Shown one piece after another: positions 1 through 64,000 of a DNA stretch of 64,000 nucleotides (position 1 is the first letter of the stretch; each line of letters opens with the position of its first letter). Under the pieces are notes generated by a model that had not been told where the DNA came from, made no database searches, and saw only the letters and a list, made by a program, of their open reading frames with translations. Both the position numbers and the translations under genes were made by a program. Origin of the DNA: Ignavibacteria bacterium (lineage in GTDB: Bacteria; Bacteroidota; Ignavibacteria; Ignavibacteriales; Melioribacteraceae); contig WPAE01000001.1 of the NCBI GenBank assembly GCA_009773205.1, forward strand, positions 32,775 to 96,774. Direction: 5' to 3'.

Positions 1-23
1 AGTGTGGCAATTTCGTTTGTAGT

Positions 24-73
24 GTCATGGTTCGACAAACCCTGTCATGAGCTTGCCGAATGATCACCATGAC
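24..73 (+). repeat. 50-bp palindromic dispersed repeat, copy 1
   Basis: The ends are GTCATGGT and ACCATGAC, with an inner TTCGRCAA/TTGCCGAA inverted repeat. Near-identical 50-bp copies lie at 15711-15760 (reverse orientation) and 19960-20009. It is REP-like and probably non-coding. The rest of 1-337 holds another repeat (122-164) and an operator-like inverted repeat (290-317); no gene is visible there. Confidence 0.85.
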
Positions 74-121
74 TTAGCGTAAATATTTCAGATGTTTCTT
101 AAAAAAATTAGGTTGACGCTA

Positions 122-164
122 ATGCGCAAAGCGGGACAAAGGAAATTGATATTTTTAGAGGCGC
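122..164 (+). repeat. Short copy of a TIR-bearing repeat shared with 3562-3648
   Basis: The left part (GCAAAGCGGGACAAAG) matches 3565-3580 with few changes. The right 20 bp (145-164) is identical to 3629-3648. This copy lacks about 45 bp of middle sequence present downstream, so it looks like an internal deletion derivative of the same element. Confidence 0.6.
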
Positions 165-289
165 CCATATACTAACTTCGGAAAATAATTCCCTTATCAT
201 TAAACGGTCATTTACTTCTGCATATTAAGACATTACGCTAAATTCCCAAATACACATTCTAACATTTCTATAACTTTTCAAATTGTATT

Positions 290-317
290 ATGTACAGCCA
301 ATCCCTATTTTGTACAT
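290..317. promoter_or_regulatory. Operator-like inverted repeat upstream of alanine dehydrogenase
   Basis: ATGTACA at 290-296 and TGTACAT at 311-317 form a perfect 7-bp inverted repeat with a 14-bp spacer, ending 20 bp before the start codon at 338. Position and symmetry suggest a repressor or activator site. No regulator is identified. Confidence 0.4.
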
Positions 318-337
318 CAAAAAAAGAGCATTAAACT

Positions 338-1462
338 ATGCGGATTGGAATACTAAAAGAACCAAATTATAATGAAGAAAAGCGTGTATCGCTGGTTCCT
401 GCCGGCGTTCAGACATTAGTAAATTCCGGGCATACAGTTTTTATTGAAACGGGAGCTGGTGTTGGCAGTCATTTTTCTGATGAGGATTATAGAAACATTG
501 GCGGAAGCGTAGTTTACTCTGCCGAAGAAGTTTTTCAGCGAAGCGAATTAGTAGTTCGCATCACTCCATTTAACGAACAAGAAGTTGATTCGCTTCAAGA
601 AGATCAAATACTTTTTTCAGCTCTTCATCTTGCAGTTGGCAAAAAGAATACAGTTGAAAAACTAATGAAGAAAAAAATTACCGCTATTGCAATAGAACTG
701 ATAGAAAAAGATGAAGAACTTCCGATACAGCAGGCTATGAGCGAAATTGCCGGGCAACTTGCAATTCAAGTTGGCGAAAGATATTTAGGGGGCGATCATC
801 CTAAGAGCAGAAGAATATTACTTGGCGGCATTCCAGGTGTTGCCCCTGCTGCTGTTGTAATAATTGGAGCCGGCGTTGTTGGTTTTAATGCCGCTTTAAC
901 TGCTTATTCACGTGGCGCTCATGTTATTGTTTTAGATAAGGATATTAGAAAACTTAGAAGAATCCGTAACGAGATTTCTAAAGACATTCCAACTGTAGCG
1001 GCAAATCAATATACTATTGCGCGCGGAGTTAAGTTTGCAGATTTGTTAATTGGTGCTGTGCAAGATAAAGCTGGTAAAACTCCACATATAATTCCTGAAG
1101 CGATGGTTAAATCTATGAAACCTGGTTCTGTAATTGTAGATGTTTCTGTGGATCAAGGAGGCTGTGTTGAAACTTGCCGTCCAACTACAATCAGCGATCC
1201 GGTTTATGTAATGCACAATATAATTCATTACTGTGTACCTAACATGCCTGCATTAGTAGCAAGAACTGCAAGTTTTGGTTTAACAAACGCATGTATTGAA
1301 TATATTCACGATATAGCCGATAATGGAATTGCAAATGCACTGTTAGGAGATTCTGGTCTTGCTAAAGGTGTTTGTACTTACAATGGTTATGTTTCAAATG
1401 AAAAAATTGCAGATGCTTTTAGCCTTGAGTTTAGAAGGCTGCATATCTTTTCAACTAATTAA
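338..1462 (+). CDS. ald: Alanine dehydrogenase (AlaDH/PNT family)
   Basis: NAD-dependent alanine dehydrogenase, which reversibly deaminates L-alanine to pyruvate and ammonia in the cytoplasm. The N-terminus (RIGILKEPNYNEEKRVSLVP) is typical of the AlaDH/transhydrogenase alpha family. His97 lies in the HLA motif of the catalytic region. A Rossmann GAGVVG motif sits near residues 177-182, followed by VDQGGCVET and a VPNMPALVART motif. At 374 aa it is full length. The stop is 9 bp before the next gene, a CoA-transferase, so the two probably share a transcript. A transhydrogenase subunit is less likely because there is no membrane domain or second subunit. Confidence 0.9.
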   Translation: MRIGILKEPNYNEEKRVSLVPAGVQTLVNSGHTVFIETGAGVGSHFSDEDYRNIGGSVVYSAEEVFQRSELVVRITPFNEQEVDSLQEDQILFSALHLAVGKKNTVEKLMKKKITAIAIELIEKDEELPIQQAMSEIAGQLAIQVGERYLGGDHPKSRRILLGGIPGVAPAAVVIIGAGVVGFNAALTAYSRGAHVIVLDKDIRKLRRIRNEISKDIPTVAANQYTIARGVKFADLLIGAVQDKAGKTPHIIPEAMVKSMKPGSVIVDVSVDQGGCVETCRPTTISDPVYVMHNIIHYCVPNMPALVARTASFGLTNACIEYIHDIADNGIANALLGDSGLAKGVCTYNGYVSNEKIADAFSLEFRRLHIFSTN

Positions 1463-1470
1463 AGAGTAAA

Positions 1471-2826
1471 ATGATGACAATAGAACAGATTAGACAGAAT
1501 AAACCGCAGACTGCTGCTTGGATTAAACGTTATAATTCTCGTTTAGTTAAAGCAGATGATGCAGTAAAAGCAATTAAATCCGGCAATAAAATTGTTGTGC
1601 AGCCAGGATGTGCCGCACCTTTCAATTTGATAAATGCAATGGTTGATAGAAAAGATGAACTTGAGAATATCGAATTATATCATATTTTAATTGTTGGAGA
1701 GCTGCCATACGCAAAACCTGGAATGGAAAAACATTTTCGCCATAAAGCTTTTTTTATTGGTGCTAATGCACGTAATGCAGTAAATGAAGGAAGAGCAGAT
1801 TTCATCCCAATTTTTCTTAACGAAGTAACTATGTTATTTAAACGAGGCGTTATTGTTCCGGATATAGCTTTGATTCATGTTTCTCCGCCGGATGAACATG
1901 GTTTTTGCAGTTACGGCATAGATGTTGGCAATATTAAAACTCCTGCAGAAAAAGCAAAATGCGTTATTGCTCAAGTGAACAAACAAATGCCAAGAGCTTT
2001 AGGCAACAGCTTTATTCACGTAAATAAGATTGATTATATTGTTGAAGTAGATGAACCGTTAAAAGAACTTCCACAAATTGATCCCGACGCAACGCCGGAA
2101 ATACTTGAGATATATGACAAAATCGGGATGCACATTGCGGATCTTATAGAAGATGGCTCAACTCTTCAGATGGGAATTGGAGCTATTCCAGATGCAGTTC
2201 TTAAATATTTGCATCACAAAAAAGATTTGGGAATTCACACAGAAATGTTTTCCGATGGCTTAATAGATTTAATTGAAGAAGGTGTTGTAAACGGAGAAAA
2301 GAAAACTCTTCATCCAGGTAAATTAATTGCTGGGTTTGTACTTGGAACAAAACGAGCATTTGATTTTATTAACAACAATCCAATATTCGAGTTCCACCCG
2401 CAAGAGTATGTCAATAATCCATTTGTTATATCTCAAAACGAAAAGATGGTTGCAATTAACTCGGCTATAGAAGTTGATCTTACGGGTCAAGTTTGTTCAG
2501 ACTCTATAGGAACAAAATTTTTTAGCGGAATTGGCGGGCAGGTAGATTTTGTACGCGGTGCTTCTCACTCCGAAGGTGGAAAGCCGATTATTGCTTTGCC
2601 GGCTGCAACTAAAGATTTGAAGATCAGCAAAATTGTTGCTAGCTTAAAACCTGGTGCTGGCGTTGTTACATCTCGCGGAGATGTTCATTACGTGGTTACA
2701 GAATATGGTGTTGCTAATCTCTACGGTAAAACTATACAAGAAAGAGCAAAGGCTCTCATCAATATTGCTCATCCATACTTTAGAGACGAATTAACTGAAT
2801 ACGCAAAAAAAACTTTTAATATATAA
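1471..2826 (+). CDS. Acetyl-CoA hydrolase/4-hydroxybutyrate CoA-transferase family protein
   Basis: Class I CoA-transferase of the acetyl-CoA hydrolase/transferase type, 451 aa. It has a GIGAIPDAVL motif, a TEMFSDG segment that likely bears the catalytic glutamate, and a C-terminal EYGVANLYGKTIQERA signature. Family members move CoA between acetate, succinate, butyrate or 4-hydroxybutyrate; the actual substrate cannot be told from sequence. It follows ald by 8 bp and precedes a phosphoesterase by 2 bp, so it lies in an operon. A role in amino-acid fermentation or acetate handling is inferred from pairing with alanine dehydrogenase. Confidence 0.85.
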   Translation: MMTIEQIRQNKPQTAAWIKRYNSRLVKADDAVKAIKSGNKIVVQPGCAAPFNLINAMVDRKDELENIELYHILIVGELPYAKPGMEKHFRHKAFFIGANARNAVNEGRADFIPIFLNEVTMLFKRGVIVPDIALIHVSPPDEHGFCSYGIDVGNIKTPAEKAKCVIAQVNKQMPRALGNSFIHVNKIDYIVEVDEPLKELPQIDPDATPEILEIYDKIGMHIADLIEDGSTLQMGIGAIPDAVLKYLHHKKDLGIHTEMFSDGLIDLIEEGVVNGEKKTLHPGKLIAGFVLGTKRAFDFINNNPIFEFHPQEYVNNPFVISQNEKMVAINSAIEVDLTGQVCSDSIGTKFFSGIGGQVDFVRGASHSEGGKPIIALPAATKDLKISKIVASLKPGAGVVTSRGDVHYVVTEYGVANLYGKTIQERAKALINIAHPYFRDELTEYAKKTFNI

Positions 2827-2828
2827 TT

Positions 2829-3524
2829 ATGGTTGCAGTAATAGGGGATGTTCACGGCTGCTTCAACACTTTAGTTGAACTGTACACGAAAATTATTACG
2901 CGTTATCCGGGAATTCCAGTTTATACCGTTGGCGATATGGTTGACCGCGGAAACTTTAGCCGCGATGTTGTTAATTTTATTATCGTCAATAATATTCAGC
3001 TCGCACCAGGCAATCACGATTATATGTTTTATCATTTCTTCAAAGACCCAACAAGCATATTTGCACGCTCTTGGTTTTTTAACGGCAACGAACCAACCCT
3101 GGAATCTTACGAAAAGTTTGAAACTGATATGTTTTTACACATCGAATTTATAAAGACGGCGCCGCTTTATTACAATCTGCCCGATTGTTTTATTTCGCAC
3201 GCGGGCGTTTCACTTCAGTATGAAAAATATCTTCCTATGGATTTTAGGGATAATCTTGATCTGTTAGAAAGTTTTATACAAAATGATTTGCGAAGCGATA
3301 GGGGAGTTCTTTGGACGCGCGATTCTTTACTAAATATTGGTAAGCTGCAGGTTGTTGGGCACACTACTAAACCAGATATAACGCTAATCGAAGATTCTAA
3401 TACTGTTTATATTGATACAGGAGTTTTTCTTGGAAATAAACTTAGCTGCGTTATTGTTCAAGAAAATATTATAATAGAAACTATTGAAGAAAAAGCTCAT
3501 ATAGACGATATTATCAAAAAATAG
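2829..3524 (+). CDS. Calcineurin-like metallophosphoesterase (PPP-type)
   Basis: Bacterial PPP-family protein phosphatase or diadenosine-tetraphosphatase-like enzyme, 231 aa. The metal-site motifs are clear and in order: GDVHG near the N-terminus, GDMVDRG, GNHD, a later SHAG, and VVGHT near the C-terminus. No signal peptide is seen, so it is cytoplasmic. It starts 2 bp after the CoA-transferase stop, which suggests co-transcription. Substrate (phosphoprotein or Ap4A) is not resolved by sequence. Confidence 0.85.
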   Translation: MVAVIGDVHGCFNTLVELYTKIITRYPGIPVYTVGDMVDRGNFSRDVVNFIIVNNIQLAPGNHDYMFYHFFKDPTSIFARSWFFNGNEPTLESYEKFETDMFLHIEFIKTAPLYYNLPDCFISHAGVSLQYEKYLPMDFRDNLDLLESFIQNDLRSDRGVLWTRDSLLNIGKLQVVGHTTKPDITLIEDSNTVYIDTGVFLGNKLSCVIVQENIIIETIEEKAHIDDIIKK

Positions 3525-3526
3525 GG

Positions 3527-3648
3527 TATCTCTAAAATATTAGTATTTTAAAAATTTTAATCCCGCAAAGCTGGACGAAGAAAACGCGAAGCTCGCAAAC
3601 TCAATTTGAGACTTTTTAGAGAGGACTCATTGATATTTTTAGAGGCGC
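3527..3648 (+). repeat. MITE-like palindromic repeat between phosphoesterase and sprA
   Basis: The left end (TCTCTAAAATATTAG) is roughly the inverse of the right end (ATATTTTTAGAGG). Positions 3598-3631 resemble one end of the 101-bp element at 13170-13270, and 3629-3648 is identical to 145-164. It therefore appears to be a mosaic of related small elements. The remainder up to 3837 holds a GGAGG at 3741-3745 and the open 5' extension of sprA. Confidence 0.55.
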
Positions 3649-3837
3649 TCTTAACCGAGTTTTTTTCGAAATAAATATTTACAGTAAAAAAGAATTGCCT
3701 TAAACAATTTTTTTACCAAAATTTGAACCACGAAAATAAAGGAGGTTTATAGAAGGTTTATACGATTCTTAATAATTCGTGAGATTACTATTTCTTCCGT
3801 ACGTAAAAATATCTTTCTTTTTGGAATCAAACTTTCG

Positions 3838-6800
3838 TTGATCCCAATTTTTATTGGTGCAATTTTACTTTCGTTCGGGTTTACACACCAAGAACAGAAA
3901 AATCAATCATCATTTCTTTTCGCATCATTTCTATCCAACCTTGAAGAACTAAACAAAGAAGCATCTGCCAGAGTATCTAACGGCTCCGAAAATCAAAAAC
4001 CAAATTGGTTTGAAAGATTTATTCCGGATTCTATTAATGATGCTAAGAGAAAAATTGATTCTCTCAATTCTAGTGCAGCTAAACTAGATTCAACTTTTTT
4101 AACAGATTCTACTGTTATTAATAAAGCAATTCCGGATTCTTTAGTTAAAAAAGACACTAGTAAAATTGCCAAAGCCGATACTGTTAAGCAAAAGACTTTA
4201 GAAGAGCTGCTTTTTGATGCAGAAGCTAAATTGAAGAAGGATACAACAAATTCTTTTTCTCTAAAAGACTCGCTAAGAATTAAAGCCAAAGCCGATTCAT
4301 TGCGCAGAGTGGAGTTAGCCTCCAAAGATTCAACCGCAAGGTTAAAGCATTTTCGCTTTGAACAGAACGAAGAGCCGGTTACAAGTTTTAGAGATATACG
4401 CCGTTCCCAATTGTTTTTAAGACCGACTGGAAGTATTAACAGAACTGTAAGTTTAGATTCCACAGGCACAATTGTAATTATTGAAGAAACTATTGCTGGA
4501 CAGAAAGTAAAGCCAAAACTCGAAATTCCTTTAGATGAGTATATAGAATTGAGGCTTGCTGCTATAAAACGTGATATTTGGGAATTAAAAGGTTATGAAT
4601 ATCAACTTAAAGACACGAAAAAAGATTTAAGCCAGTTAATAACAGATATTACCAACATAGATATTCCACTTCCAAGTAATCCAATTCTTTCAATTTTTGG
4701 CCCGCCTAAAATTAATTTAAGAATAAACGGGCAAGTAGATATTCACGGCGCTTGGAGAAACGAAACAACAGAAGGTATAACTTCTTCTGCGTTGGGCAAC
4801 ACACGTAACGAACCCGATTTTAAGCAGACAGTTCAGATTAATTTAAGTGGAACAATTGGTGATAAGTTAAATCTTTCTGCCGATTGGAATACCGAGCGTC
4901 AGTTTCAGTATGAAAACCAGCTAAAGATTAAGTACACAGGTTACGAAGATGAAATAGTTCAAAGTGTAGAAGGCGGAAACGTTTCACTACAAACTTCGCC
5001 GCTTGTTGGCGGAAGTGAAGCGTTGTTTGGTATTAAAGCTCATTTTAAAATGGGTCCATTTAGTTTAACCGCCTTAGCATCTCAAAAGAAAAGTGAAGTT
5101 AAAGAAGTTTCTTACACTGGTGGCTCTAAATCTCAGAAGTTTGAAATCCGTGCTTACGATTATTCCCCCAATCATTTTTTCGTTGATTCTATATATCAAA
5201 ATAGAAATGAGAATGTTTTTAATAAATATTACGGAAACGCTACTCCAATTCCCACAAATCATTTGCGTATTAAAGATATTCAAGTTTGGAAGACTACTAC
5301 TGGGTTATTTAATCCTACTGAAAGAAAAGCTAACGCTTATATTAATTTACCGCAAAGAAGAAAAGGTGAACTTTACAAAGAAGAACTAAGAGATATTATC
5401 AAGAACAATACTGTACCTGGTAGAAGTGAAATTGATAGAAGATTTATTCTTCTGACCGAAGGAACTGATTATATTATTCACCCAGAAACCGGTTTTATTA
5501 CTTTCAAAACGCAAATTCAAGATCAAGACGCTGTTGCCGTTTCATATTATATAGAAGGAGCAACTAATTCTGCTGATGATGATATCTATTACGGTGAGTT
5601 TACAAGAGATGCAGTTGGCGATTCCACTACACGTTTGGTTTTAAAACTTATTCGTCCCTCTATGTTACAGCCGCAGTTTAGAGACGCTTGGAAACTTCAA
5701 CTTAGAAACATTTATCCAATTGGAGGAAGAAGAATTAAAGAAGAAGGCTTCTCAATGGATATAAAGCAGATTGTTGAAGGCGCCGAACCGCAGGATAATA
5801 TTAATGGAGTAAAACTTTTACAGGCTTTTGGATTTGATAACACGGACAAAAGCAAAACAAGCACTACGCCAGATGGCGCATTCGATTTTTTTGCAGAACG
5901 AACAATTATGCCTGAAACCGGTGAAATCATTTTCCCGGTGCTGCAGCCGTTTGGTAGAGATTTTCCTTCACAATTGCCGGCAGAGTATAAATTCCCTGCT
6001 GTGTATGATACAACCGTAACATTTGCCAAGCAAGACCGTGCCAAAGACAAATTTATTTTAGTAGGCGAGTATTCTGCAGATGTTTCATCAACAATAAATA
6101 TTGGTTTTAATGTTGTAGAAAATTCTGTTAGAGTTTTACTTAACGGCTCACCTCTTCAAGAGGGTGTTGATTACGAAGTAGATTACAACTTAGGTCAAGT
6201 AATAATTAGAAACGATAACGCACTTGTTCCAGGTGCAGACTTAAAAATTACAAGCGAACAAAATGATCTGTTTACGCTTGCATCTAAAACAATGCTCGGT
6301 TTCCGCGGTTTGTATGAGTTTAACAGAGAAACTTCTCTCGGGTTTTCTTTCTTAAATCTTAACCAGCAAACTCTAAGCGATAAAGTTAGAATTGGTGAAG
6401 AGCCGCTTAACAACTCAATCTTTGGCGTAGATTTTAGGACTAATGTAAATCTTCCATTTGTTACAAAAGCTTTAGATAAGTTAATATCTACAAGCGCACA
6501 GTCTAATTTTACAATTAATGCAGAAATGGCTTACATAGACCCAGACCCAAATACTAAGAAGAGTACAATTTCTAGCGATGGAGGCAGAAGCATTGCTTAC
6601 GTTGATGATTTTGAAGGCGCTAAAAGAACTATTCCGCTCGGTGAAGCTTACGGCTCCTGGCATGATATAAGTATTCCTACAAACCTTCCTCTTATTGGAA
6701 ACCTACCTGAGGATGACCAAATGGATTACAAAGCCAAAACTTGGTGGTACAATATTATTCCTTCGGATGTTAACATTAAAGATATTTACGGAACTCGTAA

Positions 6801-9800
6801 ACAAGCTCCGCCAGATGGACAACAGGTTACCACATTAGACTTTGTATATCAACCGGATAGAAGAGGATTCTATAATTACGAGCCAACGCTTAGCGATAAA
6901 AGCAGAAACTGGGGCGGTATAATGAAGCCGCTTTCTTCAACTGCAAATAACCTGGTTGAAGAAAATATTGAGTTTATTGAATTCTGGGTGAATTTTGTTG
7001 ATGCTCCTGCAGGCTCGAAAATTTATATGGACTTGGGACAAATTAGTGAAGATGTAATTCCTAATAGAAAATTAGATACAGAAGATAAAAACGATAACGA
7101 TTTAGTTGATGAAGGGGAAGATACAGGAATGGATGGTTTGAAAAGCACCGAAGAACCAAATTATAATTCAACATCAAACCCAGACCCAAGCAGTGATAAT
7201 TATTCTTTCCAGCTTAAATCTAACATGACTGCTGATGATTACGCTAACATAAATGGTACAGAAGGCAATGCTGTTTCAATTGACCTTGGCAGAATTCCGG
7301 ATACGGAAGATTTAAACCGCAACAAAACTTTGGATAGAACTAACAGTTTTTTCCGTTATGAAATACCGCTTGATACTTCCAAGGCAAACCCATTTGTTCA
7401 AGGCAGCGGGAGCGCTAAAGGCTGGTATTTATTTAAAATTCCACTTAAAGATTACAGCCAAAAAATTGGTTCTCCAAGTTTTTCTGTTGTAGAAACTTTT
7501 AGAATCTGGGTAAGTGGTATTCAGCAGCGTGTTCATCTACGCTTTGCCGAAATGAACCTTGTTGGAAGCCAATGGCAAAAAGTACTCGATTCTAAAGTTA
7601 CTGTTGATGATGAAGTGTTAACTATCTCTACTGTAAACATTGAAGATAATACAGATTACTACTCTCCGCCCGGCGTTCAAAGAGAAAGAGATAGAACTCA
7701 ACCCGAATATAACATTCAAAAGAATGAGCAGTCTTTAAGCTTAGGTTTGAATAAGTTAGCAGATGGAGACACAAGAGAAGTAGTACGCTACATGGCAAGA
7801 CATTTAGATGTTTTCAATTACAAGGAAATGAAATTGTTTTTGCATGGTGATTTGAATAATGCTAATGGTTCGGTATCGTATTATAAAGATGCACAAGATT
7901 ATGCTTCCGAGATTTATTTACGTTTTGGTGCAGATACTGCTAACTACTATGAATATAGACAGCCGGTTCAAGCTGGCTGGAATGAAGTTAGCATGAAGTT
8001 TGCAGATCTAACTGCCATTAAACAGCAGAGAGATTCTGCAAAGGCTTTATATAAATTAGCTGTTCCTGATATGCCCGGACATTTCTACGGTATTAAAGGT
8101 AATCCTTCTCTAACAAAAGTTTCTTTCTTTACAATAGGAATTATTAATCCAAAGGATAAAGGAACAGCCGGACAGGCAGTTAGCGGAAACGTTTGGGTAA
8201 ACGAGTTACGTGTTTTAGAAGCCGAGCAAACTCCCGGCTGGGCTTATTCTGCGAACGCTTCTTTGCAGCTTGCAGATTTAATGCGCGTGAGTTTTAATGC
8301 AAGCCAGACTAATCCATATTTCCACAAAATTACAGAACGTTTTGGTTCGCGCGAAGATCATCTTAATTGGGGAATGACTGTTGATTTTGATGTGCTTAAG
8401 CTGATACCCGTTAATTTATCAGGAAGCAATTTAAGAGTTAATTACTCGAGAACAGAAAATTCTTCTAATCCTCTGTACATGCCCGGCACAGATATTAAAG
8501 TTGAAGAAGCACAAAGATCCGAAAGAGTTAAGCTGCAAAAACTTGGATGGAGCGAAACTGCAATTAGCTCCCGCATAGATTCGATGAAGAATGTTACTCA
8601 GACTGTTGGCTCTTCTGAAGTTTGGAATGTTTCCAATATTCGGTTTAAGATTCCAACAGAAGTTTGGTATATAAGAGATATTTTTAACAACATCAGCTTG
8701 AATTTTACTTACAATAGAGCTTTTAGTAGAAGTCCAATATTAAAAAATAGTAACAGCTGGTCTTGGAATGCTGGCGCTAATTACTCGGTTAACTTTAGCA
8801 GAGATCTATTTTTTAAGCCGGCAGATATTCCGATTTTTGGATCTATCTACGATGTTTTTACCGATTTTAAAGACACAAAAATTTTCTTTACACCGCAGTC
8901 CTTCAATACTGCCTTCACTCTTTTAAGAAAATACCAGTTTACACAATCGAGAACAAACGAAAGCAAGCCCGATATACAACGCGATTTTTCTTCTACAAGA
9001 GGCGCTGGGTTAAACTGGACTTTTACCGAAGGCGGTGTTTTAAATTTGGGAGTTGCATACAACTTTGATGTTCAATCAACCTTAGCTTATTTATTAGTAG
9101 ATAATGGATTTGAAAAACAAGAGGGACAAATTTGGCGGGAGATTTTTACTGGTGCATTCTTCGGTAAAGATTTTAATTACAGGCAGTCATTCGATTTACG
9201 CTCAAATCCAAGAGTTCCATCTTGGTTTGGATTAAATAATTTCTTAACACTTACTGCTTCTTATTCTGCAAGTTACCAATGGCAGAATAACTTTCAACAA
9301 AAGGAGTTAGGAAGAAGTGCAGGCTATTCTAATAGAGTTTCTGCTGGAATGACAGTTCGTCTTAAATCAATTTTTGAACCATTGTTTAAGGAATCTGAAG
9401 AAAGCAAAGTCGCGCCCATAGTAAAACTGCAGGAACCTGGCAGCACAAGTACTGGCGGCAGAAGAAGCGGAAGAGGCGCTCCAAGAACTACTCAAACTGC
9501 ATTACTTGAAGATGCTGTTAAAACTGACACCACAAAAATGGCAACTGTTGCAGATTCATTAGCCATTGCCGGCACAGATTCGCTTTCAAAGAGCGGCGTG
9601 GATTCTCTCCTTCTAAAAGATGATATAGCTCTTGATACATTGCCAAAAGGTCCAAGCATTTTCTCCAAATCTCTCGAAATGTTGAAACTTAGTATTAAAT
9701 ATATCTTATTCGATTATGACCAGATAAGTATCAATTTTTCGCAAAACAGTACTTACGCAGCAGGCGGACTATTAGGCGTTGGTACAGGATTCAATAATTT

Positions 9801-10905
9801 TTGGGGCGCCAAGTATAATTACGATAAAGGTCCAAGCAGAATGTTTATGCTTGGTCTTACAAATGATGTTGGTAAAAGAGCACCATTAGGAAATTTGCAG
9901 GATAGTTATTCTCATAAAAACGATATTGACTTGAAAACTTCACGCCCGTTATGGGAAGGCGCGCAAATTGATCTGCGCTGGAGAGTTGGATGGGGAATTA
10001 ACAAAACAGTAACTATACAAACCGATTCCTTTGGTGTGCCTTCTATTGCAAATCAAGTTTCGAGCGGAAGTATTGACAGAAGCTTTTTATCGCTTCCTCC
10101 GGTTTTAATATTCTCTTTCCTAAAGACCGGTATTAAGAGAGTAAATGAATTATATGATTCTAAAGCGCAAGACCCAAGCAAGAGTTTATCAGAAGCATTC
10201 TCACAAGGTTTCGAAACTTTATCAATTCTTGGCAAAGTTCCTTTCTTAGCTAAAGTTCTTAATTACATACCAAGACCAAACTGGTCTTTTACTTGGAGCG
10301 GATTAGAGCGTTTAGCAATCTTTAATTTTGCTAAGCGTGTTTCTCTAAATCATTCTTATGATGCAAATTACTCCGAAGGCTGGAGAATTACCGAAGGAAA
10401 CCAAGAAGTGCAATCGCAAAAGGTTGATTATGGTTTTAACCCGCTTATGGGATTAACATTTAACTTCGATGAACTCTTTGGCGGGCAGTTCCAAAGCACA
10501 GTTAGATATTCAACAAAAACCGGTTACAGCTTAGGTGTTACAACAAGAAATATAACTCAAGCTTTTTCTCAAGATGTAAATGTTTCGGCAAGTTACAGCA
10601 AATCCGGCTTTTCTCTGCCTCTGTTTGGAATAGATTTAAAGAACGATATAGAAATATCTCTCTCGTTCACAAGAGGCAAAACTTCAAGCATCATTTACGA
10701 AATGGATGATTTTAAAGAAGAAGGTAAACCGCAGGAAGGAAAGACTAATACAACTATAGAACCAAAAATCCGTTATGTAATGAGTTCGCGAGTAACACTT
10801 TCTATCTTTTACAGAAGAACCAGCATCGAGCCGGAAGGCGCTTCTCGCATTCCGCCTACAACAACTAACGAAGCTGGCGTTGATGTTAGAATTGCAATTC
10901 AATAA
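3838..10905 (+). CDS. sprA: SprA, T9SS outer-membrane translocon protein
   Basis: SprA forms the very large beta-barrel translocon of the type IX secretion system. The protein is about 2355 aa, as usual for the family. It has an N-terminal hydrophobic segment, a Ser/Asp/Lys-rich linker, then long beta-rich sequence ending in barrel strands. Conserved stretches include the IFGPPKINLRINGQVDIHG region and repeated RNIYPIGG/VNELRVLE-like segments. The start is uncertain: the TTG at 3838 falls inside the hydrophobic segment. The frame stays open upstream past 3742, next to a GGAGG at 3741-3745, but holds no ATG or GTG. A rarer upstream start would give a full signal peptide with basic residues before the hydrophobic core. 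porX follows. Confidence 0.9.
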   Translation: MIPIFIGAILLSFGFTHQEQKNQSSFLFASFLSNLEELNKEASARVSNGSENQKPNWFERFIPDSINDAKRKIDSLNSSAAKLDSTFLTDSTVINKAIPDSLVKKDTSKIAKADTVKQKTLEELLFDAEAKLKKDTTNSFSLKDSLRIKAKADSLRRVELASKDSTARLKHFRFEQNEEPVTSFRDIRRSQLFLRPTGSINRTVSLDSTGTIVIIEETIAGQKVKPKLEIPLDEYIELRLAAIKRDIWELKGYEYQLKDTKKDLSQLITDITNIDIPLPSNPILSIFGPPKINLRINGQVDIHGAWRNETTEGITSSALGNTRNEPDFKQTVQINLSGTIGDKLNLSADWNTERQFQYENQLKIKYTGYEDEIVQSVEGGNVSLQTSPLVGGSEALFGIKAHFKMGPFSLTALASQKKSEVKEVSYTGGSKSQKFEIRAYDYSPNHFFVDSIYQNRNENVFNKYYGNATPIPTNHLRIKDIQVWKTTTGLFNPTERKANAYINLPQRRKGELYKEELRDIIKNNTVPGRSEIDRRFILLTEGTDYIIHPETGFITFKTQIQDQDAVAVSYYIEGATNSADDDIYYGEFTRDAVGDSTTRLVLKLIRPSMLQPQFRDAWKLQLRNIYPIGGRRIKEEGFSMDIKQIVEGAEPQDNINGVKLLQAFGFDNTDKSKTSTTPDGAFDFFAERTIMPETGEIIFPVLQPFGRDFPSQLPAEYKFPAVYDTTVTFAKQDRAKDKFILVGEYSADVSSTINIGFNVVENSVRVLLNGSPLQEGVDYEVDYNLGQVIIRNDNALVPGADLKITSEQNDLFTLASKTMLGFRGLYEFNRETSLGFSFLNLNQQTLSDKVRIGEEPLNNSIFGVDFRTNVNLPFVTKALDKLISTSAQSNFTINAEMAYIDPDPNTKKSTISSDGGRSIAYVDDFEGAKRTIPLGEAYGSWHDISIPTNLPLIGNLPEDDQMDYKAKTWWYNIIPSDVNIKDIYGTRKQAPPDGQQVTTLDFVYQPDRRGFYNYEPTLSDKSRNWGGIMKPLSSTANNLVEENIEFIEFWVNFVDAPAGSKIYMDLGQISEDVIPNRKLDTEDKNDNDLVDEGEDTGMDGLKSTEEPNYNSTSNPDPSSDNYSFQLKSNMTADDYANINGTEGNAVSIDLGRIPDTEDLNRNKTLDRTNSFFRYEIPLDTSKANPFVQGSGSAKGWYLFKIPLKDYSQKIGSPSFSVVETFRIWVSGIQQRVHLRFAEMNLVGSQWQKVLDSKVTVDDEVLTISTVNIEDNTDYYSPPGVQRERDRTQPEYNIQKNEQSLSLGLNKLADGDTREVVRYMARHLDVFNYKEMKLFLHGDLNNANGSVSYYKDAQDYASEIYLRFGADTANYYEYRQPVQAGWNEVSMKFADLTAIKQQRDSAKALYKLAVPDMPGHFYGIKGNPSLTKVSFFTIGIINPKDKGTAGQAVSGNVWVNELRVLEAEQTPGWAYSANASLQLADLMRVSFNASQTNPYFHKITERFGSREDHLNWGMTVDFDVLKLIPVNLSGSNLRVNYSRTENSSNPLYMPGTDIKVEEAQRSERVKLQKLGWSETAISSRIDSMKNVTQTVGSSEVWNVSNIRFKIPTEVWYIRDIFNNISLNFTYNRAFSRSPILKNSNSWSWNAGANYSVNFSRDLFFKPADIPIFGSIYDVFTDFKDTKIFFTPQSFNTAFTLLRKYQFTQSRTNESKPDIQRDFSSTRGAGLNWTFTEGGVLNLGVAYNFDVQSTLAYLLVDNGFEKQEGQIWREIFTGAFFGKDFNYRQSFDLRSNPRVPSWFGLNNFLTLTASYSASYQWQNNFQQKELGRSAGYSNRVSAGMTVRLKSIFEPLFKESEESKVAPIVKLQEPGSTSTGGRRSGRGAPRTTQTALLEDAVKTDTTKMATVADSLAIAGTDSLSKSGVDSLLLKDDIALDTLPKGPSIFSKSLEMLKLSIKYILFDYDQISINFSQNSTYAAGGLLGVGTGFNNFWGAKYNYDKGPSRMFMLGLTNDVGKRAPLGNLQDSYSHKNDIDLKTSRPLWEGAQIDLRWRVGWGINKTVTIQTDSFGVPSIANQVSSGSIDRSFLSLPPVLIFSFLKTGIKRVNELYDSKAQDPSKSLSEAFSQGFETLSILGKVPFLAKVLNYIPRPNWSFTWSGLERLAIFNFAKRVSLNHSYDANYSEGWRITEGNQEVQSQKVDYGFNPLMGLTFNFDELFGGQFQSTVRYSTKTGYSLGVTTRNITQAFSQDVNVSASYSKSGFSLPLFGIDLKNDIEISLSFTRGKTSSIIYEMDDFKEEGKPQEGKTNTTIEPKIRYVMSSRVTLSIFYRRTSIEPEGASRIPPTTTNEAGVDVRIAIQ

Positions 10906-10908
10906 CAC

Positions 10909-11172
10909 ATGTTACGCACTATTGGCATTCAGTAAAGAACGCTCAATGTCACATCGAGCTCAGTCGAGATGTGAAAGTGAAGTTAATAACAGCTAATGAA
11001 CCAGCACAAATGGCACCCTGTTAAAAGCTGCATTTTGCTTCTTTAACACTCAACTAAAATATGAAGAACATTAAGACAACGATTAGAAATACAAGCTAAA
11101 AATTTGGGCTGTCTCTGTTTCCAACTTTGGTTCATTAGCAGTCAATAAAAAAAGAGTAATTATGAGGTACCT
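10909..11172. other. Intergenic gap between sprA and porX
   Basis: No gene is visible. A stem CACATC/GATGTG near 10951-10974 (TGTCACATCGAG...TCGAGATGTGA) could be a terminator or a degenerate palindromic repeat. The porX start at 11173 is preceded by a GAGGT-like ribosome site at 11163-11168. Confidence 0.4.
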
Positions 11173-12744
11173 ATGAAAAGAAATAAAATACTTTGGGTAG
11201 ATGACGAAATTGAACTACTCCGCTCTCACATAATCTTCTTAAACGAAAAAGGTTATGATGTTGATACTGCTACAAATGGTGAAGATGCACTTTCAGAAGT
11301 TAAGAACAAACAGTTTGATTTAATCTTTCTTGATGAAATGATGGCTGGACTTGGCGGACTTGAAACTCTTCAGCAGATAAAAGAAATAAATACTAATATT
11401 CCGGTTGTTATGGTTACCAAAAGCGAAGAAGAAAGTTTGATGCACGATGCGATTGGAAGCAAGATTAGTGATTACTTAATAAAGCCCGTTTTGCCTTCGC
11501 AAGTTTTGCTTGTATGCAAAAAGTTTCTTGAAGGGAAAAAAATTTCTGTTGAGTATGTTCAAAAAGATTATCTAAGCTCTTTTAACGAAATTAACCGGCT
11601 GCTAACTCTTGACCCTGATTTTAATGATTGGATGGATATTTACTTGAAGTTAGTTAATTGGGATTTGGAACTTGATGAACACCCCGAAGTGGATTTACGC
11701 CAGATGCTTGTTGAGCAGAAGAAAGAATGCAATCACTCTTTTGCAAAGTATGTAGAGAAAAATTATAAAAATTGGATTGATTCAGCTGAACCAAATGAAG
11801 CGCCGGTTCTTTCAACTCAAATTGTTGATAAATATGTTTTACCTCAGCTTAAAAATTTTAATGGTCCCCTTTTCTTTTTTGTAATTGACTGTCTGCGGCT
11901 CGATCAGTGGCTTGTTATGGAAAAGCATTTAACAAACTTATTCAATATACAGAAAGATTATTATTATTCGATACTGCCAACTGCCACGCCTTACTCTCGC
12001 AACGCTTTGTTTTCTGGTTTATTTCCTTCAGAAATTGAAAAACATTATCCGGATTTGTGGACTACAATGAGCGATGATGAAAACAGCATGAACAAGTATG
12101 AGAAAGAATTACTTCAGCTTCTTCTAAACAGAAGAAAAGTGAATCTTAAAAATGATTTGAAGTATATGAAGATTATTGACCCTGAAGTTGGACGCGCATT
12201 TGAGCAGAACGTATTGTCCCACAAAAAAACTCACCTTATGGCTGTTGTTGTAAACTTCTTAGATATGATCGCGCACGGGCGTTCAGATTCTGAAATCCTT
12301 AAAGAAATTGCACCCGATGAAGCAGCTTACAGATCATTAACTAATACTTGGTTTCAGCATTCTTCTTTACTAAACACTTTCAGAGCTGTCGCAACTATTC
12401 CAAAAGCAAGAATAATTATTACTACAGATCACGGAAGCATTCGCACTCAGCGCGGCGCTAAAGTTCTTGGCGATAAAGAAGCCTCGGCAAATCTTCGTTT
12501 CAAGTTTGGTAGAAATCTTAAAGCAGATGATAAACATGCTGTGTTTGTAAAAAATCCGACCGATTACAAACTTCCTAAACGCGGTGTAACAATTAGTTAC
12601 ATCATTTCTAAAGAAGATTACTATTTTGTTTATCCAACAGATTATCACAAATACTTGAGCTACTATAAAGATAGTTTCCAGCACGGTGGAATATCTCTTG
12701 AAGAAATGATCTTACCGGTTATTACTATGGAGAGTAGAGCGTAA
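11173..12744 (+). CDS. porX: PorX-like response regulator with PglZ domain
   Basis: T9SS regulator. Residues 1-125 form a receiver domain with the acidic pair VDDE, phospho-acceptor Asp near residue 56 (LIFLDEMM) and the KPV lysine motif. From about residue 200 there is a PglZ/alkaline-phosphatase-like domain (FFVIDCLRLDQW, then ITTDHGS). In characterised Bacteroidota, PorX works with PorY and sigma factor SigP to control T9SS genes, and its PglZ domain is a phosphodiesterase acting on cyclic and linear oligonucleotides. No porY is in the window. Its stop overlaps the tsaE start, and its position after sprA supports the call. Confidence 0.9.
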   Translation: MKRNKILWVDDEIELLRSHIIFLNEKGYDVDTATNGEDALSEVKNKQFDLIFLDEMMAGLGGLETLQQIKEINTNIPVVMVTKSEEESLMHDAIGSKISDYLIKPVLPSQVLLVCKKFLEGKKISVEYVQKDYLSSFNEINRLLTLDPDFNDWMDIYLKLVNWDLELDEHPEVDLRQMLVEQKKECNHSFAKYVEKNYKNWIDSAEPNEAPVLSTQIVDKYVLPQLKNFNGPLFFFVIDCLRLDQWLVMEKHLTNLFNIQKDYYYSILPTATPYSRNALFSGLFPSEIEKHYPDLWTTMSDDENSMNKYEKELLQLLLNRRKVNLKNDLKYMKIIDPEVGRAFEQNVLSHKKTHLMAVVVNFLDMIAHGRSDSEILKEIAPDEAAYRSLTNTWFQHSSLLNTFRAVATIPKARIIITTDHGSIRTQRGAKVLGDKEASANLRFKFGRNLKADDKHAVFVKNPTDYKLPKRGVTISYIISKEDYYFVYPTDYHKYLSYYKDSFQHGGISLEEMILPVITMESRA

Positions 12745-13172
12745 TGCAGCTTCCGTCTATAAAAATTGTTTTAAGTGAAAATGATACTGCAGAATTTGCA
12801 GCAGAGTTTGCAGCTTTGTTAAAGATTGGGGATGTAGTCTGCCTAAACGGAAACTTAGGCAGCGGTAAAACATTTTTTGTAAAAAACATTTGTAAAGAAT
12901 TTGCTGTTGATACTGCGGCAAGTCCAAGCTTTGCAATTGTAAACGAGTACTCTGGTAAACTAAAAGTAATTCATATTGATTTTTACAGATTAAAAAAAGT
13001 AGAAGAATTGTACGATATAGGATTTGATGAATATTTGAGCTTGAGCGATTCTATTGTTTTTATTGAATGGGCTGATTTGTTTGAAGATGTTCTCCCGAAA
13101 AAGTATTATTCAGTTGAAATAACTCAGATTAATGAAACTTCCCGTCAAATAATTATTAAAAAACATGAATGA
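12744..13172 (+). CDS. tsaE: TsaE, t6A tRNA modification ATPase
   Basis: TsaE is the ATPase of the TsaBDE complex that makes N6-threonylcarbamoyladenosine at position 37 of ANN-decoding tRNAs. The 142-aa protein has a Walker A GNLGSGKT, the ASPSFAIVNEY segment and a HIDFYRL motif. The ATG overlaps the porX stop. The stop codon (13170-13172) is the first three bases of the 101-bp repeat element at 13170-13270, so the C-terminus ends exactly at the element edge. The original C-terminus may have been slightly different. Confidence 0.93.
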   Translation: MQLPSIKIVLSENDTAEFAAEFAALLKIGDVVCLNGNLGSGKTFFVKNICKEFAVDTAASPSFAIVNEYSGKLKVIHIDFYRLKKVEELYDIGFDEYLSLSDSIVFIEWADLFEDVLPKKYYSVEITQINETSRQIIIKKHE

Positions 13173-13270
13173 GCCTACTATAAAAAGGTATTTCAGATGG
13201 AAAAATGCTTTGATTATTGCTCAAATTCAAAGTGCAAAAACTCAATTTAAGGATTTTTAGAGTAGGCTCA
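13170..13270 (+). mobile_element. 101-bp MITE-like element, copy A (tsaE/tsaB junction)
   Basis: The element runs TGAGCC...GGCTCA. Its terminal inverted repeats are TGAGCCTACTATAAAAA and, inverted from the right end, TGAGCCTACTCTAAAAA: 16 of 17 match. It is flanked by TGAA at 13166-13169 and 13271-13274, a plausible 4-bp target duplication. An almost identical 101-bp copy in reverse orientation lies at 15830-15930, flanked by TAAA on both sides. There is no coding capacity, so it would be mobilised in trans. It supplies the tsaE stop codon and the first base of the tsaB start. Confidence 0.85.
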
Positions 13271-13926
13271 TGAATAAACTCTTTCCCATACTTGCAATTG
13301 AAACTGCCGGCGAAATGTGCAGCGCTGCTGTTTTACTTGATGAAAAGATCTTTGTAGAGCTAAACCATTTACAAAAACATATTCACTCTCAAAAGCTGAT
13401 TGAAATGATTGATATTGTATTAGCTCAATCTTCTGTAAAACTAAAAGAGATAAAAGCAGTTGCAGTTTCGATGGGACCAGGTTCTTTTACCGGTTTGCGG
13501 ATTGGCGCAGCAGCAGCTAAAGGATTAGCATTTGGGAGTTCGCTGCCAATAATTCCTGTAAAAACACTTGATGCACTTGCGCTGCAGATTTTCGAATCAA
13601 TTTCTCAAGATGTAACTTTTAACATTATCTCAAGCGCAAGCATTGATGAGGTCTATTTCGCAAAGTATCAAATAATTGAGAAAAAGCTCGAAGTTAAAAC
13701 CCAAACTAAGTTAGTAGAACGCACTGCTTTAGAAAATTTGACTCTATCTAATGAACTTAATTTTGGCAATGTCATTTTATCAAATACTGAAATTACGAAC
13801 GTACACTTGAGAGCCGGAACAGTAGGGAAGTGGGCTTATTTATTTGGCTCGGATTTATTAACTTTTGATTACGATAATTTAGAACCGAATTACTTAAAAC
13901 AATTTGTTGGAAAGAGAAGGCTATGA
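13270..13926 (+). CDS. tsaB: TsaB, t6A biosynthesis scaffold/protease-like protein
   Basis: TsaB is the dimerisation partner of TsaD in t6A synthesis. The 218-aa protein starts with LAIETAG and has the conserved MGPGSFTGLRIG segment near residue 70. The ATG at 13270 uses the last A of the repeat element as its first base, and the sequence upstream is the element, so its ribosome site must lie within or near the terminal repeat (TTTTTAGAGTAGG). The gene overlaps the following DUF1573 gene by 4 bp. Confidence 0.92.
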   Translation: MNKLFPILAIETAGEMCSAAVLLDEKIFVELNHLQKHIHSQKLIEMIDIVLAQSSVKLKEIKAVAVSMGPGSFTGLRIGAAAAKGLAFGSSLPIIPVKTLDALALQIFESISQDVTFNIISSASIDEVYFAKYQIIEKKLEVKTQTKLVERTALENLTLSNELNFGNVILSNTEITNVHLRAGTVGKWAYLFGSDLLTFDYDNLEPNYLKQFVGKRRL

Positions 13927-14651
13927 AACAGTTTGTTGTATTATTTATTTTAATTTCTTTCGGTAATTATTTAGCACAGTTTAACGAACCAAGAATTAGC
14001 GCTAAGAAAACTTTACATGATTTTGGAACTGTTGTAGAAGGACAAGTTGTTAGTACGTCCTTTGAAATAACTAATACTGGCAGCGCAGATTTAATGATTA
14101 ACAACGTTCAAGCCTCTTGTGGCTGCACTGCCGCTCAGCCGGATAAAAGAACTTTAAAGCCCGGCGAAAAAACCTCGATAAAAGTTGAATTCGATTCTGC
14201 TAATAGACTGGGGCCGCAGGATAAATCTGTTTATGTGATGACGAATGATCCAAAGAAACCTAATCTTTTATTAAGATTTACATGCGTAATTGTTCAAAAA
14301 ACCGAAAGCAAACCTGTTGAAGTAAAAGTTCCAAAGCTCAAACTTTCCAAATACCAGCATAATTTTGGGAATGTTGAAGAGGGAAAACTTGTTGATGTAA
14401 AAATTGCTATGCAAAATATTGGTAATGCTGTTTTAGAAATTCAAGATGTAAAAACAACATGCGGATGCACGGCAGCATTGGTAAGCAGTAAAAAATTAAA
14501 ACCGGGCGAAAAAGGAAATATCAGAATTGAGCTTGATTCTTCAAACAGAGATGGCGCATTTACAAGAACGGTTATAATTTATTCAAATGATCCTGCTGCG
14601 CCTAATCAAGTTGTAACATTATCTGCAAACATTCAAAAGAGAAAAAAATAA
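13923..14651 (+). CDS. Secreted DUF1573 tandem-domain protein
   Basis: A 242-aa exported protein with a signal peptide (KQFVVLFILISFGNYLAQ). Two copies of the roughly 100-aa DUF1573 domain follow. Each has an HDFGTVVEG or HNFGNVEEG motif, then a Cys-Gly-Cys (ASCGCTA, TTCGCTA-type), a LKPGE motif and SNDPxxPN. The fold is Ig-like (ASH/MSP type). The function is unknown but common in the Bacteroidota envelope. It overlaps both neighbours by 1-4 bp, so it belongs to the porX-accD run. Confidence 0.88.
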   Translation: MKQFVVLFILISFGNYLAQFNEPRISAKKTLHDFGTVVEGQVVSTSFEITNTGSADLMINNVQASCGCTAAQPDKRTLKPGEKTSIKVEFDSANRLGPQDKSVYVMTNDPKKPNLLLRFTCVIVQKTESKPVEVKVPKLKLSKYQHNFGNVEEGKLVDVKIAMQNIGNAVLEIQDVKTTCGCTAALVSSKKLKPGEKGNIRIELDSSNRDGAFTRTVIIYSNDPAAPNQVVTLSANIQKRKK

Positions 14652-15493
14652 TGGGCTGGTTTACCAGAAAAAAAGAAAATATATCTAAAGAAAGTAAAAA
14701 AACAGATTTACCCGATGGTCTGTGGCGCAAATGCGAAGAATGCGGCGAGATCATTCATTCTAAACAATTGGAAGTAAATCTTTGGTGCTGTGCAAAATGC
14801 AATTTTCATTTCCGTATCGGAAGTAAAGAATATATCTCAATCTTATTGGATGATGGAACATTTAAAGAACTAGATAAGAAAATGAAATCCGGCGATCCGC
14901 TTCTTTTCTCCGATACAAAAAAATATGCCGATAGAATTTCTACAACAATTAAAAAAGCCGGTTTGAACGATGCACTAAAATCGGGCACAGGTAAAATTTA
15001 TGGCAAAAAAGTTTCTTTCGCGTGCATGGATTTTGGATTTATCGGCGGAAGCATGGGAAGTGTAGTTGGAGAAAAAATTGCCCGCGCAATTGATACAGCC
15101 TACGAAGAAAAAATTCCTATGATTATTATAAGCCAGAGCGGTGGCGCCAGAATGATGGAAGGCGCATTTTCGTTAATGCAAATGGCAAAAACCAGCGCCC
15201 GACTTGCAAGATTAGCAGATGCCCGCATACCTTACATCTCCATCTTAACAGATCCAACAACCGGCGGCGTAACTGCAAGTTATTCTATGCTTGGGGATGT
15301 AATTATTGCCGAGCCTAAAGCTCTTATTGGTTTTGCAGGACCGCGTGTAATTAAGCAAACTATCGGCAAAGATTTACCGGAAGGCTTTCAGCGTTCTGAG
15401 TTTTTGCTTGAAAATGGGTTCATTGATTTTATTGTGAACAGAAAACAAATGAAAGATAAAGTTGCACAGTTGGTTGAGTATTTAGGGAATTAA
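14651..15493 (+). CDS. accD: Acetyl-CoA carboxylase carboxyltransferase subunit beta
   Basis: AccD carries carboxybiotin to acetyl-CoA in fatty-acid synthesis. The 280-aa protein has the N-terminal four-cysteine zinc finger (CEECG ... CCAKC), then the crotonase-like carboxyltransferase core with SQSGGARMMEG, LTDPTTGGVTASY and IGFAGPRVI. The length is normal. The ATG overlaps the last base of the upstream stop. accA is not in the window. Confidence 0.95.
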   Translation: MGWFTRKKENISKESKKTDLPDGLWRKCEECGEIIHSKQLEVNLWCCAKCNFHFRIGSKEYISILLDDGTFKELDKKMKSGDPLLFSDTKKYADRISTTIKKAGLNDALKSGTGKIYGKKVSFACMDFGFIGGSMGSVVGEKIARAIDTAYEEKIPMIIISQSGGARMMEGAFSLMQMAKTSARLARLADARIPYISILTDPTTGGVTASYSMLGDVIIAEPKALIGFAGPRVIKQTIGKDLPEGFQRSEFLLENGFIDFIVNRKQMKDKVAQLVEYLGN

Positions 15494-15505
15494 AACCGAG
15501 GCAGT

Positions 15506-15655
15506 ATGAATGGCTTTATAGAGAGTTTAATGTTTATCGTGCCGCTAATCTACATTGCAATTATTGTAATGTTGTTCTGGCTTGGCTTTCGGTTTATCTC
15601 CGCGTTTGAAACAATTGCAGAGAGTTTGAAAAAAATATCAGAAAAAGAAAAGTAA
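15506..15655 (+). CDS. 49-aa single-pass membrane protein
   Basis: A short open frame 12 bp after accD, with a start preceded by CGAGGCAG. It encodes one strongly hydrophobic helix (residues 9-27, FIVPLIYIAIIVMLFWLGF) and a charged C-terminal tail (SLKKISEKEK). The helix-plus-charged-tail design and tight spacing favour a real small gene at the end of the operon. No family is recognised. Confidence 0.6.
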   Translation: MNGFIESLMFIVPLIYIAIIVMLFWLGFRFISAFETIAESLKKISEKEK

Positions 15656-15710
15656 GAACAATTATAAAAATTAGTATTTAAATATGAGCCTTCTGAAAAA
15701 TTGTTCCAGT

Positions 15711-15760
15711 GTCGTGGTGATCATTCGGCAAGCTCATGACAGGGTTTGTCGGACCATGAC
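15711..15760 (-). repeat. 50-bp palindromic dispersed repeat, copy 2
   Basis: Reverse complement of the 24-73 and 19960-20009 copies, with three or so changes. It lies in a 558-bp gap (15656-16213) that also holds a hairpin GACGCATCGCATGCGTC at about 15801-15817, the MITE-like copy B and a protein-coding remnant. Confidence 0.85.
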
Positions 15761-15829
15761 GAAATCCTTAACAATCACGGCGTTTCTCTACAAAGGTAAA
15801 GACGCATCGCATGCGTCTCTAAACATAAA

Positions 15830-15930
15830 TGAGCCTACTCTAAAAAGCCTCAAATTGAGTTTTTGCACTTTGAATTTGAGCAATAATCAAAGCATTTTTT
15901 CATCCGAAATACCTTTTTATAATAGGCTCA
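15830..15930 (-). mobile_element. 101-bp MITE-like element, copy B
   Basis: Reverse-orientation, near-identical partner of 13170-13270, with the same 101-bp length. The flanks are TAAA at 15826-15829 and 15931-15934. Together the two copies define the ends (TGAGCC...GGCTCA) and suggest a 4-bp TRAA target duplication. Little divergence implies recent movement. Confidence 0.85.
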
Positions 15931-15976
15931 TAAATACATGCACGGCATATCTCTCTCCAAAAGAATAGTTTTATGA

Positions 15977-16132
15977 AATGCCCTTATTCTAAATACGGCA
16001 GAACATACTGAACCTAAATTAAGCCAAAGTGTAAGCGGTAATATATATTTCGCTGCAGCTCTTATAAATAACGCAGGCACTGTAGATTCTTATTCGAACT
16101 ATTTTACTCTTACATTCCTTCCTAACAACTAA
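15977..16132 (+). pseudogene. Possible C-terminal remnant of a secreted protein
   Basis: An open stretch without a start reads as 51 residues, including SQSVSGNIYFAAALINNAG and ending YFTLTFLPNN. It has amino-acid composition like a beta-rich extracellular domain. It is preceded by an in-frame TGA and the repeat-dense gap, so it could be the tail of a gene broken by repeat insertion. It could also be chance. Confidence 0.3.
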
Positions 16133-16213
16133 CCGCTAACAGCTAAAAACTAACCGCCAATCGCATAATCAAATGCAATTCTTTATATTGTATCCCGAAT
16201 CAAAAAATTTGAA

Positions 16214-19200
16214 ATGAATAATAAGAAACCCGATATGAATTACTTTCTTAAACTCCCACAATGTCTGTTTCCAAAATTTCCTAAATATGAATTTCACATT
16301 TCTGCTTTTGTAAGGCGCAAGTATGAGTTTGCTGATGAACTCTTTTCTCTAAATGGAAATGTAGTTTTTGCAAACTTTGCTTCAGTGCGCGCTTTTGTTC
16401 AGAAACTAAATTCTAAAAGAACATACGAAGAACAAGTTGGCGCTGGAATGGTAAATGCTGCCGGTCTTTTAGATGAAATTTATCACTACGTTTTTAGATT
16501 GTATGAAGTGCAGATAAACCCCGGTGTGTTTGCTAAAGCTCTTGCTAACCTAAAACAAACAATTGGCGAAGAGGATACTAACAAGATACTTCTCGAATTC
16601 GTAAATTTATTTCCACCATCGGTAGTCTATAAAGAAAAGCAGTCTCCGAAAGATTACTTAAAAACTTTTTCAGAAGAGCGTTCTAACAGTGAAGTAACAC
16701 TCGAAGAATTGATTCTTCTTTTCTTTGCTAATTTCAATCCGGCTAACAAAAAGCTTCTTGAGCTATTCGACCAAAACTATTTTGAAAACAAGGAACTCTT
16801 TAGAAGAACAATTTCTATACTGGATCAATTTTTCCAGAAGGAGAAAAAATTCGGTCCCGATAATGAAGATATGTTTACACTTCTTAAAGCGCCAATTCTT
16901 AGAAATCCAGAAAATATAGAAGCGCAGATTGAATACATAAATGAAAAGTGGGGAATACTGTTAGATGAAAAAATTCTTCGTAAAATACTTAGCGGCAAAG
17001 ATTTAATAAAAGAAGATATTAAGTTCGAGAGTTTTGGATTTGGCGGCGGCGCGCCAACTGCTGCCCCTGTTTACAAAGCCGGAGAGGCATCCGAACAGTT
17101 TACGCTTGGTAAATCCGGCTATAAATATGCTTTAGATTCGTGGAAGGATTTTATTGAGCCGGAAAATTTTACCCAAGATATTGATTGGATGCCGCGTGTA
17201 GTTCTTTTGGCTAAAAACTCTTATGTATGGTTAGATCAATTATCTAAAAAATATAACCGCACAATTAAAACACTTAATCAAGTGCCAGATGAAGAATTAG
17301 ACCAGCTTGCTCTTTGGGGATTTAACGGATTATGGCTAATAGGAATTTGGGAACGCAGCAGCGCATCAAAAAAGATTAAACACAAAATGGGCAATATAGA
17401 TGCAGTTGCTTCGGCATACTCACTTTATGATTATCAAGTAGCTTACGATCTTGGCGGCGATTTTGCATATAATAATTTGAATGAACGAGCGCGCACAAGA
17501 GGAATTCGTCTTGCAAGTGATATGGTGCCAAATCATACAGGAATATTTTCTAAATGGATAACTGAAAATCCAAATTATTTTATTCAATCTGATTTTCCTC
17601 CTTTCCCTAATTATACTTTTCATGGTCCAGATCTTTCTGATGATCCAAATTTCCAAATAAGAATTGAAGATGGCTACTGGCGCAGGAGCGATGCGGCTGT
17701 TGTTTTTCAAAGAATAAATAACAACAGTGGAGAGATAAAATATATTTATCATGGAAATGACGGAACAAATATGCCGTGGAACGATACTGCTCAACTTAAC
17801 ATGTTAAGTAAAGAAGTACGTGAAGCGGTAATTCAAAAAATATTTGATGTAGCCCGTAAGTTTTCTATTATCCGTTTTGATGCTGCTATGACTTTAACAA
17901 AGCGTCACTTTTCGCGTCTCTGGTATCCTGAACCCGGTAAAGGTGGAGATATTCCTTCCCGTTCAGATTTTGCATTAACTAACGAAGAATTCGATCAGCA
18001 ATTTCCTGCAGAATTTTGGCGCGAAGTTGTTGATAGAATTAATGCCAATATGCCTGAAACACTTTTGCTTGCAGAAGCATTTTGGCTCTTAGAAGGTTAC
18101 TTTGTACGCTCTCTTGGAATGCACCGCGTTTATAACTCCGCATTTATGAACATGATGATGAAGGAAGAGAATGAAAAGTACCGCGATGCAATTTCTAACA
18201 CGCTGGAGTTTGAACCGGAAATATTGAAGCGCTATGTTAATTTTATGAGTAACCCAGATGAAGAAACTGCAATTAAACAATTTGGCAGCGATGATAAATA
18301 TTTTGGTGTTTGTACTGTGCTTGTAACACTGCCTGGTCTCCCGATGTTTGGACATGGACAGATTGAAGGCTACACAGAAAAATATGGAATGGAGTATCAA
18401 CGAGCATATTACCACGAAACTCCAAACCAGTGGATGATCGAAAGGCACGAGAGAGAAATTTTTCCACTGATGAAGAAACGCTACCTCTTTAGTCAAGTAT
18501 CTAATTTTTGGCTTTTCGATTTCATAAATGGTTATGCAAATATTGACGAAAACGTTTTTGCTTATACAAATATGGAATATGGAGAGAGAGCAATTGTTTT
18601 TTACAATAATAAGTTTCAAGAAACAAGCGGTACAATTTTTCACTCTTCTCCAAAATTAGTAAGTTTTAACGACGGCTCGAAGAAAACAGTTTCTAAAACT
18701 TTAGCCGAAGTTATTAAAATTAACGGCGCTGAAAAGTATTTCTACATTTTCAGAGAGCAGATTAGCAGTTTAGAGTTTATTCGTTCGGGTAAAGATATTG
18801 TTAATAACGGTTTTGGTGTTTCGCTCGGCGCTTTCAAATACAAAGTTTATGTTGATTTCAAAGAGATAATTGATATTAACGGCGATTATGAAAAGCTCTC
18901 TGCAAAGCTAAATGGTTCGGGCGTTGCAAGCATAAGCCATGCTCTAATTGGAATGAAGCTAGAACCGGTGCATAATTCTTTTGAAACAATTTTTAACAAA
19001 GTTACTATGGAAAACTTTGTTGAAGCAATAATGATTGATCATAATGATAAAGACAAAGAAAACATTGTAGTTCAGTTTCTAGAAGATGAATACCAAAAAT
19101 TTCTTAATGTTACTAAAAAGCATTTCGATCTAAATTATGAAACAAAGCCAATAATAAAAGACTTTGAAGATGAAATAATTTCTCTTAGTATTCTAAATAA

Positions 19201-19855
19201 CCTTCTCGAAGAAGAATTTGTTGCTACTAAATCACCAAAATATAATGTTTTGCATAAATCGTTTGTCGTCTCAGGTGAAATGAATTACCGTGAAAACTCA
19301 CTGCTTTTTTTAATTTGGCTTACATTGAATAATCTTTCCAAATTATTACCAGAATATGGCGAGCTGTCACGAAGTACTTTTTTAGATAAGATGCACATGG
19401 AAATTCCGGTAAGCAGAACATTGCGCCGCTTAGGTAGAGGTGAAACGGAAATTTATAATGAGATAATGCTGCTTGGCATTCTGTTGGAATTCGATTCGCT
19501 TTTGTTCGAAAAGAATACTGGGCGATCCGATCATTCTTTAGCACACGATTCTACAAAATGCAATTTGGAAATTGTTCTAAACAATGAAAGAGTTAAACAG
19601 TACTTGGGCGTAAATGAATTTGAAGGAATTGTTTATTACAGTAAAGAAAAATTTGATGAATTAATCAACTGGATGTTTTCTATCACGTTATTGGAAAAAG
19701 TTAAATCTTTGAGTAATACAAATCTTTTGGAAGCTGTTCTACTATTATCTGAAGCATGCAAAGAATTAAAGCAAGCGGCTTTACAATCCGGTTACAAGCT
19801 TGAAACTTTAGTGCAACTTTGTAAAGAAAGTGCTGATAATCCAAAAACTAATTAG
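16214..19855 (+). CDS. Very large GH13-family alpha-amylase-like protein
   Basis: A 1213-aa protein with a central GH13 alpha-amylase barrel. The catalytic core is visible: LASDMVPNHTG (region II), nucleophile Asp556 in IIRFDAA, acid/base Glu621 in LLLAEAF, and third Asp682. The usual NHD is NPD here, so the His before the third Asp is replaced by Pro. About 290 residues of unassigned helical sequence precede the barrel, and about 400 follow it with no recognised family. There is no signal peptide, so it is cytoplasmic, perhaps acting on storage glucan or maltodextrin. It is much longer than usual amylases. Confidence 0.8.
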   Translation: MNNKKPDMNYFLKLPQCLFPKFPKYEFHISAFVRRKYEFADELFSLNGNVVFANFASVRAFVQKLNSKRTYEEQVGAGMVNAAGLLDEIYHYVFRLYEVQINPGVFAKALANLKQTIGEEDTNKILLEFVNLFPPSVVYKEKQSPKDYLKTFSEERSNSEVTLEELILLFFANFNPANKKLLELFDQNYFENKELFRRTISILDQFFQKEKKFGPDNEDMFTLLKAPILRNPENIEAQIEYINEKWGILLDEKILRKILSGKDLIKEDIKFESFGFGGGAPTAAPVYKAGEASEQFTLGKSGYKYALDSWKDFIEPENFTQDIDWMPRVVLLAKNSYVWLDQLSKKYNRTIKTLNQVPDEELDQLALWGFNGLWLIGIWERSSASKKIKHKMGNIDAVASAYSLYDYQVAYDLGGDFAYNNLNERARTRGIRLASDMVPNHTGIFSKWITENPNYFIQSDFPPFPNYTFHGPDLSDDPNFQIRIEDGYWRRSDAAVVFQRINNNSGEIKYIYHGNDGTNMPWNDTAQLNMLSKEVREAVIQKIFDVARKFSIIRFDAAMTLTKRHFSRLWYPEPGKGGDIPSRSDFALTNEEFDQQFPAEFWREVVDRINANMPETLLLAEAFWLLEGYFVRSLGMHRVYNSAFMNMMMKEENEKYRDAISNTLEFEPEILKRYVNFMSNPDEETAIKQFGSDDKYFGVCTVLVTLPGLPMFGHGQIEGYTEKYGMEYQRAYYHETPNQWMIERHEREIFPLMKKRYLFSQVSNFWLFDFINGYANIDENVFAYTNMEYGERAIVFYNNKFQETSGTIFHSSPKLVSFNDGSKKTVSKTLAEVIKINGAEKYFYIFREQISSLEFIRSGKDIVNNGFGVSLGAFKYKVYVDFKEIIDINGDYEKLSAKLNGSGVASISHALIGMKLEPVHNSFETIFNKVTMENFVEAIMIDHNDKDKENIVVQFLEDEYQKFLNVTKKHFDLNYETKPIIKDFEDEIISLSILNNLLEEEFVATKSPKYNVLHKSFVVSGEMNYRENSLLFLIWLTLNNLSKLLPEYGELSRSTFLDKMHMEIPVSRTLRRLGRGETEIYNEIMLLGILLEFDSLLFEKNTGRSDHSLAHDSTKCNLEIVLNNERVKQYLGVNEFEGIVYYSKEKFDELINWMFSITLLEKVKSLSNTNLLEAVLLLSEACKELKQAALQSGYKLETLVQLCKESADNPKTN

Positions 19856-19959
19856 TAGATACATCTGAAAAATTAAGTTGCAATACGCTGTGTGTCAGAC
19901 CTGCTTGCAGCAGGCAAGCTGAGACGGGAGGCAGGAAGTCTGGCTTTTTAGAGGATTTC

Positions 19960-20009
19960 GTCATGGTTCGGCAAACCCTGTCATGAGCTTGCCGAATGAT
20001 CACCATGAC
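19960..20009 (+). repeat. 50-bp palindromic dispersed repeat, copy 3
   Basis: Almost identical to 24-73 and in the same orientation. Just upstream (19891-19944) is another palindrome with CAGAC/GTCTG ends enclosing CTGCTTGCAGCAG. The region 19856-20030 is therefore repeat sequence, and translation should start after it, at 20031. Confidence 0.85.
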
Positions 20010-20030
20010 TCTGTAATAATTTTTCAAATT

Positions 20031-20573
20031 ATGGATACTACAAAAGTTATAATTGAAAATTTACAACATAACCCTTGGTTCAAAGAGTATATTCCTATAA
20101 TTATAGCAATTATAGCATTAGTAACTTCTATTACTTCGCTTTGTTGGACAAGAATTCAATATGAAAGAAGTAGCCGCCCATTTGTCTGGGCTTCAAATTA
20201 TGGTGTAGTCGATCATTCAAAAAATACCATGATTCCAATTCCTTGGCGGGTTGCTTTCCGCGTAAAGAATTTTCCTGCTAAAATCATAAAATTGTCAGTT
20301 ATTGTTAAAAATGAGTCAAATGAATTAATCAATTGCCAGCAACAAAATTTTACAAGATTTCCTGATGAAACCTCCGAGTGGACTTTTGATATTGGCAAAG
20401 ATGATTTTGATAAATTAATGAATCTCTCCAATGAAGAAAAAGTAAAGTTGGTTAGAATTGTCTCATTCAATTATTCATCTATTGATGGTGGTAAAATTTA
20501 TCGGTTTTTACTGAAACAAAATTTTAATCCTATTGAAAATCAATGGAAAGATATTTATGAAGAAGCAAATTGA
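20031..20573 (+). CDS. Hypothetical membrane-anchored protein
   Basis: An unrecognised 180-aa protein. The ATG at 20031 is chosen because the frame upstream is repeat sequence. Residues 18-36 (EYIPIIIAIIALVTSITSLCW) form one transmembrane helix near the N-terminus, followed by a soluble domain of mixed beta character (RPFVWASNYGVVDHSKN). A partner or role cannot be inferred. Confidence 0.6.
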   Translation: MDTTKVIIENLQHNPWFKEYIPIIIAIIALVTSITSLCWTRIQYERSSRPFVWASNYGVVDHSKNTMIPIPWRVAFRVKNFPAKIIKLSVIVKNESNELINCQQQNFTRFPDETSEWTFDIGKDDFDKLMNLSNEEKVKLVRIVSFNYSSIDGGKIYRFLLKQNFNPIENQWKDIYEEAN

Positions 20574-20903
20574 TAAAATATTTGCACATAATAATTTAAT
20601 AATTTCATAAAACGAGTATAAACTGCAACTCAAAACTGACTGTTGTAGTAGGTAGTAATATTTGCAGTTTGGGTTTGAGTGTTTTTGGGAAGTAAGAAGT
20701 TTCTAAATAACATAACCATTAAAACGAAACATTGGCAGCGTAAACCGTGCGGCAGCGGTTTAGTTGCAACGATGTTACCTTACGCAGCATGTCATTCTGA
20801 ATCCGCTTTAACGGATGAAGAATCTAAATCTCGAGCAAAAAAGTAGTTTTTAGATTCTCCGCTTCTCAGTATGATAAAGATTTTTTGTTGTTAAGATGCC
20901 CTT
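20574..20903. other. Repeat-bearing intergenic gap
   Basis: No gene. Positions 20790-20875 contain an imperfect palindrome of the widespread GTCATTCTGA...GAATCT / AGATTCT...TCAGTATGA type. Positions 20733-20765 hold a CGTAAACCG/CGGTTTAG inverted pair around TGCGGCAG. It lies between convergent 20573 and tadA and may help terminate both. Confidence 0.5.
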
Positions 20904-21371
20904 CTAATTGAAATTCCTTTTGGCTTTGAAAAAGTTTTCTAACAAAGATTTTGATTCTTCGGAATAGATGCCAGAATAAACTTCTGGCTTGCGATTGTAT
21001 TTACCGGAATTTATAATATCGAATAGAGAGCCGCAGGCTCCAAATTTTGGTTCAAACGAACCAAAGTAAATTCGCTTAACTCTAGAAAGTAAAATAGCGC
21101 CGGCGCACATAACGCAAGGTTCAACGGTTACATAAAGATCGCATGTATCAAGAAATTTCGAACCGAGATAGTTTGCAGCAGAAGTTATTGCTATCATCTC
21201 TGCGTGCGCGGTAGCATCTTTAAGAGTTTCAGTTTGATTAAAACCTCTTCCTATAATTTTATTATTGTGTACGATTACAGCGCCAATTGGAACTTCATCC
21301 TTGCTTAAAGCCTTTTCGGCTTCTTGTAAAGCCGAATACATATATTTATAAACATCTTTGCTGAATAACAT
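20904..21371 (-). CDS. tadA: tRNA(Arg) adenosine-34 deaminase
   Basis: TadA converts the wobble A34 of tRNA-Arg(ACG) to inosine. The 155-aa protein has the zinc deaminase motifs HAEM (with the catalytic Glu) and PCVMCAGAI, followed by VKRIYFGSFEPKFGACGSL typical of TadA. It is transcribed away from the tRNA-Arg(ACG) gene at 21600-21673, 229 bp upstream, so enzyme and substrate genes are neighbours. Confidence 0.93.
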   Translation of the reverse strand: MLFSKDVYKYMYSALQEAEKALSKDEVPIGAVIVHNNKIIGRGFNQTETLKDATAHAEMIAITSAANYLGSKFLDTCDLYVTVEPCVMCAGAILLSRVKRIYFGSFEPKFGACGSLFDIINSGKYNRKPEVYSGIYSEESKSLLENFFKAKRNFN

Positions 21372-21485
21372 ATTGCCTCAAAAGATTCTGATAAACATAA
21401 TTTAAAACGTGCAAGAAATGAAAATCCCTTTTTAGTTTTTTTGAAAATTTATAAATGGAGTAGTATATTTCGGCGCAAAATAATT

Positions 21486-21569
21486 GCACCCGTAGCCGGC
21501 CTTAGGTCGGTAAACTCAATTGGATAGAGCATTTGACGGAGTTTATCCCGCACTAGCGGGAGATCAGAA
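21486..21569 (+). pseudogene. Broken tRNA-Arg copy split by two palindromic inserts
   Basis: This is the 5' half of the downstream tRNA: GCACCCGTAG (21486-21495), then CTCAATTGGATAGAG onward (21515-21537), then GATCAGAA (21562-21569). A 19-bp insert (21496-21514) with CCGGCC/GGTCGG pairing breaks the D-stem. A 24-bp insert (21538-21561) with TCCCGC/GCGGGA pairing breaks the anticodon loop. The 3' half is missing. The inserts also carry TAAACTC and GAGTTTA, which pair with each other. Confidence 0.75.
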
Positions 21570-21599
21570 AAGATTTAGAAAGAGTTCTTAAAATATTAT

Positions 21600-21673
21600 G
21601 CACCCGTAGCTCAATTGGATAGAGCATTTGACTACGGATCAGAAGGTTTGGGGTTCGAATCCCTACGGGTGTA
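21600..21673 (+). tRNA. tRNA-Arg(ACG)
   Basis: A full cloverleaf is present: acceptor GCACCCG/CGGGTGT, D-arm GCTCAATTGGATAGAGC, anticodon stem TTTGA/TCAGA with loop CTACGGA (anticodon ACG), T-arm TGGGG-TTCGAAT-CCCTA, and discriminator A. The first acceptor pair is G-U. A34 is the substrate of the adjacent TadA. CCA is not encoded. Confidence 0.93.
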
Positions 21674-21681
21674 CTTAGAAA

Positions 21682-21715
21682 AGCTCGATTACTTATTGTA
21701 TTCGGGCTTTTTTTT
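21682..21715 (+). terminator. Rho-independent terminator after tRNA-Arg
   Basis: Stem AGCTCGA (21682-21688) with TCGGGCT (21702-21708), one G-U pair, followed by a run of T residues. It lies 9 bp after the tRNA end. Confidence 0.8.
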
Positions 21716-21721
21716 ATTTAA

Positions 21722-21787
21722 TACACCCGTAGGAATCCTTATGATCTTTCAAAAAAATGTATGGAGTTGTATGGACTTTTGTATGGA
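21722..21787 (+). other. Candidate attachment region: inverted tRNA 3' end plus three GTATGGA repeats
   Basis: Positions 21722-21738 are an inverted copy of the tRNA 3' end, with the last 12 nt (CCTACGGGTGTA) exact. GTATGGA then occurs at 21759-21765, 21769-21775 and 21781-21787. Clustered short direct repeats beside a tRNA 3' end are what arm-type integrase sites look like. No second att copy was found at the far end. Confidence 0.4.
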
Positions 21788-21955
21788 CTCCACAACACAA
21801 CACGGCATTATTTTATGAACAAGAAAAAAGAAAGCTCTGGAATTCCATACCTAAAACTTTTTTGATGTTCAAGAACAATTATAAACTGTTTATGGTTTTG
21901 AGCTTTTTGCGTTTTTAATATAGTGAATTAGTTAAAAAAGGTAAACAATCGGAAT

Positions 21956-22360
21956 CTATGCAGCTTCCGATTTTGCGATTACTTCCGTTTGTGAAATATC
22001 AAAAACAGTTGCAGTAAAAAAGTGAACATCTTCCTCATCAGAAATCATTTGTAAATTTTCTTCTTGTTTGGCTTTAGATGGAACAAAGATTAAAAAGCCG
22101 TGTTCACCTTTGCGAACAATTCTTCCGGCTTTCTTCCATTGTTGAAACCCGCCAACAATTGAAAAGTTTATTTCTGATTGAGCAACCAAAAAGCATTGAT
22201 TGTGAGGTGTTAATAAGTGCCCTTCAACTGTAACGATGCCAAATTTATCTGCTACAGCTTGACGTTGTTCTTCTGTCATTTCAGAAAGAGTTTTACGAAT
22301 ACGAATTATTTTTTCTTTTTTCTCTTGTCTGAATTGTTGTTTTTGTTCTAGTGATAACAT
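21956..22360 (-). CDS. ArdC-like N-terminal (ssDNA-binding) domain protein
   Basis: A 134-aa protein. Residues 55-125 match the ArdC N-terminal fold pattern: FQQWKKAGRIVRKGEHGFLI, then FFTATVFDISQTE. ArdC-type proteins protect incoming single-stranded DNA and are carried by plasmids and integrative elements. Here the C-terminal metalloprotease half of ArdC is absent, and a charged coiled segment (KQQFRQEKKEKIIRIRKTL) replaces the usual start. The start has a good ribosome site (AAAGGAG). Probably transcribed with the 88-aa gene upstream. Confidence 0.7.
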   Translation of the reverse strand: MLSLEQKQQFRQEKKEKIIRIRKTLSEMTEEQRQAVADKFGIVTVEGHLLTPHNQCFLVAQSEINFSIVGGFQQWKKAGRIVRKGEHGFLIFVPSKAKQEENLQMISDEEDVHFFTATVFDISQTEVIAKSEAA

Positions 22361-22372
22361 GGCAAAACTCCT

Positions 22373-22639
22373 TTAAGATTTTTTAAGTGATTTGATAAAA
22401 GCATTTAAGAAAGTGTAAGCGGTTGCAAGTGAAGTGAAGCTGTAAGAATGAAGTGCACCTTTGCCGGTAAATACATTTACACAGAATTTATCTTTTGATT
22501 GAATTAACCGAATAAGAAAACCTTTGTGCCGTTTAGAGTAGTGAACTATTACAGATGCCATAACCCGACCTTTTACGCCGTTAAAAAACATATTTTGCCC
22601 GCTTAGGCGATCTTTTGCGAAATAATGGCTTGTTACCAT
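22373..22639 (-). CDS. Small hypothetical protein of the element
   Basis: 88 aa, basic, no recognised family. It has a predicted beta-rich N-half (VKGRVMASVIVHYSKRHKGFLIRLIQ) and a helical C-terminus. It lies 12 bp upstream of the ArdC-like gene on the same strand. Its ribosome site is weak, and the leader contains the structured element at 22658-22738. Confidence 0.5.
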   Translation of the reverse strand: MVTSHYFAKDRLSGQNMFFNGVKGRVMASVIVHYSKRHKGFLIRLIQSKDKFCVNVFTGKGALHSYSFTSLATAYTFLNAFIKSLKKS

Positions 22640-22657
22640 GTTGGTGTAAGAAAAGAT

Positions 22658-22738
22658 GATAATTCAAGGCAAGGGCGAAATACCGCAACTGAGAATTATC
22701 AACATAAACAAGCGGTATGAGTTTCATATACCCTTGCC
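22658..22738. ncRNA. Intergenic structured element with competing helices
   Basis: Two nested perfect stems: GGCAAGGG 22668-22675 with CCCTTGCC 22731-22738, and ATACCGC 22680-22686 with GCGGTAT 22712-22718. A third pair, GATAATTC 22658-22665 with GAATTATC 22693-22700, crosses them, so the helices are mutually exclusive or form a pseudoknot. It sits just upstream of the start of the minus-strand 88-aa gene. It could be an RNA leader, a DNA recognition site or a transfer origin. Confidence 0.45.
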
Positions 22739-23270
22739 CCGATTGACTTCCAAGATTCGAATAACACTAAGCTTGTTTGCCGGCGGGCAAAATAATGCTT
22801 GTAATAGCTGAACGAAGTGAAGCAAACAATTCAGAAGAGAAGTTTGAAAAGGTTGGAGCGAATGAGAGAATGGAATGAGCGACAACTTTTTGCATTTGAT
22901 CTACGAGCGAATCATTTTGAAGAAAGAAAGGATTTTCTTTTTACAAAGTGTGAGCAAGATAAACGTTCCCGATGAAAAATTCTTTTCTCTTTAAGCAATT
23001 TATGAGTTTGGAAATTGGCGCATCTTTTTGAAACAAAAAGTGTGAGCAAGAGACAAACGAATAATTTGCGTTCATGCTTTATGAGGGAAATATTTTTGAA
23101 TGTCTTTGATGAAAAAGTATTGACCGAAATGAAAGTAGATCTCCGCTTTGTGAGGCGAATGAATGAGCCCGTCGGAAGATGCCGGGCAAGCCGGATCAGA
23201 GCGGTCTTTTTTTAGCGAACAATTTTAAGTGAATCGAAGTGAACGCAAATTTGTGAGCTATCGGTATGTA
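22739..23270. other. Gene-free stretch with degenerate repeats
   Basis: No convincing gene on either strand. The sequence contains recurring words such as GGAATGAGCGA, GTGTGAGCAAGA and GAACGAAGTGAAGC, some also seen at 25085-25185. It may be decayed coding sequence or regulatory DNA of the element. Open frames here are short and composition-poor. Confidence 0.4.
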
Positions 23271-23306
23271 AAAAGAGAAGGGTTACCAGGAATGATAACC
23301 CTTTCT
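23271..23306 (-). terminator. Terminator of the DUF6266-like gene
   Basis: On the minus strand an AGAAAGGGTTA stem pairs with TAACCCTTCT across a 10-nt loop and is followed by TTTTT. It begins about 10 bp after the stop at 23315. Confidence 0.75.
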
Positions 23307-23314
23307 CGAAATGA

Positions 23315-23998
23315 TTAACTGAGTTTGGTGAAAGTTGAGGAGTTTTGAACAACTTTACCCTCAGCGGTTTTTGTTACGACACACACATACAGAATACTGT
23401 GCTGATACTTTGCAGCAGTATTTTTTTGAGTTGCGTTCAGATCGATTTCTAAATCGTATGTCTGAGTGAAGTTATGTGCAGCAACTTCTTTTGAAAGAGC
23501 AATGATCTTGAACGGCTCATCTTCTGCATTCGCAGGATCATAGTAACAGACAATGGCGTTTGCAGAAAGATTAACCTCATCCGCTCCAAATACCGATGCA
23601 GTATTTAGGATCGGGATGGTTGCAGTAATCTTATCCGCTGCAACTGCAGCAACTGCAATCTGCAAAGGAAATCCTTCCGGAGCGATAATGTTTTGCTCGG
23701 TTGGTTTTTCAATTGAAGAATAAGCGAAGTTGCTTTGAAATACTTCATTGAAAACTGAGCTAGCGACATTTCTTACTTTCTTCCAGATTGAAACGAGAGA
23801 AGTTAGCGCAAGAATAGCACTCGCAAATTTTGCAGTGACTGAGAATTTCTGACGAACAGTAAGAACCGCAGGTTCTTGACTAGCATTGAAACTGGATGGA
23901 CGAGCTGCTAATACAGTGCGGCCATCAACTGTTCTCGCGGAAAGGTTGCCAAGCTTTCCGGATAAGTTTCCGATGACATTTCCATTTACGATTGCCAT
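23315..23998 (-). CDS. DUF6266-like protein
   Basis: A 227-aa protein with a very strong ribosome site (AGGAGG, 7 bp before the ATG). The N-terminus (GNLSGKLGNLSARTVDGRTV ... RPSSFNASQEP) follows the pattern of the Bacteroidota DUF6266 family, and the rest is beta-rich with two repeated domains. The family's function is unknown, and members occur on mobile elements. High-expression signals and its own terminator suggest an abundant, perhaps structural, product. The family call is from memory of the pattern. Confidence 0.6.
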   Translation of the reverse strand: MAIVNGNVIGNLSGKLGNLSARTVDGRTVLAARPSSFNASQEPAVLTVRQKFSVTAKFASAILALTSLVSIWKKVRNVASSVFNEVFQSNFAYSSIEKPTEQNIIAPEGFPLQIAVAAVAADKITATIPILNTASVFGADEVNLSANAIVCYYDPANAEDEPFKIIALSKEVAAHNFTQTYDLEIDLNATQKNTAAKYQHSILYVCVVTKTAEGKVVQNSSTFTKLS

Positions 23999-24127
23999 GG
24001 TAAGCCTCCTAAAATTATGATGAATTACAGAGGCAATTTTATGGACTTAGGTTGTGGTGTTCACTGTAATAATGGGAAAGTAAAAGAAAATGAGTTTATG
24101 GGTGTCCTATGGCTTGGATATGGCTTG

Positions 24128-24421
24128 TTACAGGCTTGTTAGGGGCTGGTTTGATGAGGGAAAAGAAACCGGCTTATTTCTTCTTTTCCGGAATAGAATT
24201 GTATTCACAGAATCGTAACACAAATTATATTTCTCTGAGAGAAGAAAGATTGATTCAATCTGATTGTGAGTCTTTCTCAGTTCAAGGTAATCTGATTTGA
24301 TTTGTAAATTCCGAAGGACCAACTCATTGATCAATCCATAGGATTGAAATTCTCTAATAAAAGGATTCGATAAAATCTTGGCAATATTGAATTGAGAATT
24401 ATTCATTACTCCAAATGCCAA
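24128..24421 (-). CDS. Small hypothetical protein overlapping the nuclease
   Basis: 97 aa, starting inside the last 23 bp of the nuclease gene in another frame, which is common for coupled genes. The centre (SIFLLSEKYNLCYDSVNTIL followed by FRKRR) resembles a helix-turn-helix. No family is recognised. The frame on the opposite strand (24109-24300) looks less protein-like. Confidence 0.45.
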   Translation of the reverse strand: MAFGVMNNSQFNIAKILSNPFIREFQSYGLINELVLRNLQIKSDYLELRKTHNQIESIFLLSEKYNLCYDSVNTILFRKRRNKPVSFPSSNQPLTSL

Positions 24422-24905
24422 GTTTCTTTTTTCTTGCTGTGTTTCTGAGATTATAGAATAAACTGTAATAACGTTTTTCTTTTGTGTAATATCTTATTCG
24501 AGCGAATCCATTTTTCAAAAGTTCTGCTTGCACGAATACAGAATCCTTTCCTTTAGAATCTGACAACCAAATGTAAGCTAGTAACCTTCCGAAAATATCT
24601 AATGCTCTTCCATCGAACGTAAGTTTAACAGTTTTGTGCACGACTAATGATTTAGTTTTTTCTGATGCTTCTTTTGCAAATGCTTCTGAAGGTTTATTCT
24701 GTTTAGCAATTTCAGGGCAATCAATACCAATCATTCTTACACGTTGGGAATCAGAAAGAACGAAAGTATCACCATCAATTACACGAGACACAAATACTTT
24801 CTTTGAGAAGTTGTAAGGATAAGAGAAGTTCGGATTTTGACCGAGCAATTGCGTTGGGAGTAAGATCAAGAATATGAGCATGAGCAAGATATTTTTAAAA
24901 CACAT
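24399..24905 (-). CDS. Exported staphylococcal nuclease-type (SNase) protein
   Basis: 168 aa with a signal peptide (NILLMLIFLILLPTQLLGQ). The SNase fold is clear: RVIDGDTFVL, RMIGIDCPE (catalytic Asp/Arg region), GRLLAYIWL and a C-terminal FARIRYYTKE. SNases cut DNA and RNA with calcium. Being exported, it may act on DNA outside the cell or in the periplasm. It heads a minus-strand pair with the 97-aa gene. Confidence 0.85.
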   Translation of the reverse strand: MCFKNILLMLIFLILLPTQLLGQNPNFSYPYNFSKKVFVSRVIDGDTFVLSDSQRVRMIGIDCPEIAKQNKPSEAFAKEASEKTKSLVVHKTVKLTFDGRALDIFGRLLAYIWLSDSKGKDSVFVQAELLKNGFARIRYYTKEKRYYSLFYNLRNTARKKKLGIWSNE

Positions 24906-25452
24906 ATCAGTATTTCCTTTTTGAGAAAATTTAATTCAAGATTATGAAGTGTGCAACGCTCGATGTTTATGATTTGTTTTCTTTTGTTATCGATAGAACA
25001 ATAAAATTACATGAAATGAAATTAAACGCAGATTACACAGATTGAACAGATCAACATAGATTGATTTCAAAAAGTGTTGCGAAGTGAAGTGTGTGTGGCA
25101 AAGCCACGACACGGAACGAGCAGCATATATCATGTAAGCGAATGAAGGTGTGTGGGAATCCACGACCGGAATGAGCGATGATGAGGCGATTAGTATTTTT
25201 TAGTGCCGAGTTTATATAAGACAACATTATGTTGATTCGATTGTAATTGAGAAAACGCCTTTGTTGGGACTACCCAAATACAAAAACATAATGTTACTTA
25301 TGTAATACTGGCTGTCCCATGCCCCGATGAGCTGAGACCTCCCACAAAAGGTTTGTTGATCCATGAAATCTTCTATCTGATGTAAAGTGAATTACAGTGA
25401 AGTTAGAATTGCGAATTGAGAGTTTGGAATTGAGAATTGAAGGAATGAAGAA
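24906..25452. other. Divergent intergenic gap between nuclease and lysis genes
   Basis: No gene is supported. It includes two related units, GTGTGTGGCAAAGCCACGAC (25090-25109) and GTGTGTGGGAATCCACGACC (25152-25171), each with a small TGGnnnnCCA hairpin followed by CGGAAYGAGC. It should hold divergent promoters, but none is clear. Confidence 0.4.
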
Positions 25453-25938
25453 ATGAAATTGTCTGATAACACTTCGACTAAGCTCAGTGCAAGTTTTTAT
25501 TTTAATGAATTTACAATTTCGCAAGAAGCGGAAAGGCATGGTTATAAGAATGAACCGAATGAAAAACAGATTGAGAACTTGAGATTGCTTTGTGTGAATG
25601 TTTTACAACCTCTGAGAGAAATTATCAATGTGCCAATTTTTATTAATTCTGGTTTTCGTTCATTTGATGTAAATGCTGCCGTTGGCGGGAGATTTAATTC
25701 TCAACATCTCGAAGGAAAAGCTGCCGACTTCGTTGTCCATTCAATGAATTTAATTGATGTGTTCAACACAATCATACAAGAATTATCATTTGATCAATTG
25801 ATTTATGAATTCGGAAAATGGATTCATGTTTCTTGGAATGGTGAATTGAATCGTAAGGATGTGATGATTTCGAAAAAGGTTCATGGGAAAACAGTTTATG
25901 AGAAAGTAATTGGTGATCGGTTAAAAGTAGTTGGATAA
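25453..25938 (+). CDS. Peptidase M15-family endolysin
   Basis: A zinc D-Ala-D-Ala or L-Ala-D-Glu peptidase of phage type, 161 aa. The core motifs are NSGFRS, VNAAVGG, SQHLEGKAADF (zinc His and Asp) and IHVSW (zinc His). Family members usually begin KLSxNFxLxEF. Here KLSDN and FYFNEF are separated by eight extra residues (TSTKLSAS) coded by a palindromic repeat at 25471-25493, an in-frame insertion. It begins a three-gene lysis cassette with the 86-aa protein and the holin. Confidence 0.85.
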   Translation: MKLSDNTSTKLSASFYFNEFTISQEAERHGYKNEPNEKQIENLRLLCVNVLQPLREIINVPIFINSGFRSFDVNAAVGGRFNSQHLEGKAADFVVHSMNLIDVFNTIIQELSFDQLIYEFGKWIHVSWNGELNRKDVMISKKVHGKTVYEKVIGDRLKVVG

Positions 25939-25941
25939 TAA

Positions 25942-26202
25942 ATGAGTGAAAAGATTTACATCTGGATAATTGGAGGACTTTTAAGCTTGGTGAATTTTCT
26001 TTTCTGGTCCAGGATTAAGAGAATTGAAAAAGATGTTGATGAGACGAAAAAGAAATCGTCTTCGATTGAGAAAAATTATTTGTCCCGGTTTGAAGTTCTG
26101 CATAATAAGTTGAGTGAAGTTGAGAAGAATATTATTCGAGAGATTTACAATATTAAGCTTTCGGCTGTCAGTCATCAGCATTTAGATAAAGAAGGAGATT
26201 AA
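25942..26202 (+). CDS. Small membrane protein of the lysis cassette (spanin/holin accessory?)
   Basis: 86 aa: one N-terminal transmembrane helix (IYIWIIGGLLSLVNFLFW), then a charged coiled coil (residues 27-75). It sits 3 bp after the endolysin and 1 bp before the holin. Shape and place recall Rz-type i-spanins or antiholins, but there is no sequence match to confirm either. Confidence 0.7.
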   Translation: MSEKIYIWIIGGLLSLVNFLFWSRIKRIEKDVDETKKKSSSIEKNYLSRFEVLHNKLSEVEKNIIREIYNIKLSAVSHQHLDKEGD

Positions 26203-26203
26203 A

Positions 26204-26593
26204 ATGGGAGTATTAGATTTTTTAAGCGGTATAGTAAAACCGATTACCGATTTGATTGATAATCTTTCTACTTCTGATGAAGAGAGAGGAAAACTTCAAA
26301 ACGAGATGACAAAAATTGAGAATGAGTTCCTCGCTAAAGCTCTTGAGTATGAGAGTAAATTACTAGATTCTCAGGGAAGAATTGTTGAGGCGGAAGCGAA
26401 AGGACAAAGCTGGCTGCAGAGAAATTGGAGACCAATTACAATGCTTACTTTTCTTATCCTAGTTGTGTGTGATTCTTTTGGTTGGCTTGCATTTCGGCTG
26501 AGTAATGAAGCATGGACTTTATTACAAATTGGTTTGGGTGGATATGTAGTTGGAAGAACCGGTGAGAAAATTGTTGAGAAGATTAGAAAGTAA
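26204..26593 (+). CDS. Holin of the 3TM/GTA type
   Basis: 129 aa. An amphipathic helical N-half (LSTSDEERGKLQNEM) precedes the QSWLQRNWRPITMLTF signature and two to three transmembrane segments ending VVGRTGEKIVEKIRK. This matches the GTA_holin_3TM family, whose members make membrane holes to release gene-transfer agents or phage. It ends the lysis operon. Confidence 0.8.
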   Translation: MGVLDFLSGIVKPITDLIDNLSTSDEERGKLQNEMTKIENEFLAKALEYESKLLDSQGRIVEAEAKGQSWLQRNWRPITMLTFLILVVCDSFGWLAFRLSNEAWTLLQIGLGGYVVGRTGEKIVEKIRK

Positions 26594-26640
26594 TTTAAGA
26601 ATTTGATTATTTTCTAAATAATTATTGATTATGATTTTGC

Positions 26641-26745
26641 TTGACAATCTGTAAAGCAAGATATAAATTTAGTTCGGTTTTATAAGGGACTGGGAATGCC
26701 CGGTCGGTTAGAGGCACTGATGAATTTCGGTGCCTTTTGCTTTTT
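26641..26745 (+). ncRNA. Candidate small RNA or strong terminator after the holin
   Basis: TTGACA at 26641-26646 and TATAAA at 26662-26667 (15-bp spacer) resemble a promoter. Downstream, GACTGGG 26688-26694 pairs with CCCGGTC 26699-26705, and GGCAC 26713-26717 pairs with GTGCC 26730-26734, followed by a T-rich run. A transcript of 60-75 nt with two hairpins would result. The second hairpin also serves as terminator for the holin operon. Confidence 0.4.
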
Positions 26746-27514
26746 ATGGGAATACCTTGAAACATTCCAATCCATTAATCTTACCTAATATTTTCGATTT
26801 GATAACTTCGAATGGTTTATTTTCTTTTTCCGGATTAAGAATGTGACGACCAATGGGATAACCGCAAAGATCAGCAATCTGCGTTCCAACGATATTGTTA
26901 GACTTGGGTAAAAAAGTCAGAATAAATTCAATCTTTCTAAATTCCTCTTTACTAATTCTTTCAGTTCCTTCTCGTATCATTTCATAAAGACTTAATCGCA
27001 ACGCATCATCTTCATTCTTGCCGCGAGATTCAGCAACTAAGCGGACTTTTGTTTGCTTGATTTGATTAAGAAGAGCAATTATTCTTTCTAAATTAAATTT
27101 AAGAGCAAGTTCGTAGGGATTGAATGGTTTTGCATATTGCTTGACTAGTTTTTTTTTTTTGATAACCGAAACAATCAATTTGAAATTGAGATTACCAATT
27201 AATTCAGAAATTGAATTAAGAAACGGCTCTCTTTTATTTACATTCAACAGGAATTCAAAAGGGGTTTGAGCTTTACGAATATCTCTGGAATGTAAGATAA
27301 CGCCCTCGTGTCCAAAGTTATTAATTTTTAGCTGATATACTTTAGGAATAATTTCATTGACATAAACTGATTGTCGAACTATAAAAGTCGTTAAAACAAA
27401 AATTGGGAAATCTTTATCAATTTTTTCGAGAGAATGATCACCGGTTTCATCGAGATAGACTAAGATTGGATCAATTTTATTTTGTTCAGATTCTTTGTTC
27501 TGGTCTTCTGGCAT
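26744..27514 (-). CDS. DUF3800 protein
   Basis: 256 aa. It has the conserved start YLDETGDHSL, then FVLTTFIV, a VRLVAESRG motif and QIADLCGYPIGRHI near the C-terminus, as in DUF3800. The fold is RNase H-like with acidic residues (D-E, E, D), so a nuclease is likely but activity is unproven. The family is common on phages and genomic islands. It is convergent with the holin operon. Confidence 0.8.
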   Translation of the reverse strand: MPEDQNKESEQNKIDPILVYLDETGDHSLEKIDKDFPIFVLTTFIVRQSVYVNEIIPKVYQLKINNFGHEGVILHSRDIRKAQTPFEFLLNVNKREPFLNSISELIGNLNFKLIVSVIKKKKLVKQYAKPFNPYELALKFNLERIIALLNQIKQTKVRLVAESRGKNEDDALRLSLYEMIREGTERISKEEFRKIEFILTFLPKSNNIVGTQIADLCGYPIGRHILNPEKENKPFEVIKSKILGKINGLECFKVFP

Positions 27515-27914
27515 TTATTCTAAATTCCGTTATTGAATAAATGGAAATGGGTTCTTTCTAGTTGGGAAATATTCAAAAGAATTAATCATTATACTATCTT
27601 ATATCACTTCTTCAAAGTAGTCATAATAATCTATAAAGTAAAAACGAGCAACTATAAAAATACAACTTCGATATAATTATACTTGTTGAATTCGGGTGTG
27701 AATTTTCATTGAAGAAATATTGTAGTGAATATTTTGAAAGAAATTATTATATATCGAGTGATTTAGAAACGAGTTACCAGTTATTTAGGGAAGTCAATAG
27801 CGAACCTTTCTACGGCTTAAATCCCATGGACATAGTCGGGATTCAAATCTTAAGGACTGCCGACGAATAAAATGTGTGCAATAATTAATTATCTCTCAAT
27901 TTACAGGGGGAAAT
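27515..27914. other. Intergenic gap with a stem-loop
   Basis: No gene is seen. AATCCC 27820-27825 pairs with GGGATT 27838-27843, and CGGC 27813-27816 with GCCG 27859-27862, making a two-tier hairpin about 50 bp before the next start. This may be a leader structure for the RteC-like gene. A GGGGGAAA ribosome site sits before 27915. Confidence 0.45.
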
Positions 27915-28802
27915 ATGTCTATAGAAAGGTTTTCTTTTGTGGAACTTGAAAAACGATTAGAGGAAATCGAACTTGATATTGATAAAATCGAGTTCATTTC
28001 AAAAGAAATTGTAAGATGCAGGAATGCGATACAAGATGTTAAGTGTGAAGCAAAGAATATAGAGCCGACCGAAATAAAGCTTTCCGCAAAAACAGTAAAT
28101 CAAGAGACTTCCCTAGTTGAACTTGTCAATTTTGATAAGAAAATAAAACAAACAATAACAAAGAAGATTGTAAAGATTTGTAAGAAGAATCTTTGTAAAG
28201 AGTATTATGAATTTATAGAACGTGCAGAGAACCATTTGGTTTTTTACAAAACAAAATTAGAAATGAGAGCGACTTGGAATGAATGTTTTAATAATGAGAA
28301 AGAAACAGTTAAGACTAACGATTCCACAATCAGGATAGTTTGGAAATTGGGTGACGCTAAACTTTTAGCTTTGTTTGATCGCCTTCAGAATAACGTGTGT
28401 GTTCCGAAGTTTATAAAAGAAGAAATACTAGCTCATTTTACTGATGAGAAACATATTCCCTTTTGTAATGTGAGAATACATTTTAGAAAAATTATTTGGC
28501 TTAAGAGCGACAGCAGCTTTTCTATATTTGTTGATGAACTGGCACAGAGAAAAGCAATTGATGAAGAGAATAAATACAAGGTGTTTGAAAAACATTTTTG
28601 TAATAAAAACGGTAAGCCGTTCAAATATTTAGCACAAAAAAAGAATAATACAATTAGCTACACCGAAACAGTTAAATGGATTAGAAAGATTCTCGATTCA
28701 GTTGAAATAGTATTCATGTTTTTTGTTTCGCAAAACAATTTATGGCTTAAAGACACTTTGGTCGAATATTTAAAAAGTATATCAGACTATATCATGACTT
28801 GA
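27915..28802 (+). CDS. RteC-like helical protein of the element
   Basis: 295 aa, helix-rich and basic. The middle (NHLVFYKTKLEMR, then IVWKLGDAKLLALFDRLQ) resembles the FYKxxEIE and LTWxxxKxxLxELIYAL segments of Bacteroides RteC, a regulator of conjugative transposon excision. A second, similar segment (IIWLKSDSSFSIFVDELAQR) follows about 60 residues later, so the domain may be duplicated. The match is by eye and modest. It lies directly before the GATATACT repeat cluster and the excisionase-like gene. Confidence 0.4.
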   Translation: MSIERFSFVELEKRLEEIELDIDKIEFISKEIVRCRNAIQDVKCEAKNIEPTEIKLSAKTVNQETSLVELVNFDKKIKQTITKKIVKICKKNLCKEYYEFIERAENHLVFYKTKLEMRATWNECFNNEKETVKTNDSTIRIVWKLGDAKLLALFDRLQNNVCVPKFIKEEILAHFTDEKHIPFCNVRIHFRKIIWLKSDSSFSIFVDELAQRKAIDEENKYKVFEKHFCNKNGKPFKYLAQKKNNTISYTETVKWIRKILDSVEIVFMFFVSQNNLWLKDTLVEYLKSISDYIMT

Positions 28803-28881
28803 TAGCCTTCGATATACTTTTGGGGGTAGTGGTGAAAAAGTATATCATACTTTATCGATTTGCGATATACTTCGATATACT
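28776..28881. promoter_or_regulatory. Cluster of five AGTATATC/GATATACT octamers
   Basis: AGTATATC occurs at 28776-28783 and 28839-28846. GATATACT occurs at 28811-28818, 28864-28871 and 28874-28881. All five fall in 106 bp around the end of the RteC-like gene and before the HTH gene. An operator array or excisionase/integrase site is likely. Confidence 0.5.
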
Positions 28882-28949
28882 GTGATAAATACTTTTTCTT
28901 GTTTTTCTATTTCATATTTCTCATGTAATTAAACAACATGAGGTGTGAG

Positions 28950-29399
28950 ATGAAAAAACAGAAAGATTCTTCTCTCGATAAATCTAGATCAGAACAAATA
29001 CTTCAAAAACTTTCCACACTAGAAGAATTAATAAAGAAAAAAAATGATAAACCACTGACTTTCAAAGAAGCATGTTCTTATTTAGGTTATGCACCAAGTT
29101 ATCTTTACAAATTAACCTATCGAAAAGTAATGCCACATTACAAACCAACCGGCAAGATGATTTTCTTTTCAAAGAATGAAATTGACGAGTGGATTTTTAG
29201 AAGCAGTGATGAGCGTAAAGTTATGAATGATGAATTCAAGGAAGAAAAGAATAATGAAAAGGATCCTAATCAGATGGAGATGGGTTTTGATGAAAAGAAG
29301 GATAAAAGGAATGAAGAAAATAATGAAACAGAAATACTGATTGAGTTTCCACTGAAAAGCAGAAAAAAAACAATAAAACGCAGATTGAGAAATGAATAA
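28950..29399 (+). CDS. HTH/excisionase-like DNA-binding protein
   Basis: 149 aa from the ATG at 28950 (better ribosome spacing from GAGGTG than the ATG at 28938). Residues 36-86 are a MerR/HTH_17-type winged helix: LTFKEACSYLGYAPSYLYKL, then KPTGKMIFFSKNEIDEWI. A long acidic and lysine-rich tail follows. Such proteins act as excisionases or regulators of integrative elements. It precedes the integrase. Confidence 0.75.
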   Translation: MKKQKDSSLDKSRSEQILQKLSTLEELIKKKNDKPLTFKEACSYLGYAPSYLYKLTYRKVMPHYKPTGKMIFFSKNEIDEWIFRSSDERKVMNDEFKEEKNNEKDPNQMEMGFDEKKDKRNEENNETEILIEFPLKSRKKTIKRRLRNE

Positions 29400-29423
29400 G
29401 ATATTAAAAAATATATGCTATTG

Positions 29424-29599
29424 TTCTTTTCTCTTGATAGAAAAGAACCAAAAGATCAAGTCTGCAAATCCTTGGCTAAATATTTCATTCGCACAACGGA
29501 GAAAATTAAACTCTCCCGCTTATTATTTGAAAATATTGAAAGCGGGATCAAACAGAAATTTTCTCTTTTCGTTGTGCTCGTTCATATTCTTAACGCCAA
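29424..29599 (+). repeat. Long imperfect palindrome, copy A
   Basis: It starts with TTCTTTTCTCTTGATAGAAAAGAA. It then has GCACAACGGAGAAAATT ... AATTTTCTCTTTTCGTTGTGC as widely spaced inverted arms around a CCCGC/GCGGG stem. A related copy with the same order of parts lies at 33194-33373. It resembles a common Bacteroidota dispersed element. Open frames here are products of the repeat. Confidence 0.55.
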
Positions 29600-29635
29600 G
29601 TATTTGAGGCCGGGAATAATTACAAGAGGTTGGAA

Positions 29636-30811
29636 ATGAAAGAAATGCTTAAAGGAATTTCATCAAGTGATTTAGAAAAGTTACGAATGCTGCTTTCGAT
29701 TATTCCAGGAAATGAACAAAAGAATACTGTTACGCTTCGTGTTTTTACAAATGAATACAGCAATATGATAAAACAAAATAGATCGAATGCATATTACGTT
29801 TCTGTTTGCAGTTCTTTCAAGCATTTAACTGAATTCTTTGGACATGGAAAATCTATTCAATCAATAGCATTGAAAGATATGGAACAGTTTGTGCTTTATC
29901 TACAACAAAAAGTCAAAAAGGGTTTCCGAGTTTATGTTAGAACAATAAAAGCCGCTTTCAATAAGGCAAAAGATTGGGGTTATGTAAAAGAAAACTATTT
30001 TCAAAAAGTAAAGCTGCCGAAAAAACAGCAAGTGAACCCGGTGTTTATCAATAGTGATCAACTATTAATGATTTGTGATCAGTTAAAGAATGAGACTATT
30101 AAAGACATTGTTGTATTCGCGTTTTATACTGGAATGCGTTTGGACGAAATTGTGAATTTGAGGTTGAAGAATGTTGATCTAGAGAATAAAGTAGTTACGG
30201 TTGGTGATGATTGTTTTACAACGAAAGGAAGAAATCAAAGGTTCATACCGATTAGTGAGGAAGCAGAAAAAGCAATTGAGAATTTAGACACTTCGACTGC
30301 GCTCAGTGCAGGATTGAGAATCCGCCAAAAGGTCAGCGGACAAGTTCAGAATGAAAAGAAAAAGATCATTTCGATTAAGTCTCTCAACTATAATAGAAAT
30401 TATGTTTTCTGTAAGAGTAACGGAGAGAAATTTACCGGAGATTATATTTCAAAAAGATTTAAGATAGCGTGTAAAGCTGCTGGTGTAGATCAATCAATTC
30501 ATTTTCATTCTCTGAGACATTCATTTGCTTCTAATCTTGTTCAGAAAGGTGTTCCACTTTATACAATAAAAGAACTGCTCGGGCATTCTTCGATTTCGAC
30601 AACGGAAATTTATTCGCATTTGAATATGGATTCATTGAGAGAGGCGATTAAAAGGCTAGACACTTCGGCTTCCTCTTCGACTTGCTCAGAGCTGCGGCTC
30701 AGTGCAAGTGCAAGCAGTGAGATGTTAGATATAAGCCAAAAGCAAAAAACAAGTCTTGAAGAGAATCCACGATTACAAATATTTAGTATTAATTCCGGAG
30801 AAAAGAGATGA
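29636..30811 (+). CDS. Tyrosine recombinase (integrase) with repeat-derived inserts
   Basis: The start is ATG 29636, 6 bp after AGAGG. At 391 aa it is normal length. It has an N-terminal SAM-like core-binding domain, then the catalytic set Arg168 (TGMRLDEI), HSLRHSF with His291 and Arg294, the GHSS motif and Tyr326 in EIYSHL. Two oddities: residues 218-240 (DTSTALSAG, then IRQKVSGQVQNE) are coded by two dispersed palindromes at 30290-30345. The tail after residue 341 (TSASSSTCSELRLSASAS) is repeat-derived too. Both lie outside catalytic motifs, so it may still work. Confidence 0.88.
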   Translation: MKEMLKGISSSDLEKLRMLLSIIPGNEQKNTVTLRVFTNEYSNMIKQNRSNAYYVSVCSSFKHLTEFFGHGKSIQSIALKDMEQFVLYLQQKVKKGFRVYVRTIKAAFNKAKDWGYVKENYFQKVKLPKKQQVNPVFINSDQLLMICDQLKNETIKDIVVFAFYTGMRLDEIVNLRLKNVDLENKVVTVGDDCFTTKGRNQRFIPISEEAEKAIENLDTSTALSAGLRIRQKVSGQVQNEKKKIISIKSLNYNRNYVFCKSNGEKFTGDYISKRFKIACKAAGVDQSIHFHSLRHSFASNLVQKGVPLYTIKELLGHSSISTTEIYSHLNMDSLREAIKRLDTSASSSTCSELRLSASASSEMLDISQKQKTSLEENPRLQIFSINSGEKR

Positions 30812-33177
30812 TACAATTTCTGGAAATGGCAAAGATTTATAAGAACGTTTTCGGATTTAATGTTCTACCTATCCAGGGGAAACGGCCAACTATTCCTTGG
30901 GAGAATTGGCAATTGATTGAACAGACTGAACAGGATGTAATTGAATTTGGTTGGAATGCAGGTGTAACCGGTATAGGCGGAATTTGTGGAGTAAATGATT
31001 TACGGAATATCGATTTCGATAGGGTCATAGACCCTTTTGAAGGAGGAGCTGGCTATAATATTGTTCAAATGATATGTAAAAGGTTGGGACTTGGTGAAAA
31101 ATATAAGTGGACAGTTAAAAGCGGAAGCTGTGTTGGTTATCATATTTGGATTAAGGTTAGTGAAAGTGAGCAATTGCATAAAAGATTGAACGGTCCCAAA
31201 AGTGTTTACCGGTTGTATTTGAAAGATGCCCGTCTCAACGAGGACGAGCCGGGTAAAAAGGGATTATGTGATCATATTGAATTGAGATGGAGTCAATCTC
31301 AAACAGTTCTCCCGTATTCAAAACATGAAAGCGGAAATAGATATTTGTTTTTATATGATGAACCAAAAGAACCACCAACAGAAATTGACGCGGATGTTTT
31401 GCTTGAATGCTTAGAAGAGTTTTGTGATTTACAAAAAGAAAAAGATGTTCTTGATGTTGGTAAGCGAACTTTTGAGCTGGCTGGATTTGATAGAGAGAAG
31501 TTGGAAAGCGCAATTGAGTATTTAGAAAACAATCTGCCAACCAATTGTTATGATGATTGGTATAGAATCGGATTTGGTTTAGTAACAATTGGTGAGGAAG
31601 GAAGAAAATATTTTCTGAAGATGAGTTTAGGAAATCAACATTATCATGATTCTGAGTTTGCGATAAATAAAAAGTTTGACGAACTGATGAAGAAATCTGA
31701 TGGAAGAATAACACTCGGAACTCTTTATCATATAGCAGAAAAATATGGCTGGCAAAAACCGTTTGTAAAGTTCTGGTATATTGAGAATGATAAGACTCAT
31801 ATTTCAAAACAGAATTTTAAGAGATTTCTTGAAGAGAATGGATTTTGCAAACTGCAATTAGAACGCGGTTATATTCTGCTGAAGGTTAGCAAGAATATTG
31901 TCCGTGAGGTGGAAATTTTCAATATCAAGGATTTTGTAATCGATTATCTGAAGCGATTGGATGTTGAGCATTTCAAAGAGACACCACGTATAAAAGTTAT
32001 TGATGCTGTTATCAAAGGCGCACCGCAACATTTTGTCCAGACATTTCTTGAATTCTTGGAAACAAGAGAATTGGAATTCTTGCGTGACACAAAAGAGAAA
32101 GGATTTCTCTTTTTCTCGAATTGTTTTGTTGAGATTGCGGCAAATAAGATTAATGTAAAAAGATATGAAGAACTGGACGGTTTCATCTGGGATAAACAGG
32201 TAATAAACAAAAGATTGAATCTTGACAGGAGAGAATCTGAGTTTGAATTCTTTATTAAGAACATTTGCAAAAATAATGAGCAAAGAATTTCATCATTAAG
32301 AAGTGCGATCGGATATTTACTGCATAATTATAAAGATTCAACGAATGCTAAAGCTGTGATTTTTCTTGATGAGAAATTAAGTGACGGCGCTTATGGAAGA
32401 AGCGGAAAGGGTTTGGTGGCACAGGCCATTGGAAAGCTTAGGAAAACTATTCGTTTGGATGGTAGGAATTTTAATTTCTCAAAGAGCTTCAGTTTTCAAT
32501 CTGTTACGCTAGATACTGCAATCATAGAATTTAATGATGTAACAAAGAAATTCAATTTTGATAAACTGTTTTCCATTATAACTGATGACATAACTGTCGA
32601 AAAGAAAAATCAAAATGAAATAATTATCCCGTTTCATCAGTCACCTAAAATTATTATTTCAACAAACTACACAATTGAAGGATCCGACGATTCAACGATG
32701 GACCGTCAATTTGTTATTGAGTTTTCTGATCACTACAATAAAATACATAGACCGATTGATGAGTTCGGACACAGATTTTATGATGAATGGAGTAATGAGG
32801 AATGGAATTGCTTTCTTAATTACATGATCGGCTGCCTCCAACTTTATTTGTGTAAAGGATTGATCCAGTGTTCACATATAAACTTGGAAAAGAAAAAACT
32901 GATTGATTCGACTTGCGAAGAGTTTGCCGAATACTTTGAATCATTGGGGTTAAATGTTGAGCATAATAAAAAAGATTTGCTGGAAGACTTTAAGAAAAAT
33001 TATGATGAATTCTCCGAACTGAAGCTTACCAAATTTACCCGGTGGATGAAAGAAGCGGCCAGGATAAAAGGTATGGGCGTGAATGAAAGAAAATCCGGAG
33101 TTGATCGGATGATAAAGTTCCTAGATGGCAAGAAAACAGTTTCAGTGGAGACTGAAAATGAAATGGAGCTTTTTTGA
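30808..33177 (+). CDS. Primase-helicase (prim-pol plus SF3/D5-type)
   Basis: 789 aa. The N-terminal part (residues 1-200; TIPWENWQ, GVTGIGGICGVNDLRNIDFD) looks like a bifunctional primase-polymerase. The middle (LENNLPTNCYDDWYRIGFGL ... LYHIAEKYGW) is a PriCT-like domain. The C-terminal half has a Walker A GRSGKG near residue 530, FND-type Walker B, and STNYTIEGSDDSTMDRQF (sensor/arginine-finger region) of SF3/D5 helicases. Such proteins replicate phage, satellites and plasmids. It overlaps the integrase by 4 bp. Candidate origin repeats lie downstream. Confidence 0.85.
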   Translation: MIQFLEMAKIYKNVFGFNVLPIQGKRPTIPWENWQLIEQTEQDVIEFGWNAGVTGIGGICGVNDLRNIDFDRVIDPFEGGAGYNIVQMICKRLGLGEKYKWTVKSGSCVGYHIWIKVSESEQLHKRLNGPKSVYRLYLKDARLNEDEPGKKGLCDHIELRWSQSQTVLPYSKHESGNRYLFLYDEPKEPPTEIDADVLLECLEEFCDLQKEKDVLDVGKRTFELAGFDREKLESAIEYLENNLPTNCYDDWYRIGFGLVTIGEEGRKYFLKMSLGNQHYHDSEFAINKKFDELMKKSDGRITLGTLYHIAEKYGWQKPFVKFWYIENDKTHISKQNFKRFLEENGFCKLQLERGYILLKVSKNIVREVEIFNIKDFVIDYLKRLDVEHFKETPRIKVIDAVIKGAPQHFVQTFLEFLETRELEFLRDTKEKGFLFFSNCFVEIAANKINVKRYEELDGFIWDKQVINKRLNLDRRESEFEFFIKNICKNNEQRISSLRSAIGYLLHNYKDSTNAKAVIFLDEKLSDGAYGRSGKGLVAQAIGKLRKTIRLDGRNFNFSKSFSFQSVTLDTAIIEFNDVTKKFNFDKLFSIITDDITVEKKNQNEIIIPFHQSPKIIISTNYTIEGSDDSTMDRQFVIEFSDHYNKIHRPIDEFGHRFYDEWSNEEWNCFLNYMIGCLQLYLCKGLIQCSHINLEKKKLIDSTCEEFAEYFESLGLNVEHNKKDLLEDFKKNYDEFSELKLTKFTRWMKEAARIKGMGVNERKSGVDRMIKFLDGKKTVSVETENEMELF

Positions 33178-33193
33178 AAATAACAAATTCATC

Positions 33194-33373
33194 TTTCTTT
33201 TCTTGGCGCAAGAAAAGAAACAAAAGAACATGCACTTAAAAAGAATTACGGAAATTTCGTTCCGTTACGTTATGAAAAATAAACTCATCCCGATTTCATC
33301 GGGACTCAAACAGAATTTTTCATTTGACACTTCACTCCACTCAATTTCTACTCGTAATTCTTTTAAGGTGCAA
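33194..33373 (+). repeat. Long imperfect palindrome, copy B
   Basis: TTTCTTTTCTTGGCGCAAGAAAAGAAA is followed by a GGAAATTTCGTTCC hairpin and CCCGATTTCATCGGG. It then has the CTCAAACAGAATTTTTC string shared with copy A at 29424-29599. It begins 17 bp after the primase stop. Confidence 0.55.
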
Positions 33374-33403
33374 AAACAACTTGTAAAAAGTGGAAAAAAT
33401 ATG

Positions 33404-33591
33404 TTGGACGTTTGGACACTTTGATTTCTATATCGGGCAAGAATTCCTATTTCAAAACGTCCAAGTGTCCAAAGTTGTGAATTAAGCATGTTTTCTGAGT
33501 TTTATTGGACAGATTGATGGACGTATTGGATAAAAACTGTGATGGAAAATGATTTTTGGACGTTTTACTGTTTGAAAGTGTCCATTTGGAC
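33404..33591. other. TTGGAC/GTCCAA repeat cluster, candidate replication origin or Int arm sites
   Basis: TTGGAC occurs at 33404, 33412, 33525, 33556 and 33586; GTCCAA at 33459 and 33467; plus near matches (ATGGAC 33537). The block 33403-33420 is an inverted match to 33457-33474. Placed directly after the primase-helicase, it could be iterons of an origin. The TGGAC core also occurs in the repeats at 21759-21787. Confidence 0.5.
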
Positions 33592-33644
33592 AGTTTGAAA
33601 TTTTCGAAAGGGACAGATTTTAATAAAATTATTGGAGACAGAAA

Positions 33645-33854
33645 ATGAAACTTACTCCTCTGAAAGCGATTAAGAAACATTGTTTGGAATGTTCCGGGTA
33701 TGAAAAGAAACAGGTTCGGGAATGTGTGATTAAAGATTGCGTGCTATTCTCTTATCGGCTTGGTTCCAATCCAAACCGTAAAGGATGCACTATTAAGAAA
33801 AATGCCGTTTCAACAACGGGTTTTGAAAAAGCCAACAGTTATGTTGCGGCATAA
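33645..33854 (+). CDS. Phage-type small zinc-binding protein
   Basis: 69 aa with an ATTGGAGA ribosome site. The spacing CLECSG...C...C and LFSYRLGSNPNRKGC follow a small phage protein family that begins SPLKAIRxxCLDCSG. Four or five cysteines could bind zinc. Its function is unknown. It is the last clear phage-like gene of the element. Confidence 0.7.
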   Translation: MKLTPLKAIKKHCLECSGYEKKQVRECVIKDCVLFSYRLGSNPNRKGCTIKKNAVSTTGFEKANSYVAA

Positions 33855-33963
33855 GTTGTTTGTGTTGAACTTGGATATTGAACGGCAAGAATTTTTAAGG
33901 AACAGGGAAATAGAGCATCATCGAAGAAAGGTCGTGAGTCTGCTTGTGATAAATAATTCATGA
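33841..33963 (+). CDS. Possible 40-aa basic peptide
   Basis: A short frame starting 14 bp before the stop of the zinc-binding protein gene, in another frame. It is rich in Arg and His (RQEFLRNREIEHHRRKVV). It may be translationally coupled or may be chance. No family is recognised. The gap 33964-34194 has no gene. Confidence 0.3.
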   Translation: MLRHKLFVLNLDIERQEFLRNREIEHHRRKVVSLLVINNS

Positions 33964-34194
33964 TTTATTGTTACACTGATTTGTAATCATCACAACACGT
34001 GCTCAATAGAGTCCTCATTTAAAGGGATGTAGCTGTTCCAAATACCTATTTATAGCGATTGATATCATTGATGCTCAAGAATAATTTTACACAAGAATTT
34101 TCAAGAAGCTATGCATGTGGTTTTATATAAAAATCTTTATGTATTAAAAAGCGACTTGAAAGAATATAAATTCATTTTATAAACGAAGTGAATA

Positions 34195-34987
34195 ATGAAT
34201 CAAATCAACTATACTTTTTTGTTCTCAATTCTATTATTGATTTTCAGCTTCATGAACATCAACGCGGATGATAAAAAAGTTTGCAAGATCCTATACATCA
34301 TATACGCTTCCGGCAAATGCACTTGAATTAGAAATCTGGCAAACCGGAAGAATGGATAAAGGAATTGGATATTATTACAGATGGCAGCCGCGCTTTGAAA
34401 TTGAATACGGGGTTACAGATCGTTTTACGACGGCAATGTATTTCAATTTTAATGAAGTGAAGAGCAATGAGAATTCAATACCATCCAAATCATTTAGTTT
34501 ATCGACCACTTCGTTCGAATTTCGGTATCGTTTGACAAATCCAAACGAATACATTATTGATCCGGCACTTTATTTTGAATTAAGCTATGGCGGCGATAAG
34601 ATAGAGTATGAACCCAAAATATTACTGACAAAACAATTTGACAAATTTATTTCCGTAATGAATTTAGTTTCAGAAATTGAAAAGAACTTCCCGGAAAAAG
34701 AAACAGAATCTGCATTTGAACTTACGCTTGGACTTGCTTATGAGTTAAACAAGAATTTATCTGTTGGACTTGAATTTAGAAATGACAGAAACTATAAAGA
34801 GATTTATGAGAAGGAAGAAAACCAGGCAAGTTTTATCGGCCCAACAATAAGCTACCATTCAGATAAACTTTATTTTGTTGTGAATATTTTAGCACAGATT
34901 AGCGGCGGACCAATAACAAAAAACAATTTGGATTTGATAGGACATGAGAAGTATGAAGTTAGAACAATATTAGGCATAGGTTTATGA
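34195..34987 (+). CDS. Outer-membrane beta-barrel protein with frameshift after its signal peptide
   Basis: A predicted outer-membrane protein of about 264 aa whose reading frame is broken. The signal peptide (NQINYTFLFSILLLIFSF then MNINADD) starts at ATG 34195 in frame 1. The mature barrel (KKFARSYTSYTLPANALELE onward) is in frame 2 from about 34270. The switch falls in a six-A run at 34273-34278, and removing one A rejoins them exactly. It may be a sequencing error, a mutation or slippage. It overlaps the cytochrome gene by 4 bp. Confidence 0.6.
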
Positions 34988-35241
34988 AGATTATCTTTAG
35001 TTTAGTTTTTCTATTTATTGCCGGATGCGCCGCCACTATTATTTACAGGAGTAAAGGAGAAGAGCTTTATTATAATAAATGCGGCGGATGCCACAGAATA
35101 CACTCAAAAACAGAATTTACCAGTGAAAAATGGAAAAGTGAAGTTGAAGAAATGAGTAAGAAGGCAAGACTAAATGAGGATGAAAAAAGGATGATAATTG
35201 AATATTTGACTAATGATAGTTTGCACGTAGCAAAACCTTGA
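34984..35241 (+). CDS. Small c-type cytochrome lipoprotein
   Basis: 85 aa with a lipobox (FIAGCAAT) and a single haem motif CGGCH (CxxCH). No clear axial Met is seen; the C-terminal helix (EDEKRMIIEYL) is typical of small cytochromes. It overlaps the barrel protein by 4 bp. A role in electron transfer at the metal-resistance locus is inferred only from place. Confidence 0.8.
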   Translation: MKIIFSLVFLFIAGCAATIIYRSKGEELYYNKCGGCHRIHSKTEFTSEKWKSEVEEMSKKARLNEDEKRMIIEYLTNDSLHVAKP

Positions 35242-35339
35242 TGAGAGTCATCAATCAAAAAAGTAATAAAAGAGATAGTTTGAAACTATTATCTTAATTT
35301 GGTTGTTTTAAGAGGTAGAAAGCAATAAATTTGTGACAG

Positions 35340-35681
35340 ATGAAAAATATTTTTAGAAATAGCGTAAAAAGAACAATTGCCCTACTGTTTCTGGGAGTTT
35401 TTGTTTTCTCTTTTTTACACTCCGAATTAGGACTTCTTGATTTTGACGGAGATAATCATGGTGCTCATGATTACTGTCAAATTGTTAAAAATACGAATGC
35501 TCATTCAAAGATTTTAAGGGAAAACCTACCTAAACTTGAACTTAACAAATATATTTGCATTCATTGTTTTGAAGAAATTGAAGCGCAAGAAACACAAACT
35601 TCTTTTGAAAGAACGGATCATCATTTAAAAGCAAAACAATCTGCTGATTTATATCTATTTAATAGCACATTTCTGATTTAA
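35340..35681 (+). CDS. DYCxIVK membrane protein A (unrecognised Cys/His family)
   Basis: 113 aa with one N-terminal transmembrane segment (IALLFLGVFVFSFLHSELGL). It has a DYCQIVK motif, then L-x-L-x-K-x-x-C-x-HC, His-rich residues and a fixed C-terminus LYLFNSTFLI. A second gene at 43633-43977 has the same layout. The Cys/His motifs suggest metal binding outside the cytoplasm. No known family is recognised. It lies about 90 bp before the TolC gene of RND set 1. Confidence 0.65.
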   Translation: MKNIFRNSVKRTIALLFLGVFVFSFLHSELGLLDFDGDNHGAHDYCQIVKNTNAHSKILRENLPKLELNKYICIHCFEEIEAQETQTSFERTDHHLKAKQSADLYLFNSTFLI

Positions 35682-35702
35682 CTACTCTCTTTTCATTTCG
35701 TT

Positions 35703-35724
35703 CCGCCAAAGGCGGACAAGTATT
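35703..35724. repeat. CCGCC/GGCGG palindromic repeat before TolC 1
   Basis: TCCGCCAAAGGCGGACAAGT, followed by CCC...GGG. The same unit is in the integrase (30321-30345) and before TolC 2 (60129-60150, as TCCGCCACGGCGGACAAGT). It sits in the leader of the TolC 1 gene. Confidence 0.7.
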
Positions 35725-35771
35725 CCCTTTACGGGATAAGTGTCATTAATAATTAATTTATTTGGAGAATT

Positions 35772-37070
35772 ATGTTGAGTAAAACGAAACCCCGTTTTGC
35801 GGGAAACAAACTTTTTGTTTTGTTCGCAATTGCAATTTTACCGCTTTGCATTTACGGACAAACTGAAATTAGAAAACTTAGTTTAAATGAAGCTGTTGAA
35901 ATTGGATTAAAGAATAATCCGGAAATAAAGAGTGCAACAGAAAATATTTCAGCATCTAAGGGTAGATTCTGGAGCGGGATATCATTACCTCTGCCGGAAG
36001 TTGGTGTTAGTTATGAATATGCACCGGTGAACAGCAGTTTAAGTAATTACAGCGAAAAAACTCTGGCTGTTAGTCAATCTTTTGAGTTCCCTTCTAATTA
36101 CTTTTTGAAAGGGAGCAAATTTAACAAGGAAGAAGAGATTGCAGTATATAAACTAAACATGACTGAGAGAAGCATTATAAATCAAGTAAAGACAAGTTAC
36201 TACAAAGTTCTGGCTAAACAATACCAGGTAAAGTCTGCTGAAGAAAATCTTGTTATCTCGGAAGATTTTTTTAAGAAAGCTGAGATAAGACAAAATGTTG
36301 GTGAAGGAACGAATCTTGAAAGATTGACCGCAAAGGTCCAATACACAGAGGCGCAGAACAATCTGGAAGTTGCAAAGAATGAGCTAACAACAGCGTTTGC
36401 CGAACTGAATTACTCACTTGGATATGGAAAACAAAGTTATGAAGCGAATTTCAATTTAATCGATACGCTTGTTTTTGTTGATCACAAAATCAGTATAGAG
36501 CAAATCTACAAATCGTTGGAAGAAACAAATCCGCAGATAAAGATTGCCGAATTGAATTATGGAATAGCATCTATCGAAAAAGGTCTTGCATGGTCTTCCA
36601 TCCTGCCTAATCTTAATCTGGCTTATTTCAAACAAACGCGCGACGGCAATAACGGATTTTACGGAGCTTCATTTGGAATATCGGTTCCGCTTTGGTTTAT
36701 GTTCGATCAAAGAGGAAAAATTCAAGAAGCGGTTGCAAATCAGTCTATATCTGAATCGGAACTGCAATTAACAAAGAATGAGATCGCTTTAAGAATAAAA
36801 AGCGCTTTTACAGATCACGAAAATAATCTAAAGCAGGTAAAACTATATGTGAATGATATTCTTCCACAAGCCGAAGAGATTTACAGAACAGCTATAAAAA
36901 GCTACGATGCCGGAGAACTTACATATCTTGAATATCTGCAGGCGAAACAAACTTTGATTAGCTCACGGAACAATTACATAAATGTTTTATTCAATCATTA
37001 TCAATCAGTTTTTAGAATTGAAGAAATAGTCGGGCAAAATATTATTGACAAATCAGAATTGGAGAAATAA
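35772..37070 (+). CDS. TolC-family outer-membrane efflux protein 1
   Basis: 432 aa. It has a signal peptide (NKLFVLFAIAILPLCIYGQ), then the two-fold TolC repeat of coiled helices (LSLNEAVEIGLKNNPEIKSA and LAVSQSFEFPSNYF). It forms the outer-membrane duct of the RND system. The first ten codons (MLSKTKPRFAG) match a dispersed CCCG/CGGG palindrome also found at the TolC 2 start, so the signal peptide's N-region looks repeat-derived. It is 1 bp from the adaptor gene. Confidence 0.88.
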   Translation: MLSKTKPRFAGNKLFVLFAIAILPLCIYGQTEIRKLSLNEAVEIGLKNNPEIKSATENISASKGRFWSGISLPLPEVGVSYEYAPVNSSLSNYSEKTLAVSQSFEFPSNYFLKGSKFNKEEEIAVYKLNMTERSIINQVKTSYYKVLAKQYQVKSAEENLVISEDFFKKAEIRQNVGEGTNLERLTAKVQYTEAQNNLEVAKNELTTAFAELNYSLGYGKQSYEANFNLIDTLVFVDHKISIEQIYKSLEETNPQIKIAELNYGIASIEKGLAWSSILPNLNLAYFKQTRDGNNGFYGASFGISVPLWFMFDQRGKIQEAVANQSISESELQLTKNEIALRIKSAFTDHENNLKQVKLYVNDILPQAEEIYRTAIKSYDAGELTYLEYLQAKQTLISSRNNYINVLFNHYQSVFRIEEIVGQNIIDKSELEK

Positions 37071-38264
37071 ATGAAATCAAGTATCAAATTATTAATAGCC
37101 GTTAATGTATTAGCGATTGCCCTATTGGGATGCAGCGGTAAAGAAGAACCTAAAAAGGAAGAAAGCCATAATGAACACAGTGAAGTTGTAAAACTATCGG
37201 CTGAATCAATAAAGCAAATAAAATTGGAAACCGAGACAGTATCATTACAACCATTCACTGGTTATTTAACAATTCCGGCAAAGGTAATAACTAATCAAGA
37301 TAATGAAGCACAGATAGGTTCGCTTGTTCAAGGAAGAGTTCACCAGGTGTTTGTGAAAGTAGGAGATTTTGTTAAAGCCGGACAAGTATTGATGACGGTT
37401 GAAGGTCTTGACGTTGGTGAAATAAAAGCCGGTTTCTTAATTGCAAAAGCGGCACTTGATTATGCAAAAGCAAATTATGAAAGACAGAAGAAATTATTTG
37501 ATGAGAAAATAGGATCGCAAAAATCATTACTAGAAAGCCAGGCTGAATTTGAAAAGGCGCTTGCTGAATACAAAGCAGAGGATAAAAAAATTCATTCGGT
37601 TGGTCTTAGTGATGAAGATGTAACCGACGCAAAGATTAGCGAAGAACATATTTCCGGCACATTGCCAATTAAATCATCCATCAACGGTATAGTAGTAGAA
37701 AGAAATGTTGTTATAGGACAATTAGTTGATGCCACAACAAATGCTTTCAAAGTAATTAACACATCTACTGTTTGGGTTGACGGACAGATATACGAAAAAG
37801 ATATAACGAAGATAAACCAGAAAACAAATGCATTTTTCACCTCATCAACTTATATGAATGAGAAGTTTAACGGAAGAATAATATATATAGGGCAGACGGT
37901 TGACGAGCAAACAAGAACAATTACAATACGGGGAGAGTTTGAAAATTCTAATAGCAAATTAAAACCGCAAATGTTTGGCGAACTAAAAATTCCTGTGAGC
38001 GGGAATGCAAAAGCAATTATGATTCCGGAAGAAGCAGTTGTTAAAGAAGCCGGGCAAGAATATGTGTTTGTCCAAAAAAGCAAGACAACCCCACCAAGCA
38101 GCGGGCAAGAATTTGAAAAGAGAATAGTGATTACCGGATTATCTGTTGATAACCGGATTGAAATTAAAGAAGGATTGAAAGAGGGTGAAAAAGTTGCATC
38201 GAAAGGAGTGTTTTATCTAAAGAGTGAACTAAAGAAAGAAGAATTGGAAGGAGATGAACACTAA
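37071..38264 (+). CDS. RND periplasmic adaptor 1 (CusB/CzcB type)
   Basis: 397-aa lipoprotein (lipobox LLGCSGK). The His/Glu-rich stretch ESHNEHSE near residue 35 could bind metal. Then come the barrel-sandwich hybrid (VQGRVHQVFVKVGDFVKAGQ), the alpha-hairpin (ALDYAKANYERQKKLFDEK) and beta-barrel domains. It joins the RND pump to TolC. It lies 1 bp after TolC 1 and overlaps the pump gene by one base. Confidence 0.9.
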   Translation: MKSSIKLLIAVNVLAIALLGCSGKEEPKKEESHNEHSEVVKLSAESIKQIKLETETVSLQPFTGYLTIPAKVITNQDNEAQIGSLVQGRVHQVFVKVGDFVKAGQVLMTVEGLDVGEIKAGFLIAKAALDYAKANYERQKKLFDEKIGSQKSLLESQAEFEKALAEYKAEDKKIHSVGLSDEDVTDAKISEEHISGTLPIKSSINGIVVERNVVIGQLVDATTNAFKVINTSTVWVDGQIYEKDITKINQKTNAFFTSSTYMNEKFNGRIIYIGQTVDEQTRTITIRGEFENSNSKLKPQMFGELKIPVSGNAKAIMIPEEAVVKEAGQEYVFVQKSKTTPPSSGQEFEKRIVITGLSVDNRIEIKEGLKEGEKVASKGVFYLKSELKKEELEGDEH

Positions 38265-41200
38265 TGTTAGAAAAAATTATATCTATGACTCTGAAGCAGA
38301 AAGGAATGATAATATTTCTTTCGTTTCTAATTGTTGGGCTTGGAATTTATGCTTACACGAAAATTCCAATTGATGCTTTCCCGGATGTAACAAACATACA
38401 AGTAGAAATTATAAGCCACGCGGATGGACTCTCTGCGATAGAAATAGAAAGAAACGTAACCTATCCGATAGAAATGGCAATGCGGGGATTGCCGGATGTT
38501 GAACAAATGCGTTCGGTAACAAAATTCGGGCTTTCAATTGTTACAATAGTCTTTAAGGATAATGTTGATATATACTTTGCCAGGCAGCTTGTCTTTGAAC
38601 GGCTTGGAGAAGCCCGAGAAAACGTACCTAAAGGTGTTGAAGTTGCAATGGGACCAATAGCAACTGCAATGGGAGAAATTTACCAATACACACTTGAAGG
38701 AAAAATGCCTTCTGATTCACTTGGAAAGATGGCTTATCTAACAGATTTAAGAACTTTGCAAGAATGGGTAATTACGCCGCAACTGAAAAGTGTTGCCGGA
38801 GTAAACGAAATAAATTCATTCGGCGGATACTTTAAGCAATTTCAAGTATTGATTAATCCGGAAAAATTATTAAAGTATGCCATAACAGCTGATGAAGTAT
38901 TTGCAGCCATTGAGAATAACAATAAGAATGTGGGTGGAAATATACTTGAAAGAAATTCAGATCAGTTCATAGTGCGTGGAGTAGGTTTAATAAAAGAGCT
39001 AAGTGATATTGATAATATTGTATTAAAATCTGTTGGCGGAACGCCTACTTTTATACGTGATGTTGCGCAAGTTAAAATTGGGGAAGCTGTTCGAATGGGC
39101 GCTTCGATGAAGAATGGTGTTGATGAATCAGTCGGTGGAATTGCAATGATGCTTCGTGGCGAGAACAGCCGCGAGGTTGTAGAAAGAGTAAAAGCTAAAG
39201 TTGATGAAATTAATGAAAACAATATTTTGCCCGATGGGATTAAAATAGTTCCTTACTACGACCGAACGGAAATTGTTGATGCAAGCATTTGGACTATAAT
39301 ACGCGCACTGCTGGAAGGTTCAATTCTTGTATTAGTAGTTACTTTTCTACTTCTAAAAAGCTTCAGAGGTTCAGCCGTAATATTGATAGCATTACCTATT
39401 TCTCTTCTACTAACTTTTGTGTTTATGAAGTTGTTGGGAATAAGCGCAAATCTTATGTCTATTGGCGGATTGGTAATTTCAACGGGTATGAAATTCGATG
39501 CATCAATTATCCAGGTGGAAAATGTGCAGAGAATGCTGAATGAGGAGAAAGGAAAGTTTAATAAACTATCCTTGATTTTAAAAGCAATACTCGACGTTAG
39601 AAAACCGAGTATATATGGTGAAATAATAATTGCAATTACATTTATACCGATTCTTGCATTAGAAGGTATAGAAGGTAAAATGTTTGCGCCATTGGCTATC
39701 ACCGTTGGATTAGCAATTATAGCAACATTGTTAATGTCCATTTTTATTATTCCACAACTTTGCGCTATATTCTTAAAGCCCCAAGTAGAAAAAGAGAGTG
39801 CAATAATGAGATTCTTTTCTACAAAATATCTCCCTCTTTTACGTTTTAGTATGAAAAGGAAAAAATTATTACTAGTAACAGCCTTAGTTGGATTGCTCGG
39901 TTCGCTTGTATTATTAAAAAATATTGGAACAGAATTTATTCCCATTATGGATGAAGGTGCATTTGATATGGATGTTGCATTGCTGCCGGGAGTTTCATTA
40001 TCCAAGTCAATGGAAATAAATAAAATTGTCGGAGAGAAGTTAAAGGAATTTGATGAGCTTGATGTTGTAGTATCCAGAACCGGACAAACCGGCGTGGCAT
40101 TAGATACGCGAGGCGTTGATAAAACCGGTTACGTAGGTGTATTGAAACCAAAAAGCGAGTGGACGCGGGATATAACAAGAGAAGAACTTACAAATGAAAT
40201 GAGAGAATCTCTTGAAACGATACCGGGAATAGCATTTGGATTTAGTCAGCCCATTCAGTGCCGTATAGATGAAATAGTTGCCGGAACAAGAGCACAATTA
40301 ATTCTAAAATTATTTGGTGAAGATATTGAACTGATGAAACGAAAAGCTGATGAGATAACTAAAGTTCTATCTAAAATTGAAGGCGGGACAGATTTAATTG
40401 CTGAGAAAGTTTCCGGACAACCTTATTTAACTATTAATGTTGACCGCTCCAAGATAGCGCGGTATGGATTAAACATAAGCGATGTTCAAAATGTTATCGA
40501 AATTGCAATTGCCGGTAAAGCGGCATCTAAGTTTTACGAAGAAAACAGAAACTTTGATATAACTGTAAGACTGCCGGAAGAAAAAAGGAACTCGATAGAG
40601 ACGATTGAGAATATTTTGGTTCCTACAAAGACGGGAACGAATATTCCACTTGCTCAATTAGCAGAAATAAAAATGATTGAAGGACCCGTCCAGATAAGCA
40701 GGCAGGATGGAATTAGAAGAATCGGAATTGAGATGAATATAAGTGGAAGAGATATAGGAAGCTTTGTAGCTGAAGCAAAACAAAAAATAAAAGAGAATGT
40801 TCAGCTACCGGCTGGTTATTATTTAACGTGGGGCGGACAGTTTGAAAACCAGCAAAGAGCAATGAACAAACTTATGATCATTGGACCATTAGCAATTGGA
40901 TTAATTCTACTTTTACTATTTGTCACTTTCAAATCTGTAAGACTAGCTTTGCTGGTAATATCAAATTTACCATTTGCATTGATTGGCGGTATTATAGCAC
41001 TTTATATCTCCGGTTTATACTTATCGGTTCCAGCTTCGGTAGGGTTTATTGTGTTATTTGGTGTAGCAGTTCTAAATGGAGTTGTTTTGGTTTCTCATAT
41101 ATCTCAATTACGAGAGGATGGCTTGGAACTGAATGAGGCAATTGAAAGAGGAAGTATGGATAGATTGCGCCCGGTTTTAATGACTGCATTTATAACAATA

Positions 41201-41368
41201 TTTAGTTTGGTGCCAACAATCATTACTACCGGAACTGGTTCGGAAGTGCAAAAGCCATTAGCTGTTGTAGTTGTAGGCGGCTTGATAACATCTACATTAT
41301 TAACCTTATTGATAATTCCTTCTGTTTATAGTTGGTTTGAAAAGAGAGAAACAGAAAGAGAAATGTAA
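38264..41368 (+). CDS. Heavy-metal efflux RND pump 1 (CusA/CzcA family)
   Basis: 1034 aa, twelve predicted transmembrane helices, and the HME-RND start PIDAFPDVTNIQVEI. The TM4 relay reads KFDASIIQVEN with one Asp and one Glu, as in CusA, rather than the DFG...D of CzcA. The porter segment reads RIDEIVAGTRAQ, lacking the Met of the CusA-type MLSTG, so substrate could be divalent cations. Proton-driven periplasmic export is expected. Operon partners are TolC 1 and adaptor 1. Confidence 0.88.
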   Translation: MLEKIISMTLKQKGMIIFLSFLIVGLGIYAYTKIPIDAFPDVTNIQVEIISHADGLSAIEIERNVTYPIEMAMRGLPDVEQMRSVTKFGLSIVTIVFKDNVDIYFARQLVFERLGEARENVPKGVEVAMGPIATAMGEIYQYTLEGKMPSDSLGKMAYLTDLRTLQEWVITPQLKSVAGVNEINSFGGYFKQFQVLINPEKLLKYAITADEVFAAIENNNKNVGGNILERNSDQFIVRGVGLIKELSDIDNIVLKSVGGTPTFIRDVAQVKIGEAVRMGASMKNGVDESVGGIAMMLRGENSREVVERVKAKVDEINENNILPDGIKIVPYYDRTEIVDASIWTIIRALLEGSILVLVVTFLLLKSFRGSAVILIALPISLLLTFVFMKLLGISANLMSIGGLVISTGMKFDASIIQVENVQRMLNEEKGKFNKLSLILKAILDVRKPSIYGEIIIAITFIPILALEGIEGKMFAPLAITVGLAIIATLLMSIFIIPQLCAIFLKPQVEKESAIMRFFSTKYLPLLRFSMKRKKLLLVTALVGLLGSLVLLKNIGTEFIPIMDEGAFDMDVALLPGVSLSKSMEINKIVGEKLKEFDELDVVVSRTGQTGVALDTRGVDKTGYVGVLKPKSEWTRDITREELTNEMRESLETIPGIAFGFSQPIQCRIDEIVAGTRAQLILKLFGEDIELMKRKADEITKVLSKIEGGTDLIAEKVSGQPYLTINVDRSKIARYGLNISDVQNVIEIAIAGKAASKFYEENRNFDITVRLPEEKRNSIETIENILVPTKTGTNIPLAQLAEIKMIEGPVQISRQDGIRRIGIEMNISGRDIGSFVAEAKQKIKENVQLPAGYYLTWGGQFENQQRAMNKLMIIGPLAIGLILLLLFVTFKSVRLALLVISNLPFALIGGIIALYISGLYLSVPASVGFIVLFGVAVLNGVVLVSHISQLREDGLELNEAIERGSMDRLRPVLMTAFITIFSLVPTIITTGTGSEVQKPLAVVVVGGLITSTLLTLLIIPSVYSWFEKRETEREM

Positions 41369-41380
41369 ATTATAGCATCG

Positions 41381-41407
41381 AAGGGAATGGCAATAAGCTG
41401 TTCCCTT
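41381..41407 (+). terminator. Stem-loop after pump 1
   Basis: AAGGGAA 41381-41387 pairs with TTCCCTT 41401-41407, followed by T and A residues. It probably partially ends the RND operon or protects the mRNA before the GDCCVxC gene. Confidence 0.55.
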
Positions 41408-41424
41408 TAATCAATGGAACGTAT

Positions 41425-41631
41425 ATGGGAATAATTAGATTAAGATCAGTTATACAATGCCCAAAGTGCGGAAATAAAAAAGAAGAAATTATGCCGGAAA
41501 ATGCTTGCGTCCACTTTTATGAATGCACTGTATGTGGAGAACTTTTGAAAGCCAAACCGGACACTTGTTGTGTTTTCTGTTCTTATGGGGATGTGACTTG
41601 TCCTCCTAAACAAAAAAGAATTAAATGTTAA
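41425..41631 (+). CDS. GDCCVxC-type zinc-binding protein A
   Basis: 68 aa. CPKCG, then CTVC, then a CCVFCSYGDVTCPP motif. These cysteine pairs fit a two-zinc ribbon of the GDCCVxC family, common near metal-resistance genes. Here the motif start is DTCC rather than GDCC. A paralog with the full GDCCVFC is at 54957-55178. Likely metal binding or regulation; function unproven. Confidence 0.8.
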   Translation: MGIIRLRSVIQCPKCGNKKEEIMPENACVHFYECTVCGELLKAKPDTCCVFCSYGDVTCPPKQKRIKC

Positions 41632-41652
41632 ATAAGATCAAAGGAAAATAAA

Positions 41653-41994
41653 ATGAAAGAGATAAAAGCAATAATAAGACCGTTCAGACTGCTCGATGTA
41701 ATTAATGAGCTTCAAAAAATTGAAGGGCTTCCGGGGGTAACCATATCAGAAATAAAAGGATTTGGGAAAAGCAGAGCCAAGAATGCAAAGGATAAAATTA
41801 CTTATGAACTTGTAGAATTTATTCCCAGAATAAAATTAGAAGTTGTGGTTGTTGATGAAATGGCGGATGAAGTTGTTAATGTAATACAAAAATACTCCCA
41901 TACGGGGAATACGGGTGACGGGAAAATATTTGTTGTTAACGTTGAGAATGTTGTAAAGATAAGAACGAATGAAAGAGGAAAAGCAGCAGTGTAA
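41653..41994 (+). CDS. P-II family protein with shortened T-loop
   Basis: 113 aa, clearly P-II (GlnB-like): KAIIRPFRLLDVINEL, EIKGFGKSR, KLEVVVVDE, TGNTGDGKIFVVNVENVVKIRT. The T-loop is shortened: the segment with the uridylylated Tyr (YRGAEY) is missing and reads SRAKNAKDKITYEL. It may therefore sense a metabolite or metal state rather than nitrogen through GlnD. The position after an RND pump suggests a metal-linked P-II. Confidence 0.85.
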   Translation: MKEIKAIIRPFRLLDVINELQKIEGLPGVTISEIKGFGKSRAKNAKDKITYELVEFIPRIKLEVVVVDEMADEVVNVIQKYSHTGNTGDGKIFVVNVENVVKIRTNERGKAAV

Positions 41995-42040
41995 TAAGCA
42001 TTTAGAAATAATAATAATGTTAATTAAGAGGAGAAATAAG

Positions 42041-42532
42041 ATGAAACATATTAACTACAAAATACCGAAAATGTTTTTTGTAATGATATTTATTTCTGTT
42101 TTTATAACCGGATGTATTCAACCAATTAATCTTGGTTTGATCAAGATTGGTCAAAACAGCACAGTGCAAGAATTTTATGTTGATAACTACAAAATGAAAG
42201 TGCGTGTAATGCCAATAACGGATGATTATCAATATATATGTTCATTGTCATTGAGTGATAAAGATAATTCAACACCAATTAAAGATGTGAAATCAAACAT
42301 GGATATTAAAAAATATTCCAGCCGTTCAACGCCGCGCGGCGGAATACAACGAGTTAAACAGATGATAATAAATGACATTGAACCTATTAAGGACTCGGTT
42401 TCAAATGATTTCGAGTATATGTATAAATTAAGGAACAAAGGTAAATATGAACTTACTATTAAACTGACCGAAATTAATGGGAAAGAATTAGAAAAAGAAA
42501 TTCTTATTTCATTTGACCAGGAAGTGAAGTGA
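42041..42532 (+). CDS. Hypothetical lipoprotein A (tandem paralog)
   Basis: 163 aa from ATG 42041, which has AGAGGAGA 6 bp upstream; the open frame begins earlier at 41969 but without a ribosome site. A lipobox ITGCIQP lies near residue 23. The domain VQEFYVDNYKMKVRV ... GKYELTIKLTEINGKELEKE ends ILISFDQEVK. It is paired with the similar 42661-43134 gene. No known family. Confidence 0.7.
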   Translation: MKHINYKIPKMFFVMIFISVFITGCIQPINLGLIKIGQNSTVQEFYVDNYKMKVRVMPITDDYQYICSLSLSDKDNSTPIKDVKSNMDIKKYSSRSTPRGGIQRVKQMIINDIEPIKDSVSNDFEYMYKLRNKGKYELTIKLTEINGKELEKEILISFDQEVK

Positions 42533-42660
42533 TCTGTTGCTCAAATATTTTAGTAGAATTAATAAAGATGTAGTGTAAACTCTGACACGCGAAAGATGAA
42601 GAAATGCCGTATAGCTTATTTGCTGATAAATAATTCACAATATTAGTAGGAGAACAAGAA

Positions 42661-43134
42661 ATGAAACGAATTAATATCAGAATACCGAAAATATTCTTCG
42701 CAATAATATTCTTATCATTTTTGATAACAGGATGTAATCCATTGATTATTATTGAGGCAGGCAAAAACAGCGCAGTGCAGGAATTTTATGTTGATGATTA
42801 TAAAATGCAAGTCCGGATTTCACTTATATCGGATGAGAACGATTATCTTTGTTCATTCTCACTTTTTGATAAAGATGACATAAAACCGTTAGAAGGCATA
42901 AAATCTTATTTGGATATAATAAAGTATGGTCCACGCCGACATAGATACACGCGAGAAAAGTTTCCCTATATGAACGGATTGGATGTAATTTATAACAAAA
43001 TAACAAATGAATACGAGTGTAAATATAAATTTACAAGCAAGAGTAGATATGAATTGACGATAAGATTAAATGAAATTGCCGGTAAAGCATTAGAGGAAGA
43101 AATTCTTATTTCATTTGACCAGGAAGCGAAGTGA
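42661..43134 (+). CDS. Hypothetical lipoprotein B (tandem paralog)
   Basis: 157 aa with lipobox ITGCNPL. It is clearly homologous to the 42041 gene over its whole length: VQEFYVDDYKM, RYELTIRLNEIAGKAL, ILISFDQEAK. The middle (residues 80-115) differs and contains a PRRHRYTREKFPY loop. Tandem duplication with divergence is the simplest reading. An envelope-anchored binding role is inferred. Confidence 0.7.
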   Translation: MKRINIRIPKIFFAIIFLSFLITGCNPLIIIEAGKNSAVQEFYVDDYKMQVRISLISDENDYLCSFSLFDKDDIKPLEGIKSYLDIIKYGPRRHRYTREKFPYMNGLDVIYNKITNEYECKYKFTSKSRYELTIRLNEIAGKALEEEILISFDQEAK

Positions 43135-43200
43135 GATATTGAATGCTTGTAAATAAAAGTAGAAAGAACAAAACATTAAGTATAATTGTTAGGTGAGAAT

Positions 43201-43551
43201 ATGAGAAATTTATCTAAGCTGATATTGCCATTAATCTCAGCGACAGTTTTTGTGGTTATTTTTTATATCTATTTTGCGCCGAGCAAAGAATTGGGTTCTT
43301 TTAGTAAATTTGGCGGCGGCAGTGAAATAAACCAGCAGATAAATGTAAGCGTAGTTAGAGAAAATGGTTTTGAGAGAGATGCAGATGGAAGAATTATCTC
43401 ATTTTACGCGAAGGATAAAAATAATTTGTCTATAAAAATAACTTTACATGAACCCATGATAGATGATATTGTTGATGCCGAAGTTGTTGAGCTTATGGGA
43501 CATATGCATGGTGGCAACTTTATAGCGACGAACATCACCATTTTAAAGTGA
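43201..43551 (+). CDS. Membrane-anchored OB-fold-like protein (CcmE-like shape)
   Basis: 116 aa from the ATG at 43201, with AGGTGAG before it. One N-terminal helix (ILPLISATVFVVIFYIYF), then a small beta domain whose end, VVELMGHMHGGNFIATNITILK, resembles the OB-fold tail of CcmE-type haem chaperones (xxGxxxxGxFxAxxIL). The HMH could bind haem or metal. The call is shape-based; no clear family match. Confidence 0.45.
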   Translation: MRNLSKLILPLISATVFVVIFYIYFAPSKELGSFSKFGGGSEINQQINVSVVRENGFERDADGRIISFYAKDKNNLSIKITLHEPMIDDIVDAEVVELMGHMHGGNFIATNITILK

Positions 43552-43583
43552 TATAAAGCAATAAACCATAGCAGATAGAACAA

Positions 43584-43595
43584 TTAAGAATCTTT
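43584..43595 (+). promoter_or_regulatory. TTAAGAATCTTT palindrome-like site
   Basis: Exact reverse complement of 63786-63797 and close to 49614-49625. It lies 38 bp before the DYCxIVK protein B start. No sigma-54-like element is seen next to it, unlike the other two sites. Confidence 0.35.
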
Positions 43596-43632
43596 CGTTA
43601 AGTTTATGCATCTGATAAGAAGTAATTAAGAA

Positions 43633-43977
43633 ATGATTAAACATTTAATAAAATATCGTTCATTAGTGGCTGCTGTTTTTATGTTAATGCCGCTATTATT
43701 ATGGTTCTCCTACTCTGAACTTTGGCAGTTTGTTGGTGAAAAGGAAAATGCCGCAGCTCAGGATTATTGCGAAATTGTTAAAGTAACAAAGACTGAGACC
43801 GGGAAAGTTGATTTAAGTGATTCATTTAAGCTGAAAGTTGATAAATCAGTTTGTCCGCATTGTATTGATGAAACAAGCATAGATCATACTTCATTTACTA
43901 AATTAAATATCGAGCATTTTCATTCGCCACAAAAAACTTCTCCACTCTATCTCTACAACAGAACATTTCTGATCTAA
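43633..43977 (+). CDS. DYCxIVK membrane protein B
   Basis: 114 aa, paralog of 35340-35681. N-terminal helix (LVAAVFMLMPLLLWFSYSEL), DYCEIVK, then VDKSVCPHC, His-rich residues and C-terminus LYLYNRTFLI. Both copies sit immediately before metal-related genes (TolC 1; the ZraP-like gene here). Metal binding by the Cys-x-x-Cys plus His cluster is inferred. Confidence 0.65.
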   Translation: MIKHLIKYRSLVAAVFMLMPLLLWFSYSELWQFVGEKENAAAQDYCEIVKVTKTETGKVDLSDSFKLKVDKSVCPHCIDETSIDHTSFTKLNIEHFHSPQKTSPLYLYNRTFLI

Positions 43978-44064
43978 TTCTTCACTTCTCTCTTTTCGAT
44001 TTATCCTTGAGTAATTAGAGGATATCTAAATAGTAATTTATTAATCAAAAGAAGGAGTAACACA

Positions 44065-44634
44065 ATGTTAACCTCAAATAAAAAATGGTTTGGTGGAATC
44101 GCAATAGTAATTGTGGTTCTGTTTGTATCTTTAACGTTATTAGGACAGAACCATTCAAAGAAAAATAATTCTGGTAATTATACTCATAACTCATCTTGGT
44201 GGAACTCCAACGTTCCGGAAAAATATTGGCTTGGCGATGACCAGATAAACCAGGTAACCAAAATAAAAACAGAATACGATGAACTAATACAACCGGAAAT
44301 TGAAAAACTAAACACTTTGCGCGGAGATTATTCTGATTACAAACAGCAAGATGATATTAGCAGCAAACGTATCAGAGAATACCAAAGCGAGCTAAGAGGA
44401 ATTGAAGACCACATATACAGCTTAAAGATGGAAGCCGGAAGCAAGATTAGAAAAGTGCTTACCAACAGTCAGAGAGTATATTTTAATGATTCACGGATTG
44501 GCTGGTGGGATGGATTTTATGGAAGATGCGGCTGGGATTATGCAGATATGAATTATGGAATGCGAACCAACGGCTATATGGATTACGGAATGAGAGGTCA
44601 CGGCGGGATGTATAACCACGGAGGATGCTGGTAA
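44065..44634 (+). CDS. ZraP/Spy-like periplasmic metal-sensing protein
   Basis: 189 aa with a signal peptide (GIAIVIVVLFVSLTLLGQ). The core is helical with repeated charged heptads (INQVTKIKTEYDELIQPEIE, RIREYQSELRGIEDHIYSLK), as in the CpxP/Spy/ZraP family of metal-binding periplasmic chaperones. The tail is rich in Gly, Met, His and Tyr (GMRGHGGMYNHGGCW), a likely metal site. It is followed by a terminator. Confidence 0.7.
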   Translation: MLTSNKKWFGGIAIVIVVLFVSLTLLGQNHSKKNNSGNYTHNSSWWNSNVPEKYWLGDDQINQVTKIKTEYDELIQPEIEKLNTLRGDYSDYKQQDDISSKRIREYQSELRGIEDHIYSLKMEAGSKIRKVLTNSQRVYFNDSRIGWWDGFYGRCGWDYADMNYGMRTNGYMDYGMRGHGGMYNHGGCW

Positions 44635-44659
44635 TATTTTAATCTCTTAGTGTTGAATT

Positions 44660-44679
44660 CCCCACTGTTTGCAGTGGGG
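44660..44679 (+). terminator. Terminator after the ZraP-like gene
   Basis: CCCCACTG pairs with CAGTGGGG across a TTTG loop, followed by a weak A/T run. It is 25 bp after the stop. Confidence 0.7.
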
Positions 44680-44719
44680 AGATTTATTCAAAAAATAATT
44701 AATTATAAGGAATGAGCCA

Positions 44720-45232
44720 GTGAAAAATGTATTTAATAAAATCAAAGTAATAGTTTTTATTTCATCTTTATTAATTGCGAACGGTTACGCGCAAGAAACA
44801 CATAAGATAAAAGGCACCATAGGCAATGAAAAAATGGGCAAGGATAAAATCGTAATTTGTGTATTAAGAACTAAAGCTTGTATGCAGGTAAAGATTGACA
44901 CAAGTATGACTGTAAAATATCATGGTAAAGATACAAAGCTAACAGACTTGCCGTTTGGTCTTTATTTGGAAGCTGATATTATGGACAATAAGGCTAATGG
45001 AAAGGTAGTTAAAAATATAAGCGTTGTTGAAACAAAAACAGTAATTTGTTTTACCGAACTGAAGAAAGAACAAGAGAATAAATTGAGTGATGTGTTAAGA
45101 AAAACTAAAGGCGTTAATGATTTCGAGATACATTCGGAATCAGGACAGGTATATATTGAATACACTCCCCAGATAATTGCTTATAAAGATTTGGAAAGTG
45201 CAATAAAAAAAGAAGGTTTTGAATTAGAATAA
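44720..45232 (+). CDS. Exported protein with HMA-like C-terminal domain
   Basis: 170 aa, GTG start. Signal peptide (IKVIVFISSLLIANGYAQ) followed by a beta-rich domain. Residues 110-170 have the ferredoxin-like pattern of heavy-metal-associated domains (KLSDVLRKTKGVNDFEIHSE, AYKDLESAIKKEGFELE), but the CxxC metal motif is absent. Degenerate HMA domains may still contact partners. It precedes DUF302. Confidence 0.55.
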   Translation: MKNVFNKIKVIVFISSLLIANGYAQETHKIKGTIGNEKMGKDKIVICVLRTKACMQVKIDTSMTVKYHGKDTKLTDLPFGLYLEADIMDNKANGKVVKNISVVETKTVICFTELKKEQENKLSDVLRKTKGVNDFEIHSESGQVYIEYTPQIIAYKDLESAIKKEGFELE

Positions 45233-45249
45233 AACAGGAGTAACGAAAA

Positions 45250-45645
45250 ATGGAACAAACAAATTATGGATTCTCGAAAATAGTTAATTTCGGTTATGAT
45301 GAAGCAATTGAAAAAGTAACCGAAGAATTGAAGAAAGAAGGATTTGGAGTGTTGACAGAAATTGACGTTAAAGAAACATTAAAGAAAAAGCTTGATGTTG
45401 ACTTTAAACCGTATAAAATACTCGGCGCTTGTAATCCACAGTTTGCATATAAATCTCTGCAAACAGAAGAACAAATAGGATTGATGCTGCCTTGTAACGT
45501 AATAGTTTATGTGAACGAAGAAGGGAAAACTATCGTTGCAGCAATAGATCCAATTGCATCTATGCAAGCAGTAAAAAATGATAAGCTCGGCGAAGTAGCG
45601 GAAACGATACAAAGCAAATTAAAAAATATTATAAGCAATCTATGA
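45250..45645 (+). CDS. DUF302 protein
   Basis: 131 aa cytoplasmic protein of the DUF302 family: FGYDEAIEKVTEELKKEGFGVLTEIDV, LGACNPQFAYKSL, LMLPCNVIVYVNEEG, VAAIDPIASM. The family is common near copper and metal genes. Its function is unknown. There is a good AGGAG-type ribosome site. Confidence 0.85.
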   Translation: MEQTNYGFSKIVNFGYDEAIEKVTEELKKEGFGVLTEIDVKETLKKKLDVDFKPYKILGACNPQFAYKSLQTEEQIGLMLPCNVIVYVNEEGKTIVAAIDPIASMQAVKNDKLGEVAETIQSKLKNIISNL

Positions 45646-45657
45646 AGAGTCAAACAT

Positions 45658-45738
45658 ATGAAAGATAAGCTTATTGGTTTAGCAATTGGATTAGCTATTA
45701 TACTAATTGTAGTTGTTGTCATAGTATTACTGAAATGA
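45658..45738 (+). CDS. 26-aa membrane peptide
   Basis: The peptide starts MKDKLIGLAIGLAIIL and then continues hydrophobic to a terminal Lys. It is a near-pure transmembrane helix, 12 bp after DUF302, with a moderately placed AAGAG ribosome site. Small hydrophobic peptides of this kind often join membrane transporters, but nothing identifies this one. Confidence 0.4.
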   Translation: MKDKLIGLAIGLAIILIVVVVIVLLK

Positions 45739-45824
45739 TAATTACCCAGTGAGAATAAAACGATGGAGTTTCATTCTTGCTGATTTGAGTTAAATTATTG
45801 TGATAACCTTTTTGGGCATATGCA

Positions 45825-47912
45825 ATGAAAAAATATCAACTAAAAAATATTGACTGCGCTTCGTGTGCAGCAAAAATTGAAGACGGGCTTTCGAAGATGG
45901 AGGGAGTGAAATCATGCTCGGTAAATTTTGCAAGCTCTTCTCTATTCATCGATACAGACAACATAGAATCTGTGAAAAAGAAAATAAAAGAGATCGAACC
46001 GGAAGTTATTGTTGAAGAGATGCAAGATAAAAAACTAACAGAGTCAAAAAATATAGTTGATGAAAACAAAGTAGAATTAATCAAAATCTTTCTGACGGTT
46101 CTTCTGCTAGCTGTTGGATTAATCTTTGAGAAAGAAATCCAAAATTCGCAATATCGCATGACTGAGTATTTGGTATTCATTCCAGCATATTTAATTAGTG
46201 GTTGGGGTGTATTAAGAGGTGCATTACGAAGCATTACTAGAGGGAAAATTTTTAATGAACATATCCTTATGACGATTGCAACCGCCGGTGCGATTGCAAT
46301 TGATGCGATGCCGGAAGCTGTAACAGTAATGTTGTTCTATGTTGTTGGGGAGTTATTCCAGGATATAGCTGTTAACCGTTCGCGTAAATCGATTAAAGCA
46401 TTGTTAGAAATAAAACCGGACTACGCCAATCTAAAAAGCAACGGTGAAGTAAAACGAGTTTCTCCGGAAGGCGTAAGAGTCGGAGAGAATATTATTGTAA
46501 AAGCCGGAGAAAAAATTCCTTTGGATGGAGAAATTACTGAAGGTAATTCCTTTGTAGATACGTCCGCATTAACCGGCGAAAGTGTTCCAAGAAAAGTGAA
46601 AGAAAAGGATTTTGTCTTAGCAGGAATGATAAATCAATCCGGACTGCTGACTATTAGAGTTACAAAAATATTTAGTGAATCATCCATCTCACAAATTCTG
46701 GAACTAGTTGAAAATGCAGCTTCAAAAAAAGCAGAGACAGAAAAGTTTATAACAACATTTGCGAAATATTACACTCCAGTTGTTGTGATTGGCGCTTTAC
46801 TTCTTGCAGTTATTCCGCCTTTGCTTTTTGCCAACCAAACTTTTACAGATTGGATTTACAGAGCGCTGGTAGTTCTTGTAATATCTTGTCCATGCGCTTT
46901 GGTAATAAGCATTCCACTTGGATACTTTGGTGGAATAGGCGGAGCTTCAAAAAGAGGTATCTTGGTCAAAGGTTCAAACTATTTGGATGCTCTCACAAAA
47001 GTTAAGACTGTAGTTTTTGATAAAACAGGAACGCTAACAAAAGGAGAATTTAAGGTATCTGAAATTGTTGTGAAAAACGGATTTGACAAAGAAGAATTAA
47101 TAAGACTTGCTGCCTATGCAGAATCGCATTCAAATCATCCGATAGCGAAATCTGTAATTGAAGCATACGGAGGAGCGATTAATCAAGAATTGATTAAGGA
47201 CGTTCACGAGATAAGCGGTAAAGGAATAAAAGCAAATATTAACGGGCAAATAGTCGTTGTTGGAAATGATAAACTTCTTCATTTGGAAAATATACAACAC
47301 GATAAATGTGATGTCGAGGGAACAGTTATTCATATCGCTACAAATTCAGTTTACGCCGGATACATTATTATTTCCGATACATTAAAAGAGGGCGCGGAAG
47401 AAACAATAAGCTTGCTTAAAAAGAAAAATATTAATTCGGTTATGCTTACGGGAGATAATAAAGCGGCGGCAGAATCTTTTGCCAAGAAACTTGGAATAGA
47501 TAAGTATTATTATGAACTGCTGCCGGAAGATAAAGTAAATCATATTGAGCAGATTATTCAATCATCAATTAAAGGAAATAAAGTTGCTTTCGTCGGGGAT
47601 GGTATAAACGATGCACCGGTTTTAGCACGCGCAGATGTTGGAATAGCAATGGGCGCTCTCGGTTCAGATGCCGCCGTTGAAACTGCTGATGTTGTTCTTA
47701 TGGCAGATTCTCCTTTGCAAGTTGTAACCGCAATTGATACAGCAAAGAAAACCAGAAAGATTGTCTGGCAAAATATTGGCTTCGCAATGGGAGTTAAATT
47801 ATTCTTCATTCTTCTGGGTGTGTTTGGAATTGCTACAATGTGGGAAGCGGTCTTTGGCGATATGGGTGTTGCAATAATCGCAATATTGAATGCGATGAGA
47901 GTGATGAAGTAA
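45825..47912 (+). CDS. P1B-type heavy-metal ATPase
   Basis: 695 aa. N-terminal HMA domain with IDCASC (CxxC), eight transmembrane segments, ion motif CPC (SCPCALVISIP, residue ~355), phosphorylation Asp in DKTGTLTKG near residue 400, HP motif SHSNHP, and GDGINDAPVLARADVGIAMG. The CPC motif with a following SIPLG is typical of the Zn/Cd/Pb ZntA group. The protein exports metal from the cytoplasm. Confidence 0.93.
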   Translation: MKKYQLKNIDCASCAAKIEDGLSKMEGVKSCSVNFASSSLFIDTDNIESVKKKIKEIEPEVIVEEMQDKKLTESKNIVDENKVELIKIFLTVLLLAVGLIFEKEIQNSQYRMTEYLVFIPAYLISGWGVLRGALRSITRGKIFNEHILMTIATAGAIAIDAMPEAVTVMLFYVVGELFQDIAVNRSRKSIKALLEIKPDYANLKSNGEVKRVSPEGVRVGENIIVKAGEKIPLDGEITEGNSFVDTSALTGESVPRKVKEKDFVLAGMINQSGLLTIRVTKIFSESSISQILELVENAASKKAETEKFITTFAKYYTPVVVIGALLLAVIPPLLFANQTFTDWIYRALVVLVISCPCALVISIPLGYFGGIGGASKRGILVKGSNYLDALTKVKTVVFDKTGTLTKGEFKVSEIVVKNGFDKEELIRLAAYAESHSNHPIAKSVIEAYGGAINQELIKDVHEISGKGIKANINGQIVVVGNDKLLHLENIQHDKCDVEGTVIHIATNSVYAGYIIISDTLKEGAEETISLLKKKNINSVMLTGDNKAAAESFAKKLGIDKYYYELLPEDKVNHIEQIIQSSIKGNKVAFVGDGINDAPVLARADVGIAMGALGSDAAVETADVVLMADSPLQVVTAIDTAKKTRKIVWQNIGFAMGVKLFFILLGVFGIATMWEAVFGDMGVAIIAILNAMRVMK

Positions 47913-47962
47913 GATTTTGCTACTAATAATGATTAGAGAATAATATTTGTTGTGGTGCCATC

Positions 47963-48427
47963 TTGAAAAAAATAAAGCGATTGGGAAGACAAAATACAAC
48001 TACTGTCCGTAATCATTTTTTAGATTCATCTATTTACGGAATACAAGTAAAAGCATTTTTGCAATTGATTGGTTACATTTTAATATGTTTTATATTTATA
48101 TCAACTTTAGTATTTCTTTTCCCAGCTAAAACCAGCAAACACAACCATATCGAAACAAAAAGCAGTAAACCCGCGATTGAAGAAAATGTGGTTAAAATTG
48201 CATCAATGTTCATCTGTTCTTGCCAAAAATGCAAAATGGAATCGTTAGAAGTTTGTAAATGTAACCGTGCTATTGAGGAAAGAAATCTAATTCGTAAATG
48301 CACTGAACAAGAAGAAACCGTTAATAATATTGTGCTAACTATTGCGGAGCGATATGGATTCTTAAAAGCTGAATATGCAAACAATTATAATGTTGATAAA
48401 TCTCAAATATGGTCCAATTCCAATTAG
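47963..48427 (+). CDS. CcmH-like Cys-rich membrane-anchored protein A
   Basis: 154 aa, TTG start. One transmembrane helix (IGYILICFIFISTLVFLF) followed by a soluble domain with FICSCQKCKMESLEVCKCNRA, then EERNLIRK ... TVNNIVLTIAERYGF. The order CxCxxC...CxC..A..R..I...EE.V..I..RYG echoes CcmH/NrfF, but with extra cysteines. Its paralog is 56588-57004. A periplasmic thiol or metal-handling role is inferred. Confidence 0.6.
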   Translation: MKKIKRLGRQNTTTVRNHFLDSSIYGIQVKAFLQLIGYILICFIFISTLVFLFPAKTSKHNHIETKSSKPAIEENVVKIASMFICSCQKCKMESLEVCKCNRAIEERNLIRKCTEQEETVNNIVLTIAERYGFLKAEYANNYNVDKSQIWSNSN

Positions 48428-48453
48428 TATAAACAAAAAAGAGTTACGCCATA

Positions 48454-49059
48454 ATGAATGAAACTATCTTAAAATATTTTATGATTATGTATTTCTTGCT
48501 TTACTACGGAGTTCTTTTTGTTTTGAACTCATATTTAGTCTATAAGAGAACAGGAAAGAATCCTTATGTGTTAGGTAAAAGTAAAGGAATCCTAAGTTTT
48601 ACTGAAAATGGTATTAAGATTACAGGAATAATAATTCCTCTTATTGTAATTATCTTTATACTTTCAAAAGAAATATATCAATGGTTGGTTCCAATCGAAT
48701 ATTTAGAGAAAATATACTTAGACTTAATTGGAATCTCGATAATGCATTTGGGATTTGTAATTTGTTTAACAGCACAGTTTTATATGCGCTCCTCTTGGAG
48801 AATAGGAATTGATGTTGATGACCAGGTAAAATTAATAACAGCAGGAGTATTTAAGTATTCGAGAAATCCATTTTTTCTTGGCACATTTCTTTCTTATTTG
48901 GGATTCTTTTTAGTCTTACCAAACATATTGTCTTTTACAGTTGGAACCGTTTACTATTTCTTGATTCAGATTCAGGTTAGACTGGAAGAAGACAATTTGG
49001 TTAATACATTAGGAAACTCATATCATGACTATTGTGTAAAAGTAAGAAGGTGGATATAA
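48454..49059 (+). CDS. ICMT/PEMT-family membrane methyltransferase
   Basis: 201 aa, five transmembrane segments, and the isoprenylcysteine/phospholipid methyltransferase signature: LITAGVFKYSRNPFFLGTFL, then VRLEEDNLVNTLGNSYHDYCVKVRRWI (SAM-binding RxPxY and EE region). Its substrate is unknown. Such genes are frequently carried beside heavy-metal transporters. It is the last gene of the + half. Confidence 0.85.
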   Translation: MNETILKYFMIMYFLLYYGVLFVLNSYLVYKRTGKNPYVLGKSKGILSFTENGIKITGIIIPLIVIIFILSKEIYQWLVPIEYLEKIYLDLIGISIMHLGFVICLTAQFYMRSSWRIGIDVDDQVKLITAGVFKYSRNPFFLGTFLSYLGFFLVLPNILSFTVGTVYYFLIQIQVRLEEDNLVNTLGNSYHDYCVKVRRWI

Positions 49060-49060
49060 A

Positions 49061-49086
49061 AGGAGACGGAAATACTCCCATCTCCT
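49061..49086. terminator. Bidirectional terminator at the convergent point
   Basis: AGGAGA 49061-49066 pairs with TCTCCT 49081-49086, with A-rich flanks on one side and AAAATT on the other. It lies between the ICMT stop and the repeat-protein stop. Confidence 0.55.
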
Positions 49087-49106
49087 AAAATTGGAGTAAT
49101 TGGAAA

Positions 49107-49511
49107 TTATTGATGGCGTTTTTGTCTTAGAAAAAGATTTTGCTCAATTGCCGGTTTACTATTTTCTGATATTTTATTTGAATTTTGGAAGACTACAGCA
49201 CCGTGACGTTTTTCAATTAAGAATGGATTTCTATCAGCTATCAGATTGTTTGCAACCGGGTTAATATTTGACTGACGATTTACAACCGTGATTGCACCAT
49301 GACGTTTTTCAACAAGAAAAGGATTTCTGTCGTAAACCTCATCACTTGGATTCATGCTTAAATTATAGTTTACAATAACAACTGCTCCGTGACGTTTTTC
49401 TACAAGGAAGGGATTCTTTTCGGCATAAGTATTTCCAGTTGGCTGGGCGTTGATTAAAGATAAAGTTGATAATACAATTACTACTATTGTTATAACTATT
49501 GACTTTTTCAT
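49107..49511 (-). CDS. Secreted protein of four NPFLVEKRHGAV repeats
   Basis: 134 aa from the ATG at 49511 (AAGGA site upstream). Signal peptide residues 1-22 ends LSLINA. The mature protein is three near-perfect units, (K/R)NPFL(V/I)EKRHGAVxxxN, at residues 32-48, 62-78 and 94-110, plus a worn fourth (QNLFLRQKRHQ) at 124-134. They are spaced 30-32 residues apart by variable linkers. Each unit has a KRH dibasic site. No family is recognised. It lies last in the copper-type cluster, under a sigma-54-like promoter. It could be a metal-binding or processed peptide. Confidence 0.65.
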   Translation of the reverse strand: MKKSIVITIVVIVLSTLSLINAQPTGNTYAEKNPFLVEKRHGAVVIVNYNLSMNPSDEVYDRNPFLVEKRHGAITVVNRQSNINPVANNLIADRNPFLIEKRHGAVVFQNSNKISENSKPAIEQNLFLRQKRHQ

Positions 49512-49545
49512 GATTATGTCCTTATTAGATTGTTGATTATATAAA

Positions 49546-49627
49546 GACAAAACCAATGCCATATTTTTCTTTTGAAATTAGAGTGAAAGTGAATACGAAT
49601 AGTTAAATGGATTAAAGAATCTTAAAA
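49546..49627 (-). promoter_or_regulatory. Sigma-54-like promoter and upstream site of the repeat-protein gene
   Basis: On the minus strand TGGCATTGGTTTTGTC (49561-49546) fits the -24/-12 pattern TGGC-N8-TTGY except for the last base pair. ATTAAAGAATCTTAAAA is at 49611-49627, 50 bp further upstream. The predicted start of transcription leaves about 25 nt before the ATG at 49511. Confidence 0.5.
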
Positions 49628-49693
49628 TAATTTTAAGAAATTTTATAAATAACAACTAATCGTTCCGCACTCATTTCAATAAAAGAAGGAATG

Positions 49694-51442
49694 TTATTTA
49701 AGAAACAATAATTTCTTTGTTGATACAAATTGACCGGCTTTTAATTGATAGAAATAAACACCGGTAGACATTCCTCGACTCCGCTCGGAATGACCGATAT
49801 TAAATTTTACACTATAATTGCCGGGTTGTTTAAATTCATCAACAAGTGTTGCAACTTCTTTCCCCAAAAAATCGAATACTTTCAGAGTTACATGACCAGC
49901 AATTGATAAATGAAATCCAATTACAGTTTCAGGATTGAATGGATTAGGATAATTCTGATCAAGCGAAAAATTAATTGGCAACAAAGATAAATTCTCTTCT
50001 CTAACATCTGTAGGACTTGAAACTAGAAATTGCCCCATCATTCCATCATCTTCGTGAGTAAGCAAATGACAATGATACATAAAAGGAACAGTTGAGTTAG
50101 CAAAGTCTTCAAATTTTGTAATGAATCTTACGGTTTCCATCGGCTCAACTAAAACAACATCTTTTCTTCCGCGTTCGTTAAGCGGCACTTGATTGCCATT
50201 TCTATCAAGCAAATAAAATTGAACATCGTGAATATGAAAAGGGTGCGCGATTAATGTTTGATTTCTGAGCTCCCATATTTCAGTATTATTCAATGGAATG
50301 GTGTAATTGATTTTATCCATTGAGAAAGGATTCCCATTAATTACAAAAGGACCCGCAGCACTCATCATACCACCGATTGATGTAAATGTTAATACACGGG
50401 TAACATTAGCAGATGAAATAGAGATTGGAGAGTTAGAAATTAAAGTTGAGAGAATTGTAGTAATTGGATTTTGTGATGCAGCAATTACATCAATTTTTAG
50501 GATATTGAAATTAGCGCCGTTTAATTTATTGTTTGAATAATCGGGCAAGCTACCGCCCATACCAACAGAACTTGAGCCGATAATTCCGGTTGGTAATTCA
50601 GAAGCAAAACTCATAAGATAAGTTGATTGCCCTAGCAAAGATTTAAAATCAACCAATATTTCAGCGCGTTCACCAGGAGCCAAACGAAGGCGTGTTAATA
50701 GAACCGGTGCGTTTAGCAAACCACCGTCGCCAGTAATTTGATAGAAAGAATTATTTTCCGTAAAACCAAAATTATAAGTTCTTTCTGTAGAGCCGTTAAG
50801 TAAGCGAAGACGAACAATTTGAGCCGGAACTTGCAAGTAAGGATTTTTTGTGCCGTTAACGAGAAGAACAGAATCGAGTTCCGAGCGCACAATAAATTGT
50901 TTAGCTAAATCGAAAGCTCTAGATTGAACAACAATTGGGAAATCATCAACACCATATTTGCGGGGAAGTTTTAGCGCGGCTTCTTGTTCATCTCTAACAA
51001 TGATAAATCCGGCTACACCTTTTGTTACATGTTCAGCAGTTTTTTTATGCAAGTGAGGGTGATACCAATAAGTAGCGGCGTTATCCAAAACAGTAAATTG
51101 CGGCTGCCATGTTGTGCCGGGTAAAATTACAGTATGAGGGCCACCATCATTTTGAGGAGCAACGTGCATTCCATGCCAATGAATTGTAGTTGTATCTGTT
51201 AAATTGTTCTTCACATTCATTTGAACTTGTGTCCCTTTTTTGAGAAGTAAAGTAGGGCCAAGTAAACTGCCATTGACACCCATAGTTCTCGTTTGAAATC
51301 CGGGATAAAAATTAACAGAACTGTTTTGTATTGTGAGATTGAAGTTGTTCCCACTTAATGTATCCGGAATAGGCAGTTTATTTTGAGCGTTAATGAGTTG
51401 AAAAAACAAAAAGAAATAAATGGATATATATTTTTTGAACAT
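49694..51442 (-). CDS. Secreted multicopper oxidase with T9SS sorting domain
   Basis: 582 aa, signal peptide ISIYFFLFFQLINAQ. Copper-ligand motifs: HWHGMH (88-93), YWYHPHLHKK (125-134), HPFHIHD and YHCHLLTHEDDGMM (T1/T2/T3 sites). It is a laccase/CueO-like oxidase, likely Cu(I) detoxification. The last 90 residues are a T9SS type A sorting domain (QNYPNPFNPETVI ... FDFLGKEVATLVD ... YFYQLKAG). Residues IGHSERSRGMST in that domain are coded by a palindromic repeat. Export by SprA-type T9SS is expected. Confidence 0.9.
   Translation of the reverse strand: MFKKYISIYFFLFFQLINAQNKLPIPDTLSGNNFNLTIQNSSVNFYPGFQTRTMGVNGSLLGPTLLLKKGTQVQMNVKNNLTDTTTIHWHGMHVAPQNDGGPHTVILPGTTWQPQFTVLDNAATYWYHPHLHKKTAEHVTKGVAGFIIVRDEQEAALKLPRKYGVDDFPIVVQSRAFDLAKQFIVRSELDSVLLVNGTKNPYLQVPAQIVRLRLLNGSTERTYNFGFTENNSFYQITGDGGLLNAPVLLTRLRLAPGERAEILVDFKSLLGQSTYLMSFASELPTGIIGSSSVGMGGSLPDYSNNKLNGANFNILKIDVIAASQNPITTILSTLISNSPISISSANVTRVLTFTSIGGMMSAAGPFVINGNPFSMDKINYTIPLNNTEIWELRNQTLIAHPFHIHDVQFYLLDRNGNQVPLNERGRKDVVLVEPMETVRFITKFEDFANSTVPFMYHCHLLTHEDDGMMGQFLVSSPTDVREENLSLLPINFSLDQNYPNPFNPETVIGFHLSIAGHVTLKVFDFLGKEVATLVDEFKQPGNYSVKFNIGHSERSRGMSTGVYFYQLKAGQFVSTKKLLFLK
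49769..49792 (-). repeat. In-frame palindromic repeat inside the sorting domain
   Basis: CATTCC 49769-49774 and GGAATG 49787-49792 enclose TCGACTCCGCTC. It belongs to the TCATTCCGAGCGGAGTCGAGGAATG class of dispersed repeats, read here as GHSERSRGMS. Confidence 0.75.
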
Positions 51443-51450
51443 AGTAGCTC

Positions 51451-52506
51451 TTAAAGAAGTTGATTGTTCTTAGTCAAAAAATTAAGTGAATCACCATTTG
51501 AAAACAGTGCAACTTTTTGACCGGTCATTTCAATACGTTTAATGACACAATCGAAGCAATCATCGGCTAAATCATTAACACATGGTCTATCTTCATACAG
51601 CAAATAATCCTTTCTATATTGTGTTAAAGTAACATTGGGCATAACAACATTAGCTCCAGCGTTAATTCCTTTTTCACGTCCGAAAGGATTCAAAGCTTGC
51701 AATGCTGTTGTTGCAGCAATATTTATTTTTGGAAGAGAGATTCGAGTTGCAGCAATCATTTTGAGTGATAATTCAAGTAATTGTGAAGGTGAATTTGCGA
51801 TATCAACTGGCTGTCCAAATAAAGGAGTTTGAGAGTGTTCAAAAAAGGGACCCATACCAATCATATCAATATCCATATTCTTAAAGAAAAGTATGTCATT
51901 CACCAAATCATCAATTGTTTGGAAAGGAAGTCCTATCATTACACCGGTGCCTAGTTGGTAACCAATTTCTTTTAATGCCGAAAGACAATTAACGCGATTA
52001 CTATAACTGTGCTCAGTTGGATGAATTTTATTGTATAAGGATTCATTTGAAGTTTCTATGCGAAGTAAATAACGATGTGCGCCAGAATTAAACCAGCGTT
52101 TGTAAGTTTCAGTAGTTTGTTCTCCAAGAGAAAGAGTAATTCTTAACTGCCGAGATGTTAAGTAATTAATCTCCTCAATAATGTTTTCGATAAAAGCGAT
52201 AAAGTTTTCATCGTCTCTTTCACCGGACTGAAGAACGATTGAGCCAAAACCTTTTTCGAATGCAAACATAGCTGAAGTAATAATTTCATCTTTTGTCATT
52301 AAGTATCTATTAACTGAGCGGTTAGATTTTCTAATGCCGCAGTAAAAGCAATCTTTAGTGCAGATATTACTTAACTCAATTAAACCGCGCAGATAAACAT
52401 CATGACCAAGCGTAGTTTGTTTAACAGCTTTGGCTTCCTTAAATATCCTTTTGATTTCAGAAGAATCTACTTCCAGAAGGATATTTTTAATTTTGGTAGA
52501 ATTCAT
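51451..52506 (-). CDS. hydE: HydE-like radical SAM enzyme
   Basis: 351 aa. Radical SAM cluster Cys49, Cys53, Cys56 (CTKDCFYCG). It has HydE-type segments ELSNICTKDCFYCGIRKSN, IVLQSGE, LSLGEQT, TGVMIGLPFQT, PFFEHSQTPL and ALNPFGREKGINAGANVVMPN. HydE helps build the H-cluster of [FeFe] hydrogenase with HydF and HydG, none of which is here. It is 9 bp from the multicopper oxidase and 9 bp from the kinase, so it is in the metal operon. Another role (HydE/PylB relative) is possible. Confidence 0.8.
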   Translation of the reverse strand: MNSTKIKNILLEVDSSEIKRIFKEAKAVKQTTLGHDVYLRGLIELSNICTKDCFYCGIRKSNRSVNRYLMTKDEIITSAMFAFEKGFGSIVLQSGERDDENFIAFIENIIEEINYLTSRQLRITLSLGEQTTETYKRWFNSGAHRYLLRIETSNESLYNKIHPTEHSYSNRVNCLSALKEIGYQLGTGVMIGLPFQTIDDLVNDILFFKNMDIDMIGMGPFFEHSQTPLFGQPVDIANSPSQLLELSLKMIAATRISLPKINIAATTALQALNPFGREKGINAGANVVMPNVTLTQYRKDYLLYEDRPCVNDLADDCFDCVIKRIEMTGQKVALFSNGDSLNFLTKNNQLL

Positions 52507-52515
52507 TTTGGAATA

Positions 52516-53877
52516 TTATTTGGGATGATTTTTATAGGGTGAAGATGGAAATGAAAGTGTGAAGGATGAACCTTGCCCTTTTTCACTTAACACTGAAATT
52601 TTAGCATTATTTTTCTCACAATATTTTTTTACCAGGAATAAACCAAGACCGTTGCCGTCATATTTTCTGGTTGTGCTACTATCTTCTTGCGAAAATATGT
52701 TAAACATTTTGTGCGAATATGCTTCTGATATTCCAATTCCAGTATCTTTAATACTGATCTCAAATTCATTGTTCGTATTCTCATAAGCAGAAAATACTAC
52801 TTTGCCTTCTTCTGTGAATTTAATTGCATTATCTAAAAGATGCGTAAGAATTTGTTTTATTGAATATTCATCCGCATAAACTTTTTTATTAAAAGAAATG
52901 TTATGGGAAAGAGAAATTCCTTTTTCTTTTGCAATCGGCTCAAAGTCTTTGAGAATGCCGGGAAGTATATCGTTACTAATATCAATATTGTTGTATTCAT
53001 ATTTGGTCAGATCGGATATTTCAAGAGCGGTGTTTAGAATTAAATCAATAGTCCGGATTAGGCGGTTCAAACCATTTTTAACAGAATTAATATACCCATC
53101 AAGTTCTTTAGAAAGAGTTTCTCCATATTCCTCCTTAATAATATTAGTGAAACCAAATACCACATTAATTGGCGTTCTTATTTCATGAGAAACCATGCTA
53201 AGGAATTCACTTTTAATATTATCTGCCTCTTTTATTTTGTCATTTGCTATGAGCAGTTTTAATTCCGCTTCTTTTCTTTTTGTTATATCAGTAATTGTTA
53301 AAATTCTTCCGACATTTATGTTATTCTCATCATATATCTTTGAAGCCGATACAAGAGAATAGATATCGTTTCCTTTGTTAACTTTCCAAACAAGTTCTGA
53401 TTTTGAGTTGTTCTCGTTATTCTCTATAATTCTTACAAGATTTTCTGAATTAGTTTTGTCCAATAAACTTGCTAGATCGATATCAATTAACTCTTCTTTC
53501 TGCAAATTGATCATATCTGCAAAGCATTGATTGACATAAGTTATTTTACCTTCAATATTTTGCACAATCAAACCTTCGTTCATGCTATCAACCAGATCGC
53601 GGAATTTTCTTTCATTTGCTAAAAGTTGTAATTGTGTTTTTTCTCTAACACTTATTTGTTTTAACAGCGGCTTAAACACAAGGAAATAAAGCAATGGAAA
53701 TAAGAACGCAGTTAGAATTATCGAATCAATCAATAAGTCTGTCAAAGCCATTGGATAATGTGTATTGCCGGTTGTTGTCATCACAATAACGTGGGAAACA
53801 AATATCGAAATGCTGACCAGCAGAAGGATCAGAATTGGCGATATAGTGATATCTTTAATTACTCTTTCTTTTATCAC
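52516..53877 (-). CDS. PAS-domain sensor histidine kinase
   Basis: 453 aa. Two N-terminal transmembrane helices without a large periplasmic domain, then PAS (RDLVDSMNEGLIVQNIEGKI) and PAC, HisKA with VSHEIRTPINV, and HATPase with NAIKFTEEGKV, DTGIGIS and GNGLGLFLV. It probably senses a cytoplasmic or membrane signal. Its partner may be the regulator whose end lies at 63810-64000. It ends 9 bp before hydE. Confidence 0.85.
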   Translation of the reverse strand: MIKERVIKDITISPILILLLVSISIFVSHVIVMTTTGNTHYPMALTDLLIDSIILTAFLFPLLYFLVFKPLLKQISVREKTQLQLLANERKFRDLVDSMNEGLIVQNIEGKITYVNQCFADMINLQKEELIDIDLASLLDKTNSENLVRIIENNENNSKSELVWKVNKGNDIYSLVSASKIYDENNINVGRILTITDITKRKEAELKLLIANDKIKEADNIKSEFLSMVSHEIRTPINVVFGFTNIIKEEYGETLSKELDGYINSVKNGLNRLIRTIDLILNTALEISDLTKYEYNNIDISNDILPGILKDFEPIAKEKGISLSHNISFNKKVYADEYSIKQILTHLLDNAIKFTEEGKVVFSAYENTNNEFEISIKDTGIGISEAYSHKMFNIFSQEDSSTTRKYDGNGLGLFLVKKYCEKNNAKISVLSEKGQGSSFTLSFPSSPYKNHPK

Positions 53878-53895
53878 AGTATTCTCTAAAATTAA

Positions 53896-54309
53896 TTATA
53901 CAGCTTTACCACTAAACTTCTTCCCAGTTTTATCCAAGTTCTTAATGTATTTTTCCGGATTATCTTGAAACTTAGGAGGACAAACTTTGCAGCAAAAACC
54001 GTAAGCTTTTTCTTTATAAACTATCGGTTTTAATTTGGGGTTGACCGGACGACCAAGAACCGGACAAACAGTATTCCACGTTTTATAAGTTGGTTTAGTT
54101 TTATCAATCATATCAAGGTGAAGATTGGTCATGTATTCCCGAACTTCTTTGTCTTTCACATTTTTATATTGTTCAATTACAGAAGCTGTATCTTGTTTCA
54201 TAACAGCGTTGTGATCATGCTTTTTATGTTGCGCATAGACATTTAAGGCAAGTAAAGTTATGAGGATGATAGGTGTAAACAATAGTATAAATGATTTAGT
54301 GTTTTTCAT
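53896..54309 (-). CDS. Exported YHS-like/heavy-metal-binding protein
   Basis: 137 aa with signal peptide (FTPIILITLLALNVYAQ) and His-rich segment HKKHDHN. The C-terminal domain has NTVCPVLGRPVNPKLKPI, then YGFCCKVCPPKFQDNPEKYIKN, the YHS pattern of three to four cysteines used to bind metal. It is frequent in copper clusters. Periplasmic metal scavenging is inferred. Confidence 0.75.
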   Translation of the reverse strand: MKNTKSFILLFTPIILITLLALNVYAQHKKHDHNAVMKQDTASVIEQYKNVKDKEVREYMTNLHLDMIDKTKPTYKTWNTVCPVLGRPVNPKLKPIVYKEKAYGFCCKVCPPKFQDNPEKYIKNLDKTGKKFSGKAV

Positions 54310-54334
54310 TTGAGTCTCTTTTTATTAAAATACT

Positions 54335-54925
54335 TTAATGAGCAATTACACCGCCCAAGAAAGCAGCGGCAAGAATTAATATGAAAGCGATTAGTCCAAC
54401 AAGCCAAGAATATTTTTTTAGTTTATCAACAAACAGAAAGATAGTCCAGATAAAAAAGTTAATAATGAGAGCAAGCCCAATGTTCTGGTGTAATTCGACA
54501 ATCCATTCTTTTGCGGTTCCGATAAAAGGTTCAGATTGATTTTTTCCGGTAATAAATGCTACGATAGAAAAAAGAAACGCAACAAGAACTGAAATCAAAA
54601 TCGCTGAATCGAAATTCTTCCATTTGAAGTTTAGCAATGAAAGAAAAAAAGCAAACAGACCAAGTGCGATTGGAAAGTGAACCACTTTATTGTGCATGTG
54701 TTCAAATAATTGTTCTGATGGATTTAACCTCATCGGTTTTTCTTTTATCAATTCCGGTTCATTTTTTTGTTTATATATTTTTTTTGAAATACCGTTAATC
54801 GCAATAGTATCTTTACCGACTATTGTTAATGTATCTACCTTAACTGTTTTTTCTTTTTTGTGATCTTTGCCTCCGTGAGGAAATGCGACGGTGGCAAGTA
54901 ACAATAGACAAATAAATGTTTTCAT
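54335..54925 (-). CDS. DUF2231 membrane protein
   Basis: 196 aa. Signal-like N-terminus, His-rich FPHGGKDHKK, then four helices of the DUF2231 type: HNKVVHFPIALGLFAFFLSL, then WIVELHQNIGLALI, and a Gly-His end (LGGVIAH). Several conserved His residues suggest haem or metal. The role is unknown; members are common near copper and electron-transfer genes. Confidence 0.75.
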   Translation of the reverse strand: MKTFICLLLLATVAFPHGGKDHKKEKTVKVDTLTIVGKDTIAINGISKKIYKQKNEPELIKEKPMRLNPSEQLFEHMHNKVVHFPIALGLFAFFLSLLNFKWKNFDSAILISVLVAFLFSIVAFITGKNQSEPFIGTAKEWIVELHQNIGLALIINFFIWTIFLFVDKLKKYSWLVGLIAFILILAAAFLGGVIAH

Positions 54926-54956
54926 AACTGTTTCCTATTCTAGTTCAAAAAGCGAA

Positions 54957-55178
54957 CTAAGTATTACCGTTATTATTTTTGAGTTCATCTTCAATTTGAA
55001 TTGGAGGACATGAAACACTGCCATAAGAGCAGAAGACACAACAATCGCCTTTTTTAGGATTGAGTAAAGTTTTACAAAATGAGCAAGTATAAAAGTGTAA
55101 ACAAGCATCAATGGGCATAATTTCTTCTTTACTCTTTCCACACTCCGGACAAGTAATTATTGATTTTGCATGAATCAT
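54957..55178 (-). CDS. GDCCVxC-type zinc-binding protein B
   Basis: 73 aa, full GDCCVFCSYGSVSCPPIQ motif plus CPECG and CSFC. Paralog of 41425-41631, so each RND cluster has its own copy. The role is probably metal binding; unproven. Confidence 0.85.
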   Translation of the reverse strand: MIHAKSIITCPECGKSKEEIMPIDACLHFYTCSFCKTLLNPKKGDCCVFCSYGSVSCPPIQIEDELKNNNGNT

Positions 55179-55190
55179 TAGTATTCCTTT

Positions 55191-56006
55191 TTAGAGTTTA
55201 ATTCTTACACCAATGCTTGTTGTATAATCCGGCATAAGATCGCCCAATCCGGCAGAACCAATGAATGAAAGAATAAGATTCTCACTTATGCGATAATTTG
55301 CACCAAAGGATATTTGCTGTGGTGCATTATAGTCATCCAATATTTTTGTATAGCCGCTGTAATATAAGAGGAGCGAATATTCACCATAATTAAAAAACTT
55401 ACCAATGCCAATTCCATATGTAAAAGGATTTTTATAAGTAATTCCATCCGGATCGCCGATGTCAAGATAGCCAAGATCAACAACGCCGATAAAACTACCA
55501 AAACTTTTACGTGCAGAAATTGATCCGCCGTAATCCATTTGGCCGGTTCCAAAATTAAGCATTGATGAAGCGGTAGGTATTTTCACTTGAGCGTTTAGAT
55601 AAACTTCCAAATCATTCTCAAAGTCTGAGTAAATTTCATAATCAAAGTATCCGTATAAATCACCTATACCAAAATTCATATTATTCTGTGTAGTTGTAGA
55701 TGATGTGTTATTTGTCCCGGAAGGAACCATCATTCCATTGGGTTGGCTTACGCTATTTCCGTTATTATTTACAAATGGAATTGAGGCAGTAATTCCAAAA
55801 CCATCTCCTTGGTAACGAATGCTTCCATATACCGAAAATATTCGGGAATAGGAATCTGATAGAAATTGTCCTCCGCTTAACTGAACACTTGAGCTTAAAT
55901 ACCATCCGGTTTGAGAATAGATATTTGCAGTGAACAAAAGAGAGATAAAAAGGAAACCAGCAAAAGCCGGTTTCCTAAAATTCATTTTATGAATTATGCT
56001 TTTCAT
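55191..56006 (-). CDS. Outer-membrane transporter-like protein
   Basis: 271 aa with signal peptide (AGFLFISLLFTANIYSQ). The rest is beta-strand-rich with alternating aromatic and polar residues and ends in TTSIGVRIKL, a barrel-like C-terminus. It overlaps the Met-rich gene stop by 4 bp (ATGA). Probably an outer-membrane channel or sensor for metal. No firm family assigned. Confidence 0.65.
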   Translation of the reverse strand: MKSIIHKMNFRKPAFAGFLFISLLFTANIYSQTGWYLSSSVQLSGGQFLSDSYSRIFSVYGSIRYQGDGFGITASIPFVNNNGNSVSQPNGMMVPSGTNNTSSTTTQNNMNFGIGDLYGYFDYEIYSDFENDLEVYLNAQVKIPTASSMLNFGTGQMDYGGSISARKSFGSFIGVVDLGYLDIGDPDGITYKNPFTYGIGIGKFFNYGEYSLLLYYSGYTKILDDYNAPQQISFGANYRISENLILSFIGSAGLGDLMPDYTTSIGVRIKL

Positions 56007-56506
56007 TTACCATTACCTTTTTGTTGAATGCTTTCCATATTGTTCAGCATGCCTTTGTATTCCTTCATCATAGTTTTCATATTGTCCATCATACCATTCA
56101 TATGATCTTTCATCTCTTCACCGTTCATCATGTTTTTATCGCCCATCATTTTATTCATTTGATCAAGAAGACCTTGCATATCTTTGCCCATCTGGCTCAT
56201 GCCTTGCATCATATTCATCATTCCGTTATTCATGTTCATTTGTCCCATATCATGATTTTGCATCTGGTTATTCATCATGTTCATCATTTGATTACTTTTG
56301 TCCATCATTTGACCCATTTGAGTCATCATTCCTTGCATGTTTTGCATCATAGAGCCCATTTGATTCTGTTGATTTTGCATCATTGTATTGCCGGTATTTC
56401 CACCGCCATGATGCTGATCGTGCTGGGCGGAAATAATTCCCGTGAACATTATTAACATTGCCGCGCTTAATAAAAAGCGCATTCGATTTGAGTTTATTAC
56501 TTTCAT
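56003..56506 (-). CDS. Methionine-rich periplasmic copper-binding protein
   Basis: 167 aa from the ATG at 56506 (TAGGAGA ribosome site). Signal peptide followed by HDQHHGGG, then a stretch with dozens of Met residues in MxxM and MxxMM patterns with Asn/Gln, such as MMTQMGQMMDKSNQMMNMM. Met clusters bind Cu(I) or Ag(I), so it fits a periplasmic copper sink. The His-rich frame on the other strand is an artefact of ATG codons reading as CAT. Confidence 0.7.
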   Translation of the reverse strand: MKVINSNRMRFLLSAAMLIMFTGIISAQHDQHHGGGNTGNTMMQNQQNQMGSMMQNMQGMMTQMGQMMDKSNQMMNMMNNQMQNHDMGQMNMNNGMMNMMQGMSQMGKDMQGLLDQMNKMMGDKNMMNGEEMKDHMNGMMDNMKTMMKEYKGMLNNMESIQQKGNGK

Positions 56507-56587
56507 TGTGGTTCTCCTATATTTTATTATTAATTGCACCATTATTAGAAAATGGTGAGTAGTAAAAATGCTCAACCATTTACTCCA

Positions 56588-57004
56588 TTATAATTTTGAA
56601 ACATTTTTTAAGCCGCCATACTTTGCATTTATTGTTTTTACTATTTCTTCTTCTTGAGTTTTCTTCGTTACCAATTCTCTAATCAAATTTCTTTCAGTAA
56701 CAGCATACTTGCATTTGCAAATTGTGAGAGTTTCACCGCTGCAATCTCCGCATGTGCAGATAAATTTAGAAGATATTCTTATTACATCGCTTTCTACTTC
56801 CGGTGTTGATTTTGTCTCACGTGTCTTTTGAACAATGGGATCGTGATTGTGCGGGATGAATTCTTCAGCGATTCCAAATACCAAAATCAGACCGAATAGC
56901 AATGAAAGAGCAATCCAAAATGTTTTCATCTGAAGAATAATCCAGATTGGACTTTTCCCTCTTAATGAATCATTATTCTTATTCATGCTCGAAATCTTTT
57001 TCAT
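56588..57004 (-). CDS. CcmH-like Cys-rich membrane-anchored protein B
   Basis: 138 aa, one transmembrane helix (FWIALSLLFGLILVFGIA), then HNHD and CTCGDCSGETLTICKCKYA followed by TERNLIRELVTK and EEEIVKTINAKYGGL. It has the same layout as 47963-48427 and the CcmH/NrfF pattern. It sits between the heavy-metal-binding protein and the Met-rich gene. A role in thiol or metal handling is inferred. Confidence 0.6.
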   Translation of the reverse strand: MKKISSMNKNNDSLRGKSPIWIILQMKTFWIALSLLFGLILVFGIAEEFIPHNHDPIVQKTRETKSTPEVESDVIRISSKFICTCGDCSGETLTICKCKYAVTERNLIRELVTKKTQEEEIVKTINAKYGGLKNVSKL

Positions 57005-57040
57005 AACTTGCTCGTAAATAAATTTATCGAGAATTGTTAA

Positions 57041-57427
57041 TTACTTTTTCTTGAAAGGAACTGGTTTCTCTTTCACTTTTAATCCGGCATCTTTTAAATT
57101 TTGCCTTGCTCTTTCAAGAGTAACTTCGCTCAATGGCATTTTGCAAATCGGGCATCTTCCAGGACTATCGGATATTACATTCCAATCCATCTGATCTTGA
57201 AAAATTTTTCCATCTTTGTTTTTATCAATTGCTTTAAGATCGATTACTCCTTTGCGGATGATACTTGAATCCGCAACTTCATCCATCTTCACTTCTTTCA
57301 TGTCATGCTTATGTTTCGGTTGTTCCGTTGGTTTTGCTTCTTGTGCTTTTATTATATTCCCAAACATTAAAAGAAGAGATAAGCATCCCAGGAACAAATA
57401 TTTAATTTTTGACAGATAATTTTTCAT
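57041..57427 (-). CDS. Exported heavy-metal-binding domain protein
   Basis: 128 aa, signal peptide (LGCLSLLLMFGNIIKAQ), a His/Lys-rich part (KHKHDMKE), an EF-hand-like DKNKDGKIFQDQ, then a zinc-ribbon-like GRCPICKMPLSEV that matches the heavy-metal-binding domain used by CusB-type adaptors. It ends with a Lys-rich tail. It may deliver metal to the efflux pump. Confidence 0.75.
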   Translation of the reverse strand: MKNYLSKIKYLFLGCLSLLLMFGNIIKAQEAKPTEQPKHKHDMKEVKMDEVADSSIIRKGVIDLKAIDKNKDGKIFQDQMDWNVISDSPGRCPICKMPLSEVTLERARQNLKDAGLKVKEKPVPFKKK

Positions 57428-57470
57428 TGCAGTTCTCCTTTTAGATTATGATTATTGTTTAAGACCATTA

Positions 57471-58745
57471 TTACATTTTCATTCCTTCCATACCATCGGA
57501 AGTTTTCTTTTGTTGGGTTGGAGCCGAACCGCCGTGTTGATGACCGGTTGGCATTCCGGTTTTTAGCTGGCTTTCAGAATCAATTAAGAATCCGCCGGTT
57601 GCAGCAATTTCATCACCTTCATTTAAACCGGAGAGGATTTGATATTTGTCTCCGAAGCGATTACCGATTTGAACAGTGCGGGCTTCAAACATTCCATCGC
57701 CGGCTTTTGCCCAAACAACAGTTCTTTTACCAGCAATGATAACCGCATCAGCAGGGACGAGTAAACCTTGACCGCCAGCACTGTTGAAGATTGTTTCTCC
57801 ATACATTTGTGGTTTAAGTTTACCTCCAAGGCTGGCAAATTCACTTCTCACTTTTACAGTTCTTGTTTGAGAATTTATAACAGGATAAATGAAAGTAACT
57901 CTGCCGTTAAATTCTTCACCGGGATAAGCGCGAAGATGAAGCTTAACTGGACTTCCGACTTTCACATTAGATAAATTATTTTCATACACTTCGGCAATAT
58001 TCCAAAGAGTTGAAAGTTCAGCCATATCATAAATTGCTGTTCCTTCATTTACATATACACCTTCTTGAACTTTCTTCTCAATTACTGTTCCGCTGAATGG
58101 GGAGAAGTAAGTGAGTGTAAGATTTATTTCCTTTGTCTTCTCAAGCGTTTGAATTTGATCTTGCGTTAATCCAAATATTTCCAATTTTTTCTTTGCTGCT
58201 TTTTGCAAAGAACTATTTTGAGAATTATTAAGGGCAATTAAATATTCATTCTGTGCTTGAACCAAATCCGGACTGTAGATTTCAAACAAGGGCTGACCTT
58301 TCTTAACATAGTCACCGGTTTTGTCAACCAACAGTTTTTCTATTCTCCCATTAAACCTTGCGGAAATTGTTTTACTGTTGTTTTCAACAAAGTCTAAAAA
58401 ACTGTATGCTGTAACTTGTTCTTGAAGATTTTCTTTCTTTACGTATACAGTTGATACGTTTGCGAGAACTTGTTTCTTACCGCTAAGTGTAACCATGTTT
58501 GCCATATCTTTATCGTTTACAGCTTCCGGTGTTTCATCGGCAACTTTTTTAATGAGATCCATTCCGCAAATTGGGCAAGAGCCAGGTTTATCCATGTGAA
58601 CTTGCGGGTGCATTGTGCATGTCCAATAACCATCTTTTTTTACTAATTCATGTTCATGTTTTCCGCTTTCTTCCGATTTTGAGCAACCGGAAACAATAAG
58701 AGCAATTGCAATAAGCGGAATGAATAGATATCTAACGATTTTCAT
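57471..58745 (-). CDS. cusB: RND periplasmic adaptor 2 with N-terminal heavy-metal domain
   Basis: 424 aa from ATG 58745 (AGAGGAACAAAA before it). Lipobox LIVSGCSKS, then a heavy-metal-binding domain WTCTMHPQVHMDKPGSCPIC with GMDL. Then the CusB-type adaptor core (RFNGRIEKLLVDKTGDYVKK, SPDLVQAQNEYLIAL) and C-terminal MP domain. The fused domain with TMHP and GMDL is diagnostic for Cu/Ag adaptors. It ends with a His/Met-rich tail. Confidence 0.88.
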   Translation of the reverse strand: MKIVRYLFIPLIAIALIVSGCSKSEESGKHEHELVKKDGYWTCTMHPQVHMDKPGSCPICGMDLIKKVADETPEAVNDKDMANMVTLSGKKQVLANVSTVYVKKENLQEQVTAYSFLDFVENNSKTISARFNGRIEKLLVDKTGDYVKKGQPLFEIYSPDLVQAQNEYLIALNNSQNSSLQKAAKKKLEIFGLTQDQIQTLEKTKEINLTLTYFSPFSGTVIEKKVQEGVYVNEGTAIYDMAELSTLWNIAEVYENNLSNVKVGSPVKLHLRAYPGEEFNGRVTFIYPVINSQTRTVKVRSEFASLGGKLKPQMYGETIFNSAGGQGLLVPADAVIIAGKRTVVWAKAGDGMFEARTVQIGNRFGDKYQILSGLNEGDEIAATGGFLIDSESQLKTGMPTGHQHGGSAPTQQKKTSDGMEGMKM

Positions 58746-58789
58746 TTTTGTTCCTCTATTTATGCTTATAATATTTTTCATAATATCAC

Positions 58790-60109
58790 CTAAAACTTTT
58801 TAAGGTTTATTCCGACCATCATTTCAATCTCTGCAAGAGACATTTGTGTATCGGCTTTGGACATATAATAATTCATTTGCTGCATTAATAACATCCGGTA
58901 TGAATCAATTACAGTTGTAACACCGGTTCTGCTATTCTGATAAGCAGATAATTGTGATTCAGTAGCTTTAGTATAAAGCGGAATAACTTTTTCGTTGTAG
59001 AGTTTTGTAAGATCAAGGGCGGTGTTATATTTAACAAGAGCTGCTTTTAACTGGGAAGTCATCTCGCGCTGCATATCATTTTTTTCATATTCAATACTGC
59101 TTATACCGGCGTATAATTCTTGTTCCTTCGCCTTGTATTTATTTATTGACCAGGGGGCAAATGGAAGATTAATTGAGAACATAAGGGAATACATTGTTTC
59201 CGTTTTAGGGTCGAGCATTGACAGATCACTTTTAGAAGTCAAGATCATTCCTTGAGGCATTCTCATAAACATTCCTTGAACCATAAGATCTGGAATAAGC
59301 TCGCGGTTGTTTGCATCAATCATTGCTTTATTCATCTCAATCATGTTACCCATTTTTTTCAGAGAAGGATTTGAATAACCAAGAGCTTCTTCTAATTTTG
59401 ATTGGGAAGATGAAAGTTGATCTGAAGAAAAATCCGAGACAGCATAAACTTCTTTAGAATCAAGATTTCTTCCGAGAAGTTTATTGAGTTTATAAGTATC
59501 TGCTTCTTTTTGTTTTTCTAAAATCAAAAGCTGAGTTTCGTTTGATGCAATTTCGCTTTGAAGCGTAAGAACATCCGCTTGATTTATTTTGTTTGTGTAG
59601 TATGATGACTCAACAGATTTGATTACATCATTTATGAGATTAATATTTTTCTTCTGAACTTCGATCTTTCTATCAATCAGCCAAAGTGTGTAGTAAGACA
59701 TTTTAACAGCAGCCGTAAGATTGACTTTATAAGATTCATAATTGTTTCCCTCTACCAACGTATTCTTACGCTCAACTTCTGCCATTGCGTTTAGTTTTCC
59801 GCCAAGAGGAAACATTTGGGAAAGAGCAATATTGTTAGAATTGGATTGATTAAGAATATCAATTGAGTTCGTAGGCACTTGAGAGAATTCAACCGATAGA
59901 TTTGGAGCCGGCAAAGTATTGATTGATTCAGTTCTTTTTTCCGATGCTGTAATTTTATATTGCAATGATTTTAACTGCGGGTTATTTTTTACTGCTTCGG
60001 CTACTAAAGAATCGACCGACTGTGCGTTCAGATTATTCAGTTGAAAGACGAAAAGACTAACCGCAAAGAACGCAAAGTAAACCGCAGAGTTACGCAAAGA
60101 CTTTTTCAT
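58790..60109 (-). CDS. TolC-family outer-membrane efflux protein 2
   Basis: 439 aa from the ATG at 60109; an open frame reaches 60193 but that part is repeat sequence. The signal peptide (SLRNSAVYFAFFAVSLFVF) is coded by a TTTGCGTAACTCTGCGG-type dispersed repeat. Then the TolC core with coiled helices (VAEAVKNNPQLKSLQYKITA). It matches CusC-type ducts of RND set 2. Confidence 0.85.
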   Translation of the reverse strand: MKKSLRNSAVYFAFFAVSLFVFQLNNLNAQSVDSLVAEAVKNNPQLKSLQYKITASEKRTESINTLPAPNLSVEFSQVPTNSIDILNQSNSNNIALSQMFPLGGKLNAMAEVERKNTLVEGNNYESYKVNLTAAVKMSYYTLWLIDRKIEVQKKNINLINDVIKSVESSYYTNKINQADVLTLQSEIASNETQLLILEKQKEADTYKLNKLLGRNLDSKEVYAVSDFSSDQLSSSQSKLEEALGYSNPSLKKMGNMIEMNKAMIDANNRELIPDLMVQGMFMRMPQGMILTSKSDLSMLDPKTETMYSLMFSINLPFAPWSINKYKAKEQELYAGISSIEYEKNDMQREMTSQLKAALVKYNTALDLTKLYNEKVIPLYTKATESQLSAYQNSRTGVTTVIDSYRMLLMQQMNYYMSKADTQMSLAEIEMMVGINLKKF

Positions 60110-60193
60110 ATTGTAATTCTCAATTTTCAATCCGCCACGGCGGACAAGTTCTAAATTTTCTCCCGCGATGCGGGATTTCGTTACACTCAACAT
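60061..60193 (-). repeat. Stacked dispersed repeats at the TolC 2 start
   Basis: Three units: TTTGCGT...CTGCGG...TTTGCGTTC (60061-60105, coding the signal peptide), TCCGCCACGGCGGACAAGTT (60129-60148), and TCCCGCGATGCGGGA with AACGAAA ... TTGAGT (60160-60193). The last recurs at the TolC 1 start (35772-35805). Confidence 0.7.
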
Positions 60194-60194
60194 T

Positions 60195-63100
60195 TTATTC
60201 TCCCTCCTTCATCCAATCAGCCATTTTGGATAATTCTAATGTTCCTTTTTTAAGTGCGTGCTCTTTCATCATTGTAAAAAGAACCGGAGTAACAACAAGC
60301 ACGTGAATAGCGCTTGTGAGCAAGCCGCCGATCATTGGAGCCGTAAGCGGTTTCATAACATCCGAACCAGTTCCAGTTGACCACATTATAGGAATTAGTC
60401 CAACCATTGCAGTAAATACCGTCATCAACTTTGGTCTAAGTCTTAACACAGAACCTTCTACTGTCGCCTCATAAATATCTTCGTTTGTTATTGGTCCGCG
60501 CAATCCTTTTTGATGAGCACGTAATTTTTTATCCAGCGCTTCATGCAGATATACAACCATGATAACACCAGTCTCAGTTGCTATACCATACAAAGCAATG
60601 AACCCAACCCAAACGGCAACTGAGAAATTATAACCGAGAATGAAGATCATATACATTCCACCGATGAGCGCGAAAGGAACGGAAAGCATTACAACTCCGG
60701 CCTCCACATAATCTTTGAGTGTAAAGAAGAGTAGGAAAAAGATTACTAAGAAAACTACCGGCATAATGATTTCAAGAGTTTGCTGTGCACGAACTTTACT
60801 TTCATACTGACCGCTCCATGTATAGGAGTAACCGGCTGGAAGTTTTAATCCATCAGCAATAACTTTTTTAGCGTCAACCATAACGCTTCCCATATCACGT
60901 CCGCGAGTGTTCATAAAAACTATAGAACGAAGCATTCCGTTTTCACTGCTTATCATTGGGGGGCCGGTAACTAAATTAATATCTGCTAGTTCTGCAAGTG
61001 GCAAATAAGTAACGGCATTTTGATTTGTGCTTGTGAGTGAAAAATCATTTTGTGATGATGGACTTTGCGGAACAATGCTTGCTTGATTTGAACTTCCCAT
61101 TGACGAAGACATTCCACCGGAATTACCCGTGTTAGTTCCACCACCCATAGAGCTAGATGACGTTTGTGCAGCCATAGGATTTGATAACGCAACCGGAACA
61201 ATTAGACTTTTCAATTCTTCTATATTATCACGGTAATCTTTTTGATAACGCATTCTGATTGGGAAACGCATTCTCCCATCAATTACGATTCCAAGATTTT
61301 GTCCGCCGATTGCTGTTTCAATAATATCTTGAAGATCGCGGATGTTTACACCATAGCGTGCAGCAATTCCGCGCTTAATGTTTATATCAAGATAGTAACC
61401 GTTTTGAACTCTTTCAGCAACAACATCTGCCGCGCCATTTACTTTCTTTAATAAATTTTCTGCTCTGATTGCGTATGTTTCTAACGTATCGAGATTAGGG
61501 CCAAAGATTTTAAATCCTATATCAGTTCTTACACCGGTAGAAAGCATATTGATTCTGTTGATGATTGGTTGAGTCCAACCGTTACGCACACCGGGTATTT
61601 GCAATTTTGAATCGAGCTCGGCAACAATATCTTGCTTTGTAATTCCAGGACGCCACTCACTTTTGGGTTTCAAGAGAATAATTGTTTCGATCATGCTTAA
61701 CGGTGCATTGTCTGTTGCGGTTTCCGCACGTCCAGTTTTCCCTAAAACGTGATGAACTTCGGGAACAGATTTTATAATTTTATCTTGTTCTTGTAGAATT
61801 CTGTTTACTTCGGTAATGGATGCACCGGGTAATGTTACGGGCATATATAAAATTGATCCTTCATCAAGCGGAGGCATAAACTCACTGCCGGTATAATAAA
61901 CCATTGGAACTGCGATTAATAGAGCGATCACATTTAATGCTATTGTAATTTTTCTGTGCTTAAGAACCCAGTGGATAACCGGTTCATACAATCTAATGAA
62001 AAATCTTGTAGTTGGGTTTTTATCTTCCGGTTTGAATTTACCGCGCATTAACATTGTCATCAAAACTGGAATTAGTGAAATAACTACAATTGCTGAACCT
62101 ATCATTGCAAATGATTTTGTGTATGCAAGAGGATGAAACATTTTGCCTTCTTGACCGGTAAGTAAAAATACCGGCAGGAAAGAAGTGAGAATTATCAATT
62201 CAGAAAAGAATATTGCTCTGCCAACTTGTTTTGCAGAATCAATAGAAATCTTTTTGTATTCATCCGGTGTTAAATGTTGTTTCTCTTCCAATGCCTTCGC
62301 AAGATTACGGTAAGCATTTTCCACCAGCACAATTGAGGAGTCTACTATTACTCCAACAGCAAGAATAATTCCACCAAGAGACATAATATTTGATGAGATT
62401 CCAAATAAATACATTAGAATAAATGCAATGAGAATTGAAATAGGAAGCTCGATAAGAATTCTTACAATGCTTCTAAAGTGAAGAAGGAAAATCATAACCA
62501 TAATTGAAACGGTGATTGACGCTTCAATTAATGCACGTTCCAAAGTTCCGACAGCTTCTTTAATTAATGTGCTGCGGTCGTAAGAAGTTACAATCTCAAC
62601 TCCAGGTGGAAGACCGGGAGATATTTCTTTTATCTTTTCTTTTACTTTGTCAATAACTCTTTGAGCATTCTCACCGGTTCGCATAACTATAATTCCACCA
62701 ACAGCTTGACCTTCACCGTTCTTTTCTAAAGCACCACGTCTTATATCGCCGCCTAATGCTACAGTTGCTACATTTTTAATGAGAATTGGAATTCCATTGG
62801 TGGAAGTTTTTATCACTGTATTTTCAACATCACCTTTCGATTGTATATAACCTTGACCGCGCACAAAATATTCTGCATCGCTTACTTCCAGAATTTTGCC
62901 GCCGACTTCGTTATTGCTTCTTTGAACTGCGTTAACAACATCGGAGATAGTTAAATTGTAAGCGCGAAGATCTGTAGGGTTAACATCAACTTGATATTGT
63001 TTAACAAATCCGCCGATGCTTGCAACTTCTGCAACGCCGTCAACAGAGGAAAGCTTATAACGGATATACCAATCTTGAACTGCACGTAATGCACCGAGAT

Positions 63101-63548
63101 CATATCCCTTTCCTTCAACCGTATACCAGTAAACGTGCCCAACTCCGGTTCCATCCGGACCAAGTGAGGGAACAACACCGGAGGGCAGTTGTGCTTGAAC
63201 AGTGTTCATTCTTTCAAGAACTCTAGTTCGTGCAAAATATGTATCAACACCATCTTCGAAGACGACAAATACGAAGGACATGCCGAACATTGAAGTTGCA
63301 CGCACTGCTTTAACGTGAGGTAAACCTTGCAAACCGGAAACAATTGGGTAAGTAACTTGATTTTCGATTATTTGGGGCGAACGTCCCATCCATTCCGTAA
63401 AAATTATAACTTGATTTTCAGAAAGGTCGGGTATTGCGTCAACCGGCAAATTTACAACGCTGTAAATGCCAAAGCCGATTACGATCAGATAAATCAGTAT
63501 TACAATAAATCTGTTATTTGAAGACCAATCAATAATTTTTTCTATCAT
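60195..63548 (-). CDS. cusA: Cu/Ag-type RND pump 2 (CusA)
   Basis: 1117 aa, twelve transmembrane helices. MPPLDEGSILYMPVTLPG, KTGRAETATDNAPLSM and LLKPKSEWRPG follow CusA closely. The porter segment NRINMLSTGVRTDIG holds the Met of the CusA metal pathway. TM4 reads GVIVDSSIVLVEN with one Asp and one Glu as in CusA. A Ser/Gly/Asn-rich, Met-containing insert of about 60 residues (roughly 790-850) is added near the second porter domain. Cu(I)/Ag(I) efflux is likely. Confidence 0.92.
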   Translation of the reverse strand: MIEKIIDWSSNNRFIVILIYLIVIGFGIYSVVNLPVDAIPDLSENQVIIFTEWMGRSPQIIENQVTYPIVSGLQGLPHVKAVRATSMFGMSFVFVVFEDGVDTYFARTRVLERMNTVQAQLPSGVVPSLGPDGTGVGHVYWYTVEGKGYDLGALRAVQDWYIRYKLSSVDGVAEVASIGGFVKQYQVDVNPTDLRAYNLTISDVVNAVQRSNNEVGGKILEVSDAEYFVRGQGYIQSKGDVENTVIKTSTNGIPILIKNVATVALGGDIRRGALEKNGEGQAVGGIIVMRTGENAQRVIDKVKEKIKEISPGLPPGVEIVTSYDRSTLIKEAVGTLERALIEASITVSIMVMIFLLHFRSIVRILIELPISILIAFILMYLFGISSNIMSLGGIILAVGVIVDSSIVLVENAYRNLAKALEEKQHLTPDEYKKISIDSAKQVGRAIFFSELIILTSFLPVFLLTGQEGKMFHPLAYTKSFAMIGSAIVVISLIPVLMTMLMRGKFKPEDKNPTTRFFIRLYEPVIHWVLKHRKITIALNVIALLIAVPMVYYTGSEFMPPLDEGSILYMPVTLPGASITEVNRILQEQDKIIKSVPEVHHVLGKTGRAETATDNAPLSMIETIILLKPKSEWRPGITKQDIVAELDSKLQIPGVRNGWTQPIINRINMLSTGVRTDIGFKIFGPNLDTLETYAIRAENLLKKVNGAADVVAERVQNGYYLDINIKRGIAARYGVNIRDLQDIIETAIGGQNLGIVIDGRMRFPIRMRYQKDYRDNIEELKSLIVPVALSNPMAAQTSSSSMGGGTNTGNSGGMSSSMGSSNQASIVPQSPSSQNDFSLTSTNQNAVTYLPLAELADINLVTGPPMISSENGMLRSIVFMNTRGRDMGSVMVDAKKVIADGLKLPAGYSYTWSGQYESKVRAQQTLEIIMPVVFLVIFFLLFFTLKDYVEAGVVMLSVPFALIGGMYMIFILGYNFSVAVWVGFIALYGIATETGVIMVVYLHEALDKKLRAHQKGLRGPITNEDIYEATVEGSVLRLRPKLMTVFTAMVGLIPIMWSTGTGSDVMKPLTAPMIGGLLTSAIHVLVVTPVLFTMMKEHALKKGTLELSKMADWMKEGE

Positions 63549-63700
63549 TTATTTTCTCCGTAAGGTATGTTCATTCTTCTTATTATCGTGGACTAATGAA
63601 TATAGTTGATAAACCATAAACCCAACCATTACCAAGTAAACCAAACACCAAATAAGCCGTTCCACGTTATTGTTCTTTCATTTTTATGTTTATAGAAGCC

Positions 63701-63799
63701 AACAAGCGTGCCGCCAGAAAAGCTTGTTTATTGCCTATAATTGTGGTGTCGATCTTACAATCATTAAAGAATCTTTAAATGAATTAAAGATTCTTAAAA
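63701..63799 (-). promoter_or_regulatory. Sigma-54-like promoter and upstream sites of pump 2
   Basis: On the minus strand TGGCGGCACGCTTGTT (63716-63701) has TGGC-N8-TGT as at 49561-49546. Two AT-rich palindromes lie upstream, ATTAAAGAATCTTTAAAT (63763-63780) and ATTAAAGATTCTTAAAA (63783-63799), starting 47 bp from the TGGC. The untranslated leader would be about 140 nt. No gene is seen in 63549-63809. Confidence 0.5.
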
Positions 63800-63809
63800 A
63801 TGTGTTTGT

Positions 63810-64000
63810 TTATTCGGACTTGGCAAGCTTATAGTTCTCGATTTTTGAATAAAGTGTAGGGAGAGAGATTCCAAGCATTTCTGCGGCTTTAGGTTTACTC
63901 CATTTAGCAAATTCCAAAACAGAAATGATATGTTTTTTCTCAAGTTCCGTAAGGGTAAGATTAATTGGAAATGAGGAAGAATCTGAGAATTGATTTTTGA
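63810..64000 (-). CDS. Fis-type C-terminal end of a response regulator (partial)
   Basis: Partial gene running off the window. The last 62 codons read LTLTELEKKHIISVLEFAKW and SKPKAAEMLGISLPTLYSKI, an HTH_8/Fis-type helix-turn-helix that ends NtrC-family sigma-54-dependent regulators. It is located upstream of the pump 2 operon. The preceding AAA+ and receiver domains must lie past 64000. Confidence 0.8.
   Translation of the reverse strand, partial: KNQFSDSSSFPINLTLTELEKKHIISVLEFAKWSKPKAAEMLGISLPTLYSKIENYKLAKSE

Follow-up and report, generated by a model that had tools for sequence, protein, structure and literature searches.

What does a small secreted protein built from N-x-F-L-x-x-K-R-H repeats contribute to a bacterium that encodes it at the end of a copper-type gene cluster? 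The window (the whole stretch of DNA analysed, 64,000 nucleotides) was examined for the conservation of this protein, for the control of its gene and for the genes around it, the coordinates of which are collected in Table 1.

Table 1. Positions of the repeat gene, its control elements and neighbouring features; coordinates are those of the window unless locus L055 is named.
Feature	Position	Strand	Remarks
Repeat-protein gene, 134 aa	49511..49107	minus	signal peptide and four motif units
Unit 1 core NPFLVEKRHGA	49383..49415	minus	residues 33-43
Unit 2 core NPFLVEKRHGA	49293..49325	minus	residues 63-73
Unit 3 core NPFLIEKRHGA	49197..49229	minus	residues 95-105
Unit 4, truncated, C-terminal, NLFLRQKRHQ-stop	49110..49139	minus	residues 125-134
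Terminator-like hairpin 3' of repeat gene	49061..49086	minus	
Sigma-54 -24/-12 element of repeat gene, TGGCATTGGTTTTGT	49561..49547	minus	DNA-level conservation in the G053 homolog (47% identity)
Enhancer dyad of repeat gene, perfect, TCTTAAAATTATTTTAAGA	49638..49620	minus	58 bp upstream of the -24 element
Enhancer dyad of cus operon, TCTTTAATTCATTTAAAGA	63772..63790	minus	matches the repeat-gene dyad
Sigma-54 element of cus operon, CGGCACGCTTGTTGG	63699..63713	minus	58-bp spacing from dyad, as at the repeat gene
CusA-type RND pump	60195..63548	minus	all three metal-site methionines, aligned to E. coli CusA
CueO-like multicopper oxidase, T9SS C-terminal tail	49694..51442	minus	immediately upstream of repeat gene
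HydE-like radical SAM enzyme	51451..52506	minus	above NCBIfam cut-off
PAS histidine kinase	52516..53877	minus	a histidine-kinase gene also adjoins the G053 homolog
DUF2231-like membrane protein	54335..54925	minus	neighbour of the G053 homolog too
Met-rich ORF	56003..56575	minus	190 aa, 45 Met, 7 His
Membrane-helix peptide frame upstream of cusA	~63665..63549	minus	GTG start
Response regulator	L055 2585..3937		just past the window
Histidine kinase of the NtrC-type pair	L055 3909..5669		
Tyrosine integrase	L055 5813..6862	minus	
tRNA-Arg	21600..21674		
Tyrosine integrase	29630..30811	plus	
Second CusA/CzcA-family pump	38264..41368	plus	no dyad promoter
Small lipoprotein-like pair	41969..42532, 42661..43134	plus	...SAVQEFYVD / STVQEFYVD
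Zn/Cd-type P-ATPase	45825..47912	plus	no dyad promoter

The repeat protein and its units

Residues 1-22 have the appearance of a signal peptide (MKKSIVITIVVIVLSTLSLINA before a Q; MKK...LINA, then Q; by inspection), from which the protein would be secreted, as the first-pass annotation had proposed, either to the periplasm or outside. The mature protein of 112 residues is basic (pI 9.8, net charge +5) and contains 4 His, 1 Met and 0 Cys. ORF finders give a longer frame of 151 aa from 49562, but this start was rejected, as its ATG forms part of the ATGGC in the -24 element of the sigma-54 promoter, and conservation there is of DNA, not of protein.

The units begin at residues 33, 63, 95 and 125, a spacing of 30, 32 and 30, and the strong periodic design described for the protein was upheld on self-comparison, in which 11 of 12 residues were identical at a non-zero offset; 5000 shuffles gave at most 7. 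Three conserved units and a worn fourth were likewise recovered, the full units reading NPFL(V/I)EKRHGA and the last NLFLRQKRHQ. The unit is not, however, the rigid block of 17 residues first described, but a core of about 12 residues, NPFL(V/I)EKRHGA(V/I), with a hydrophobic tail, and the EKRHG proposed as common to all units holds in the three full ones, whilst the fourth reads QKRHQ. The codons for P, F, L, H and G differ among the units (CCC/CCT/CCA, TTC/TTT, CTT/TTA, CAC/CAT and GGA/GGT), and the units have therefore been kept by protein-level selection and not by recent DNA duplication.

The gene is rare, with profile searches recovering it from 3 of 164 genomes of the order and 3 of 391 genomes of the class, and in each of the three it lies within a Cu/Ag efflux neighbourhood, so that the co-occurrence with copper clusters put forward as a check was found. 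One homolog, in the BRH_c32 MAG (G008), is 96% identical and present on two contigs; the other, in a genome from another family of the same order (G053), is 47% identical, and the protein was not found in the other 161 genomes of the order, in plasmids or in viral contigs. Only two independent lineages are known, and as the scan of genome contigs for relatives was seeded mostly with non-motif peptides, relatives outside the class may be missed. Among 395 genomes of the phylum, the motif pattern matched several times in one only (G000), the single one-mismatch matches in five others being noise.

Between the window and the 47%-identical homolog, the units keep 35 of 43 residues (dN 0.12, dS 1.6), bearing out the expectation that they would be conserved in homologs, and the linkers keep 18 of 69 (dN 0.78, dS 1.7), which indicates that the motif is the functional part and that the linkers are spacers. 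Between close relatives the overall dN/dS of the gene is around 0.1; at greater distance, that of the units is 0.08. In the six full units of these two proteins N, P, F, L, K, R, H and A are invariant, as is the C-terminus F-L-x-Q-K-R-H-Q, and N, F, L, K, R and H are fixed in every unit, the C-terminal one included. That N, F, L, K and R are as strictly conserved as H suggests partner recognition, and the conservation of the motif would fit a recognition motif for a partner.

The view that the protein belongs to no known family stands, with no credible relative in Pfam, NCBIfam, PHROG or PDB, and no Pfam or NCBIfam match to the helical heavy-metal-resistance/LTxxQ domain of ZraP, Spy and CpxP. 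A bulb-type (beta-prism II) lectin, which is marked by QxDxNxVxY units, a period of around 30 residues and a recognisable profile match, was rejected, the match to gastrodianin reaching only E 1.3 with the full profile (hhalign probability 2.6%) and the unit profile giving none. Also set aside were a chance HGAVVFQN inside a large unrelated protein of a Planctomycetes locus (L020) and a KRHGA within the designed repeat of an AI-designed TIM barrel. AlphaFold models were unusable (pLDDT 34 with three sequences, 37 with one). In the single-sequence model, at its pLDDT of 37, each of the three full units is drawn as a FLVEKR-HG-AVVIVN hairpin, and Foldseek returned no match below E 3 for the repeat-protein model (best E 3.3, uninformative).

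Promoter and regulator

The repeat gene is preceded by a -24/-12 element of the GG-N10-GC type, in which the GC of the -12 reads GT, with an upstream activator site at a fixed distance; a gene close by encodes an activator that has sigma-54 AAA+ and HTH domains. The same dyad, the same 58-bp spacing and the same sigma-54 parts stand before the cus operon, so that the repeat-gene promoter is, in its sequence anatomy, a copy of the efflux-pump promoter, and the repeat protein is very probably co-induced with the Met-triad CusA pump. The DNA upstream is more conserved than the gene, with 46 of 55 positions identical across the sigma-54 element and 5' leader compared with 205 of 353 over the sequence that codes for the mature protein. 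Since a terminator-like hairpin lies just after the gene, it appears to be a second, monocistronic output of the system.

Across the 4.1-Mb genome, the exact dyad is present at these two promoters and nowhere else, a count that states rarity and is not an independent test, since the pattern was drawn from the two sites themselves. Scans allowing one mismatch fell at background level, hence the use of exact dyads or of the dyad combined with a sigma-54 element, a combination with 0 matches in 784 kb of shuffled sequence. Independent support comes from comparison among genomes. A dyad, a gap of 57-59 bp and a sigma-54 element were found at the junction between the regulator and the cus operon in nine genomes, among them G008, G001, G006, G138 and G127, the last four of which lack the repeat gene; in G015, G146 and G019 the dyad reads TGGCACTCTCTTTGC. 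At the repeat gene itself, the window, G008 and G053 all have the same dyad, a gap of 57-58 bp and a GG-N10-type element, and at the cus junction of G053 the dyad has one mismatch and no sigma-54 element was recognised by the same definition.

The response-regulator gene ends around 19 bp before the cus dyad, and its product has receiver, sigma-54 AAA+ and Fis-type HTH domains with a GAFTGA motif; the histidine kinase of the pair has HAMP, HisKA and HATPase domains. From position and spacing, the regulator probably binds the dyad, and the repeat gene would be induced by copper. Orthologs or close paralogs of the regulator are present in 56 of 160 genomes of the order, and the repeat protein is therefore an accessory added to a common module; as many genomes carry the same regulator and no repeat gene, it is also dispensable for the pump. 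Taken together, the repeat protein very probably belongs to a Cu(I)/Ag(I) efflux regulon under sigma-54 control. The copper regulon of the first-pass annotation now goes well beyond a guess, given the promoter anatomy in common with a pump having the Met triad, and the sigma-54-like promoter assigned to the gene is real by comparative evidence.

There is precedent for sigma-54 control of copper genes in the CorSR system of Myxococcus xanthus, in which copper genes, including a multicopper oxidase, are under a sigma-54 response regulator; the operon content of CorSR/curA differs, and the portion of that account available describes no comparable repeat protein (PMC3707914). Under metal or envelope stress, the sigma-54 enhancer-binding response regulator of the ZraSR system acts on very few targets, one of which, zraP, encodes a small periplasmic protein (PMC4987338). 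The system here differs in being linked to a pump for Cu/Ag, whilst ZraSR is a zinc system, and in its repeat protein having no Pfam match.

The surrounding metal-resistance region

A series of minus-strand genes runs down from the CusA-type pump (63548) and ends with the repeat gene; the series also holds outer-membrane and adaptor genes, small metal-related genes, and genes for DUF2231-like, YHS, PAS kinase, HydE-like radical SAM and multicopper oxidase proteins. The three metal-site methionines of the pump, which we take to be M573/M623/M672, support Cu(I)/Ag(I) as its substrate. The type IX secretion tail of the multicopper oxidase implies export to the cell surface or medium. The presence of a HydE-like enzyme in a copper operon has a parallel in G001, where one is also found near a DUF2231-like gene (L079). 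The Met-rich ORF of the cus operon is conserved in Cu clusters across the order, and its product is a more probable candidate for a Cu(I)/Ag(I) sponge than is the repeat protein. The tiny frame after the cus promoter encodes a peptide of around 40 aa with a single membrane helix, apparently the first product of the operon; it starts with ATG in G008 (L056), and an analogous peptide is encoded in G053 (L057).

Flanked by the tRNA-Arg and the two tyrosine integrases, the metal-resistance region resembles a mobile island. Two contigs of the BRH_c32 MAG, LOEU01000004.1 and LOEU01000042.1 (L018/L019), share 17.1 kb of the copper island at 100% identity, which may represent a recent duplication, a plasmid copy or an assembly effect. 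The P-ATPase and the second pump have the opposite orientation and no dyad promoter, and therefore probably form a separate metal regulon. The two proteins of the tandem lipoprotein-like pair are similar to each other, and the pair is conserved in BRH_c32.

Possible functions of the repeat protein

The role tentatively favoured is that of a secreted accessory protein of the sigma-54 Cu/Ag regulon, docking on an envelope partner as a multivalent adaptor or chaperone. The membrane histidine kinase and its NtrC-type response regulator would act through binding to the TCTTWAA dyad, switching on two promoters, those of the cus operon and the repeat gene. The exported protein would then present four copies of N-x-F-L-x-x-K-R-H on a flexible chain, in the periplasm or outside, and these may dock on the multicopper oxidase, a subunit of the pump, a polyanion, or a protein of the outer membrane or periplasm that has been damaged. 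In this role the repeat protein would hold the position that ZraP and SilE have in their regulons, although it is unrelated to both in sequence.

A weaker reading, considered unlikely, is a sponge akin to SilE or PcoE, a disordered periplasmic protein that would chelate Cu(II) or Ag(I) through the Glu/Asp-x-x-His of each unit and fold on binding. SilE is made from its own promoter, and the repeat gene appears to share this regulatory position, with a promoter of its own (dyad, 58 bp, sigma-54) beside a co-regulated Cu/Ag RND pump bearing the CusA Met triad; both proteins are small, secreted and built on repeated motifs, although co-regulation is judged here by sequence only. The low-confidence AlphaFold models are compatible with disorder, and E/D-K-R-H is kept in all NPFL units. 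SilE is intrinsically disordered and has repeated motifs in which the ligands are spaced i,i+3 (PMC5008109). The composition, however, does not agree, with four His, one Met, no Cys and a charge of +5 compared with the ten His and ten Met of SilE (PMC5008109). The protein lacks the MxxH/HxxM motifs, and with them the repeated His/Met motifs with roughly ten His and at least ten Met that mark SilE and PcoE; no sequence similarity to these was found, and the control here is by sigma-54 and not of the OmpR type. In addition, K and R are fixed as firmly as H, Q replaces E in the fourth unit, and the cus operon already encodes the 190-aa protein with 45 Met. The metal binding first suggested is thus doubtful, the protein being unlike a Cu(I)/Ag(I) chelator.

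Less probable still is a self-assembling beta protein, a functional amyloid or fibre in which strand-turn-strand units (FLVEKR-HG-AVVIVN) would stack to give a polymer on the cell surface, serving for protection of the cell or for holding metal. Amyloids of the FapC/CsgA type are secreted and have several imperfect repeats with N/S-rich spacers, as does the repeat protein, and the 30/32/30 spacing, the N/S-rich linkers, the beta-prone strand after each full unit core and the hairpins drawn exactly at the units would all be in keeping with this. The likeness to curli and Fap rests on strand propensity and a model too poor to compare (pLDDT 37, no Foldseek match below E 3), there is no sequence match to FapC/CsgA-type amyloids, and the charged K-R-H sits in the first strand. 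On informal inspection of the neighbourhood, no nucleator, chaperone, export or other dedicated secretion genes of the curli/Fap type were noted.

The KR of every unit and the repeated design could also suit a precursor cut at KR into short secreted peptides, serving as signals or antimicrobials, but this is very improbable. The dibasic pair noted earlier is indeed fixed in every unit, whereas its use as a processing site is unsupported: dibasic processing is not the usual route in bacteria, no processing protease or peptide exporter was noted in the cluster, N, P, F, L and H are constrained too, and the C-terminal QKRHQ-stop keeps the motif even though cleavage there would free only HQ. That the ORF is spurious or decaying, or the dyad a mere terminator of the upstream gene, has a negligible likelihood; the rarity of the gene, the dyad following a stop codon in two cases and the folding of the cus dyad as RNA (-11 kcal/mol) would fit, but the substitution pattern already refutes a spurious ORF, the dyad at the repeat gene consists of A and T only and has a weak fold (-3.8), and the distance of 57-59 bp between dyad and sigma-54 element is preserved even where the dyad lies 220 bp past the regulator stop codon.

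Across its genome, the regulator seems to command just two promoters with the exact dyad, one for the efflux pump and one for the repeat protein. It is possible that an undescribed secreted family with N-x-F-L-x-x-K-R-H repeats is a dedicated second output of a sigma-54 Cu/Ag two-component system, and that its motif is a new envelope recognition element or a metal-responsive hairpin. The pairing of the two promoters assigns a well-defined stimulus and regulator to an orphan repeat protein, whose motif offers evident residues for mutation, and this makes its role in copper and silver tolerance directly testable. Sigma-54 control of copper export would be extended to this order, with a dyad-spacing rule that can be searched for elsewhere.
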